From an uncultured Lachnospiraceae bacterium (lineage in GTDB: Bacteria; Bacillota; Clostridia; Lachnospirales; Lachnospiraceae), in contig CATBDC010000030.1 in the NCBI GenBank assembly GCA_949502235.1, forward strand, positions 1 to 45,371: DNA of 45,371 nt. Reading direction: 5' to 3'. The notes beneath the pieces were generated by a model. That model made no database searches, was not told the origin of the DNA, and saw only the letters and a list, made by a program, of their open reading frames with translations. Shown here piece after piece: positions 1 through 45,371 of this stretch. Within the stretch, counting starts at the first letter, position 1, and the number at the start of each line of letters is the position of its first letter. Made by a program: the position numbers and the translations under genes.

Positions 1-140
1 ATCTGACTGGTGAATCTTAGTCGGCAGGCTCAAAATTCCGAGAGCCTATTTTATATATGTACTTTTCCTTTGAATTAAAAACCATATTCCAAGTATACTA
101 CAGGATACGGGAAATTTACAATCTTTTCATAATGTTTTTA

Positions 141-169
141 TTGATTTCTAAGTATGCTCTCCGTATAAT
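141..169 (+). promoter_or_regulatory. sigma-A type promoter of ftsH
   Basis: A -35 box TTGATT (141-146) and a perfect -10 box TATAAT (164-169) are separated by 17 bases, the ideal spacing. Transcription would start near 176, a few bases before the AGGAGG ribosome binding site of ftsH. The region upstream (1-140) contains only a weak six-pair stem around 27-50 followed by T-rich sequence, which may be the tail of a preceding transcript; I see no gene there. Confidence 0.75.
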
Positions 170-194
170 GTAAGAGTAGTACAGGAGGAGAAAA

Positions 195-2096
195 ATGGAT
201 AACCAGAATAGAAATAATAAGGGCCCTGACAGAAATAATAAGCAAGGGTTCTCTTTTGTGATTATTGTTACTTTACTTACGGCAATGATGGTATTTGCCC
301 TGTATCAGTTCCAGGGAGTGAGCAGCCAGGAAAAAGAGATAAGCTATGATGAATTTCTCAAAATGGTTGAGGACAGAAAGGTTGATACCGTAGAAGTGAA
401 AAGTGACCGGATAGTGATCACTGCCAAAAAGGAGAAAGGCGAGAGGGAAGCCAAGGAATACTATACCGGCGTGATTCGTGACGATACTTTGTCTAACAAG
501 CTTTATAAGGCTGGGGTAGAATATAAGCAGGAGATTCCGGACACGACTTCCATGATGGTAGCTCAGACGATTTTTTCATTCCTGCCGATCTTTCTTTTAA
601 TAGGCATGCTTGTCTGGATGACAAGAAAGATGTCTAAGGGCGGGGGCATTATGGGTGTTGGAAAAAGCAATGCCAAAATGTACGTAGAGAAGCAGACCGG
701 CGTGACTTTTAAGGATGTTGCCGGGCAGGATGAGGCGAAGGAGTCGCTGCAGGAGGTAGTGGACTTTTTGCATAATCCGGGGAAATACACAAGTGTAGGC
801 GCCAAGCTGCCGAAAGGGGCTCTTCTTGTGGGACCGCCGGGAACAGGTAAGACGCTTCTTGCCAAGGCTGTAGCAGGTGAAGCAAAGGTTCCCTTTTTCT
901 CTCTTTCCGGATCAGCATTTGTGGAAATGTATGTGGGAGTCGGGGCATCGAGGGTTCGTGATTTATTTAAGCAGGCACAGCAGATGGCGCCGTGCATCAT
1001 TTTTATTGATGAGATAGATGCCATTGGCAAGAGCAGGGATAATCAGCTTGGAAGTAATGATGAGCGGGAGCAGACGCTGAATCAGCTTCTGGCGGAGATG
1101 GATGGTTTTGAGAGTAATAAGGGTCTTGTTCTTCTGGCAGCAACGAACCGTCCGGAGATTCTGGATCCGGCGCTTTTAAGACCGGGACGCTTTGACCGGC
1201 GTATTATTGTAGAAAAGCCGGATCTTAAGGGGCGTGTTGATGTATTGAAGGTACATTCAAAGGACGTAAAAATGGATGAGACGGTGGATCTTGATGCCAT
1301 AGCCCTTGCAACCTCCGGAGCAGTGGGCTCTGACCTTGCTAATATGATTAATGAAGCGGCGATTAATGCAGTAAAAAATGGAAGAAATGCAGTCTGCCAG
1401 AGTGATTTGTTTGAAGCAGTCGAGGTAGTGCTGGTAGGTAAAGAGAAAAAGGACAGAATTATGAGCCAGGAGGAGCGGAGGATTGTATCCTACCACGAAG
1501 TAGGGCATGCTCTTGTAAGTGCACTTCAGAAGGATGCGGAGCCTGTGCAGAAAATTACGATTGTTCCGAGAACAATGGGAGCTCTTGGTTACGTTATGCA
1601 GACACCGGAGGAGGAGAAGTTTCTTAATACAAAGAAGGAGCTTGAGGCAATGCTGGTTGGAGCACTTGCCGGACGTGCTGCAGAGGAGATTGTATTTGAT
1701 ACGGTGACAACCGGCGCCTCTAATGATATTGAAAAGGCAACCAAGATTGCGAGAGCCATGATTACCCAGTACGGTATGAGTGACAAGTTCGGGCTTATTG
1801 GCCTTGAATCTATCCAGAACAAATATCTGGACGGAAGGCCGGTAAGCAACTGCGGCCAGGCTACAGCATCGGAGATAGATAAAGAGGTTATGAAAATGCT
1901 GAAGGAATCTTACGAAGAGGCTAAGAAGCTCTTGGGAGAGCACAGAAAGTCTCTTGATAAGATTGCGGATTTCCTGATAGAGAAGGAGACCATTACAGGA
2001 AAAGAGTTTATGGAGATTTTCCATGAGGTGGAAGGGATTAACCCGGAGGAGAAGAAAGAACCGGAAGAGAGGATTGCTATGTCACCGGTGGAGTGA
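195..2096 (+). CDS. ftsH: ATP-dependent zinc metalloprotease FtsH
   Basis: Membrane-anchored AAA+ protease that extracts and degrades misfolded membrane proteins and short-lived regulators. The 633-residue product has the full family layout: a first membrane helix at about residues 20-40, an extracytoplasmic segment, a second helix at about 118-140, and the AAA module with Walker A GPPGTGKT (213-220), Walker B FIDEID and the second region of homology ending in RPGRFDRR. The M41 protease domain carries the zinc motif HEVGH (434-438; HEAGH is the commoner form) and an acidic third ligand region near [18 protein letters not shown] precedes the ATG closely and a strong promoter lies just upstream. 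The gene appears to be transcribed alone, with a long inverted repeat starting 12 bases after its stop codon. Family and start are secure. Confidence 0.97.
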
Positions 2097-2107
2097 TGGG
2101 GGAGGAC

Positions 2108-2522
2108 GGTTTCCACGCCCACGGCCCCTCTAAGAAAACTGGCTGGCAGACGGCGTACAGGCAGCTCGGACAGCAGGGCTTAGACAGGGTTCCCAGGCAG
2201 ACAGGCAGTGTCCCGGACAAAAACGATTCCAGATGCGGACATATTGTAAATTCAAAACAGCCAGAATATAGGTCACCGGACAGATTCAGCCGGAATTTTT
2301 GATAAATTCCCGCTTCAGCTGTCCTCGTAACATGTACTTATGGTACATGTTACGAACCTATATTCTGGCTGTTTTTCATTAACAATATGTAACCGCTCTT
2401 CCAACGTTTTTTGCCCGGGACACTGCCTGTCTGCCTGGGAACCCTGTCTAAGCCCTGCCGTCTGTGCGGCTGTACGCCGTCTGCCAGCCTGTTATCTTAG
2501 AGGGGCTGTGGGCGCGGGAACC
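2108..2522. repeat. long imperfect inverted repeat, arms of about 165 bp
   Basis: The left arm (2108-2272) and right arm (2357-2522) are reverse complements along almost their whole length, with scattered mismatches and small gaps. Shared blocks include GGCTTAGACAGGGTTCCC, GGCAGACAGGCAGTGTCCCG and AACAGCCAGAATATAGG. The 84-bp centre contains two further hairpins. The element begins 12 bp after the ftsH stop and ends about 135 bp before the lacI promoter. Small open frames here are by-products of the repeat and show no recognisable protein. Possible roles are a very strong terminator or mRNA 3' end for ftsH, a structured RNA, or a non-autonomous mobile element. I see no transposase, and no target duplication was obvious at the ends. 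Confidence 0.85.
2278..2354. repeat. two hairpins in the centre of the ftsH-lacI inverted repeat
   Basis: The first hairpin pairs GGACAG (2278-2283) with CTGTCC near 2319-2324, with inner pairing of CGGAATTT to AAATTCCCG. The second is a perfect 12-bp stem, CGTAACATGTAC (2326-2337) with GTACATGTTACG (2343-2354), and a five-base loop. With the outer arms this would fold as a long stem ending in a three-way junction. Confidence 0.75.
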
Positions 2523-2656
2523 TGGAGGCGAGCCTTCCGAAATCTGTCGGCTGTGGGTGTGCAATGCGGTACTAGCGGAGGTGCTCTGGTTTTTATAGAT
2601 TCCATCGAAATGTGTGGTAACGTTATTATAAACAAAGACTTTCTAAAAATTATATA

Positions 2657-2706
2657 TCGACAATAGAAGGATTTTATGTATAATAAAAGTATGAGAACGT
2701 TTCCAC
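2657..2706 (+). promoter_or_regulatory. promoter and candidate LacI-type operators for the 2732-9071 locus
   Basis: A -10 box TATAAT (2679-2684) is preceded at 16 bases by TCGACA (2657-2662) as a plausible -35. Just downstream, GAGAACGTTTCCAC (about 2693-2706) has the central CG and AACGTT core typical of LacI-family operators, and would overlap the transcription start. A second palindrome TAACGTTA lies at 2618-2625, upstream of the promoter. The arrangement suggests autoregulation by the adjacent LacI-type protein. The operator assignment is inferred from family habit. Confidence 0.5.
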
Positions 2707-2731
2707 AAATAAAATCATACAGGAGGATAGA

Positions 2732-3754
2732 ATGAAGAAGGCGACATTGAAGGATGTTTCATCAAGATCGGGTGTCTCGGTTTCTACGGTGTCCAGATAT
2801 ATTAATGGTTCTGGGTATGTAGATGATAAAACTGCCAGGTGTATTCAGGAGGCAGTTGAGGAGTTAAATTATAAACCAAATAAGTTTGCACAAAGTCTTA
2901 AGAAGGATGCCACCCAACAGATAGTACTTATTGTGCCGGATATTTTGAATCCTTATTATGCAGTGATTTTTCGTGAACTGCAGGAAAGGGCGTTAGCGGA
3001 GGGGTATACGATTGTCCTTTATGATACTGCCCAGAGGGAAGAAGAGGAGATAAAGGCGGTTTCTTTTGCGGAGGAGATTGGGGCAGATGGAATTATTTAC
3101 TGTTCTATTTATAAGTCAGAAGAGTGTTTAAAGCAGCTGATTCAGAATGGGAAGCCTGTTATTGTGAATAATAATTATAAAATGGCGGCATTTGATACAT
3201 TATACAGCGAGGCGGGAAATGGAATTTATATTTCCGCAAGGCATCTGTTGAAATGTGGCCATAGAAAAATCGGCTATGTGGGAGGCAATCCTGTTTCAGA
3301 TGTAAATATCAGAAGGAAAAAAGGGTTTTTGAAGGCTGTAGAGGAACAGGATATATGTGTGCCGGAAGACTGGATTTTTGAAATGGACTTTTCTATGGCA
3401 GCCGGTTATAAGGCTGGAATGTATTTTGCTTCATTAGAGGAACGGCCAACGGCTCTTTGTGCGGCAAATGATATTATTGCAATGGGGCTTATTACTGCAT
3501 TTAATGAGCGCCGTATTAAAATTCCCCAGGATATTAGTATTACTGGTGAGGATAATATCGAGTTTTCTAAGATTTGCAGACCGACTCTGACAACGGTAGA
3601 GAACAGCGGAAGCTTTTTTGCGGAACATGCATACAGGCTTTTGATGGAGAGAATCAAGAAGGTGTATACAGGAGAAGCACGGAAAATTGTATGTCCCAGA
3701 GAATTGATTGTAAGAGAATCTACAAGGATAATCAGAGAAGAGAAAGGAGAATAG
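2732..3754 (+). CDS. LacI-family transcriptional regulator
   Basis: DNA-binding repressor of the LacI/GalR family, 340 residues, the usual length. The N-terminal helix-turn-helix is textbook (LKDVSSRSGVSVSTVSRYIN, followed by the hinge-helix region around NYKPNKFAQSLKK). The rest is the periplasmic-binding-protein-like effector domain (from QIVLIVPDILNPYYA to the end). AGGAGG lies just before the ATG. The gene opens an apparent operon with a nucleoside hydrolase and an ABC importer, and the hydrolase start follows the stop by two bases. The likely effector is therefore a nucleoside, ribose derivative or related sugar, but this is contextual inference only. Confidence 0.93.
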   Translation: MKKATLKDVSSRSGVSVSTVSRYINGSGYVDDKTARCIQEAVEELNYKPNKFAQSLKKDATQQIVLIVPDILNPYYAVIFRELQERALAEGYTIVLYDTAQREEEEIKAVSFAEEIGADGIIYCSIYKSEECLKQLIQNGKPVIVNNNYKMAAFDTLYSEAGNGIYISARHLLKCGHRKIGYVGGNPVSDVNIRRKKGFLKAVEEQDICVPEDWIFEMDFSMAAGYKAGMYFASLEERPTALCAANDIIAMGLITAFNERRIKIPQDISITGEDNIEFSKICRPTLTTVENSGSFFAEHAYRLLMERIKKVYTGEARKIVCPRELIVRESTRIIREEKGE

Positions 3755-3756
3755 AT

Positions 3757-4713
3757 TTGGAAAGGATTATTTTGGATACAGATATAGGAACAGATGTTGA
3801 TGATGCGATGGCTGTTGCGTTAGCGGCTCTTTCTCCTGAAATTAAGGTCGAAGGAATTACGACTGTGTATGGGGATGTTGACTTAAGAGCGCGTATGGCT
3901 GTCAAGATTTTAAAACTACTGGGAAAAGAAGAAATACCCGTGATGGCAGGAATACGGGAGGTATTACTTAGAAACCGTGAGATCTGGTGGCTTGGTCATG
4001 AGGGAGAAGGGCTTTTGGAGGAAGGAGAAGAGCTTCCTTATGATAAAAGACATGCGGTAGATTTCATTATTGATACAGTAATGAATAATCCAGGCGGAAT
4101 CACGCTGGTAGCAATTGGCCCATTTACGAACCTGGCTGTGGCAATGGCACGGGAACCGTTGATTGCAGAAAATGTAAAGCAGATTATTATTATGGGCGGA
4201 AGTGCCAGGCTTGGAAGTATTGGGATGGAACTAGAGTATTCAGATCATAATGTCAGCAGAGATCCCGAGTCAGCTTCTCTTTTGTTTAGAAGCGGGGCAC
4301 CAATTATAATGTGCGGCTATGATGTCACCCGTCAGGTGCTGGTTCGCACAAAGGATGTGGAACGTTTGGAGGCAACGAAGGAACCGTTAAATCTTGCAAT
4401 GGCGCGTATGATCAGGAAATGGCTGGATTGGTGGAAACGTGATTTTACTGCAATGAATGATCCTTTATGTATCGGACTTTTGATTGATCCGAGTTTCTGC
4501 AGAGGAAAGATGATGAATGTACATGTAGAGTATGACCACAGGCATCCGACAGGACATACGATTTGTACACTGCCAAAAACCCCATGGACACCGCCTGCAG
4601 AGCTGGGAAGGAAGATACCGGATCCCACGGTTAAGGTTTGTCTTGAAGTAGATGCCGAAAGATTTATGAAAATGCTGATGAACAGGGTATGTGACAGAAA
4701 TTACAAATTTTAA
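3757..4713 (+). CDS. nucleoside hydrolase (inosine-uridine preferring type)
   Basis: Cleaves the N-glycosidic bond of a nucleoside or similar riboside, releasing base and sugar. The start is taken as TTG at 3757 because AAAGGAG sits seven bases upstream and the calcium-binding motif DTDIGTDVDD then falls at residues 7-16, its usual place. The frame stays open into lacI but that extension resembles no family member. This gives 318 residues, the typical length. Other family marks are the GPFTNLAVA segment, the HNVSRDPESA segment and GYDVTRQ, where the His of the commoner VTH variant is Arg. The gene follows lacI by two bases and precedes the binding-protein gene by eight, so it is translated with the transport operon. 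Substrate unknown. Confidence 0.9.
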   Translation: MERIILDTDIGTDVDDAMAVALAALSPEIKVEGITTVYGDVDLRARMAVKILKLLGKEEIPVMAGIREVLLRNREIWWLGHEGEGLLEEGEELPYDKRHAVDFIIDTVMNNPGGITLVAIGPFTNLAVAMAREPLIAENVKQIIIMGGSARLGSIGMELEYSDHNVSRDPESASLLFRSGAPIIMCGYDVTRQVLVRTKDVERLEATKEPLNLAMARMIRKWLDWWKRDFTAMNDPLCIGLLIDPSFCRGKMMNVHVEYDHRHPTGHTICTLPKTPWTPPAELGRKIPDPTVKVCLEVDAERFMKMLMNRVCDRNYKF

Positions 4714-4721
4714 GGGAGGAA

Positions 4722-5915
4722 ATGCTTAATTTCCTGGTAATGCCTGATATTGAGAAGGTAAGTGATGTTTTTAAAGAATACGAAAAAAAGAATACAGATG
4801 TAAAGGTAAATGTAGAATCTCTTCCTTTTGATAAAATGTTTGAGGCAATAGAGGTACGTCTTGGCGCTAAAGAGGATTCTGTTGATGTATTGCTTGTAGA
4901 TGCCCCTATGGTGGCAAATTATGCTGCAAAGGGATATCTTGCAGATATGTCTTCTTATGTGGATGATGAGTCAAAGGGGAAGATTACAGAGGCATCACTG
5001 GGAGCAGGAACAATTGATGGAAAGCTGATGGCACTGCCGCTTAACAGTTCTACTGTGAACCTATACTACAATAAAGAAATATTTAAAGAAAAAGGAATAG
5101 AGGTTCCATCAGAGGATGTAGATGAGAGATGGACATGGGAAAGGGTTGTAGAGGCGGCGAAGGAACTTACTTATGAAAAGGACGGCAGGCAGATTTATGG
5201 GCTTTGTTTTGAGCAGATAGGGCGTCCTTATCAGCTTCTTCCTCTGGCACAGAGCCTGGGGGCAGAAGAGTTTGTTAGTGAAGACGGCTCAAAAACAGAG
5301 GGCTATACAAATTCGGAAGAGATGGTTAAAGCGTGCCTGTTTTACTATGATACCTTTAATACATGGAATATCAGCCCGAAAATCAGTGCGGATGATGCCG
5401 TTTCCTATTTTACTGGCGGACAAGTTGCCATGTTTATCGGAGGTCCGTGGCAGATTCCGGCTATGACAGAAGCAGGAATGGACTTTGGATTTGCGCCACA
5501 CCCATATTTTGAGGGCGGAGAGGTAGTAACACCTACCGGAAGCTGGTATGTAGGAGTGTCGAATTATTCGAAAAACAAGGAAGAGGCAGCAAAATTTGTA
5601 GAGTTTATTACAACAAATGATGATGCCTGTCAGATGAATTATGATATCGGGAAGAACCTTCCCTGCAACATTCATGTACTGGAAGCAATTGATCATGATC
5701 CTGCATATGAGAGCTTCCCTGATAATTCTATGAAGCTTGCAGTATATGAATCGATTCATACAGCAAAGGCAAGGCCGCAGATGGCAGGATATGCAGAATG
5801 GCAGTCTGTTATGGAGAAAACATATAGTGATATTATGAATGGAAGTCATCCAAAGGAAGCACTTGACCTGGCTGTTTCCGAGATTGATAAGCAATTAGAG
5901 AAATATAAAAAGTAG
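4722..5915 (+). CDS. extracellular solute-binding protein (family 1) lacking a signal peptide
   Basis: Resembles the lipoprotein receptors of sugar ABC importers: the mature-domain start (LNFLVMPDIEKVSDVFKEYE), the DSVDVLLVDAP segment, AMFIGGPWQIPAM and a helical C-terminus. Normal members begin with a basic, hydrophobic signal peptide and a lipobox cysteine; here translation opens directly at the first beta strand of the mature domain. The only room upstream is eight bases after the hydrolase stop, with a good GGGAGG site before the ATG at 4722. The 5' end, including the signal sequence, therefore appears to have been lost, and the 397-residue product should stay in the cytoplasm unless exported unusually. 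The remainder looks intact. Confidence 0.85.
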   Translation: MLNFLVMPDIEKVSDVFKEYEKKNTDVKVNVESLPFDKMFEAIEVRLGAKEDSVDVLLVDAPMVANYAAKGYLADMSSYVDDESKGKITEASLGAGTIDGKLMALPLNSSTVNLYYNKEIFKEKGIEVPSEDVDERWTWERVVEAAKELTYEKDGRQIYGLCFEQIGRPYQLLPLAQSLGAEEFVSEDGSKTEGYTNSEEMVKACLFYYDTFNTWNISPKISADDAVSYFTGGQVAMFIGGPWQIPAMTEAGMDFGFAPHPYFEGGEVVTPTGSWYVGVSNYSKNKEEAAKFVEFITTNDDACQMNYDIGKNLPCNIHVLEAIDHDPAYESFPDNSMKLAVYESIHTAKARPQMAGYAEWQSVMEKTYSDIMNGSHPKEALDLAVSEIDKQLEKYKK

Positions 5916-5927
5916 CTTGCAGATATG

Positions 5928-5946
5928 GGGCAGGGATTCCCTGCCC
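5928..5946 (+). terminator. short GC-rich hairpin between binding protein and permease genes
   Basis: GGGCAGGGA (5928-5936) and TCCCTGCCC (5938-5946) are perfect inverted repeats around one central base, so the real loop would be about five bases. No long T run follows. Hairpins at this place in importer operons commonly stabilise the upstream binding-protein message or attenuate read-through; that role is inferred. Confidence 0.6.
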
Positions 5947-5973
5947 TTAGACTTTACAGGAGGATATGAAAAG

Positions 5974-6840
5974 GTGAAATGGAAAAGAATAGCTGCGCCT
6001 CTGCTCTTTTTAACACCGGCAATGCTTGGAATTATGGTATTTAAGGTGTTTCCTATCTTACAAGGTGTATTTGACAGCTTTTTTCAATATTCCTTTATTA
6101 ATCAGAAAACCTATTTTACGGGCTTTCAGAATTATATAGACGCATTAACGGATCCAGTATTTTTAAATTCAATAAAAGTAACTATGATTTTCAATATCAT
6201 TGTCAATCCCCTTCAGGTGTTTATATCTTTTGGGTTAGGTCTTCTGCTTATGGTTAAGGTAAAAGGACAGAAAGCTTTTCGGACCATACATCTGATACCG
6301 ATTACAGTGTCCTTTACTATTGCATGTATTTTGTGGGGAGTTTTAATGAATCCGGAGCAAGGGCTTCTGAATTCTGTGCTGAATATATTCGGAATACCTA
6401 ATCAACAATTTTTATTTGATAAAGCGCAAGCGCTGCCAGGTGTTATCGGTATAGCAACCTGGAAAGGAGTAGGCTACTGGGCGCTATTTTTCATATCAGG
6501 GCTTGAGGAAATTCCTTCACAGCTTTATGAAGCCGCTGCCATTGACGGGTCTGGCCCATGGAACACCTTACTGCATATTACAATACCTCAAATGAAGAGA
6601 ACAGTGCTGTTTGTGGTGATTTCTGATACAATTTCAAACTTTCTTTTGTTTGTTCCGGCGTATATTCTAACAAACGGAGGACCTGAAGGAAGTACTGATT
6701 TTATGATGTTTGAAATTTTTAAAAATGCGTATGCCTATTCAAATGTAAATCTTGCCTCGGCAATGATTGTAATACTTCTTGTGATTATGCTGGCTGTAGT
6801 AGGTGCAGAGACTATGCTGCTGGGAGGAAGAGATGAATAG
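5974..6840 (+). CDS. sugar ABC transporter permease, MalF/UgpA type
   Basis: Inner-membrane channel subunit of a CUT1-type importer. A GTG at 5974 is preferred as start: AGGAGG (5958-5963) lies ten bases upstream and the protein then begins VKWKRIAAPLLFLTPAMLGI, a typical short cytoplasmic leader plus first helix. The earlier in-frame TTG at 5917 has no ribosome binding site. The 288-residue product has about six helices and the ATPase-docking EAA loop (YEAAAIDGSGPWNTLLHITI). The stop overlaps the next permease by eight bases, showing translational coupling. No ATPase gene is present in the cluster, so a shared MsmX-type ATPase encoded elsewhere is expected for CUT1 systems of Firmicutes. Confidence 0.92.
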   Translation: MKWKRIAAPLLFLTPAMLGIMVFKVFPILQGVFDSFFQYSFINQKTYFTGFQNYIDALTDPVFLNSIKVTMIFNIIVNPLQVFISFGLGLLLMVKVKGQKAFRTIHLIPITVSFTIACILWGVLMNPEQGLLNSVLNIFGIPNQQFLFDKAQALPGVIGIATWKGVGYWALFFISGLEEIPSQLYEAAAIDGSGPWNTLLHITIPQMKRTVLFVVISDTISNFLLFVPAYILTNGGPEGSTDFMMFEIFKNAYAYSNVNLASAMIVILLVIMLAVVGAETMLLGGRDE

Positions 6841-7675
6841 ATTGAAAGGAAAGACAAAAATAGTTATTTATTTTCTTCATGCGGTTCTTCTGGCTGTAGT
6901 TTTTCTGCCTCTGATATTTGCCCTTGTTTCTTCCTTCCGTCCACTGGAGGATTTGTATAAATATATCAGGCCGCTGTCGATAGAGACCTTTATACCAAAA
7001 AATTTTACATTGGATGCATATAAGGATATTTTTGTGAAATATAGATTTGGAACCTCTGTAATGAATTCGGTTTTTGTGGCCGCGGTAACTGTAATAGCAG
7101 GAGTTATTGTTAATGCACTTGCAGGTTTTGCGTTTGCCAAGTTCCAGTTTCCCTGTAAACGGCTGCTGTTTGGGATTGTACTGATAACCTTTATGGTTCC
7201 ATTTGAGCTTTTATCGATTAATCTGTATAGTATGATGATTGATTTTGGATGGGTCGATACATTTTTTGCATTGATTGTCCCAAGTGTTCCGAACGGAATG
7301 GTTATTTTTCTCTTCAGGCAGTATTATCTGGGGTTTCCGGATTATCTCCTGGAGACAGCTAAAATTGATGGATTGAACTGGTGGGAAATTTTTTGGAGAG
7401 TAGTAATGCCTAACTCGAAAGCAGTATGTATTAGTTCAGGGCTGGTGCTGTTTTTAAATCAGTGGGAATCATTTTTGTGGCCGGTTCTTGTAACACGAAG
7501 CGAAAATATGCAGACTATACAGATAGCATTAAACAGCTTCCGGACGCAATATACCAAGGAATGGAACAACATATTTGCAGCATCTATTATAGCCTTTTTA
7601 ATTCCGATTTTAATTATTCTGCCACTGCAGAAATTTTATGTTGAAGGCATTACCAGTACCGGAAGCAAGGAATAA
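6833..7675 (+). CDS. sugar ABC transporter permease, MalG/UgpE type
   Basis: Second channel subunit of the importer. The ATG at 6833 is chosen because GGGAGG (6822-6827) is well placed and the product begins MNRLKGKTKIVIYFLHAVLL, a basic leader before the first helix; an upstream in-frame ATG at 6803 would add residues read from inside the partner gene. The product has 280 residues, about six membrane helices and an EAA loop around LLETAKIDGLNWWEIFWRVV. Together with the preceding permease it forms the heterodimeric pore. The following glycohydrolase gene begins about 30 bases after the stop and probably shares the transcript. Confidence 0.92.
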   Translation: MNRLKGKTKIVIYFLHAVLLAVVFLPLIFALVSSFRPLEDLYKYIRPLSIETFIPKNFTLDAYKDIFVKYRFGTSVMNSVFVAAVTVIAGVIVNALAGFAFAKFQFPCKRLLFGIVLITFMVPFELLSINLYSMMIDFGWVDTFFALIVPSVPNGMVIFLFRQYYLGFPDYLLETAKIDGLNWWEIFWRVVMPNSKAVCISSGLVLFLNQWESFLWPVLVTRSENMQTIQIALNSFRTQYTKEWNNIFAASIIAFLIPILIILPLQKFYVEGITSTGSKE

Positions 7676-7705
7676 ACTGAATGAAAATGAAAGGGAGAGG
7701 ATGTC

Positions 7706-9071
7706 ATGTTAAAATTAAAGGATAAAATGCGCTGGACATATTTTTCAGATATGCTGGAGGATGAGTATAGTGCGTGCAGGTATCAGGGGAAGCCAGTAGA
7801 AAAGTTTGAAAAAAAGATAGGAGAAATTTCTAAAATTGAGAATAGCAAAAAACGTGAAGAGGAAGCCGGCAGACTATTAGATCAGATGGAAAAGGAGGCT
7901 GTAAAGGATACAGGCAGTTTCCAGGAGCCGTCAAAATATGAGGAGATACAGGAAGCTCTGCCAAAGAAAAAGAAGAAGCAGCTGCAGATAGATCAAAGTA
8001 AAATAAAGGATAAGCTGTTGGGAGCATGGTTGGGTAGAATAACAGGATGCCTCCTAGGCATACCAGTAGAAGGATGGACGAAAGAAAGAATTCGGGGATT
8101 TTTATCTGAATCAGGGCAGTACCCTCTAAAAACCTTTATGACAGCAGATGTTAAGGATGAAGTAAAAATGAAATATAAGGTGGAAGCGGCAGATCCTGAG
8201 ACGCCATATGACAGAACAGTAATCTACTGGAAAGAATATATTGAGAAATACCCGGTAGATGATGATATGAATTACCCTGTACTGGCATTAAAAATTGCTG
8301 AACGTTACGGGCTGGAGTTTGATTCGCAGGATGTGGCGGAAGCCTGGCTTCTTGGCATACCGGGGCTGCATGCGTGTACGGCAGAAAGGGTGGCATACAA
8401 AAATCTGATGAGCGGTATTCTTCCGCCAGAATCAGGAAAGTACAGAAACCCATACAGGGAATGGCTGGGAGCACAGATACGGGGGGATTTCTGGGGCTAT
8501 GTTTTTCCGGGCAGTCCGGGCGAGGCGGGCATATATCGATGCATGCGTTTCTCATGATAAGAATGGAATTTACGCAGAAATGCTGATTTCAGCTATATGC
8601 AGTCTTTGCTGCAGTGAAAATCTGTCTATGAAGGAGATTGTGGAGGAGGCGCTTTTAGAGATTCCAAAGCAATGCAGGCTTGCTGCCTGCGTCAGGACAG
8701 TGTTGGAGGAATATGAACAGGGGATGTCTTTTCAGGACGTGGCAGACAGAATACATAACGAATATAATGAAGAGAGCTTTTTTGACTGGTGTTATGTAAT
8801 GCCGAACATGCAGCTGGTTATTGCAGCAGTTCTGTGCTTTTCTGAATCCTTTACAGAAGCAATAACAAATATCGTTATGTGCGGCTTTGACACAGACTGC
8901 AACGGTGCCACCGTGGGTTCTATTCTTGGACTTTATAGGGGAAAAGACTGTATAGACAAAAAATGGTATGAGGATATTAAGCCAGTTGTCTGCACAAGTA
9001 TTCATGGATATCACGAAATGAGCATTGAAGAACTAGTTGAAAGAACGCATAGATTAATAAAATATTTATAG
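7706..9071 (+). pseudogene. ADP-ribosylglycohydrolase (ARH/DraG family) gene split by a frameshift
   Basis: ARH-family enzymes are binuclear-magnesium hydrolases acting on ADP-ribosyl or other N-ribosyl bonds. The upstream frame (7706-8557) encodes a lysine-rich leader of about 105 residues, the GAWLGRITGCLLGIPVEGW motif and the acidic metal motif PVDDDMNYP. It then runs GYVFPGSPGEAG and ends in unrelated residues. The second half continues in another frame from about 8530, reading AYIDACVSHDKNGIYAEM through the C-terminal metal motif GFDTDCNGATVGS to a stop at 9071. Removing one G in GCGGGCA near 8526-8532 restores one frame, although the spacing between the halves looks a little short compared with relatives as I recall them, so a slightly larger indel is possible. 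Both halves are otherwise well conserved, implying a recent lesion or a sequencing error. Confidence 0.85.
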
Positions 9072-9144
9072 AAGGCAAAGTCTCTTGTCAGAAATCCAAG
9101 GGTAAGTTAAAATAAAGGAGTATTATATACCTGAGGAGATTGAC

Positions 9145-11043
9145 ATGTTTGACATACAGGAAGAACTAAAAAAACTCCCGGGAAAACCGGGAGTTTATAT
9201 TATGCATGATGAAACAGACAATATCATTTATGTTGGTAAGGCCATAAGCCTTAAGAACCGTGTGCGCCAGTATTTTCAGAGCAGCAGGAATAAGGGCGTG
9301 AAGATTGAGCAGATGGTGACGCATATTAGGCGGTTTGAGTATATTGTGACGGATTCGGAGTTAGAGGCGCTTGTCCTGGAGTGCAACCTGATTAAGGAGC
9401 ACAGGCCTAAGTATAATACGATGCTGATGGATGATAAGGCATACCCTTTTATTAAGGTAACTGTGGAGGAGCCTTTTCCCCGTATCATGCTGGCAAGGCA
9501 GATTGGCAAGGATAAGTCGAAGTATTTCGGACCCTATACCAGCGCAGGGGCGGTGAAAGACACGATTGAGCTGATACGCAAGCTGTACCATATAAGGAGC
9601 TGCAACAGGAGGCTTCCGGCGGATATCGGGAAAGAGAGGCCGTGCCTTAATCATCATATTCATCAATGCAACGCGCCCTGCCAGGGATATATTTCAGAAG
9701 GGGAATACCGTAAATCTATTGATGAGGTGGTACATTTCCTAAATGGAAACTATGATTTGATTCTTGGGAGGCTTCAGGAAAATATGGAGGCAGCCTCAGA
9801 GGCACTGGAATTCGAGAAGGCAATTGAATACAGGGAGCTTCTAAACAGTGTGAAAAAGATAGCCCAGAAGCAGAAGATTACGGACACGGCAGGAGACGAC
9901 AGGGATATTCTGGCTGTGGCTTCGGATAAAGAGGATGCGGTTGTTCAGGTGTTTTTTATCCGCGGCGGCAGGCTTATCGGACGGGATCATTTTTATCTGA
10001 AGATTTCAGAAGGGGAGGCACATGGTGAGATACTTTCAAGCTTTATTAAACAGTTTTATGCCGGAACCCCTTATATCCCGGCCAGCCTTATGCTTCAGGA
10101 GGAAATAGAGGATCAGGCCCTGATTGAGGAATGGCTTACAAAGAAGCGTGAACACAAGGTGCGTCTTCATGTGCCGAAAAAAGGAACAAAGGAAAAGCTG
10201 GTGGAGCTTGCCCAAAAAAATGCGGTTCTTGTCTTAAATACTGATAAGGAGAGATTGAAAAGAGAGGAGGGACGCACCATAGGGGCAGTAAAGGAGCTGG
10301 AGAAGCTTCTTGGCCTAAAGGGCATTGTCCGCATGGAGGCGTATGACATTTCTAACACAAATGGGTTTGCTTCCGTAGGCTCTATGGTGGTATACGAGAA
10401 GGGAAAGCCAAAGCGTAATGACTACAGGAAATTTAAGATTAAAGGCGTGAAAGGGGCAAATGATTATGCCAGCATGGAGGAGGTTCTGACAAGAAGGTTC
10501 AGGCATGGCATTGAAGAAAGAGAGGAAGGAAAAGAGATGGGGGGCTTTACATCATTTCCAGATCTGATTCTTATGGATGGCGGGAAGGGGCAGGTGAATG
10601 TTGCTCTTGAGGTGATGGATAAGCTTAAGCTTGCCATTCCTGTATGCGGTATGGTAAAGGATGACAACCACAGGACGAGAGGGTTATATTACGATAATAG
10701 GGAGGTTTCTATTGACAAGAACTCGGAAAGCTTCCGGCTGATTACAAGAATCCAGGATGAAGCACACCGCTTTGCAATTACCTTTCATAGAGACTTAAGA
10801 AGCAAGGGACAGGTACATTCCGTACTGGATGATATTCCGGGGGTTGGTCCTGCAAGAAGAAAGGATTTGATGAAGAATTTTGAAAATATTGAGGCAATCA
10901 AGAGTGCCTCTGTAGAAGAGCTTAAAAGACTGCCCTCTATAAATGAAAAATCCGCCAGGGAGATATATAATTTTTTTCACCAATGTGATATAATAACCAC
11001 AAGTGCGGACACGAAGGAAGGAGATACACATGACAACGAATAA
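9145..11043 (+). CDS. uvrC: excinuclease ABC subunit C (UvrC)
   Basis: Dual nuclease of nucleotide excision repair, making the 3' and 5' incisions around UvrB-bound damage. The 632-residue protein has an N-terminal GIY-YIG domain ([19 protein letters not shown], residues about 14-32), a UVR helical hairpin near 200-235 for UvrB binding, the RNase-H-like endonuclease domain ([20 protein letters not shown]), and C-terminal helix-hairpin-helix motifs ([14 protein letters not shown]). GAGGAG lies shortly before the ATG. The 3' end overlaps the hprK start by 14 bases. A perfect ten-pair hairpin (9175-9199) lies in codons for the conserved LPGKPGVY motif. Confidence 0.97.
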
Positions 11044-11959
11044 TGTTAAAATGAAAACGCTGGTTGAGAGAATGAATCTTAAAAATCTTACGCCAGATAT
11101 AGACTATGCGGGGAAAGAGGTGGTGATTCCTGATATCAACAGGCCGGCGCTGCCGCTTACAGGTTTTTTTGAAAATTTTGATTCCAGGCGCGTTCAGATA
11201 ATCGGCTATGCGGAATACAGCTATCTTGAAACACTGGATGACGAAAGGAAAAAGGTTATATACGAAGAGTTTCTCAAAGAGGATATGCCCTGCATTATAT
11301 TCTGCAGATCCCTGAAGCCGGATGAGATTTTAATTGAGAAGGCTGTAAAAGCAAATGTACCGCTGTTCTCGACAGATATTCATACATCGGAATTTACAGC
11401 AGAGATTATCCGGTGGCTGAACGTTGCACTTGCGCCATGTATTTCTATTCATGGGGTTTTGGTTGAAGCTTATGGTGTCGGCGTGCTGATTATGGGAGAG
11501 AGCGGGATCGGAAAAAGCGAGGCGGCACTGGAGCTGATTAAGAGAGGACATCGTCTGGTCAGTGATGATGTGGTTGAGATAAGGAAGGTCAGCGATGAGA
11601 CTCTGGTTGGAAGCGCGCCGGATATTACCAGGCACTTTATAGAGCTTAGGGGAATCGGAATTGTAGATGTAAAGACATTATTCGGAGTTCAGAGTGTAAG
11701 GGAAACCCAGAACATTGATCTTGTGATTACGCTGGAGGACTGGGACAGGGAGAAGGAATATGACAGATTAGGGCTTGAAGAACAGCATACGGAGTTTCTT
11801 GGCAACACGGTGGCCAGCCATCAGATTCCTATTCGTCCGGGACGGAATCTGGCAGTTATTGTGGAAACAGCAGCCATTAATCACAGACAGAAGAAGATGG
11901 GATATAATGCGGCACAGGAGTTATATAAACGTGTCCAGCGAAATCTTACCAGAAAGTAA
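11030..11959 (+). CDS. hprK: HPr kinase/phosphorylase
   Basis: Bifunctional sensor kinase that phosphorylates HPr at the regulatory serine when glycolytic intermediates are high, feeding CcpA-dependent catabolite repression, and dephosphorylates it under poor carbon supply. The ATG at 11030 is preferred over an in-frame ATG at 11003 because GGAAGGAG lies just upstream and the protein then begins with a normal N-terminus. The 309-residue product has the Walker A loop GESGIGKS (156-163), the family segment [12 protein letters not shown] and the C-terminal signature around [13 protein letters not shown]. Its start lies inside the end of uvrC, so the two are probably co-translated, and a sugar kinase follows. 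Confidence 0.97.
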
Positions 11960-11992
11960 TGCGCAGGCTAAAGCAGCAAGGAGGAATGGAGA

Positions 11993-12931
11993 ATGAAATA
12001 TTGTTTTGGAGTGGATGTTGGCGGAACAAGTATTAAGATAGGCTTGTTTACTGTAGAGGGCAATATCTTGGATAAGTGGGAGTTAAAGACCCGCAGGGAA
12101 AATGGAGGAGAGGCAATTCTGCCTGATATAGCTGCCTCCCTGAAGGATAAGATCCAAAAGAGCGGTCTTGATAAAGGCGAAATCAAAGGCATCGGTATCG
12201 GAATTCCCGCTCCCGTGACAGGGGACGGTATCGTAAAGAATACAGCCAACCTGGGATGGGGCTATAAAGAGGTGAACCGGGAGCTTCGGGAGCTCACAGG
12301 ACTTGATGTCCAGGCAGGAAACGATGCAAATCTGGCAGCGCTTGGTGAGATGTGGCTTGGCGCCGGACAGGGTCAGACAAATATGATTATGGTAACTCTC
12401 GGAACCGGAGTCGGAGGCGGAGCTATTGTAGACGGCAGGCCGATGGTGGGGGCAAACGGTGCGTCAGCAGAGATTGGACATGTATGCGTAAACTATCATG
12501 AGAAGAAAAAATGCGGCTGCGGAAAGACTGGATGTCTGGAGCAGTATGCATCTGCAACGGGAATTGCCAGGCTTGCCAGAATGAGGCTTGCCTGGGATGA
12601 TACCCCATCGCTGCTGCGCGGACAGGATAAGATAGATGCCAAAGCTGTATTTGATGCCATGAAGGAAGGCGACAGCGTTGCAGAGGAGATTGTGGATCAG
12701 TTCAGCGCGTATTTGGGACATGGCCTTGCAAATGTGGCAATTATTGTAGACCCGGCAGTTATTGTAATCGGAGGCGGCGTGTCTAAGGCGGGGGACATTA
12801 TGATCCCATATATCAAGAGGTACTTTTTGGAGAAGGCATTTTTCGCAAACAGGGAGACAGAATTTGTAATCGCGAAGCTTGATAATGACGCAGGAATCTG
12901 CGGCGCTGCAAAGATGATTATCGATAAATAA
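11993..12931 (+). CDS. glcK: ROK-family glucokinase
   Basis: Phosphorylates glucose (or a close hexose) with ATP at the entry to glycolysis. The 312-residue protein begins with the phosphate-binding loop GVDVGGTSIKIGLF, has the sugar-contacting segments GNDANLAALGE and EIGHVC, and contains the ROK zinc motif CGCGKTGCLEQYAS. AAGGAGG lies before the ATG. Placement directly after hprK links it to carbon-flux sensing. The stop is followed at once by the large palindromic element that separates it from the convergent PBP gene, which may serve as its terminator. The ROK assignment is firm; glucose specificity is the usual inference for this clostridial arrangement. Confidence 0.92.
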   Translation: MKYCFGVDVGGTSIKIGLFTVEGNILDKWELKTRRENGGEAILPDIAASLKDKIQKSGLDKGEIKGIGIGIPAPVTGDGIVKNTANLGWGYKEVNRELRELTGLDVQAGNDANLAALGEMWLGAGQGQTNMIMVTLGTGVGGGAIVDGRPMVGANGASAEIGHVCVNYHEKKKCGCGKTGCLEQYASATGIARLARMRLAWDDTPSLLRGQDKIDAKAVFDAMKEGDSVAEEIVDQFSAYLGHGLANVAIIVDPAVIVIGGGVSKAGDIMIPYIKRYFLEKAFFANRETEFVIAKLDNDAGICGAAKMIIDK

Positions 12932-12975
12932 GTAGAAGATTTCCAACTGTACGGGTGGAATGTCGTTTAGAGGAC

Positions 12976-13156
12976 GGAAGTTTTAAGATGCCCTTCCTAA
13001 CGCAGACTAAGGCAACACTTCGGTGAACTAACTGCTAACGAAGGCTAAGGAGTTCAGGAGAGCCTTCACTCCTAAGTCTTTCGTAAGCAGTGGATTTCAC
13101 CTCCGTTAAAAGCGCCTTTTAATGTCTGCTTATAGGAAGGGCATCTTAAAACTTCC
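12976..13156. repeat. left long hairpin of the palindromic element
   Basis: Bases 12976-12999 are a perfect 24-base reverse complement of 13133-13156. Pairing continues inward with interruptions: CGCAGAC with GTCTGC, GGTGAACTAACTGCTAACG with CGTAAGCAGTGGATTTCACC, and GGCTAAGGAGT with ACTCCTAAG, leaving a small apical loop near 13050-13065. Confidence 0.85.
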
Positions 13157-13351
13157 TGTGCATCGAAAATGACGTTCCAACAGCACAGACGGAAAGTTTT
13201 CCGGTGCACAGGCAGTTCGGGATAGTTCTTCCCCACACTTCCTGTGCATTGAAAAGGATGTATGGGGATTTTTTCAGTGAACAGGCGGTTCGGGACAGTT
13301 CTTCCCTACACTTCCTGTGTACTGCAAATCTGGTTCCAATGTACAGGAAGT
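13151..13351. repeat. three small hairpins with a 19-base direct repeat in the element centre
   Basis: Each unit opens with ACTTCCTGTGCA or a variant and closes with its near reverse complement (GTGCACAGGCAGTT, GTGAACAGGCGGTT, TGTACAGGAAGTT), at about 13151-13217, 13237-13290 and 13309-13351. The first two are followed by CGGGATAGTTCTTCCCCAC and CGGGACAGTTCTTCCCTAC, direct repeats differing at two positions. The outer units share their ACTTCC and GGAAGT ends with the neighbouring long hairpins, so the structures are mutually exclusive at those ends. Confidence 0.78.
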
Positions 13352-13525
13352 TCGAAGATGTCATTCCTATAAGCAGACATTAGAGGGGCGTTTTTAATGG
13401 AGGTGAAATCCACCGCTTATGAAGACTTAGGAGTGAAGGCTTTCCTGAACTCCTTAGCCTTCGTTAGCGGTTAGTTCACCGGAATGTTGCCCAGTCTGTG
13501 TTAGGAATGACATCTTCGAACTTCC
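13346..13525. repeat. right long hairpin of the palindromic element
   Basis: Bases 13346-13369 are a perfect 24-base reverse complement of 13502-13525. Inner pairing joins AAGCAGAC with GTCTGTG, and GGTGAAATCCACCGCTTATG with CGTTAGCGGTTAGTTCACC. It is a diverged copy of the left hairpin: four bases of the terminal stem differ, and each change is matched on the opposite strand. Confidence 0.85.
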
Positions 13526-13562
13526 GTCCGTTGGATGAGATTTCTTTATCAGTGCTGACACA

Positions 13563-16187
13563 TCAGGTGGCAGGGGTGTCTGGATTATCCGGTGGGTTTG
13601 GATCAACTGGTGGGTTTGGATCAACCGGTGGGTTTGGATCAACCGGTGGGTTTGGATCAATTGGGTTTGGATCAACCGGCGGGTCTGGGTTCTCTGTGCC
13701 TCCCTGATTATTTTCCTCTTCCTGCCGTTTCTGTTCTTCCTCCTCCTGCCGTCTCTTTTCTTCTTCTTCCTGCCGTTTCCTTTCAGCTTCTTCCATCTGG
13801 CCGATATCATTTCCGCTTGAATCCTTGATGCCGTTGTGTCCCGGACATGCTGTGTTAGGGACAGAGCCCTTTGCAAAGAATTCTGTAATGGTAGGGCATC
13901 TTCCAGCCACTGCCAAATGTCCGGTATATTTACATACAGTCTTCTGTTCTACGGAGGCAGGCATGTCAAAATCCTTAGGCTCAAGCCCTTCATGAATACG
14001 GCTCATGACACTCCGCCATATATTCATATGAAAGTTTCCGCAGTTGGCAAGAGACTTATTGTCATCATAACCGCCCCATACGGTACAGATATAATATGGA
14101 GTGTATCCGGCAAACCATAAGTCCTTATCAGAATCATCGGTATTCGTAGATGTACCTGTTTTTCCGGCCACGGCCATACTGCCCAGCTTTGCGTCCGTAC
14201 CTGTACCACTTTCTACAACTGTCTTCATTGCGCTTGTCAGAAGATAGGCCGTACTGTCCTGAAGAGCCTGGTGGCTGTCAGGAGTTCCGTCTAATAGTAC
14301 ATTACCGTCATGATCCAGAACCTTTGTATACAGGGTCGGCCTGTTATATACGCCGTTATTTGCAATAGCGGCAAATGCTCCGCACATCTCATAATTGTAG
14401 ACGCCATCTACAATACCTCCAAGAGCCGTAGACTGATATAGATCCGACAATGGTCCGTATCCATCATCGCGGTTCTCTACGAGAGTCGTTATACCCAGGT
14501 TTTTACAGCAGTCAAAGCCCACCCGGGGGGTAATCTCGGTAAACATCTTAACAGCACAGACATTGGCAGACTGCGCTATAGCGTTTCGCACTGTCATATC
14601 ACCTTTGTAGCTGTTTCCCCACCAGTTCTTTACCAGCTGGCCGCTCTCGTATTTGAAAGGCTCGTCCTTGATTGTGGTTGCAAGGGTCTTTCCGCAGGAA
14701 TCAAGGGCCGGCGCGTAAACAGCCAGAATCTTAAAGCAGGAGCCTGGCTGCCTTGTGGAGCCCTTGTAGGCGCGGTTCAGGGAAAGACTGGTTGTCTTGG
14801 CGCCCCGTCCTCCTACCATGGCCTTTACCTGTCCGGTATGCTGATCCATCAGAGTAAGGGAAGCCTGGGGCTGCGGGGAAATATTTACAACCTCAAGGTA
14901 GGTATCTCCCTCCCGTGCAAGTGTGGCTTTAAATTCCTCGATCCTTGCGTAAACAGCCTCCTCGCTGGAAAAGACAAGTCCCTGCTCGTCCCCGTACACA
15001 TCCTTTGTGTACTGCTTTATATGGCCTGAACCATAGTTTTCCAAAGTTCCGTCTGCCCGGGTGATAGTCAGGGCATAATCAAGGCCGTATTCCTTCAGGT
15101 AAGGATAGTTGGCGTCATTATTCATCTCCTCATCACAGATAGCCTGCATGCCAAGATTTTGAGTGGAGAAGATGCTTAAGCCTCCGCTGTATACTGCAGT
15201 AAAGGCCTGTGTCTCTGTAAATCCGCACTGATCCTGCAGATCCTGCATAACCTGGTCGGAGAGTGCATCCACAAAATAACTGTAAGGCGTCATGACATCA
15301 GTGACGGCATTAATTGTCTGAATACGGGAATAGACGTCATCCGCAATGGCCTCATCATAAGCGGCCTGTTCAATATATCCTTGTTCCAGCATTTTTTTAA
15401 GGACCTCATCCCGGCGCTCCTTGTTGGCTTCCGGACTTGTCACAGGATTGAGCGCGGAGGGACTCTGGGCAATGCCGGCTATGGTAGCACATTCAGATAA
15501 GGTAAGCTCCGAAACATCCTTGTTAAAATACCGCTTTGAAGCAGACTGTACGCCCAGGGAGTTCTGCCCCAGGTTAATTGTATTCATATAGCTTTCAAGG
15601 ATCTCGTCCTTACTCATCTGCTTTTCAATATCAACAGCCAAAAACTGCTCCTGAAGCTTTCGTTCCAGCCGGTCGAAGAATGTCTTTTCTTCCGTAAATT
15701 CGGGGAAGACATTATTTTTAATAAGCTGCTGGGTCAGGGTACTGGCACCTTCGGAGAAGCTTCCAGAGGTAAGGCCTTTGACAGCCGCACGGGCAATACC
15801 ACGGGGATCAATTCCGTTGTGCTGGTAGAAACGCTCGTCCTCAATAGCCACAAAGGCATGCTGCATGTCAACCGGTATCTCGTCTATGGTCCGGTAGATA
15901 CGGTTGGCACCTTCATCTACAAAACGTCCGGTCTCCGTTGTATTATCATCAGCGTATACGATTGTGGTAAATCCTTTTGGCCTTACCATAGACGGAGAGA
16001 TCTCCGGGGCTTTGTCAATGATTCCTTTTACAAATAATCCGCCGCCTATCACACCAGCTATGCCGACTACGACAATACACAGGAGAAATGCTTTGAATAA
16101 TCTTATTCCGACCCTCTTTCCCTGCATGGATGATTTTGAGGTAATCTGCTTTTGCTTTTTGGCGGCTTGTTTTTTACCATAATTCAT
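13563..16187 (-). CDS. class A penicillin-binding protein (PBP1a-type, bifunctional)
   Basis: Membrane-anchored peptidoglycan synthase with glycosyltransferase and transpeptidase activities. The 874-residue protein has a basic N-terminus, one membrane helix at about residues 30-52, and the glycosyltransferase domain (FVAIEDERFYQHNGID, EGASTLTQQLIKN). The transpeptidase domain carries SCFK as the SxxK motif in RQPGSCFKIL, SAN in AQSANVC and KTG in AGKTGTSTN. The C-terminus is a Glu/Arg/Lys/Gln-rich charged stretch, probably helical, followed by a proline-rich tail of repeated VDPNPP units that likely spans or contacts the wall. GAGGCA lies before the ATG on the minus strand. It converges on the glucokinase gene across the palindromic element. 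Confidence 0.95.
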   Translation of the reverse strand: MNYGKKQAAKKQKQITSKSSMQGKRVGIRLFKAFLLCIVVVGIAGVIGGGLFVKGIIDKAPEISPSMVRPKGFTTIVYADDNTTETGRFVDEGANRIYRTIDEIPVDMQHAFVAIEDERFYQHNGIDPRGIARAAVKGLTSGSFSEGASTLTQQLIKNNVFPEFTEEKTFFDRLERKLQEQFLAVDIEKQMSKDEILESYMNTINLGQNSLGVQSASKRYFNKDVSELTLSECATIAGIAQSPSALNPVTSPEANKERRDEVLKKMLEQGYIEQAAYDEAIADDVYSRIQTINAVTDVMTPYSYFVDALSDQVMQDLQDQCGFTETQAFTAVYSGGLSIFSTQNLGMQAICDEEMNNDANYPYLKEYGLDYALTITRADGTLENYGSGHIKQYTKDVYGDEQGLVFSSEEAVYARIEEFKATLAREGDTYLEVVNISPQPQASLTLMDQHTGQVKAMVGGRGAKTTSLSLNRAYKGSTRQPGSCFKILAVYAPALDSCGKTLATTIKDEPFKYESGQLVKNWWGNSYKGDMTVRNAIAQSANVCAVKMFTEITPRVGFDCCKNLGITTLVENRDDGYGPLSDLYQSTALGGIVDGVYNYEMCGAFAAIANNGVYNRPTLYTKVLDHDGNVLLDGTPDSHQALQDSTAYLLTSAMKTVVESGTGTDAKLGSMAVAGKTGTSTNTDDSDKDLWFAGYTPYYICTVWGGYDDNKSLANCGNFHMNIWRSVMSRIHEGLEPKDFDMPASVEQKTVCKYTGHLAVAGRCPTITEFFAKGSVPNTACPGHNGIKDSSGNDIGQMEEAERKRQEEEEKRRQEEEEQKRQEEENNQGGTENPDPPVDPNPIDPNPPVDPNPPVDPNPPVDPNPPDNPDTPAT
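13591..13679 (-). repeat. 18-bp tandem repeat encoding the PBP tail
   Basis: About four and a half in-frame copies of an 18-base unit (plus strand GGTGGGTTTGGATCAACC with rare substitutions), one shortened to 15 bases. They encode VDPNPP-type repeats at the C-terminus of the penicillin-binding protein. Copy number may vary between strains by replication slippage without disturbing the frame. Confidence 0.85.
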
Positions 16188-16373
16188 GGGTAACTGCCTC
16201 CTTTATATCAAGTCATTATAAGTTGCTGCACTCTTGAATTATCAACCATTATAACAAATATAGAGATTGAAATAAAGAAAAAAATAAAAACTTCATATTT
16301 TAGTAGGAAAATCTTAAGGAATTCGTTATAGTTATAGGTAGAGAAACAAAGACAGACAGGAAGGAATAATATT

Positions 16374-17024
16374 ATGTCAGCATCATATAAAGAATTATAC
16401 GCAGGCGGACAAGGCGAGATCGTAGAAAAGAAGTCCCGCTTTATTGCCACAACATACCCGGCAAAAACAGAAGGGGAGGCACTTGGCTTTATCGAATCCA
16501 TGCGTAAAAAGTACTGGGACGCCAGACACAACTGCTTTGCCTATGTGATAGGCGAAAGGGGAGAGCTGAAAAGGTGCAGTGACGATGGGGAGCCCGGCGG
16601 TACTGCGGGCAGGCCCATGCTGGACGTATTGCTAGGTGAAGAGATCCGCAATATCACAGTTGTAGTTACCAGATATTTCGGCGGTACACTGCTCGGAACG
16701 GGAGGTTTGGTGAGAGCTTATTCATCCGCAGTCCAGTCAGGACTTGCCTCATCTGTAATTATAACCAGAATTTCCGGATTTAAACTGTATATCGGGACAG
16801 ATTACACCAGCCTGGGAAAGATCCAGTACACCCTGGCAGGGAAGGATATCAAAATCCTGGACTCTGCCTACACAGATAAGGTTACACTTACGGCTCTTGT
16901 TCCTGCGGGAGAGCTTGAGGCCGTAAAGGCCGCTGTCACAGAAGCAGCGAACGGCAGGGTCTCCCTGACAGAAGGCGGGCCTGTAAGCTTTGCCATGATA
17001 GACGGCGCTCCCGTCATTTTATGA
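16374..17024 (+). CDS. yigZ: YigZ/IMPACT family protein (UPF0029)
   Basis: Member of the conserved IMPACT/YigZ family, of poorly defined role in translation or RNA-related control. The 216-residue protein has the UPF0029 fold in its first half, with the family signature RYFGGTLLGTGGLVRAYSSA at about residues 99-118. A ferredoxin-like C-terminal domain (DUF1949 type) follows, near residues 135-205. AGGAAGG lies before the ATG. It is transcribed divergently from the PBP gene across 186 bases in which I see no convincing promoter pair, and ends at a good terminator hairpin. Confidence 0.9.
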   Translation: MSASYKELYAGGQGEIVEKKSRFIATTYPAKTEGEALGFIESMRKKYWDARHNCFAYVIGERGELKRCSDDGEPGGTAGRPMLDVLLGEEIRNITVVVTRYFGGTLLGTGGLVRAYSSAVQSGLASSVIITRISGFKLYIGTDYTSLGKIQYTLAGKDIKILDSAYTDKVTLTALVPAGELEAVKAAVTEAANGRVSLTEGGPVSFAMIDGAPVIL

Positions 17025-17059
17025 TTCAGTGTCTTTTTTTGGACATTTCCTGACAATGG

Positions 17060-17091
17060 AACACGGCCCGGTACTGTCCGGGCCGTGTTTT
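17060..17091 (+). terminator. rho-independent terminator after yigZ
   Basis: A perfect 12-pair stem (AACACGGCCCGG, 17060-17071, with CCGGGCCGTGTT, 17078-17089) has a six-base loop and runs into a short T tract (17088-17091). It lies between the convergent yigZ and hpf genes. The T tract is on the plus strand only, so it serves yigZ better than hpf. Confidence 0.8.
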
Positions 17092-17116
17092 AGGAAAAGC
17101 ATGTCTATCCTTTTAT

Positions 17117-17650
17117 TTAAGAAAATTCCGGCTCAATCAGGCCGAAGGTTCCGTCCTTCCTTCTATATACCACACACACCTCATCGCTCTCTGCATTGTA
17201 AAATACAAAGAAGTTATGTCCGAGAAGCTCCATCTGTACGCAGGCATCCTCCGGGAACATGGGCTTGATGCCGAATTTTTTAGTACGTACAATTTTAATT
17301 TCGCCGTCATCGACAGCTTCCTCTGTCTCAAACAGTTCCTTGTTGAAATTGCTGCCCTCCTGATGTTTGGCTATCAGCTTGTTTTTATATTTCCTGAGCT
17401 GGCGTTCAATAACCTCCTCTACCAGATCAATAGATACATACATATCGGAGCTTTCCTGCTCGGAGCGGATAATGTTGCCCTTTACAGGAATGGTTACCTC
17501 AATCTTCTGATGTTCTTTCTGCACACTCAAGGTTACGTGAATTTCCGTATCAGGAGTAAAGTACCTTTCTAACTTTCCTAACTTGTTCTCTACAGTCTCT
17601 CTTAGGCTGGAGGTCACATCAATGTTCTTTCCTACGATGATAAATTTCAT
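17117..17650 (-). CDS. hpf: ribosome hibernation promoting factor, long form
   Basis: Binds the 30S decoding region and dimerises ribosomes into 100S particles in stationary phase or stress. The ATG at 17650 is chosen over an upstream in-frame TTG (17659) because AAAGGAG is nine bases before it and would abut the TTG. The 177-residue product is the long HPF type: an N-terminal S30AE domain (MKFIIVGKNIDVTSSLRETV, ending near residue 100) and a C-terminal dimerisation domain (KFGIKPMFPEDACVQMELLG). The gene stands alone, ending near the yigZ terminator. Confidence 0.95.
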   Translation of the reverse strand: MKFIIVGKNIDVTSSLRETVENKLGKLERYFTPDTEIHVTLSVQKEHQKIEVTIPVKGNIIRSEQESSDMYVSIDLVEEVIERQLRKYKNKLIAKHQEGSNFNKELFETEEAVDDGEIKIVRTKKFGIKPMFPEDACVQMELLGHNFFVFYNAESDEVCVVYRRKDGTFGLIEPEFS

Positions 17651-17753
17651 ACTGTCCAACTCCTTTTTGATATAATTTCAGAAGAGTATAGTCTGACAAT
17701 TGATTAACAAGCTACACATCTATCTGATATATCTAGTATAACACGTTTGATGG

Positions 17754-18365
17754 CTAATGTATAGAACGTATTACTTCAATCCGGGAAATTTTTCCATCGT
17801 GGGTTTTTGCGGCACGCAGTCCGAAGTCCTTAAAATATACACAGGCGCCCACACCCACATCAATATCGAACTCTTCACATTTCTTTAGAAATACATTGAG
17901 AAGGGTTTCCTCTCCTTCATGGGGAATCTGAATACCAAGAATCCGTTCTACAGATTTCGCTTTCATGGTTGAACGCAGTATAATCTGGTCAGAAATATCA
18001 AACTCACAGAACAGATATTTCCTTGTGGCAAACAAGGCCGCTATAGCACCCACGCCGGCCAGGCTGCTCCAGATGGAGGAATGGTCAATAATAATCTGCC
18101 TTGCAATTGCAAAGAGGAGCACTTCGAATACAGTATCTGGTGAGTGGGAATACATCATTCGGATAAGCTCGACACCGATAATCAGGTTAAAGCAGGTTTC
18201 CATCAAATCCTCGAAATTAGGCCAGATATCCAGATTTGGAATGTTTGTCAGGTTGGATGCCATCCGCAGGCACAATAGAATAATGCCGATGGACATCATG
18301 AATGCGATAAAAAGTTCCAGATAGGTTGCCAGACGCTTTAAAAAATTTGCTACGTAATGTCTCAT
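17754..18365 (-). CDS. PsiE-like membrane protein of unknown function
   Basis: A 203-residue protein with a short basic N-terminus, two or three membrane helices in the first half (about 15-35, 55-70 and 100-112) and a soluble C-terminal part. The segment VELIRMMYSHSPDTVFEVLLFAIARQIIIDHSS resembles the core of phosphate-starvation-inducible PsiE proteins in pattern (Glu-Leu-Ile-Arg, then Ala-Arg-x-Ile). The soluble region (GVGACVYFKDFGLRAAKTHD) is unlike short PsiE proteins. AAAGGAG precedes the ATG, which overlaps the PAP2 stop as ATGA. The gene is last in a typA-PAP2-PsiE-like operon. Family call is tentative. Confidence 0.6.
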   Translation of the reverse strand: MRHYVANFLKRLATYLELFIAFMMSIGIILLCLRMASNLTNIPNLDIWPNFEDLMETCFNLIIGVELIRMMYSHSPDTVFEVLLFAIARQIIIDHSSIWSSLAGVGAIAALFATRKYLFCEFDISDQIILRSTMKAKSVERILGIQIPHEGEETLLNVFLKKCEEFDIDVGVGACVYFKDFGLRAAKTHDGKISRIEVIRSIH

Positions 18366-19255
18366 ACAGTTCTCCTTTGTACTTTAGTAAACAGGAACGG
18401 GTAGATGACCAGTACCCATAATACAAGTATAAAGTACTCGGCGCTTTTTGCCAAGATGGAACTTCCGAAAAAAAGGGCAATTCCTTCCTTGAGAAGCAGG
18501 GAAAGGACAAGACCCGGGATTACGGTAAGAAGCAGACTTCTTATAGAGGTAAACCGGGAAGAAAACTGCAGGTATTTCTGCTCGGCATACCATCCTGCGG
18601 CGAAGCCCAGTCCGGCGCCGGAGGCCTTTAGGCAGTCAATGGCATATTTCGTCTCAATTGTCCCCTGTTTGTTTAAAATAAGGGCGTAGACTGCGGCGAA
18701 AACCGCAATACCGGCGAGAATGAGGGCAGTATACCCCGGATGGGACGTATTTCCAAGAAGAGCATCCTGGAATTTCCAGATTACGCAGGAGACTGCAATG
18801 GATATGGCCATAGCTGTAAATACATCCAGAGGAGTATGGCAGCCCAGATACATTCTTGAAAATCCAACAAGAAGAAAGGCCAGGCAGCAGAGAAGCTTTC
18901 CCGGAAGGGATTTGTGCTTAAGCGCCAGCGGAACAAACAGGCAGGAAGCCCCCTGTGTGTGCCCGCTTGGAAAGGAATAGCCTGTTGCCCCGGGGAGGGC
19001 GCTTTCTACAGCCTTAAATTCCGGGTCTAAAATCCAGGGCCGCGGGATGCGGAAGGTGATTTTCATTATCTGTACGCATAAGCCTGCCGTAAAGTACGTA
19101 AAGCCAAGAAGATAAGCAAAGCGTTTATCCACACACCAGTAAAGTGTGCAGATAACCGCTATGATAATGATCTCCTGTCCTAAATAGGTGATAAGCTGCA
19201 TCAGTTTGTCAAGAAACGGGGTGCGGATTCCTTCTAACAGCCATAAAAATGTCAT
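18362..19255 (-). CDS. PAP2-family membrane phosphatase
   Basis: Integral membrane phosphatase of the type-2 phosphatidic acid phosphatase superfamily, whose members act on lipid phosphates such as undecaprenyl diphosphate or phosphatidate. All three signature motifs are visible: KITFRIPRP, the central SFPSGHT, and SRMYLGCHTPLDV with the catalytic His and Asp. The 297-residue length allows the six-helix core plus extra C-terminal helices (about residues 180-290). Its start overlaps the typA stop by four bases and its stop overlaps the next start, so the three genes form a tight operon. Substrate undetermined. Confidence 0.88.
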   Translation of the reverse strand: MTFLWLLEGIRTPFLDKLMQLITYLGQEIIIIAVICTLYWCVDKRFAYLLGFTYFTAGLCVQIMKITFRIPRPWILDPEFKAVESALPGATGYSFPSGHTQGASCLFVPLALKHKSLPGKLLCCLAFLLVGFSRMYLGCHTPLDVFTAMAISIAVSCVIWKFQDALLGNTSHPGYTALILAGIAVFAAVYALILNKQGTIETKYAIDCLKASGAGLGFAAGWYAEQKYLQFSSRFTSIRSLLLTVIPGLVLSLLLKEGIALFFGSSILAKSAEYFILVLWVLVIYPFLFTKVQRRTV

Positions 19256-21078
19256 GATCGATTTCCTCTTTTTCTCATTTTTGGATCCAGAATCTTTTTG
19301 CGGATCCGAAGAGCCTTCGGGGTTACCTCTAATAGTTCGTCAGTGTCAATGAAATCCAAAGCCTCCTCAAGGCTTAAGATTTTAGGAGTTGTAAGCCTTA
19401 AGGCCTCATCTGCACTGGAGGAACGGGTGTTGGTGAGATGTTTTGTTTTACAGACATTCACCTCAATATCGTCTGTCTTTGCGTTTTCTCCGATCACCAT
19501 GCCAGAGTAGACCTTTTCACCGGGGCCGATAAATAAGGTTCCCCGTTCCTGGGCGCTAAACAGTCCGTAGGTCACGGATTCACCTGTTTCAAATGCGATA
19601 AGGGAACCCTGCTTTCTGTACTGGATATCTCCTTTATAGGGAGCGTATCCGTCAAATGAAGTATTCATGATACCATTCCCCTTTGTGTCGGTCAGAAATT
19701 CACCGCGGTAGCCGATAAGTCCCCGTGCGGGAATCTTAAATTCCAGGCGGCTGTATCCTCCATTTGCCGTACCCATATTTTGAAGCTCGCCCTTTCTTGC
19801 GCTTAGCTTTTCGATCACAATTCCCGTAAATTCTTCCGGCACGTCAATATACGCAGTCTCCATAGGCTCTAAAAGCTTTCCGCCTTCGTCTTTTTTGTAG
19901 AGAACCTCTGCCTTGCTGACGGCAAATTCATAGCCCTCCCGGCGCATGTTTTCAATGAGTACGGATAAATGGAGCTCACCTCTTCCGGACACCTTAAAGC
20001 TGTCTGTACTGCCGGATTCCTCCACACGGAGGCTCACATCTGTATTAAGCTCTTTGAAAAGCCGGTCCCTTAAGTGGCGGGAGGTTACATATTTTCCCTC
20101 CAGGCCGGCAAAAGGGCTGTCGTTTACAATAAACTGCATGGCAATCGTAGGTTCGGAGATTTTCTGGAAAGGAATTGCCCGGGGATTCTCAGGAGAACAG
20201 ATGGTATCCCCGATGGAGATATCCCCGATTCCTGAGATAGCAACAATAGAGCCTGTGGCAGCTTCTTTTACATCTACCTTATTCAGGCCGTCAAATTCAT
20301 ATAACTTGCTGATGCGGACTTTTTCCTGGCGGTCCGGGTTGTGCTCGTTGACAACGACTGCGTCCATTCCCACTTTGATTGTCCCGTTATCTACCTTGCC
20401 GACTCCGATGCGGCCCACATATTCATTATAGTCGATTGTGCTGATAAGAACCTGTGTATCAGCATCAGGGTCGCCCTCCGGCGCCGGGATATAGTCAAGG
20501 ATTGTTTCAAATAAAGGCTTCATGTCCCGCTCCTCGTCCGTGAGGTCAAGAACGGCGACCCCGGCCTTTGCGGAGGCGTAGACGAAAGGACAGTCAAGCT
20601 GCTCGTCAGAGGCATCCAGATCCATGAAGAGCTCCAGCACCTCGTCAATCACTTCCTCCGGCCTTGCTTCAGGGCGGTCGATTTTGTTAATGCATACAAT
20701 AACAGGGAGCATAAGCTCTAAGGCCTTTCTTAACACAAATTTTGTCTGGGGCATGGCGCCCTCGAAGGCATCTACTACAAGAATCACTCCGTTGACCATC
20801 TTAAGGACACGCTCCACCTCGCCCCCAAAATCGGCATGTCCGGGAGTATCAATAATATTTATTTTGGTTCCTTTATAATAGACTGCAGTATTTTTAGAGA
20901 GAATTGTGATTCCCCGTTCTCTCTCAATATCATTGGAATCCATGACCCGTTCTTCTACTTCCTGATTTTCACGGAATACGCCGCTTTGTTTTAGAAGCTC
21001 GTCAACCAGGGTTGTCTTACCATGGTCAACATGGGCAATAATCGCTATATTACGAACATCTTCACGTTTCATTTTCAT
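19252..21078 (-). CDS. typA: ribosome-associated GTPase TypA/BipA
   Basis: Translational GTPase of the EF-G superfamily that assists ribosome assembly and stress adaptation. The start is placed at the ATG at 21078: AAAAGGA sits eight bases upstream, while the in-frame ATG at 21087 overlaps that site. The 608-residue product has G1 AHVDHGKTT, G2 around RERGITI, G3 DTPGHADFGGE and G4 NKIDRPEARP. Next come a beta-barrel domain, two alpha/beta domains and the TypA-specific C-terminal domain (RSSSADEALRLTTPK). It leads an operon with the PAP2 phosphatase and the PsiE-like protein and is divergent from the SSB-like gene. Confidence 0.96.
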   Translation of the reverse strand: MKMKREDVRNIAIIAHVDHGKTTLVDELLKQSGVFRENQEVEERVMDSNDIERERGITILSKNTAVYYKGTKINIIDTPGHADFGGEVERVLKMVNGVILVVDAFEGAMPQTKFVLRKALELMLPVIVCINKIDRPEARPEEVIDEVLELFMDLDASDEQLDCPFVYASAKAGVAVLDLTDEERDMKPLFETILDYIPAPEGDPDADTQVLISTIDYNEYVGRIGVGKVDNGTIKVGMDAVVVNEHNPDRQEKVRISKLYEFDGLNKVDVKEAATGSIVAISGIGDISIGDTICSPENPRAIPFQKISEPTIAMQFIVNDSPFAGLEGKYVTSRHLRDRLFKELNTDVSLRVEESGSTDSFKVSGRGELHLSVLIENMRREGYEFAVSKAEVLYKKDEGGKLLEPMETAYIDVPEEFTGIVIEKLSARKGELQNMGTANGGYSRLEFKIPARGLIGYRGEFLTDTKGNGIMNTSFDGYAPYKGDIQYRKQGSLIAFETGESVTYGLFSAQERGTLFIGPGEKVYSGMVIGENAKTDDIEVNVCKTKHLTNTRSSSADEALRLTTPKILSLEEALDFIDTDELLEVTPKALRIRKKILDPKMRKRGNRS

Positions 21079-21245
21079 GTAAATCATCCTTTTCTTCTAC
21101 CTATTTTAATGTTATAACTTTAATAGTGTATCACATTTTACAAATTTTACAAGATGTGAAAAATGTTGTTCTAAAACAAGATGCTGTTTCATAGACTAAA
21201 TAATGACCATGAAATACGATTCAGAGGAAGGGAGAATGTAAAATT

Positions 21246-21875
21246 ATGTCAGATAAGATCATTGAAAACAACCAGGTAACCATTATGGGAGAAGTTGCCT
21301 CCGAATTTACCTTTAGCCACGAGGTGTTCGGGGAAGGATTCTACATGGTAGATGTAAGAGTCAGAAGGCTTAGCAGCTCGGAGGATCGGATTCCGCTTAT
21401 GATTTCCGAACGGCTCATCGATGTGTCCCAGGACTATATCGGTGAATTTATTATGGCAAGCGGGCAATTCCGTTCTTATAACAGGCACGATGAACAAAAG
21501 AACCGGCTGGTATTATCCGTATTCGTAAGAGAAGTGTCGTTTATAGAAGAGGAACTTGACGGGGCTAAGACGAATAATATTTTCCTCGATGGTTATATAT
21601 GCAAGCTGCCTATTTACCGTAAGACGCCGCTAGGGAGAGAGATCGCAGATCTTCTTCTTGCAGTTAACAGACCCTACGGAAAGTCTGATTACATACCATG
21701 TATCTGCTGGGGAAGAAATGCGAGGTTTGCATCAACCTTTGAGGTGGGAGAGCATGTACAGATATTCGGGCGGATCCAGAGCAGAACCTATATTAAAAAG
21801 CTGACAGAAACGGAAACCCAGGAGCGTACCGCCTACGAAGTGTCGGTAAGCAAACTGGAATGTATAGAAGGCTAA
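21246..21875 (+). CDS. tandem OB-fold single-stranded DNA-binding-like protein
   Basis: The 209-residue protein appears to contain two SSB-like OB folds. The first spans about residues 8-100 (NQVTIMGEVASEFTFSHEVF to VLSVFVREVSFIEEE) and the second about 108-207 (NNIFLDGYICKLPIYRKTP, YIPCICWGRNARFASTF, VGEHVQIFGRIQSR). The second half keeps the canonical SSB pattern best. Unlike replicative SSB it lacks a flexible Gly/Gln linker and an acidic DDDIPF-type tip, so it is probably not the main cellular SSB. AAGGGAGA precedes the ATG. It is divergent from typA and followed after 117 bases by dapA. Confidence 0.75.
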   Translation: MSDKIIENNQVTIMGEVASEFTFSHEVFGEGFYMVDVRVRRLSSSEDRIPLMISERLIDVSQDYIGEFIMASGQFRSYNRHDEQKNRLVLSVFVREVSFIEEELDGAKTNNIFLDGYICKLPIYRKTPLGREIADLLLAVNRPYGKSDYIPCICWGRNARFASTFEVGEHVQIFGRIQSRTYIKKLTETETQERTAYEVSVSKLECIEG

Positions 21876-21992
21876 TTAAAGGTTACTGTGAACGGAGTGA
21901 GCAGTAACAAATTCGGATGAGGCTTTCATTGACAGAGGCTCCTATTGATGATAAAATTTTAGGTAATAAATAGAAAAATCAGGAGGATGGAT

Positions 21993-22883
21993 ATGGCTGT
22001 ATTTACAGGAGCCGGTGTGGCGATTGTTACACCCTTTAATGCGGATGAAAGTATCAATTATGATAAATTAGACGAATTAATTGACTATCATTGTGAAAAT
22101 GGTACGGATAGTATCATTATATGCGGAACAACTGGTGAGTCTGCTACAATGACAGAAGAGGAGCACATGGAATGTGTGAAGTTTGCCATAGACAGGGCAA
22201 AGGGAAGTATTCCGGTTATTGCCGGCACAGGATCCAACTGTACAAAAACCGCAGTGGATATGTCAAAGGAGGCCGCGCAGTACGGGGCGGACGGGTTGCT
22301 TCTTGTAACGCCTTATTACAACAAGGCGACCCAGGCCGGGCTGATTGCCCATTATACCGCGGTGGCAAAAGAGGCGAAGGCGCCGATTATTATGTACAGT
22401 GTGGCAAGCAGGACCGGATGCAACATTGAGCCGGCAACGGTGGCGGAGCTTGTGAAGAATGTGGATAATATTGTAGGAGTAAAGGAGGCATCGGGAAATA
22501 TCTCCCAGGTGGCAAAGATTATGTCCCTTACTGACGGAAATATTGATTTATATTCCGGAAATGACGACCAGATTGTACCGCTTCTTTCCCTGGGGGCGAA
22601 GGGAGTTATCTCTGTATTGTCCAATGTGGCTCCAAAGGAGACCCATGATATCTGCGAGAGGTTTTTCGCGGGAGATGTGGCGGGAAGCGCGGCGCTTCAG
22701 CTGAAAGCGATTCCGCTTTGTGAGAAATTATTCTGTGAAGTCAATCCGATTCCGGTAAAGAAGGCTATGAAGCTGATGGGTATGGACTGCGGCCCCTTAC
22801 GCATGCCGCTTACGGAGCTGACCCCGGCGCATACGCAGGAACTTGCCCGGGCGATGACGGATTTTGGAATTAAATTAGCATAA
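21993..22883 (+). CDS. dapA: 4-hydroxy-tetrahydrodipicolinate synthase
   Basis: Condenses pyruvate with aspartate semialdehyde, the first committed step to diaminopimelate and lysine. The ATG at 21993 is used because AGGAGG (21981-21986) lies six bases upstream and would abut the other in-frame ATG (21987). The 296-residue TIM barrel shows GTTGESATM, the tyrosine region PIIMYSVASRTG and the Schiff-base lysine in VGVKEASGN. The next gene is dapB, giving two consecutive steps of the pathway. A hairpin between the two may reduce read-through. Confidence 0.97.
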   Translation: MAVFTGAGVAIVTPFNADESINYDKLDELIDYHCENGTDSIIICGTTGESATMTEEEHMECVKFAIDRAKGSIPVIAGTGSNCTKTAVDMSKEAAQYGADGLLLVTPYYNKATQAGLIAHYTAVAKEAKAPIIMYSVASRTGCNIEPATVAELVKNVDNIVGVKEASGNISQVAKIMSLTDGNIDLYSGNDDQIVPLLSLGAKGVISVLSNVAPKETHDICERFFAGDVAGSAALQLKAIPLCEKLFCEVNPIPVKKAMKLMGMDCGPLRMPLTELTPAHTQELARAMTDFGIKLA

Positions 22884-22886
22884 GGA

Positions 22887-22915
22887 AAAGGGTATCCATA
22901 TAGAGGATACCCTTT
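22887..22915 (+). terminator. hairpin between dapA and dapB
   Basis: A perfect 11-pair stem, AAAGGGTATCC (22887-22897) with GGATACCCTTT (22905-22915), has a seven-base loop and only three terminal T residues. It probably acts as a weak terminator or attenuator rather than a full stop, since dapB follows within 50 bases. Confidence 0.65.
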
Positions 22916-22961
22916 GTCTGCTGTACATACAGTAAGAAAGTAAATGAGGAGGAAGGATAAA

Positions 22962-23714
22962 ATGATACGTGCGATTATGCATGGCTGTAACGGAAGGATG
23001 GGACAGGTAATTACTGGTCTTATCAGAGAGGATGTTAAGATTGAGATTGTGGCAGGTGTGGATACCTATACAGGTATTTCTAATTCCTATCCTGTATTTG
23101 AAAGTATTGAAAAGTGTGATGTAGAGGCGGATGTAGTCATCGATTTTTCAAATGCGGGGGCAGTGGATGCTCTTCTTGATTACTGTGCGGAAAAAAAGCT
23201 TCCGGTGGTGCTTTGTACAACCGGGCTTTCACAAGAGCAGCTTACAAAGGCAGAGGAGGCCGCAAAGAAGACAGCGGTCTTGAAATCAGCAAATATGTCT
23301 CTTGGAATTAACCTGCTTTTAAAGCTTGTAAAGGATACCGCAAGGGTTCTTGCAGGCGCGGGATTTGATATTGAGCTTGTAGAGCGCCACCATAATCAGA
23401 AGGTAGACGCGCCCAGCGGAACTGCCCTGGCTCTTGCGGATTCCATGAATGAGGCAATGGACAACGCATATACCTATGTATATGACAGAAGCCAGAGGAG
23501 GGAAAAAAGGGATAAAAAGGAGATGGGAATCTCTGCCGTGCGCGGCGGAAGTATTGTTGGGGAACATGAGATTATATTTGCCGGACCGGATGAGGTAATA
23601 GAATTGAAGCATACTGCATATTCTAAAGCAGTATTTGGAAAGGGCGCAGTGGAGGCTGCCAAGTTCTTAGCCGGAAAACCTGCCGGACGCTATGATATGT
23701 CCGATGTAATCTAG
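22962..23714 (+). CDS. dapB: 4-hydroxy-tetrahydrodipicolinate reductase
   Basis: NAD(P)H-dependent reduction of the DapA product to tetrahydrodipicolinate. The ATG at 22962 has AGGAGGA nine bases upstream and gives the normal start MIRAIMHGCNGRMGQ with its dinucleotide-binding glycines; an in-frame ATG at 22944 lies upstream of the ribosome binding site. Other marks in the 250-residue protein are the catalytic segment ELVERHHNQKVDAPSGTAL and the closing region HEIIFAGPDEVIELKHTA. It follows dapA across a hairpin and precedes fbp by 29 bases. Confidence 0.97.
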   Translation: MIRAIMHGCNGRMGQVITGLIREDVKIEIVAGVDTYTGISNSYPVFESIEKCDVEADVVIDFSNAGAVDALLDYCAEKKLPVVLCTTGLSQEQLTKAEEAAKKTAVLKSANMSLGINLLLKLVKDTARVLAGAGFDIELVERHHNQKVDAPSGTALALADSMNEAMDNAYTYVYDRSQRREKRDKKEMGISAVRGGSIVGEHEIIFAGPDEVIELKHTAYSKAVFGKGAVEAAKFLAGKPAGRYDMSDVI

Positions 23715-23743
23715 AAAAGGAAATATCACAAAGGAGAAAAGTT

Positions 23744-25699
23744 ATGAAAGAATTAGAATCACGTTATCTGGAGCGCTTATCCCAGCTGTATCCTACAATT
23801 GCCCGGGCATCTACAGAGATTATCAATCTGCAGGCAATTTTGAATCTTCCGAAGGGCACAGAGCATTTTCTTACGGACATACATGGGGAATATGAGGCAT
23901 TTTCCCATGTCCTTAAGAACGGTTCCGGCGCAGTCTGCCACAAAATTGACGATGTTTTCGGAAATACTATGAGCAGCAGAGTGAAACAGTCTCTTGCTAC
24001 TCTTATTTATTACCCGAAAGAGAAAATCGAGCAGGTAAAAAAGACAGAGGAGGATATGGAGGAGTGGTATAAGATTACTTTATACCGTCTCATAGAGGTG
24101 TGTAAATGTGCTGCAGGCAAATACAGCCGCTCAAAGGTCCGCAAGGCGCTGCCGGAGGAGTTTGCCTATGTAATCGAGGAGCTTATCACCGAGAAGCCTT
24201 CCCTTTCATCAGATAAGGAGTCCTATTATAATTCTATTGTAAGCACGATTATCGGCATCCGAAGGGCGGAGGTGTTTATTGTTGCCCTCTGTGAGCTGAT
24301 TCAGAGGCTCACGATTGATCATCTGCACATTGTGGGAGACATATATGACCGGGGGCCGGGGCCCCATATCATTATGGATAAGCTTATGGACTATCACTCG
24401 GTTGATATTCAGTGGGGGAACCATGATGTTCTCTGGATGGGAGCGGCAGCAGGACAGAGGGGATGCATTGCAAATGTAGTCCGGATCTGTGCAAGATATG
24501 GGAATCTGGACATTTTGGAGGACGGCTATGGAATTAATCTGCTCCCTCTTGCCACTTTTGCAATGAATACATATGCGGATGACCCCTGTGAGTGTTTCCA
24601 GCTCAAGGGCATGCCGGATTACGGAAAGAACCAGATGCTTCTGGACGTGATGATGCACAAGGCGATTTCTATTATACAATTTAAGATAGAGGGGCAGATT
24701 ATTAAAAAGAATCCCGGGTTTAAGATGGCAGACAGAAACCTTCTGCACCGCATTGACTTTGAAAAAGGAACTATTGAGATTGACGGAAAGACCTATGAGC
24801 TTCTGGATAAGAATTTTCCTACGGTTGATCCGAAAAAGCCCTATGCCCTTACCGCTGCAGAGGAGGATGTTATGGAACGCCTTACAAAGGCATTTGAAAA
24901 CTGTGCAAGGCTTCAGGAGCATATGAGATTTCTCCTGAATAAGGGGGGTCTTTATAAGGTATATAATAATAATCTTCTCTATCATGGCTGCGTGCCCCTT
25001 CAGGAGGACGGAAGCTTAAAGCCAGTGCGCATTTACGGGCAGACATATAAAGGAAAAAGTCTTTATGAGGTGCTGGAGAGCTATGTAAGAAAAGGATTTT
25101 ATGCTCTGGATGACAAGGAGAAGGAGCGGGGGAAGGATATGATGTGGTACATCTGGCTAAGTGAAGGCTCTCCTCTTTTCGGAAAAGACAAAATGGCTAC
25201 CTTTGAGCGATATTTTCTTAAGGAGAAAGAAACACATAAGGAGACAAAAAATCCTTATTATACGCTGCTTGAAGAAGAGGATGTTGTAAATAATATTTTA
25301 CAGGAATTCGGACTTGGAACGGAAGAAACCCATATTATTAACGGACATGTGCCCGTAAAGACAAAAAATGGGGAGAATCCCATTAAATGCGGAGGCAAGG
25401 TATTTGTCATCGATGGAGGCTTTTCAAAGGCATATCAGAAGGAGACGGGAATAGCAGGCTATACGCTCATTTATAATTCCCATGGGCTAATTCTGGCAGC
25501 TCATGAGCCATTTGAATCCACGGAGACAGCTATCGAAAAAGAAAGTGACATTCATTCCAACAGCGTGATGGTGAAGCGGGTGGCCGAAAGAAAGCGTGTA
25601 GGGGATACGGACATTGGGAAGGAACTGAAGGAGCAGATTGAGGATCTTAAGATGCTTCTTGAGGCGTACAGAAGCGGACGCATCACGGAACGAGTATAG
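23744..25699 (+). CDS. fbp: fructose-1,6-bisphosphatase class III
   Basis: Gluconeogenic phosphatase of the Firmicutes-specific class III, unrelated to the class I/II enzymes. The 651-residue protein is the usual size and has metallophosphoesterase motifs: LTDIHGEYEAF near the start, GDIYDRGPGPH, WGNHDVLWMGAA, and late histidines in THIINGHVPVKTKNGE and FVIDGGFSKAY. AAAGGAG precedes the ATG. It follows dapB by 29 bases and may be partly co-transcribed, although the functions are unrelated. Confidence 0.96.
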   Translation: MKELESRYLERLSQLYPTIARASTEIINLQAILNLPKGTEHFLTDIHGEYEAFSHVLKNGSGAVCHKIDDVFGNTMSSRVKQSLATLIYYPKEKIEQVKKTEEDMEEWYKITLYRLIEVCKCAAGKYSRSKVRKALPEEFAYVIEELITEKPSLSSDKESYYNSIVSTIIGIRRAEVFIVALCELIQRLTIDHLHIVGDIYDRGPGPHIIMDKLMDYHSVDIQWGNHDVLWMGAAAGQRGCIANVVRICARYGNLDILEDGYGINLLPLATFAMNTYADDPCECFQLKGMPDYGKNQMLLDVMMHKAISIIQFKIEGQIIKKNPGFKMADRNLLHRIDFEKGTIEIDGKTYELLDKNFPTVDPKKPYALTAAEEDVMERLTKAFENCARLQEHMRFLLNKGGLYKVYNNNLLYHGCVPLQEDGSLKPVRIYGQTYKGKSLYEVLESYVRKGFYALDDKEKERGKDMMWYIWLSEGSPLFGKDKMATFERYFLKEKETHKETKNPYYTLLEEEDVVNNILQEFGLGTEETHIINGHVPVKTKNGENPIKCGGKVFVIDGGFSKAYQKETGIAGYTLIYNSHGLILAAHEPFESTETAIEKESDIHSNSVMVKRVAERKRVGDTDIGKELKEQIEDLKMLLEAYRSGRITERV

Positions 25700-25704
25700 A
25701 ATTG

Positions 25705-25740
25705 GAAAAAAATACTACTTTCTTTCAGGTATATTTTTTC
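25705..25740 (+). terminator. weak AT-rich terminator candidate after fbp
   Basis: GAAAAAAATAC (25705-25715) can pair with GTATATTTTTTC (25729-25740) with one bulge, just after the fbp stop and ending in T residues. The stem is AT-rich and weak, so this is only a candidate. Confidence 0.35.
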
Positions 25741-25853
25741 TGATTTTGCAAATATTACTAGCAGCAAGTAAGCAGACCTGTCATCCGAAGAAAAGCAGTT
25801 AAGCAGGGCTGTACTTGATAACAGATAAATATACATGAAAGGGAGATTAAGAG

Positions 25854-26213
25854 ATGAAACAGTTAAAGAAATTATTGATGATGCTTATGTGTGCAGGAGT
25901 AATTATGAGTGTTACTGCCTGCGGGTCTAACAGTGATGCAGACGACAACGGCGCTGTAAATAACGGCACAAATGACACCGGAAACGGAACCGGAAATGGT
26001 ACTGGAACCGGGAATAACGGAACCAATAACGGAACTAATAATGGGACCAATAATGGTAATACAAATGGAGCGACAGACGGAACCGATAACAGAGATGGCG
26101 AAGGAGTCATGGATGAGATCGGCGACGATATAAGAGACGGCGTGGATGATGTGGGTGACGCGCTGGATGGAAATGATAACGGAACTCGTAATGATGATGT
26201 GAATAACAGATAA
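25854..26213 (+). CDS. small Asn/Gly/Thr-repeat lipoprotein of unknown function
   Basis: A 119-residue protein with a signal peptide (KKLLMMLMCAGVIMSV) and lipobox VTAC at residues 20-23, so it should be lipid-anchored outside the membrane. The mature part starts with an acidic stretch, then a low-complexity region of GNGT and NNGT repeats, and ends with an acidic amphipathic stretch of periodic Asp (MDEIGDDIRDGVDDVGDALD) that may be helical. AGGGAG precedes the ATG. It stands alone after fbp and ends at a strong terminator. I do not recognise a characterised family. Confidence 0.8.
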   Translation: MKQLKKLLMMLMCAGVIMSVTACGSNSDADDNGAVNNGTNDTGNGTGNGTGTGNNGTNNGTNNGTNNGNTNGATDGTDNRDGEGVMDEIGDDIRDGVDDVGDALDGNDNGTRNDDVNNR

Positions 26214-26227
26214 GTAACATTGAGATG

Positions 26228-26275
26228 AAAAAGAGGCGGCAGGCATGAAAGATATGCGTATGCCGCCTCTTTTTT
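26228..26275. terminator. bidirectional terminator between lipoprotein and iclR genes
   Basis: A 14-pair stem, AAAAAGAGGCGGCA (26228-26241) with TGCCGCCTCTTTTT (26261-26274), ends in a T tract on the plus strand, with A residues at its start that give T residues on the minus strand. It lies between convergent genes and can serve both. Confidence 0.88.
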
Positions 26276-26284
26276 ATATAGAAG

Positions 26285-27079
26285 TTAGTCTTCTGGCTGA
26301 TATCCGCCAAGACGGTATGATATTTTCCGGGCGGCAGGCCTAAGTAAAGGAAGCAGAGTGTTTTCTATACATTGTTCTGAAATTATTTCCGCAGCTCCAA
26401 AGGCGCTGATTGCGGCAGCAATTTTTTTATTATAGCTGTAAATTGGTACAGATATACAGCGCAGCCCAGGTTCACACTCTTCATCGTCCAGGGCATAACC
26501 AACCTCTCTTATGTGTTCTAGTTCTCTTATTAAATCTTCCTTTGCTGTGATCGTGTGTTCTGTCAGCTTAGGCAGCCCTTTTTTATTAATGAATTTCTCT
26601 AGCTCAGCATTTGTATAAGCGGCAAGAAGGACTTTGCCTGATCCAGTGGCATGAAGCGGTGACTGGCGCCCTATACGTATCAATGAAAAACCTATGGATG
26701 CTGGATTGTAGATGCAGTCTAAGTACATACATTCCATATCCTGTTCAATGACAAGACAAATGCCATAATCCAAATCTCTGCATAACTCACTGACAATATC
26801 GTTGGAAATAGTCCGCAGATTCATTCTGGTTTGTACATGATCTCCGATTTCACAGATTTTCCAGGTAAGTGCATATCGTTCGGAGATATTATCCTTAAAA
26901 ACATAGCCGTCTGTCATAAGGGAGCTGAGATAACGGAAAACCGTTGCTTGCGGCATATGTGTCATTTCTGCTATCTCCTGGAGCCGGAGAGGAACACGGC
27001 TGTCAGAAAGGCAGTTTAGCAAATGCATTAATTTCGAAACTGATTGATTCATACTTTTCTCGTTTGAAGAAATTGACAT
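26285..27079 (-). CDS. IclR-family transcriptional regulator
   Basis: A 264-residue regulator with an N-terminal winged helix-turn-helix (SKLMHLLNCLSDSRVPLRLQ, MTHMPQATVFRYLSSLMTDG) and a GAF-like IclR effector domain (QSPLHATGSGKVLLAAY, LDDEECEPGLRCISVPIY). GAGGAGG precedes the ATG. It is divergent from the long catabolic locus beginning at 27254, and the 174-base spacer holds two palindromes suitable as operators. IclR proteins often repress or activate adjacent catabolic genes in response to a pathway metabolite, so this is the likely local regulator. Confidence 0.93.
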   Translation of the reverse strand: MSISSNEKSMNQSVSKLMHLLNCLSDSRVPLRLQEIAEMTHMPQATVFRYLSSLMTDGYVFKDNISERYALTWKICEIGDHVQTRMNLRTISNDIVSELCRDLDYGICLVIEQDMECMYLDCIYNPASIGFSLIRIGRQSPLHATGSGKVLLAAYTNAELEKFINKKGLPKLTEHTITAKEDLIRELEHIREVGYALDDEECEPGLRCISVPIYSYNKKIAAAISAFGAAEIISEQCIENTLLPLLRPAARKISYRLGGYQPED

Positions 27080-27168
27080 AATAGCCCTCCTCTTTTACGC
27101 TTTTACCCTCATGTAAATATAATGTCACATTTATTTAGCGCTGTCAATAAAACAAAAAATGAAATTTA

Positions 27169-27178
27169 ATTTCGAAAT
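27169..27178. promoter_or_regulatory. candidate IclR operator palindrome
   Basis: ATTTCGAAAT is a perfect ten-base palindrome in the intergenic spacer between iclR and the aldehyde dehydrogenase gene. IclR-family proteins bind palindromes at such positions. The assignment is inferred from location only. Confidence 0.4.
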
Positions 27179-27200
27179 ATTAACGAATATATTTACAAAT

Positions 27201-27237
27201 ATAAAATTATATTTTAAAATATAAAATATAATTTTAT
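27201..27237. promoter_or_regulatory. perfect 15-bp AT-only inverted repeat upstream of the dehydrogenase
   Basis: ATAAAATTATATTTT (27201-27215) and AAAATATAATTTTAT (27223-27237) are exact reverse complements around seven bases, immediately before the ribosome binding site. It contains only A and T, so it may be a promoter region, an operator or an mRNA leader hairpin. Twelve other bases around it are also A/T, which raises the chance of coincidence. Confidence 0.5.
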
Positions 27238-27253
27238 TAATAGGAGGAAATAT

Positions 27254-28771
27254 ATGAAGATTGAAAGAAAAAGATATTGTGTAAATGGAGAATGGATTGA
27301 ATCAACCACAGAAAGATGGATGCCTGTAACTGATTCCAGTACAGGTGAAGTAATTGCTGAAGTTCCATGCTGTACAGAGAAAGAAGTAGAATCTGCGATT
27401 GCCTCGGCCCAGTCAGCATTTAAGGAGTGGTCTGAAAGATCATTGAGCACCCGGACACAGATGATGTTTAAATGGAGAAACGTCCTGACAGAGCATATAG
27501 AAGAGCTGGCTTTACTATGTTCCAGGGAACTTGGTAAAAATCTGGATGAAGCTCGGGGTGATGTTCTGAAAGCAATTGAACCCACAGAATTTGCATGCAG
27601 TATTCCTGCCTCCATGCAGGGAGAAGCATCTTTACAGGTTACAAATGGATTTGATACAGCCTCCTATAGAGTGCCTCTTGGAGTAATAGCAGGAATAGTC
27701 CCCTTTAACTTTCCTGCTATGATTCCCTGGGGATGGATGGTGCCTCTGGCAATTGCTGCGGGCAATACGGTTGTATTAAAGGCATCGTCTCAGACCCCGC
27801 TTACATCCATGAGGATTTTAGAATTGTTTTATGAGGAGGCGGGGTTCCCGAAAGGAGTGGTAAATCTGGTTACCTGCAGCCGGAAGGAAGCAGGAATTCT
27901 TCTGCATGATCCGAGAATTAAAGCAGTGACCTTTGTCGGAACAACGGATGCGGGAAAACATATTTATTGCGAGGCGGCTTCAGAAGGAAAGCGTGTGCAG
28001 GCGCAGTGTGAAGCGAAAAATCATGCGTTAGTGCTTGAAGATGCGGATTTGGAAAGCGCTGCTAATGCAATCATAAATTCTACATATGGGTGTGCCGGGA
28101 TGCGCTGTATGGCACTTCCGGTTATTGTAGTACAGGAAAGCATTGCGGATAAATTCACTTCTTTACTTAAAGAAAAAGCAGTGAATTTAAAAGTCGGCTG
28201 TGCATACGACCCGGAAACAAAGCTTGGTCCGGTAGTGTCTGCCAGGCATCGGGATCATATCTGCCGGTGGATTGAAAAAGGAGCAGAGGAAGGAGCAAAG
28301 CTGGTGCTTGACGGCCGCGGCGTAAGAGTGCCAGGTTATGAAAAGGGCTTCTTTGTTGGCCCTACAATTTTTGATTTTGTGGAAGAGTATATGGAAATTG
28401 GAAACCGTGAGATATTCGGGCCGGTTACATTAATTAAGCGAGTAAAGAATTTTGACGAAGGACTGGCTCTTATGAACCGGAACCCGTTTGCAAATGGATC
28501 AGTAATATTTACACAGAGCGGTTTTTATGCCCGTAAATTTGAGATGATGACAGATGGAGGCATGGTAGGAATTAATGTGGGGATCCCGGTGCCTACAGCC
28601 TATTTTCCGTTTTCGGGAAATAAGGCCTCCTTCTTTGGAGACCTTCATGTACTTGGTAAGGATGGAATCCGGTTTTATACACGTGCGAAAACGGTTACGA
28701 AGCACTGGTATGATGAAAATTCCCGTTATAAGACAGTAGGCACATGGGAGGGAACCGTAGAACGGGATTAA
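27254..28771 (+). CDS. CoA-acylating aldehyde dehydrogenase, methylmalonate/malonate-semialdehyde type (IolA/MmsA-like)
   Basis: Probably oxidises an aldehyde or semialdehyde to an acyl-CoA with NAD and CoA. The 505-residue protein matches the MmsA/IolA branch: GIVPFNFPAMIPWGWMVPLA, the catalytic Cys285 in YGCAGMRCMAL, the segment QCEAKNHALVLEDAD where hydrolytic family members have ELGGK, and the C-terminal run GDLHVLGKDGIRFYTRAKTV. AGGAGG precedes the ATG. It is the first gene facing away from iclR. Its stop overlaps the end of a truncated kinase on the other strand, so it is separated from the importer operon by about 730 bases. Real substrate uncertain. Confidence 0.88.
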   Translation: MKIERKRYCVNGEWIESTTERWMPVTDSSTGEVIAEVPCCTEKEVESAIASAQSAFKEWSERSLSTRTQMMFKWRNVLTEHIEELALLCSRELGKNLDEARGDVLKAIEPTEFACSIPASMQGEASLQVTNGFDTASYRVPLGVIAGIVPFNFPAMIPWGWMVPLAIAAGNTVVLKASSQTPLTSMRILELFYEEAGFPKGVVNLVTCSRKEAGILLHDPRIKAVTFVGTTDAGKHIYCEAASEGKRVQAQCEAKNHALVLEDADLESAANAIINSTYGCAGMRCMALPVIVVQESIADKFTSLLKEKAVNLKVGCAYDPETKLGPVVSARHRDHICRWIEKGAEEGAKLVLDGRGVRVPGYEKGFFVGPTIFDFVEEYMEIGNREIFGPVTLIKRVKNFDEGLALMNRNPFANGSVIFTQSGFYARKFEMMTDGGMVGINVGIPVPTAYFPFSGNKASFFGDLHVLGKDGIRFYTRAKTVTKHWYDENSRYKTVGTWEGTVERD

Positions 28772-29466
28772 ATACTTCGTTGGATCTCTTTTAAATTTTT
28801 CATGATATCCTGCCGGGCTGGTGCAAACGTAGAGCCAAGCTGCAAAAAAAGGGGATATAGCTGTTTGTAGATTTGTTCTGCCTGTATCCTGGGATGATAG
28901 ACTGTGTGAGATGAGAATTTCATACAGTCTGAAGCAGTTTTTACATCATCATATCCTCCATGCTTGCTTCCGGCGGCGACAGCGGCATAAATTGCAGCCC
29001 CAAGGGCTGCTGTCTGGCCGGAAGTGACTACGTAGAGCCTGTGCTGCAGGATTTCTGAAAAGATCTGCATAAGCAGAGGATTTTTTTCTGCAGCTCCTCC
29101 ACAGCAGTAGATTTTTTTTAATGCTGTTCCTGAAGCCTCCATGTGTTTCATGATGGACAGGGTTTCGAAGCCCATACTTTCTATTAATGCCCGGTATATA
29201 GCCTCGGGAGGCGTATTAAGTGTAAGACCGGTAATAAGACCGGAACGGCAGACATCTACATAAGGAGTTTTATTACCGTTAAACCAGTTGAGAGCCAAAA
29301 GGCCGGATTCCCCGGGGGATAGCCGGGCAGCTTTATCAGATATTTTATACCTTGGAATTCTATCTGCCGACTGGGACAATTTTATGTCTGCGTGGGTGAA
29401 ATTTACGAGTCCAATTGGTGAATAGCACAGACTGAATGATGGCAAAGCTATAGGATAAGGAGACAA
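28768..29466 (-). pseudogene. C-terminal remnant of a ribulokinase-like FGGY carbohydrate kinase
   Basis: The 232-codon frame matches only the second (ATP-binding) domain of AraB-type kinases: KAARLSPGESGLLALNWFNG, ITGLTLNTPPEAIYRALIES, YCCGGAAEKNPLLMQIFSEI and GQTAALGAAIYAAVAAG. Intact family members are about 530-560 residues with an N-terminal sugar-binding domain. Here the first 40 or so residues look unrelated, and the sequence beyond is occupied by the binding-protein gene on the other strand. The 5' half has been deleted or displaced. It is the only minus-strand frame inside the locus and is unlikely to make an active kinase. Confidence 0.82.
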
Positions 29467-29502
29467 AACAACAAAATTAGCAAAGTAATAGGAGGAGAGA
29501 CA

Positions 29503-30594
29503 ATGAAAGAAAGCATAAAAAGGTTGTCTGGAATACTTTTAATTGTGGTTATGGCTGTAGTGCTGATTGCGGGATGTGGAGGAACGCAGGATACAGAGGG
29601 AGATAAAACTGCGGAGAATAAAGAGGAAAGCGGAAGTGATGTTCTGAAAATCGGTGTTTGTATGCCGACTTTGCAGGAGGAGCGCTGGCAGAATGATTAC
29701 AACTATTTTGAAGCGATTAATGAAGAGCGTGATGATATAGAGCTGATGCTTCAAGTAGCAGATAATGATTCGGCAAAACAGCAGACACAGATTGAGAGTC
29801 TTATAAGTCAGGGTGTAGACGGAATTATCTGCTGTCCGGTAGATGCAAGTTCTATCGGAACGGCATTACAGGATGCACATGATGCAGGCATCTATGTTGC
29901 AGCATACTGCCGTCTGCCGGAAAACTGTGAGATTGACATGATTACAATGTTTGACAATGCAGAAGTAGGGAAACTAAATGCTGAATATGCTTACTCTCTG
30001 GCACCAAAAGGAAACTATGTTTTACTAAATGGTGATGTAGGCTCAACACCTGATGTTACGGATTATCCGAAAGGCTGGTACGGGGTGCTTCAGGATGCAA
30101 TTGATAAGGGAGATATTAAGATTGTTATGGAGCAGTACTGTGAAAGCTGGTCGGCAGAATCCGGCATGAAGAATATGGAAGAAGCACTGGCTGCAAATGA
30201 TAACGATATTGCTGCGGTTATCTGCGCAAATGATGGGGTGGCATCCGGTGCGATGCAGGCGCTGGATAGTGTAGGCAAAAATGATGGCTCTGTTGTAGTG
30301 ACCGGTAATGATGGAGACGTTACGGCATGTAAAAATATTATTGCAGGGCTTCAGGCATGCTCTACGGCACAGGATACGGAGAAACAGGCGGTTCTTGCGG
30401 TTGATACTATCGTGGACTTAATTAAAAACGATGGAGAGATTACAAACTTTGAAATTACGGATAAATACGATAATGGTGTGATGGAGGTTCCGTCTATTAC
30501 ATGTTCTGCTACACTGGTAACAAATGAAGAGGAGATTAACAAGCTTTTGATTGATACAGGACTGCGCGATAAAGCTGCAATTTATGGGAACTAA
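29503..30594 (+). CDS. sugar ABC transporter substrate-binding lipoprotein (xylose/ribose type)
   Basis: Extracellular receptor of a CUT2-type sugar importer. The 363-residue protein has a signal peptide and lipobox (LLIVVMAVVLIAGCG, Cys at about residue 25), an acidic linker, then a periplasmic-binding-protein fold with type I features: KIGVCMPTLQEERWQNDYNY, the repeated register SLISQGVDGIICCPVDASSI, AVICANDGVASGAMQAL and VVVTGNDGDVTA. This resembles XylF/ChvE receptors. AGGAGGAG precedes the ATG. It starts an apparent operon running through IolC; a strong hairpin follows it, which commonly allows receptor over-expression. Confidence 0.92.
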   Translation: MKESIKRLSGILLIVVMAVVLIAGCGGTQDTEGDKTAENKEESGSDVLKIGVCMPTLQEERWQNDYNYFEAINEERDDIELMLQVADNDSAKQQTQIESLISQGVDGIICCPVDASSIGTALQDAHDAGIYVAAYCRLPENCEIDMITMFDNAEVGKLNAEYAYSLAPKGNYVLLNGDVGSTPDVTDYPKGWYGVLQDAIDKGDIKIVMEQYCESWSAESGMKNMEEALAANDNDIAAVICANDGVASGAMQALDSVGKNDGSVVVTGNDGDVTACKNIIAGLQACSTAQDTEKQAVLAVDTIVDLIKNDGEITNFEITDKYDNGVMEVPSITCSATLVTNEEEINKLLIDTGLRDKAAIYGN

Positions 30595-30615
30595 CATTAT
30601 AGAGGAAGTGTTGGG

Positions 30616-30656
30616 TGCGTCTTCGGGAAAGGTTAGTTTTCCTGAAGGCGCATTTT
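30616..30656 (+). terminator. hairpin with T run after the binding-protein gene
   Basis: TGCGTCTTCGGGAAA (30616-30630) pairs with TTTCCTGAAGGCGCA (30638-30652) across 15 positions, two of them G-U in RNA, with a seven-base loop and TTTT after it. It probably acts as a leaky terminator or a 3' stabiliser that keeps receptor message above transporter message. Confidence 0.75.
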
Positions 30657-30686
30657 AATAAGTGGATGGAAAGAAAGGGGAAACCT

Positions 30687-32210
30687 GTGAATGATTTTAT
30701 TCTGCAAATGGAACATATCACAAAAGAGTTTTTCGGCGTAAAAGCACTTGATGACGTTACATTTAAGGTAAAAAGGGGCGATGTTCATGCCTTGATCGGT
30801 GAAAATGGAGCCGGAAAATCTACGATGATGAAGATACTAAGTGGAATTTGGCAGTATGGAACCTATGAAGGGCAGATTCTTCTTAATGGCCAAGAGCAGC
30901 AGTACAGAGACATCAAGGAAAGTGAACAGGCAGGCATTGCAATTATTTTTCAGGAGCTGACTCTGATTAAGTCGATGAATATCTGTGAAAATATTTTCTT
31001 AGGAGACGAGATAAAATACAGAGGCGTGATCAAGTGGAATGAACAGATTAAGAGGACAAAGGAGCTGCTTATGCGTGTGCATCTGAAGGTGGATCCGAAA
31101 ACAACGGTAGGAGAGCTGGGAGCAGGCCAGCAGCAGCTGATCGAGATTGCAAAGGCGCTAAATAAAGAACCGAAGCTGCTGATTCTGGATGAGCCGACTT
31201 CCTCCCTGTCAGACATGGATGTTGAAAATCTTATGCAGATTATCCGGGAATTGAAGGCTGAAGGAACCACCTGTGTCTATATATCCCATAAACTAAATGA
31301 AATTTTTAAGATTGCAGATACAGCAACAATTATCCGGGACGGAAGGTCAATTATTACAGAGGAGGTTCAAAATCTCACAGAAGCCAGGATTGTTTCATAC
31401 ATGGTAGGCCGCCAGCTTAATGAACGGTTTCCGAGAAAGGAGCATACTCCGGGGGAGGATGTTTTAGAGCTTCGAAACTGGACGGTTTTCGATCCGGAGT
31501 ATTCGGAACATGAGATGTGCAGCAAGGTCAATCTGACGGCCCGCAGGGGTGAGATTCTTGGTATTGCCGGTCTGATGGGAGCAGGAAGGACAGAACTGGC
31601 GCTTAGTATATTTGGATATTATCATGCAGCTGCAGAATCCAGGATGTATCTTGACGGAAAAAGAGTAAAGATTACAAGCCCTAAGAAGGCAATTGAGGCA
31701 GGAATTGGTTATGTGTCCGAAGACAGAAAACATTACGGCCTGATTCTGGAGTCTGATATAAAGACAAATATGTCCTTAGCCAGCCTGAAAAAGCTTTGCC
31801 GGCATGGTGCGATTGTGACAAATGAAGAGATCAGGAGAACAATGCATTATGTGGATTTGATGAAGGTGAAGGCTGTTTCGCTGAAACAGGAGGTGAAAGC
31901 GTTAAGCGGAGGAAATCAGCAGAAGGTCGTAATTGGGAAATGGCTGATGACCGCGCCCAAAGTACTGATTCTAGATGAGCCTACAAGGGGAATCGATGTG
32001 GGGGCAAAGCAGGAAATCTATAATGAAATGAATAATCTGGTTGACGAAGGAATGTGCATTATTATGATTTCGTCCGAGCTTCCCGAAATTCTCGGGATGA
32101 GCGACCGCATTTATGTCATGAGTGAGGGTCATTTGAGCGGAGAGATTGACTGGCATGAGGCAACACAGGAGAATATTATGGCATCCGCCATTGAAGGGGG
32201 ACAAAAATGA
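30687..32210 (+). CDS. sugar ABC transporter ATP-binding protein (double-ATPase, XylG/RbsA type)
   Basis: Energises the importer. A GTG start at 30687 is preferred: AAAGGGG lies six bases upstream and the product begins VNDFILQMEHITKEF at the first strand of the ATPase. In-frame starts further upstream fall inside the hairpin. The 507-residue protein has two nucleotide-binding domains. The first has Walker A GENGAGKST, signature GELGAGQQQLIE and Walker B LLILDEPTSSL. The second has a degenerate Walker A (GLMGAGRTE), signature ALSGGNQQKVV and VLILDEPTRGID. That asymmetry is normal for CUT2 ATPases. The stop overlaps the permease start as ATGA. Confidence 0.93.
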   Translation: MNDFILQMEHITKEFFGVKALDDVTFKVKRGDVHALIGENGAGKSTMMKILSGIWQYGTYEGQILLNGQEQQYRDIKESEQAGIAIIFQELTLIKSMNICENIFLGDEIKYRGVIKWNEQIKRTKELLMRVHLKVDPKTTVGELGAGQQQLIEIAKALNKEPKLLILDEPTSSLSDMDVENLMQIIRELKAEGTTCVYISHKLNEIFKIADTATIIRDGRSIITEEVQNLTEARIVSYMVGRQLNERFPRKEHTPGEDVLELRNWTVFDPEYSEHEMCSKVNLTARRGEILGIAGLMGAGRTELALSIFGYYHAAAESRMYLDGKRVKITSPKKAIEAGIGYVSEDRKHYGLILESDIKTNMSLASLKKLCRHGAIVTNEEIRRTMHYVDLMKVKAVSLKQEVKALSGGNQQKVVIGKWLMTAPKVLILDEPTRGIDVGAKQEIYNEMNNLVDEGMCIIMISSELPEILGMSDRIYVMSEGHLSGEIDWHEATQENIMASAIEGGQK

Positions 32211-33352
32211 GAGAGACTAGTAAAAAAGGAATTTCTTGGAAAAAGAACATCTTCCGTTTTTCGCTTGTTATCGAGATGGTGATTATTTTCATTGTTTTTC
32301 AGGCAGTTTCACGCGGATTGTTTTTAAGAAATGCCAATATAAATAATTTGTTTATGCAGTCATGTACTTATGCTGTTATTGGTTGCAGCATGGTGTATGT
32401 CATGATTATCGGAGGGATTGACCTGTCCGCGGGCGCCACGCTTGGTTTTTTGTGTACACTGGCAGCGACCCTGCAGCAGAAAAATGTTGATGTATCTCTG
32501 ACAATTGTTATTACTGTAGGCGTAGGAATTATGATAGGCGCGTTTTACGGCTACTGGGTTGCATATCAGGGAATGCCGGCCTTTATAGCTACGCTTGCCG
32601 GACAGAATATTTTCAGAGGCCTGACGCTTTTTGTGGGTAAGGGGATGTCAGTAGGACCTGCAAAAGAAGCTTTTGCAAAATATGGAAAAGGATGTCTTTC
32701 CCCGGTATTATCAACTGCTTATATCATAATATTTGTATCAATTGTATTTGCCGTTGTTTTCAGCCAGCGTAAATCAAAGAAAGCATATGGCTTTGAAACT
32801 TCGGGGATAGGAATAGATTTTCTTAAAGCAGGAAGCATTTCTTTAATTGTGGCTTTGGTAGGATTCCTGCTGACTTCATATAAAGGAATTCCAATTGCAG
32901 TGGTAATCCTGTCATTTTTAGCAGCAGTAATGACATTTATCGGACTTAACACTCCGTATGGGAGGGGAATCTATGCGATTGGAAACAACAGGGATGCCGC
33001 GCAGCTTTCCGGCATTAACACGAAAAAAGTAACATTCTGCGTATATTTGATTCACGGTGCTGTGGTAGCACTTGCATCGGTTATTTATCTTGGCAGGATA
33101 GGGCAGGCATCTGCAACGACAGGAACGGGATTTGAATTTAGTGCAATTACAGGATGTATTCTGGGCGGAACCTCTACACTGGGTGGAAGCGGGACGGTAA
33201 TCGGGGCAATCTTAGGTACAGTAATCATGGCAAGTCTTGACAATGGGATGGCTCTTATGAATATGGGAACTACCTGGCAGTATCTGATCAAGGGTGTTGT
33301 ACTGATTCTGGCAGTGTGGCTGGATATCGCAAGCAAAGCAAAGAAAAAATAG
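32207..33352 (+). CDS. sugar ABC transporter permease (XylH/RbsC type)
   Basis: Membrane channel of the CUT2 importer, 381 residues, about ten helices. Family marks include GGIDLSAGATLGFLC, the segment GMPAFIATLAGQNIFRG, the coupling-loop region NTPYGRGIYAIGNNRDAAQL and GCILGGTSTLGGSGTVIGAI. The length is closer to xylose-type XylH (about 390) than to RbsC (about 320). Translation is coupled to the ATPase by a four-base overlap, and the transketolase subunit gene follows after 13 bases, which ties uptake to catabolism. Confidence 0.93.
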   Translation: MRETSKKGISWKKNIFRFSLVIEMVIIFIVFQAVSRGLFLRNANINNLFMQSCTYAVIGCSMVYVMIIGGIDLSAGATLGFLCTLAATLQQKNVDVSLTIVITVGVGIMIGAFYGYWVAYQGMPAFIATLAGQNIFRGLTLFVGKGMSVGPAKEAFAKYGKGCLSPVLSTAYIIIFVSIVFAVVFSQRKSKKAYGFETSGIGIDFLKAGSISLIVALVGFLLTSYKGIPIAVVILSFLAAVMTFIGLNTPYGRGIYAIGNNRDAAQLSGINTKKVTFCVYLIHGAVVALASVIYLGRIGQASATTGTGFEFSAITGCILGGTSTLGGSGTVIGAILGTVIMASLDNGMALMNMGTTWQYLIKGVVLILAVWLDIASKAKKK

Positions 33353-33365
33353 GAGAATAGGAAGA

Positions 33366-34208
33366 ATGGAAGCAGAGAAAATACGAGAGCTGAAATTACA
33401 GGCAGCTAAAACAAGAAAAGTTACACTTGAAGCAATACGGACAGCTAACTCGGGGCATATCGGAGGTTCTTTTTCAATTGTTGAATTGCTGACAATACTA
33501 TATTTCGATAAGATGAATGTCAATGAGAGGAATCCGCATATGGAAAACAGGGATCGTTTTATTCTTTCAAAAGGACACTGTTGTCCGGCAGTGTATGCGA
33601 CATTGGCATATCGGGGTTTTTTCCCTCTTGAGGATATGAGGGGATTTAGAAAGCTTAAAGGATATTTGTCAGGGCATATGGAGATGAATCATATTCCGGG
33701 CGTGGATATGTCCACAGGATCTCTGGGGCAGGGACTTAGTGTCGGAGCCGGTATGGCTCTCGCTGCAAAGTGTGATCAGAAGGATTACCGGGTGTTTGTA
33801 GTAGTGGGAGATGGAGAGACTCAGGAAGGGCAGAACTGGGAAGCAGCGATGGCGGCAGGGAACTACGCTCTGGATAATCTAATCTGTATTGTAGATAATA
33901 ATAAACTGCAGCTGGATGGAAACTGCGAAGAAATTATGTCGCCTTATCCGCTGGATCAGAAATTTAAGGCATTCAACTGGAATGTAATTCTTTGTGACGG
34001 ACATAGTATGCAGAGCCTTTCGGATGCAATCGACCAGGCATCCGAAAGAAATGGGCATCCAACGGCAATCATTATGGATACAGTTAAGGGGAAAGGTGTT
34101 TCAGTATTTGAGAACCAGATACGTTTCCACGGGGGACGCCCGACAGAGGAGGAATATAAAATTGCATTTCAGGAATTAGACAGAGCAATAACGGATTTGG
34201 AGGGATAA
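33366..34208 (+). CDS. transketolase, N-terminal (thiamine diphosphate-binding) subunit
   Basis: First half of a split transketolase transferring two-carbon ketol units. The 280-residue protein carries the diphosphate/Mg2+ motif GDGETQEGQNWEAAM ending in IVDNNKLQLDG, and substrate-pocket histidines in SGHIGGSFS and SKGHCCPAVY. The pyrimidine domain is supplied by the next gene, two bases downstream. Split transketolases are common in anaerobes. In sugar-catabolic operons, as I recall them, they can be dedicated enzymes, as with apulose-4-phosphate (AptAB) or 6-deoxy-6-sulfofructose (SqwGH). The position inside a transporter operon suggests a pathway-specific role here, not the general pentose phosphate function. 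Confidence 0.93.
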   Translation: MEAEKIRELKLQAAKTRKVTLEAIRTANSGHIGGSFSIVELLTILYFDKMNVNERNPHMENRDRFILSKGHCCPAVYATLAYRGFFPLEDMRGFRKLKGYLSGHMEMNHIPGVDMSTGSLGQGLSVGAGMALAAKCDQKDYRVFVVVGDGETQEGQNWEAAMAAGNYALDNLICIVDNNKLQLDGNCEEIMSPYPLDQKFKAFNWNVILCDGHSMQSLSDAIDQASERNGHPTAIIMDTVKGKGVSVFENQIRFHGGRPTEEEYKIAFQELDRAITDLEG

Positions 34209-34210
34209 AT

Positions 34211-35170
34211 ATGCTGGAGAAAATTTCTACACGTGCAGCCTATGGTGAAGCATTGCTGGAATATGGTATTCCAAATGAGAGGGTATATGCGCTGGAGGCA
34301 GATGTGGCGGGATGTACAATGTCAGGAGTATTTGGAGAAGCGTGCCCGGAGCGGTTCTTTGAAATCGGAATTGCGGAGGCCAACATGATTGCAATGGGCG
34401 CAGGATTTGCAGCAAACGGAAAAATTCCGGTTTGTCATGCGTTTGGTTTGTTCACGGCAGGACGTGCGTATGACCAGATCCGGAATTCAGTGGCATACCC
34501 GAAGCTCAATGTAAAAATTGTGGGGACGAATGTAGGACTCACTGTTGGCGAAGACGGCCCTACACATCAATGTATCGAAGATCTGGCACTTATGCGGGTA
34601 GTGCCTAATATGGTAGTGCTGTCTCCATGTGACGGATATGAGACTAAGCAGGCCGTAAAGGCGATGCTGGAATATGAGGGGCCGGTTTTTATGCGCACGG
34701 GACGGCCGGCTGTGGAAACAGTAACAAACCGGATTCAGGATTATCATTTTCAAATTGGAAAGGGAATCACACTGGCGGAGGGTAATGACGTAACAATTAT
34801 TGCTACAGGGCTGATGGTTCAGGAGGCGCTGAAGGCATCTGACTTGCTAAAGGAAAAGGAAATTTACGCGAGGGTGATAAACATACATACAATTAAACCA
34901 ATTGACAGGGAGATTATCATACGGGCAGCACGGGAAACAAAAGCAATCGTAACAGCAGAAGAGCATAATATTATCGGCGGACTTGGCTCGGCAGTTGCAG
35001 AAGTGATTTGTGAGGAATGTCTGGTTCCGCTGGAATATGTCGGTGTCCAGGACAAATTCGGTCATTCCGGGGAGGCATGGGAAGTCATGCAGGCATATGG
35101 ACTGACAGCAGAGCATATTGCAGAAAAGGCAATAAGAGCAGTTTCCCGGAAGGAAAAAGCATTGCGGTGA
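34211..35170 (+). CDS. transketolase, C-terminal (pyrimidine-binding) subunit
   Basis: Second half of the split transketolase, 319 residues. It contains the catalytic glutamate region FEIGIAEANMIAMGAGFA, the conserved GLTVGEDGPTHQCIEDLALM, VVLSPCDGYETKQAV, and the C-terminal domain with TAEEHNIIGGLGSAVAE. The two subunits together would equal a full transketolase of about 600 residues. It follows the first subunit by two bases and precedes the glycyl radical activase by seven. Substrate specificity cannot be read from the sequence. Confidence 0.93.
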   Translation: MLEKISTRAAYGEALLEYGIPNERVYALEADVAGCTMSGVFGEACPERFFEIGIAEANMIAMGAGFAANGKIPVCHAFGLFTAGRAYDQIRNSVAYPKLNVKIVGTNVGLTVGEDGPTHQCIEDLALMRVVPNMVVLSPCDGYETKQAVKAMLEYEGPVFMRTGRPAVETVTNRIQDYHFQIGKGITLAEGNDVTIIATGLMVQEALKASDLLKEKEIYARVINIHTIKPIDREIIIRAARETKAIVTAEEHNIIGGLGSAVAEVICEECLVPLEYVGVQDKFGHSGEAWEVMQAYGLTAEHIAEKAIRAVSRKEKALR

Positions 35171-35177
35171 AATAAAG

Positions 35178-36101
35178 ATGGAGAGAAAAGCAATGATTAC
35201 GGATATCCAGAAATTCTCTATACACGATGGACCGGGTATCCGGACCGTCGTGTTTTTTAAAGGATGTCCTCTTGGCTGTCTGTGGTGCCAGAATCCAGAG
35301 ACAAGAAAAACCTCTTTTCAGCTTATGCTGAATCCACAGCTGTGTATAGGGTGCGGAAGCTGTAAGAAGGTGTGCCCCAGTGGAGCAGCTTATGGAGAAT
35401 GGATGAACTGTAAAAGCTGCGGACTTTGTGTAGATGAATGTTATGCGAAAGCACGCAGGATTGCAGGGAGTATTTTTACTGCCGATCAGGTTTTTGAAAA
35501 GGTAAGAGAGGATGAAGTGTTCTATAAAAACAGCAAAGGCGGAGTAACAGCAAGCGGCGGGGAACCCATGCTGCAGGCAAAATTCTGCCGTGAGCTTTTT
35601 GAAAAATGTAAAACAGCCGGTATTTCTACAGCAATAGAGACCAGCGGTTACTGTACATATGACAACTTTGAACTGCTGCTGCCATGGTGTGATCTGTTTC
35701 TTTACGATATCAAGCACACAGATACAAAGCTTCATAAAAAATATACAGGGCATGGGAATGGACGGATTTTATATAACCTAAAGAAAATAACGAAGGCAGG
35801 GGCGAATGTCATTATCCGGATGCCATTTATACCAGGTGTAAATGATATGGCATGGAATCTGAGAAAAATGGCACAGACTGCGGCAGAGTGCAGGATCAGA
35901 GAGATTCATCTGCTTCCGTTTCATCAGTTCGGAGAGTCAAAATGGAAAGAATTGAGCTTAGAGTATAAATGTCACGATTATCTGCCGCCCACAGAAGAGG
36001 CTTTGCATGAAGGAGCGGCAATATTGAAGGAATATGGTCTTCGGGTAAATATCGGAGGTTATGGAGAAGGGCAAAGGAGGAGTACGGATGGGAAGGATTG
36101 A
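35178..36101 (+). CDS. glycyl radical enzyme activating protein (radical SAM)
   Basis: Uses S-adenosylmethionine and a [4Fe-4S] cluster to install the glycyl radical on the adjacent enzyme. The 307-residue protein has the activase start (FSIHDGPGIRTVVFFKGCPL), the radical SAM cysteines C30, C34 and C37, and an inserted ferredoxin-like domain with eight cysteines (CIGCGSCKKVCP and CKSCGLCVDEC). The latter marks activases of dehydratase/decarboxylase-type glycyl radical enzymes rather than the short PflA. An alternative start at the sixth codon cannot be excluded. Its end overlaps the glycyl radical enzyme gene by 14 bases, which makes the partnership almost certain. Confidence 0.95.
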   Translation: MERKAMITDIQKFSIHDGPGIRTVVFFKGCPLGCLWCQNPETRKTSFQLMLNPQLCIGCGSCKKVCPSGAAYGEWMNCKSCGLCVDECYAKARRIAGSIFTADQVFEKVREDEVFYKNSKGGVTASGGEPMLQAKFCRELFEKCKTAGISTAIETSGYCTYDNFELLLPWCDLFLYDIKHTDTKLHKKYTGHGNGRILYNLKKITKAGANVIIRMPFIPGVNDMAWNLRKMAQTAAECRIREIHLLPFHQFGESKWKELSLEYKCHDYLPPTEEALHEGAAILKEYGLRVNIGGYGEGQRRSTDGKD

Positions 36102-38385
36102 AAGAATAAAAGACCGGCTGTGGAACAAGGAATTTGTAACTAAAAAAGAATGGTGGGGAATGGACGAAACGATTTTGGTCAATGAAGAAATAAAAAAGGA
36201 GCCCCTGGTTGTGCGCAAGGCTCTGGGGATAGAACATGTGATGCGTCATATGCCGGTGGAGATAAAACCAGATGAATTAATTGTCGGAATCTGTACAATG
36301 GCATCGACAGGACTTGGATATGAATTCCCGGATTATGCTCTGCCAGAGGAGAAGGAGGAGGCATTAAAATCTTGTTATACTTATAAATCAGTCTGGGGGC
36401 ATCATCCCGGGGATTATGCTAAGGTATTGAAGCTGGGGCTTAGAGGAATCAGAAAGGAAATCTATGGAAAGCTCTGGGAGGAAACAAAAAAGGAGGCAGC
36501 TGACTGTGAAAAGATTAATCTGTACCGGGCTATGATTATAAGTCTGAATTCAGTGCAGGAGCTGGCGTTTCGCTATGCACAGCTTGCCGTGGATTATGCG
36601 GCAAAAGAAAAGAACCCTTCCAGAAAAGCAGAGCTTATCAAAATTGCGGAAATCTGTAATAAGGTTCCGGAGAACCCGGCGGAAACCCTGCATGAAGCGC
36701 TGCAGAGTATTTATTTTTTTATGGCGGCGCTGCAGGGTACGCTGGAATTGGTGCCCTTACAGCGTGTTGATCAATATTTTTATCCCTATTACAGACATGA
36801 TATTGATGAAGGAATTGTAGAAGAACAGGACGTAAGAGAACTGATAGCAAGCTGGCTTGCAAAGTTCAGTGAACGTGTTCAGATTCTTCCTGAATTCTTT
36901 GAAGAAGGCCATGAGATCCCGATGGATCAGTCGGACGGAGGTTCTCCGGAGGATTTTGCCGGTTCCTTTTATCTGGAAAATGATCAGGATTATAACAAAG
37001 GAACCAGCGCCAATCAATCTCTTATGAATTTGATTGTAGGAGGACAGACCAGGGACGGAAAAGATGCTGCGAATGAGCTGACTTACCTGTTCATAGAGAT
37101 GTGGAACTATCTTGAGCTGGTACAGCCTGTTGCCTCTGTGAGATTTCATAAAGGAAGTCCCCGCAAATTGTACGATCTGGTGGCCGATATTTTGAGAAAA
37201 GGGGCCGGGGAGCCGGCAATTTATAATGATGAATACATTATTAAAGGCCTTACGGATATGGGAATTCCGATTGAAGACGCAAGAGATTATTCCAATGACG
37301 GGTGCTGGGAGGTTTTGATACCTGGAAAAACGAACTTTGGATTTGAGTATGTGAATCTTCTTCAGATACTGGAATATGCTATGCATCGCGGGAGAAGCCT
37401 TGTGAGAGGCAGGAAGGAGGCAAGGGATGTTGGAGATGCTGCTGAATGTGCTTCCTTTGATGAATTCTATCAGAAATATTATCTGCCTCTCATTAAGGAG
37501 AGAATGGGATTCATATTAAGAAGCAAATTGAAATATCGGTTTGACCGTTATAAAATCGCGCCCTCACCTCTTCTTTCTACCGTGATGGACGACTGTATTG
37601 AAACAGGACTAGATCTATCAAACGGAGGGGCAAAATACAATATTTATCCTTTTATGCTGACAGGATATTCCAATGCGGTTGATTCCCTGATTGTTATCAA
37701 AAAGCTGGTGTTTGAAGAAAAGAAAGTAACAATGGAGCGATTGATTGAAGCAACAGAAAAGAATTTTGAGGATGATGAAGTATTACGGCAGATGGTTATA
37801 AACCGCGTGCCTAAATTTGGCAACGATAATTCCTACGTAGATGATTTTTCCGCTGGTCTTTTAAAGGATATGGAAAGACTTCTGGATGAGACATTATCTG
37901 AAATTGATTCAGAGGATCTGTATATTCCTCTTGGGATTGCCACATTTGAAACTTATATGTCGATTGGACACAATATAGGGGCTTCCTGTGACGGACGGCT
38001 TAAAAGCGCGCCAGTATCAAGTAATTATTCACCGTCAGTGGGCGTTGATTTAAATGGCCCAACGGCAGTAATAAAGTCCATCACAAAGCCAGATCTGACT
38101 CGTTATAATACAGGCTGTCCATTAGATATCCAGATTAACGCAAATGAGGCGAAAGGAGAGGCCGGTCTTGAAAGGGTGTCTGCATTGATTAAGTCATTTC
38201 TGGAGCTGGGAGGACTGATTCTGACAATTACGGGAGTGAGGGAAGAGGAGCTTCTTGACGCGCAGCTTCACCCAATGGAGCATAAGAACCTGCGCGTCCG
38301 TATGGGAGGGCTGTCGGCGTACTTCATTGCTCTGGCAAAGGAGCATCAGGATTCGTTAATAAACAGGGTAAAGCATGGTATTTAA
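36088..38385 (+). CDS. glycyl radical enzyme of the PFL-like family, function unknown
   Basis: Oxygen-sensitive radical enzyme; the family includes pyruvate formate-lyase, diol and hydroxyproline dehydratases, and C-N, C-S and C-C lyases. The ATG at 36088 has AAGGAGG 14 bases before it; an in-frame ATG at 36061 lies upstream of that site. The 765-residue protein has the thiyl cysteine C406 in NDGCWEVLIPG, and the Cys-x-Glu pattern matches dehydratase/lyase members rather than PFL (Cys-Cys). The C-terminal glycyl loop reads LRVRMGGLSAYF with radical Gly741; the usual Tyr after the Gly is Leu. Activase before and aldehyde dehydrogenase after suggest an aldehyde product. The exact reaction is not predictable. 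Confidence 0.92.
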   Translation: MGRIERIKDRLWNKEFVTKKEWWGMDETILVNEEIKKEPLVVRKALGIEHVMRHMPVEIKPDELIVGICTMASTGLGYEFPDYALPEEKEEALKSCYTYKSVWGHHPGDYAKVLKLGLRGIRKEIYGKLWEETKKEAADCEKINLYRAMIISLNSVQELAFRYAQLAVDYAAKEKNPSRKAELIKIAEICNKVPENPAETLHEALQSIYFFMAALQGTLELVPLQRVDQYFYPYYRHDIDEGIVEEQDVRELIASWLAKFSERVQILPEFFEEGHEIPMDQSDGGSPEDFAGSFYLENDQDYNKGTSANQSLMNLIVGGQTRDGKDAANELTYLFIEMWNYLELVQPVASVRFHKGSPRKLYDLVADILRKGAGEPAIYNDEYIIKGLTDMGIPIEDARDYSNDGCWEVLIPGKTNFGFEYVNLLQILEYAMHRGRSLVRGRKEARDVGDAAECASFDEFYQKYYLPLIKERMGFILRSKLKYRFDRYKIAPSPLLSTVMDDCIETGLDLSNGGAKYNIYPFMLTGYSNAVDSLIVIKKLVFEEKKVTMERLIEATEKNFEDDEVLRQMVINRVPKFGNDNSYVDDFSAGLLKDMERLLDETLSEIDSEDLYIPLGIATFETYMSIGHNIGASCDGRLKSAPVSSNYSPSVGVDLNGPTAVIKSITKPDLTRYNTGCPLDIQINANEAKGEAGLERVSALIKSFLELGGLILTITGVREEELLDAQLHPMEHKNLRVRMGGLSAYFIALAKEHQDSLINRVKHGI

Positions 38386-38401
38386 GGAGGGAAAGTGAAA
38401 G

Positions 38402-39844
38402 ATGTATATGATTATTGGAGGAGAACATATAAGCGGAGAGGGACGAAAGACGATAGAGGTAATCAATCCGGCAACACAGGAGATCATCGATACAGTACCA
38501 GCCGCAGGGCAGGAGGACATTGACAGGGCAGTGGCAAATGCAGGAAAAGGATTAAAGGAATGGTCCCAAACCCCTCTTTACGAAAGAATTAACTGTGTTT
38601 ATCGTTTTGCTGATTTATTGGAGAAAGAAGAAAATTTTAAAAAGCTTGTGGAGTATGAGATTACGGAGAATGGAAAACCTGTTTCCATGGGAGAAGAGGA
38701 TATTCACTGCAGCGCTTATATATGCAGGGCATTTGCGGAAAAAGCGAGAAATTTTACCGGAGATATGATTCCGGCAGATGCAGAGCCGGGGACAAAAGAC
38801 GACCTGATTCTGACCGTTAGAGAGCCGATAGGAATTGTTGTTAACATTGTTCCCTTTAATTATCCGACAAATTTGTACTGCTTTAAGACGATTCCTGCAC
38901 TCCTTATGGGGAATTCCGTAATTGTAAAACCGGCTTCAGATACACCTCTTGCGAATGTTTTCATTACAGATCTCCTTTTGGAAGCAGGTGTTCCTGCAAA
39001 TGCCCTGCAGATTCTGACCGGGCGGGGGGATATGGGTGATTTGCTGGTGAGCCATCCGGGCATTGATTTTGTAAGTGTAACAGGCAGCTGCGAGACGGGA
39101 AAAAGTATTATGGAGCGCTGTGCCGGAAATCTTCATCAATGTCACATGGAGCTTGGTGGAAATGACCCGATGATCATCTTTGAGGACTGTGATTTAGATA
39201 AAGCGGTGAAAGAAACTGTGTCAGGAAGAATTGGTAATGCAGGGCAGACCTGCTGCGCAAGTAAACGGTATATTGTACAGAACAGCATCAGACAGCAGTT
39301 TGTCACAAAACTTAAAGATGCACTAGGAAAAGTAAAGATTGGTGACCTGCATGACTACGAGACAGAGATGGGACCAGTTATCAGCGAAAAGGCGGCCATT
39401 GAAGTAGAAAGACAGATAAACCATACGATTGCCCAGGGAGCAAAGCTGGTATATGGAGGGCATCGCTTTAACCATGCATTTATTGAGCCGACAATTCTTG
39501 ATGATGTCACAGGTGAGATGGATGTGGCGCATGAGATGGAAATATTTGGCCCGGTCTTTCCGATCATTGGTTTTGACACAATAGAAGAGGCTGTCTCCAT
39601 TGCTAATGATATCCCCTATGGACTGCAGAGCGCGGTTATGACGGAAGATATCAAGAAAGCGCTGTACATCGCCAGGAAAATGGAGGCGGGAAGCTGTATT
39701 ATTAATGGAAGCTCTAATTACCGCCATAACCATCAGGCTTTTGGCGGACACAAGAAGTCCGGGTTTGGGCATGAAGGAGTTGCATATACGCTTGCAGAAA
39801 TGTCAAATACGAAGACGATAGCATTGAAAAAAATATTTGCATAA
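38402..39844 (+). CDS. NAD(P)-dependent aldehyde dehydrogenase (non-acylating type)
   Basis: Oxidises an aldehyde to the acid. The 480-residue protein has PFNYPTNLYCFKTIPALLMG, the general-base glutamate in MELGGNDPMIIFED, the catalytic Cys284 in GNAGQTCCASKR and the closing GGHKKSGFGHEG. Presence of the ELGG glutamate separates it from the acylating IolA-like enzyme encoded earlier in the locus. It resembles succinate-semialdehyde, lactaldehyde and sulfoacetaldehyde dehydrogenases at the family level. It starts 16 bases after the glycyl radical enzyme, so it may oxidise the aldehyde formed there or by the transketolase. Confidence 0.9.
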   Translation: MYMIIGGEHISGEGRKTIEVINPATQEIIDTVPAAGQEDIDRAVANAGKGLKEWSQTPLYERINCVYRFADLLEKEENFKKLVEYEITENGKPVSMGEEDIHCSAYICRAFAEKARNFTGDMIPADAEPGTKDDLILTVREPIGIVVNIVPFNYPTNLYCFKTIPALLMGNSVIVKPASDTPLANVFITDLLLEAGVPANALQILTGRGDMGDLLVSHPGIDFVSVTGSCETGKSIMERCAGNLHQCHMELGGNDPMIIFEDCDLDKAVKETVSGRIGNAGQTCCASKRYIVQNSIRQQFVTKLKDALGKVKIGDLHDYETEMGPVISEKAAIEVERQINHTIAQGAKLVYGGHRFNHAFIEPTILDDVTGEMDVAHEMEIFGPVFPIIGFDTIEEAVSIANDIPYGLQSAVMTEDIKKALYIARKMEAGSCIINGSSNYRHNHQAFGGHKKSGFGHEGVAYTLAEMSNTKTIALKKIFA

Positions 39845-39869
39845 CAACAGATTGAAAGAAGAGACTGCA

Positions 39870-40637
39870 ATGTATTTAGAAAAGAAAGTAAAGAATGGAT
39901 ATAATTCCTATATCAACGCAGAAGAAAATGATTTCGGAACTATGATGGATGTGGGTCTTTTGATTATGGATAAGGGTGAAGTGCATAGAGAAAAGAATAT
40001 GGATAAGGAGATGGCAATCGTTTTACTGGAGGGCAGGGCAGATGTTACATATGGAAAAAAGCGGTTCTCTATATCCAGAAGAGATATGTTTCATGAAGAA
40101 GCATGGTGTATGCTTTTTCCAAGTGGATACGAGGTTTCAGTATCCGCCGGCAGCCACTGTGAATGTTACATTCAAAAAACAGTAAATAAAAGAATGTATG
40201 ACCCGTTAATACTTTCACCATATGATATACAAGTACAAGAAGCAGGCAGAAACCAGGAGCTGGACGGATGTGTGAGACGGGATATTAAAACATTTTTTGA
40301 TTATGATAATGCGCCATATTCGAATATGGTATTAGGGGAAGTCCTGAACTATCCGGGGAAATGGTCTTCATATCCGCCCCACCGCCACCCGCAGCCAGAG
40401 GTGTATTTTTACCGGTTTGACCGGCCGCAGGTATTAGGGGCGGCTTTTGGGAATGGAAGCATCGAGGTGTCGCACCATAACGGGCTGCTGGCTATTGACA
40501 GGGGATTTCATTCACAGGTATCTGCGCCTGGGTATACAATGTGCTATTTATGGGGAATACGTCATCTGGAGGGGGAACCATGGATAAAAACAAGAATTGA
40601 TGAGGAGGAACATAAGTGGCTGAACTCTTATTTTTAA
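39870..40637 (+). CDS. IolB-like cupin isomerase (5-deoxyglucuronate isomerase family)
   Basis: IolB converts 5-deoxy-D-glucuronate to 2-deoxy-5-keto-D-gluconate in inositol breakdown. The ATG at 39870 is preferred (AAAGAAGAG upstream); the in-frame TTG at 39837 lies within the previous gene. The 255-residue bicupin has the metal-binding segment SSYPPHRHPQPEVYFYRF and a late GFHSQV histidine, with an N-terminal cupin containing LLEGRADVTYG. Upstream inositol enzymes are absent here, so the natural substrate may be a different uronate or deoxy-sugar. The gene overlaps the next by 22 bases. Confidence 0.87.
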   Translation: MYLEKKVKNGYNSYINAEENDFGTMMDVGLLIMDKGEVHREKNMDKEMAIVLLEGRADVTYGKKRFSISRRDMFHEEAWCMLFPSGYEVSVSAGSHCECYIQKTVNKRMYDPLILSPYDIQVQEAGRNQELDGCVRRDIKTFFDYDNAPYSNMVLGEVLNYPGKWSSYPPHRHPQPEVYFYRFDRPQVLGAAFGNGSIEVSHHNGLLAIDRGFHSQVSAPGYTMCYLWGIRHLEGEPWIKTRIDEEEHKWLNSYF

Positions 40638-41551
40638 AGCCGGTTTTTAAGCAGACGGTCTGGGGCGGAAATAGAATGAGAAAAGACTTTGCTTATTACC
40701 TTCCCGGAGAAAACACAGGTGAATGCTGGGGGGTCAGCGCACATCCGGACGGAGACTGCAGGATCCAGTCAGGAACATTCAGAGGGAAAAAGCTTTCTGA
40801 ACTTTGGAGAGAAGAAAGACAGCTATTTGGAAATCTAGATATGGAAGAATTTCCGATTCTCGTAAAAATTATTGATGCACAGGACAAACTGAGTATACAG
40901 GTGCACCCAGGAAATGACTATGCCCGGAAAAATGAGAATGGGGCAAAAGGGAAAGAGGAATGCTGGTATATACTTGACTGCCCCCAGGAGGCAGCTTTGG
41001 TGATTGGACATCAGGCAAGGTCTAAAGAACAGTTAAAGCGTTTGATTGAAGCTGGAGAATGGGAAAAATTGATTCGAAGGGTGCCCATAAAAAAGGGAGA
41101 TTTTATCCAGATTAACGCGGGAACGATGCATGCTATAACGGCTCACGTGATGCTTCTGGAAACACAGCAAAACAGTAATCTTACATACAGGATATATGAT
41201 TATGGCAGAAAAAGCAGAGGAAAAGCCAGAAAGCTCCATATTGAAAAAGGTCTTGAAGTTATGAATGTACCGGAAAGTCCAATTGAAGGGAGCATTGTCC
41301 ATACACAGGAGTTTCCGGAAAACAGGCTGAACCAGCTGATTTTAACAGAACACTACCAGGTGTGGGAGGTAAAGGTTTCCGGGGAGTTTACTTTTGCCAG
41401 AAATGTTCCGTTTTTGGTTATGACGGTAGTCAGCGGAAGGGGATTCCTGAATGGAGTTTTTATTCGCAAAGGGCGGCATTTTATACTTCCCTGGGGATTT
41501 GGAAGGGTAAAAATGTGCGGGGCGATGCAGATTATTGTATCTACAGTTTAG
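40616..41551 (+). CDS. class I mannose-6-phosphate isomerase-like protein
   Basis: Zinc-dependent cupin isomerase interconverting an aldose-6-phosphate and a ketose-6-phosphate. The start is GTG at 40616 with GAGGAGGA just upstream, inside the end of the iolB-like gene. The 311-residue protein is the short Firmicutes type: FKQTVWGGNRMRKDF, zinc-site segments KLSIQVHPGNDYA and KEECWYILDC, and INAGTMHAITAHVMLLETQQ. Placement between IolB- and IolC-like genes suggests it acts on a pathway sugar or sugar phosphate rather than serving general mannose metabolism. Confidence 0.88.
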   Translation: MAELLFLKPVFKQTVWGGNRMRKDFAYYLPGENTGECWGVSAHPDGDCRIQSGTFRGKKLSELWREERQLFGNLDMEEFPILVKIIDAQDKLSIQVHPGNDYARKNENGAKGKEECWYILDCPQEAALVIGHQARSKEQLKRLIEAGEWEKLIRRVPIKKGDFIQINAGTMHAITAHVMLLETQQNSNLTYRIYDYGRKSRGKARKLHIEKGLEVMNVPESPIEGSIVHTQEFPENRLNQLILTEHYQVWEVKVSGEFTFARNVPFLVMTVVSGRGFLNGVFIRKGRHFILPWGFGRVKMCGAMQIIVSTV

Positions 41552-41566
41552 ACGGCAGGAGGAGAT

Positions 41567-42595
41567 ATGAAATATATTGATTTTGATGTGTCAAGGAAAT
41601 TTGATTTGATTTTATTAGGGCGTGTGACGATTGATTTTAATCCGGCGTACAATAAACAGATAAAAGAAGAATTTAAACCTCTAAAGGAAGTACATGTGTT
41701 TGAAAAGTTTGTTGGAGGCTCACCGGCAAATATTGCAGTAGGAATAAGCCGCCACGGAATGAAAGCAGGGTTTTTAGGAAAGGTTTCAGATGATCAGTTC
41801 GGAGATTTTGTGTTAGAGTATTTTAAGGAACAGGGTATAGATACCTCGCAGATTAGAAGATGTAAGAAAGGTGAAAAACTGGGACTTACTTTTACGGAAA
41901 TGCTGTCAGAAAAAGAAAGCAGGATTTTAATGTACCGGAATTGTGCTGCAGACCTTAAGCTTCAGACAGAAGAAATTGACGAAGAATATGTCAAAAATGC
42001 AAAAGCACTTTTGATTTCTGGCACGGCACTTTCAGAAAGCCCGTCTCGTGAAGCGGCGATAAAGGCGGCTATGCTTGCAAGAAAAAACGGAACCAGAATT
42101 ATTTTTGATATTGATTACCGAAACTATAATTGGAAAAATGAAGACGAGATAGCAATATATACTTCGATTATCGCAAAAGAGGCGGATATTATTATGGGAT
42201 CCAGGGAGGAATTTGACCTGATGGAAAAACTTATAGCCCCTGGGGTGTCAGACAGGGAAAGTGCAGCATTATGGCAGGGATATCAGGCAAAAATTGTTGT
42301 AATCAAGCATGGAATGGAAGGCTCGTCAGCATATACAAATGATGGACAGGAGTATACTGTTAAGCCCTTTCCTGTAACTGCCAGAAAAGGGTTTGGCGGT
42401 GGAGACGGGTATGGGGCAGGATTCTTATATGGGCTCTTTCAGGGCTGGGATATAAGAAGGTGCCTTGAGTTTGGCTCGGCGGAGGCATCGATGATGGTAA
42501 GAAGCAACAACTGTTCAGATGCATTGCCTGGTACAAAAGAAGTAGAAGCTTTTATAAGCGAAGAAAAAGGGTTATTTGGCGAAACAGTGATGTAA
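41567..42595 (+). CDS. IolC-like sugar kinase (5-dehydro-2-deoxygluconokinase family, PfkB fold)
   Basis: IolC phosphorylates 2-deoxy-5-keto-D-gluconate before aldol cleavage. The 342-residue protein has the IolC-type opening FDLILLGRVTIDFNPAYN, the PfkB motif VGGSPANIAVGISRHGMKAG and the C-terminal motif GFGGGDGYGAGFLYG containing the catalytic aspartate (commonly GAGDS or GAGDA). AGGAGGAG precedes the ATG. It is the last gene of the locus. The partner aldolase IolJ is not in the window, so the phosphorylated product may instead feed the split transketolase; that link is inference. Confidence 0.88.
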   Translation: MKYIDFDVSRKFDLILLGRVTIDFNPAYNKQIKEEFKPLKEVHVFEKFVGGSPANIAVGISRHGMKAGFLGKVSDDQFGDFVLEYFKEQGIDTSQIRRCKKGEKLGLTFTEMLSEKESRILMYRNCAADLKLQTEEIDEEYVKNAKALLISGTALSESPSREAAIKAAMLARKNGTRIIFDIDYRNYNWKNEDEIAIYTSIIAKEADIIMGSREEFDLMEKLIAPGVSDRESAALWQGYQAKIVVIKHGMEGSSAYTNDGQEYTVKPFPVTARKGFGGGDGYGAGFLYGLFQGWDIRRCLEFGSAEASMMVRSNNCSDALPGTKEVEAFISEEKGLFGETVM

Positions 42596-42684
42596 TAACA
42601 GATTAAGTTTTAGGTTGCATAACTGTGAAAAGACTTATAGAATAGATGGTATAACAAAGATTCAGGAGGAGGGCCGGTGAATAT

Positions 42685-42835
42685 ATGATAAATAAGACCT
42701 TTAATGTTACTGGCGTCTGTATCCCCGAAAGGCATTATATGGCGGATACGAGTGAAAAACTTCAATAAAAAGAAAAAGGTGGGAGTAAGGGAAATCCATT
42801 TGGAAGATAAAATATTGATTGAGGCAGTTGTGTAA
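42685..42835 (+). pseudogene. internally deleted fossil of an AAA-ATPase/PD-(D/E)XK nuclease-like gene
   Basis: An ATG at 42685 with AGGAGG upstream opens a 27-codon frame, TFNVTGVCIPERHYMADTSE, which is the typical N-terminus of the large AAA-ATPase-like family with a C-terminal nuclease-like domain found in gut anaerobes. It stops at 42766. Overlapping it in the next frame, 42752-42835 reads VKNFNKKKKVGVREIHLEDK then ILIEAVV and stop, which is the typical C-terminus of the same family. More than a kilobase between them is gone and the join is out of frame near 42750. Both ends were recognised by recall of the family, not by a search. Confidence 0.7.
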
Positions 42836-42872
42836 AATATTCGTATCAAAACTGATTGATGGAGGTAAAGCT

Positions 42873-43655
42873 ATGCGTTTCAGGCCATGCATTGATATAC
42901 ATAACGGACAGGTAAAGCAGATTGTTGGCGGAAGCCTCACAGACAGAGGTGACCGCGCCAAGGAAAATTTTGCCGCTTCCTATACGGCGGATTATTATGC
43001 GGATTTATATAGAAGGGACGGCCTTACGGGAGGGCATGTTATTCTTCTTAATCCATCTTCATCACAATATTATGAAGAGACGAGAAGTCAGGCGATGCGT
43101 GCACTTGCTGCCTTTCCCGGGGGGCTCCAGATAGGAGGCGGAATTACGGCAGAAAATGCATCTGAATATCTGGAGGCCGGTGCAAGTCATGTTATTGTGA
43201 CATCTTATGTATTCCGGGAAGGGAAAATCTGCTGGGAGCGTATGGAAAAACTGAAACAGACAGTTGGAAAGGAATATGTTGTAATTGATTTAAGCTGCCG
43301 GAAACGGGAAGGTTCCTATTATATAGTGACAGATCGCTGGCAGAAATTTACGGAAGTAAAGCTTTCGAAAGATATTTTGGATGAAATATCCCAGTATTGT
43401 GATGAATTTCTTATACACGGTGTAGACGTGGAAGGAAAAGCAGCGGGCATTGATGAGACGCTTGCAGTCATTCTGGGAGACTATACGGCATCTTCTTTGG
43501 CGCTTCCTCTGACTTATGCGGGCGGCATTGGAAGCCTTGAAGACTTAGAAAAGTTTAAGAATGTTACAAGAGGACGAGTTGATTTTACAATAGGAAGCGC
43601 CTTAGACCTTTTTGGAGGTCCGCTTCCGTATGATATAATTAAAAAAATAAAATAA
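42873..43655 (+). CDS. hisA: HisA, phosphoribosylformimino-AICAR-P isomerase, eukaryotic-like form
   Basis: Amadori isomerase of histidine biosynthesis (ProFAR to PRFAR). The ATG at 42873 has GGAGGT six bases upstream, giving 260 residues. The protein opens MRFRPCIDIHNGQVKQIVGG and contains LQIGGGITAENASEYLEAGA, VVIDLSCRKREG, FLIHGVDVEGKAAGID and TYAGGIGSLEDLEKF. This spelling and length match the yeast/plant HIS6-like branch known also in some clostridia, more than the standard 240-residue bacterial HisA. No other his genes adjoin it, so it is an orphan copy. Confidence 0.9.
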   Translation: MRFRPCIDIHNGQVKQIVGGSLTDRGDRAKENFAASYTADYYADLYRRDGLTGGHVILLNPSSSQYYEETRSQAMRALAAFPGGLQIGGGITAENASEYLEAGASHVIVTSYVFREGKICWERMEKLKQTVGKEYVVIDLSCRKREGSYYIVTDRWQKFTEVKLSKDILDEISQYCDEFLIHGVDVEGKAAGIDETLAVILGDYTASSLALPLTYAGGIGSLEDLEKFKNVTRGRVDFTIGSALDLFGGPLPYDIIKKIK

Positions 43656-43925
43656 TAAACTGAAAACCAACGGTATACGAATGTCTGTCTGGTTCATTTG
43701 TATGCGCTAGAAGGTGCAGTATGCAATATGGAGTTCGATAGTTTTTCGGAGGGCAGGAAAAGGGAACGGAAAGGGTTTAGTGATTTTTTGAAGAGTTGAT
43801 GGCAAGAGGGAAAGTGGTCTGGAAAGAATCTTCACCGGATTGTGGTGGATATGAATTATCGGAGGGAGCTGTTGAGGAAAATTTAAGGGAATAGGGAAGA
43901 TTTTTACATAAGGCGTTTGTCAGGA

Positions 43926-44045
43926 ATGGCAGGCGCTTTTGTAGCATTTTTATGGGAACCGGGGGTAGCTCTCGGGTGGGTTTCTATCGCTATTGCTGCG
44001 GTGATTGGTGCTGTGATGCTGTGGATGCGGTCTGGGCGCAAGTGA
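43926..44045 (+). CDS. possible small single-helix membrane peptide
   Basis: A 39-codon frame starting MAGAFVAFLWEPGVALGWVS, continuing through a hydrophobic stretch and ending in RSGRK, as a single membrane helix with a positive C-terminus would. The ribosome binding site is poor and the frame is open about 30 bases upstream, so it may be the tail of a lost larger gene. I do not recognise it. Confidence 0.3.
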   Translation: MAGAFVAFLWEPGVALGWVSIAIAAVIGAVMLWMRSGRK

Positions 44046-44073
44046 GGGACTTTTTTGTTTCTGCCTGGGAGGG

Positions 44074-44265
44074 GTGGTGTCTATTTCGGTGAGTTTTTCG
44101 GTTTCTCCGAAGTGGCTGAAAGTGCTGACGGGGTTTAAGCAGAGGGAGAAGATAGTGGTGGAGTATTTTGATACGGAGACTTTGGAGATGAAGGAGGCGG
44201 TGCTGGTAAAGGATACTTCTTTTAAGGGGCTTTGGAAGGTGGGTTTTACGTTGAGGGAGTTTTGA
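44074..44265 (+). CDS. hypothetical 63-residue protein
   Basis: The frame begins at GTG 44074 or 44077 with GGGAGG just upstream, too close for certainty. The product is compact and mixed alpha/beta in pattern: VSPKWLKVLTGFKQREKIVV, then EYFDTETLEMKEA and TSFKGLWKVGFTLREF. It has no signal peptide or membrane segment. The even composition and lack of low complexity suggest a real or recently decayed protein, but I cannot name a family. Confidence 0.4.
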   Translation: MVSISVSFSVSPKWLKVLTGFKQREKIVVEYFDTETLEMKEAVLVKDTSFKGLWKVGFTLREF

Positions 44266-44341
44266 GGAAAATAGAGGATGATTTTTTGTGGGATGTCTTG
44301 TATAATGGAAAGTATGGATCAGGATTGGCGGGGATGGTATT

Positions 44342-44884
44342 ATGAAAGGGTTTGAACGGAAAAATCAATTATTATCTCTTTGCGGGTTAAATTGCGGACT
44401 GTGTCCTATGCTTTTAGGAAATCATTGCGGTGGCTGCGGGAATGGGAATCAATCATGCAGGATTGCGAAATGCAGTCTTGAACATGGAAAGATGGAATAT
44501 TGTTATGAGTGCGGACAATATCCATGTGAGAAATATGAACATGTTGATGAATATGATTCTTTTATTACCCACAGGCGGCGAAGGACGGATTTAGAAAAAG
44601 CGCGTAGCATGGGCATTGAGCAGTATAATCTTGAGCAGCGGGAAAAAATAAAAATACTTTCCTGGTTGCTTTCTAACTATAATGACGGGCGCAGGAAGAA
44701 TTTCTTTTGTGTGGCAGTCAATTTGTTAGAGCTTTCGGAGATACAGGAAGCGGTGAAACAGATACAATCCAATAACGGATTGTGCTCACTGCCATTTAAG
44801 GAACAGTGTCTGTATGTGGCAGAAGTATTTCAAGGGATTGCTGATAAAAGAGATATAAAATTGAAACTTTTCAAGAAAAAGTAA
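44342..44884 (+). CDS. DUF3795-type cysteine-rich protein
   Basis: A 180-residue protein with a cysteine-rich N-terminal half: LCGLNCGLCPMLLGNHCGGC, then CRIAKCSLEHG and YCYECGQYPCEKYE, a pattern typical of DUF3795 proteins and suggestive of metal or Fe-S binding. The C-terminal half is helical and charged and ends in KKK. The role is unknown. No clear ribosome binding site precedes the ATG. A related but broken gene follows within 90 bases, so this may be a duplicated or paralogous pair. Confidence 0.75.
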   Translation: MKGFERKNQLLSLCGLNCGLCPMLLGNHCGGCGNGNQSCRIAKCSLEHGKMEYCYECGQYPCEKYEHVDEYDSFITHRRRRTDLEKARSMGIEQYNLEQREKIKILSWLLSNYNDGRRKNFFCVAVNLLELSEIQEAVKQIQSNNGLCSLPFKEQCLYVAEVFQGIADKRDIKLKLFKKK

Positions 44885-44971
44885 GGTGTTGAAGGGGATA
44901 AAGCGGCATTGGTGAAGGATATGTTTTTAAGTGGGTTTGGAAAAAGATGAAAATGGGAGGGGCGTTGGTTT

Positions 44972-45219
44972 ATGAAGATGCCGGAAGAGAAGATTGACCC
45001 TATGCTGTTTGCCCCCCCTGCGGGATGAACTGTCTGGTCTGTTATAAGCATTGTTATCATAAAAAGTCTTGCGGTGGCTGCCGGAACAGTGAGTTTGTAG
45101 GCCGGTATGGGCTGGAGAGGTTTATGGAGGGGCAGAAGGAAAAATATATCTGTCCGATATGCGGCGGTGTTATCTCTATTCATGACGGGGAATGTAGTGA
45201 GTGCCAGGAAAAGATTTAA
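44972..45219 (+). pseudogene. broken DUF3795-like gene with frameshift at a C7 tract and internal deletion
   Basis: The start (ATG 44972, with GGGAGG some 17 bases earlier) reads MKMPEEKIDPMLFA and then hits a run of seven C residues (45012-45018), after which the frame closes at TGA. The proper continuation, CGMNCLVCYKHCYHKKSCGG, is in another frame and runs to 45219, ending CPICGGVISIHDGECSECQE. Expected family spelling at the tract is APCG, which needs five C residues. Full relatives also have about 50 more residues, with further cysteines, between SCGGC and the C-terminal zinc-ribbon-like part, so there is an internal deletion as well. Confidence 0.7.
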
Positions 45220-45239
45220 GGCTGGGAAGGTGGAGACAA

Positions 45240-45371
45240 GATGAGAGGTTTTTGGTTGTTGATGCGTACAAGGAATTAGCCAAAGGGCTTGAAGAGCAGG
45301 GGCGTATGACTGATTTTGGCAGAAAGAAAATAGAGGATGCCAAAAAGAACGGCCAATGGGATGCGGTAAAT
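45240..45371 (+). CDS. partial YdeI/OmpD-associated-like protein, cut by the window end
   Basis: The open frame reads DERFLVVDAYKELAKGLEEQ then GRMTDFGRKKIEDAKKNGQW and leaves the window. The GRMT...G...I..AK..G.W pattern matches the middle of YdeI-type bacteriocin-protection proteins. No start codon with a ribosome site is seen, and the usual first 90-100 residues are not present upstream, so the gene is probably 5'-truncated. Confidence 0.4.

Follow-up and report, generated by a model that had tools for sequence, protein, structure and literature searches.

Many unusual reactions of anaerobes depend on glycyl radical enzymes (GREs), a family with many members that have no known substrate. 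What could such an enzyme act on when it is encoded between a sugar importer, a split transketolase (TK) and enzymes of the lower inositol pathway? The window, i.e. the whole stretch of DNA analysed here, covers 45,371 nucleotides of contig CATBDC010000030.1 (assembly GCA_949502235.1) from an uncultured Lachnospiraceae bacterium. An operon within it is predicted to import a sugar, to remove oxygen from it by means of the radical enzyme and, as it seems, to pass the product into the lower inositol pathway without inositol.

Organization of the locus

Eleven genes follow each other in one direction between positions 29503 and 42595 (forward strand), with gaps of -41 to +20 bases between neighbours. 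From the gene for the sugar-binding protein (SBP) to that for IolC, the intergenic distances are 20, -4, 13, 2, 7, -41, 16, -8, -22 and 15; judged by layout, the genes form a single transcription unit. The tight co-directional set described in a previous sequence-only reading is confirmed, its genes lying where they had been placed and matching the expected families.

The operon begins with a CUT2 sugar importer. The SBP (29503..30594) is an XylF/ChvE-like lipoprotein that reaches 227 bits against the xylF model, under the cut-off of 389.55, its nearest solved chains being 4ywh and 3m9w. The ATPase (30615..32210) scores slightly below the NF010069 cut-off (691 against 699 bits) and the permease (32207..33352) below that of the GguB model (307 against 450 bits). 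Upstream, also on the forward strand, an IolA-type gene (27254..28771) is separated from the operon by 731 bases, which contain an antisense kinase fragment. On the reverse strand, an IclR-family protein (26285..27079; TIGR02431 159.6 bits, cut-off 284.75) is, from its position, a candidate regulator of the locus.

Enzymes of the lower inositol pathway

The last gene of the operon (41567..42595) encodes IolC, the predicted 5-dehydro-2-deoxygluconokinase. It obtains 377 bits with TIGR04382 (cut-off 300), keeps the FGGGD motif and the PfkB-type Asp, and is 59-78% identical to IolC of five clusters, all of which also contain IolD and IolB. Because of this closeness to kinases of iol clusters, 5-keto-2-deoxygluconate (DKG) is a probable and well supported, if deduced, intermediate of the pathway.

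The cupin isomerase encoded at 39837..40637 is more divergent. It belongs to the IolB/KduI family by Pfam (PF04962, 160 bits) and retains the metal motif HxHPQPE and a later His, but reaches only 90.7 of the 205 bits set by TIGR04378 for IolB, the 5-deoxyglucuronate isomerase. In the tree it falls in a clade of six (support 100/100), two members of which are encoded beside a split TK. Its sister L074 belongs to an IolM/IolN cluster, and the L074 stretch examined holds no IolD, IolE or IolG; the clade relatives L075 and L076 occur in inositol clusters with IolD. Since the IolB cut-off is missed and the sister has an IolM/IolN setting, the substrate of this enzyme may differ from that of IolB. 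Comparison with solved structures gave nothing useful. The adjoining ManA-like isomerase (40616..41551), of the type I phosphomannose isomerase family (TIGR00218 186 bits, cut-off 116.2), has no firm role in the pathway; a second copy above cut-off is found elsewhere in the genome.

Two aldehyde dehydrogenases, one acylating and one hydrolytic, had been proposed, and the motifs of both and the nearest solved chain of the first agree. The upstream IolA is of the CoA-acylating (methyl)malonate-semialdehyde dehydrogenase type: it scores 559 bits with TIGR01722 (cut-off 448.5), its nearest solved chain is 1t90, the Cys is present in GMRCMA and AKNH replaces the ELGG motif. ALDH2 (38402..39844), of the hydrolytic NAD(P) type, keeps the catalytic Glu and Cys (HMELGG, GQTCCA). 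Its score with NF040648 (432 bits) is under the cut-off of 650. The best-scoring model is a lactaldehyde dehydrogenase model, and among relatives found at 14 places in 13 of 299 genomes, several of seven stretches inspected by eye have sugar-acid-like neighbours. Because of these two features, the substrate of ALDH2 may instead be a small aldehyde, for example malate semialdehyde.

Could this be ordinary inositol catabolism? The genome assembly (101 contigs) is 95.7% complete, so that about 4% may be missing, and the best genome-wide matches stay below cut-off both for IolE (53 bits, cut-off 290) and for IolD (262 bits, cut-off 715). No inositol dehydrogenase-type (IolG) gene is present within the cluster. 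The reported absence of IolE and IolD therefore extends to the whole genome as assembled and that of IolG stands for the cluster, while that of IolJ is weaker, five class II aldolases being encoded in the genome. We consider it very improbable that iolG, iolE and iolD sit in the unassembled part. The fragmented assembly leaves some room for it, the genome-wide search having covered IolE and IolD; on the other hand, the operon is internal on its contig, the GRE arrangement is repeated in Diplocloster agilis, and a GRE is unnecessary for inositol catabolism. By appearance, the pathway is thus not the ordinary one, as the sequence-only reading had held. Its further idea, that a cyclic substrate is processed by the GRE and TK in place of IolE and IolD, finds no support, the operon containing no inositol dehydrogenase-type enzyme; an open-chain or pyranose sugar would suit the redox bookkeeping better.

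The glycyl radical enzyme and its genomic partners

The GRE (36061..38385; PF02901, PFL-like, 460 bits, with PF01228) is preceded by its radical-SAM activase (35178..36101; TIGR02494 330.5 bits, cut-off 174.35). It has the features expected of an eliminase-type enzyme: both Pfam domains, the CxE motif with the thiyl Cys415 and the base Glu417 (NDGCWE), the C-terminal glycyl loop RMGGLSAY at 747-754 and an adjoining activase above cut-off. In an alignment of 12 sequences, from which as from the tree the truncated or broken GREs L028, L029, L030 and L033 were excluded rather than pieced together, C415 and E417 are invariant and RMGGLSAY is invariant or nearly so. A structure model, weak (pLDDT < 50) at 81-88, 106-112 and 273-320 among other regions, lies nearest to structures of diol dehydratases, HypD and CutC, and eliminases are its closest kind.

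Position 229 aligns to His281 of glycerol dehydratase, which we take to be an active-site residue of glycerol and 1,2-propanediol dehydratases. It is Glu in the window and in 10 of 11 relatives, His being found in L031 only, and because of this Glu a classical diol dehydratase is improbable. Other candidates were also set aside. Against a lyase for AG6P/AM6P of the YbiW/PflD type stand an identity of 27-28% by structural alignment and an ABC importer with no PTS among the operon genes. No sulfonate genes were recognised that would suggest a sulfonate. A polyol was set aside because the operon has no alcohol dehydrogenase; at related GRE loci, several of which do have one, a polyol would be possible.

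These observations bear on a patchwork reading, in which the GRE and ALDH2 would act on an unrelated small diol (1,2-propanediol, glycerol or a sulfonate) and IolB, IolC and IolA would be relics or serve imported deoxy acids. The diol and glycerol dehydratases among the folds modelled as closest are consistent with it, as is the presence of IolB and IolC at a single GRE locus out of 15. We nevertheless find it improbable: the genes overlap in one unit, position 229 argues against a classical diol dehydratase, and IolA, a kinase and an aldolase recur in D. agilis.

With the window's genome counted in each case, searches for the GRE found it in 1 of 6 genomes of the same genus, 6 of 299 of the family (E 1e-100), 4 of 395 relatives (1e-150) and 1 of 391 of the class (1e-180); plasmids gave 11 records, with best rows at 31-35%. 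A single-protein search of genome contigs returned no matches and an alignment query 15 loci. The counts exclude L031 (30%, His at 229) and thus refer to 14 loci plus the window. An aldehyde-oxidising enzyme of the ALDH or AOR family accompanies the GRE at 12 of these 15. It is lacking at L030 (4.3 kb) and L034, and a short ALDH-like piece at the end of L023 was not counted. IolB-, ManA- and true IolC-like genes are found in the window only (1/15), an IolA-type gene at 2 of 15.

The closest parallel is that of D. agilis, whose loci L012, L017 and L021 carry, like the window, a CUT2 importer (SBP and ABC genes), activase (49%), GRE (63%), ALDH2 (48%), a split TK and IolA (61% identical). Unlike the window, its TK belongs to another branch, and it has a different pfkB kinase (23% identical to IolC) and a class II aldolase, while its stretch lacks IolB, ManA and a kinase of IolC grade. 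This kinase and aldolase would supply the chemistry expected after DKG.

The split TK of the window consists of two adjoining genes, for a TPP-binding N-terminal subunit (33366..34208; PF00456 190.8 bits; nearest solved chain 6yak, the N-terminal component of a split-chain transketolase) and a C-terminal subunit (34211..35170; PF02779 and PF02780). The genome contains two further TK_N genes, and another of its split TK copies adjoins a gene read by eye as transaldolase (L085). Among the TKs compared, that of the window is closest to the split TKs of its own genome (53%) and lies on another branch than those near related GREs; TK was therefore recruited at least twice. Of the 14 related loci, 9 have a TK near the GRE, for which chance gives about 3e-13 to 3e-11 with near-duplicates kept; L026/L027 and L029/L033 being close pairs, these are not 14 independent events. 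Together with the gene content of D. agilis, this bears out the co-occurrence on which the sequence-only reading depended.

What would TK cleave? Opening of a cyclic substrate in place of IolD was rejected as first choice, because TK groups with the split TKs of its own genome and the operon has no inositol dehydrogenase-type gene; cleavage of DKG or of its pentose analogue would explain it better. Cluster L075 encodes IolG, GAPDH-II, a PGK-like protein, TK, a malate racemase (563 bits, cut-off 500), IolE-like and IolB-like proteins and IolD, and no IolC above cut-off is found in its genome, a gene set which suggests DKG as TK donor. Since the GAPDH-II proteins of L074 and L075 pass the ordinary GAPDH cut-off, they may simply belong to glycolysis. 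As a separate observation, related genomes possibly degrade inositol by a transketolase branch that leads to malate.

At L022 and L023, GRE and TK are paired with an HpaB-family, 4-hydroxybutyryl-CoA-dehydratase-like protein with Cys98, Cys102 and a YHRQSYGGC stretch ending at Cys298, presumably motifs of that dehydratase. L023 adds an Fe-ADH and a CoA-transferase relative (293 of 674.8 bits). From the dehydratase-like protein and the CoA-transferase relative, the GRE at these loci may make succinate semialdehyde. The main rival to our reading transposes this to the window: TK would cleave DKG to malate semialdehyde, a reductase would give 3,4-dihydroxybutyrate, the GRE would convert this C4 compound to succinate semialdehyde and ALDH2 would yield succinate, DKG being derived from an imported 5-deoxyuronate or made by genes elsewhere. 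Besides L022 and L023, it has in its favour that the GRE HpfG, in the accessible part of PMC11489063, dehydrates DHPS, to which 3,4-dihydroxybutyrate corresponds as carboxylate analogue. It is unlikely all the same: the operon contains neither a malate semialdehyde reductase nor another source of 5-deoxyglucuronate, and at two possible pocket sites the GREs of the window and D. agilis carry other residues than the wider clade (429, Glu vs Ala; 430, Tyr vs His).

Alternatively, the sugar could be a pentose, from which the GRE and ALDH2 would make 4-deoxypenturonate, an isomerase 2-deoxy-4-ketopentonate, and TK a C2 unit and malonate semialdehyde for IolA, with the kinase branch serving hexoses or being secondary. 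The XylF-like binding protein points this way, and the retention of both TK and IolA in D. agilis would be explained. However, IolC is close to a C6-acting kinase, the clade relatives L075 and L076 of the IolB-like enzyme occur in inositol clusters with IolD, and the residue that we take to be the sugar-contacting Asp of XylF is replaced in both, by Cys in the window and by Arg in D. agilis. We hold the pentose for a little less probable even than the patchwork.

A proposed route and its relation to known systems

Within the operon, a deoxy carbon could arise only by the GRE and a free acid only by ALDH2. We propose that the GRE is a hexose C5-deoxygenating dehydratase or a ring-opening lyase. 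A free hexose would be imported by the CUT2 system. In the window it would be an aldose, in D. agilis a ketose or a sugar isomerised in another way. The GRE, through its glycyl and Cys415 radicals, would take a hydrogen from the C6 carbinol and expel the C5 oxygen, which is a hydroxyl if the sugar is open or a furanose and the ring oxygen if it is a pyranose, to give a 5-deoxy-6-aldehyde. ALDH2 would oxidise it to the 5-deoxyhexuronate and the IolB-like enzyme would isomerise this to DKG. In one branch, DKG would be phosphorylated by IolC and split into DHAP and malonate semialdehyde by a class II aldolase encoded elsewhere, and IolA would convert the semialdehyde to acetyl-CoA and CO2. In the other, the split TK would take DKG as a D-threo ketose and transfer a C2 unit from it to an aldose phosphate, so that malate semialdehyde is left. 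Stereochemistry would restrict the sugar to D-fructo or L-sorbo (ketose) or to D-gluco, D-manno, L-ido or L-gulo (aldose).

We give this reading as a whole a probability of about 35%. The IolA step is well supported, although deduced; the substrate and product of the GRE, the order of ALDH2 before IolB, any role of the ManA-like protein and the TK donor we only infer. The two branches together are redundant, which counts against the reading. Somewhat more doubtful still is the wider proposal that removal of the C5 oxygen of a free hexose, possibly with opening of the pyranose ring, is a radical route to 5-deoxyuronates by which a plain sugar reaches the lower inositol pathway, and that DKG is shared between the kinase/aldolase and the TK-malate-semialdehyde branches.

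The downstream intermediates are indicated by IolC, IolA and the IolB family, and the locus thereby leaves only a few candidate products for one GRE subtype. If the proposal is true, free sugars would join the substrates of GREs, anaerobes would have a sugar route bypassing upper glycolysis, and transketolase would be a recurrent partner of one GRE clade. The gene set is not known from a described pathway, as the sequence-only reading held, and neither such a pathway nor such a GRE substrate is among the open-access literature matches listed.

Several known systems share parts of this arrangement. SqwGH of the sulfoglycolytic transketolase pathway and AptAB of apiose breakdown are split transketolases acting on an unusual ketose, and a pathway-linked split transketolase is common to them and to the window; unlike them, the operon has no recognised sulfo- or apiose-pathway genes. 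With the Bacillus-type myo-inositol pathway (IolG, E, D, B, C, J, A) the window shares IolC, an IolB-family isomerase and IolA, and DKG and malonate semialdehyde would be expected in both. It differs by the GRE, the hydrolytic ALDH, the split TK, the divergence of IolB and the lack of IolE and IolD above cut-off in the genome. In the HpfG/HpfX pathway of DHPS, a GRE dehydratase is followed by an aldehyde-oxidising enzyme, as in the window; its substrate is a C3 sulfonate, its dehydrogenase is CoA-acylating, and the accessible part of the paper shows no link to IolB or IolC (PMC11489063). Cleavage of a ring C-O bond of sugar derivatives by GREs has a precedent in YbiW and PflD, as far as the accessible part of PMC12441222 goes. 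Their radical glycolysis of 1,5-anhydroglucitol-6-phosphate and 1,5-anhydromannitol-6-phosphate employs a C-O-cleaving GRE on a sugar-like substrate, the type of reaction that we propose for the window. There, the substrate is first phosphorylated by a PTS, whereas the window combines an ABC importer with an aldehyde dehydrogenase and enzymes of the lower inositol pathway.

Operon organisation and its inositol-type genes

The 11 genes from 29503 to 42595 all lie in one direction, with spacings of -41 to +20 bases, and encode in order a CUT2 binding protein, ATPase and permease, two transketolase (TK) subunits, a glycyl radical enzyme (GRE) activase, the GRE, a hydrolytic aldehyde dehydrogenase (ALDH2), an IolB-like cupin, a ManA-like isomerase and IolC. 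Upstream, at 27254-28771, is an IolA-type acylating dehydrogenase gene from which an IclR-family regulator gene diverges. In the profile search of window proteins, IolA, IolC, ManA and the activase passed their curated cut-offs, and the IolB-like protein stayed below that of IolB (90.7 of 205 bits). ALDH2 carries the Glu and Cys typical of hydrolytic enzymes, and IolA the (methyl)malonate-semialdehyde dehydrogenase pattern. The 731 bases between IolA and the operon include the C-terminal third of an FGGY ribulokinase in antisense (28771-29466, minus strand; model positions 368-553 of 554, N-terminal part missing), probably a gene remnant. Directly 3′ of the operon, the plus strand at 42819-43655 encodes a HisA that TIGR02129 assigns to the eukaryote-type family (322 bits, cut-off 229).

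The sequence-only reading had set this operon apart from ordinary inositol catabolism, and this distinction is supported. When IolE and IolD were sought in the whole genome (101 contigs totalling 3.78 Mb; completeness 95.66%), neither exceeded its cut-off (best scores 53 bits against 290 for IolE and 262 bits against 715 for IolD), the 262-bit match adjoining, by eye, an apparent acetolactate synthase small subunit. Judged by gene content, the operon does not look like one of ordinary inositol catabolism. The genome also has three TK_N genes, two ManA-family genes over cut-off and five class II aldolases, so that an IolJ step may be available from the latter.

The window IolC, which keeps the kinase Asp, is 78, 76, 74, 67 and 59% identical to IolC of five fetched clusters (L082, L080, L081, L079 and L083, respectively). 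All five contain IolB and IolD, the latter 53-55% identical to the scanned IolD of another locus, L075; IolE and IolG are both found in the L079, L080 and L082 stretches, IolG without IolE in that of L083 and neither in that of L081. This closeness to IolC of clusters holding IolD and IolB suggests that 5-keto-2-deoxygluconate (DKG) is probably made in the window pathway. In inositol catabolism, DKG-phosphate is cleaved by an aldolase to malonate semialdehyde, and a window IolA acting on this product fits.

GRE neighbourhoods and the proposed hexose route

Close GRE relatives are rare: among 299 genomes of the family, a single one besides that of the window, Diplocloster agilis ASD5720, encodes such a protein (63% identity). 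There, a single strand carries genes for a pfkB kinase (106 bits to the IolC model, below cut-off), class II aldolase, binding protein, ATPase, permease, activase, GRE, ALDH2, two TK subunits and IolA. Several kb upstream (L017:8770-12874), a second, distant GRE (28% to that of the window) and its activase stand beside another CUT2-type importer.

The GRE search gave 15 loci, or 14 relatives (39-63% identical, D. agilis included) once L031 was left out. Around these GREs, TK subunit genes recur in the DNA stretches of 9 of the 14 relatives; IolB-, ManA- and true IolC-like genes are confined to the window (1 of 15 loci, the window counted). The chance of the TK co-occurrence is about 3e-13 with three TK genes per genome and 3e-11 with five, optimistic values as close pairs are included. 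An IolA-type gene occurs in two of 15 loci, the window and D. agilis. Aldehyde-oxidising enzymes are encoded in 12/15, either ALDH (window, L021, L026, L027, L029, L032, L033, L035) or AOR-family (L022, L024, L025, L028); where scanned, they fall under the one curated cut-off. Genomes often carry such enzymes, which makes this finding less telling than the TK co-occurrence. A deoC gene in L034 (272 bits over 117) would fit an aldehyde bearing a neighbouring CH2.

Two further GRE contexts were seen. The relative in L028:1-12577 (50%) is broken over two reading frames; its contig, which also encodes AOR-family, thiolase and hydroxybutyryl-CoA dehydrogenase proteins, is labelled Methanosuratincola, perhaps through a binning error. 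A GRE clade at 35-36% (L015 in genome G194, L016 in G132) lies, by eye, with a Rossmann-type dehydrogenase/epimerase, ROK kinase, beta-glucosidase and CUT1-like importer, and forms a further GRE sugar cluster that is uncharacterised.

Within the operon, the GRE would be the sole possible maker of a deoxy carbon, and ALDH2 of a free acid. Supplying DKG to IolC would require a hexose to be deoxygenated at C5 and oxidised to a carboxylate at C6, steps that GRE, then ALDH2, would perform, the IolB-like enzyme subsequently forming the ketose; TK could also draw on DKG. The D. agilis cluster, with kinase and aldolase and without IolB, fits a ketose substrate. The ManA-like gene has no firm place in this route. 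Against it, ALDH2 scores best to lactaldehyde dehydrogenase, and several other ALDH2 neighbourhoods resemble sugar-acid loci. The main rival is that GRE makes succinate semialdehyde from 3,4-dihydroxybutyrate, which would be simpler for L022 and L023. Within their GRE and TK clusters, both encode an HpaB-family protein (L022:18285-19730, L023:17976-19421) with motifs that we take to be those of 4-hydroxybutyryl-CoA dehydratase, and L023 also a CoA-transferase relative; the HpaB-family proteins suggest that the GRE in these clusters feeds the formation of C4 acids or butyrate. 3,4-Dihydroxybutyrate is the carboxylate analogue of DHPS, on which the GRE HpfG acts as a dehydratase (PMC11489063).

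Transketolases and divergent IolB clusters

In a midpoint-rooted tree of 14 TK pairs, the window TK groups with the two others of its own genome, and one split (100/100) sets it apart from the TKs of D. agilis, of the remaining GRE loci and of the L074/L075 clusters. This topology indicates that TK was recruited more than once beside these GREs. The kinase too differs between window and D. agilis; the same role being filled by different genes speaks for TK and kinase being required by the pathway rather than hitchhiking.

IolB-family matches occur in 47 of the 299 family genomes, that of the window included. In a tree of 30 sequences (window plus 29 loci), the window IolB groups with five divergent ones (100/100), with L045 as sister (97/89). 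In two of these five, genes for a split TK, a type II GAPDH and a PGK-like protein lie near IolB (L074:5685-10892, genome G165; L075:2157-12275, genome G238 of the window's family); L076, at a contig start, has a GAPDH-II gene end, PGK-like, IolE and IolD, and L077 and L078 show nothing telling. The L075 order is IolG (443 bits over 355), GAPDH-II, PGK-like, TK, TK, malate racemase LarAH6 (563 over 500), IolE-like, IolB-like and IolD (892 over 715). No IolC exceeds the cut-off in the genomes of L074, L075 and L076 (best 150-163 of 300); G250, with a standard cluster, has one (375).

The L074 and L075 clusters possibly encode a branch of inositol catabolism that runs through TK, conserves energy by substrate-level phosphorylation and ends in malate. 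In genomes with such clusters, TK would split DKG to malate semialdehyde, whose oxidation with phosphate would yield malate and ATP; by Fischer projections this malate would be the D form, giving the racemase a role. However, the GAPDH-II proteins also score above the cut-off of the ordinary GAPDH model and may be glycolytic. For the L074 TK, the substrate may be a keto acid of the non-deoxy kind, since IolM and IolN are over cut-off and IolD, IolE and IolG absent in the fetched stretch.

Comparison with described systems

Among the matches listed in the open-access literature (bioRxiv preprints and most subscription papers being outside this scope, so that absence is not proven), none describes this gene set; none of the literature searched combines 'glycyl radical enzyme' with 'malonate semialdehyde', or inositol with transketolase and malate semialdehyde. 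The operon combines known enzyme families in an arrangement that is real, partly conserved and apparently undescribed. Support is good for the downstream half of the pathway; the GRE step is one that we infer, and PMC12441222 offers a precedent in YbiW and PflD, GREs linked to C-O cleavage of sugar derivatives.
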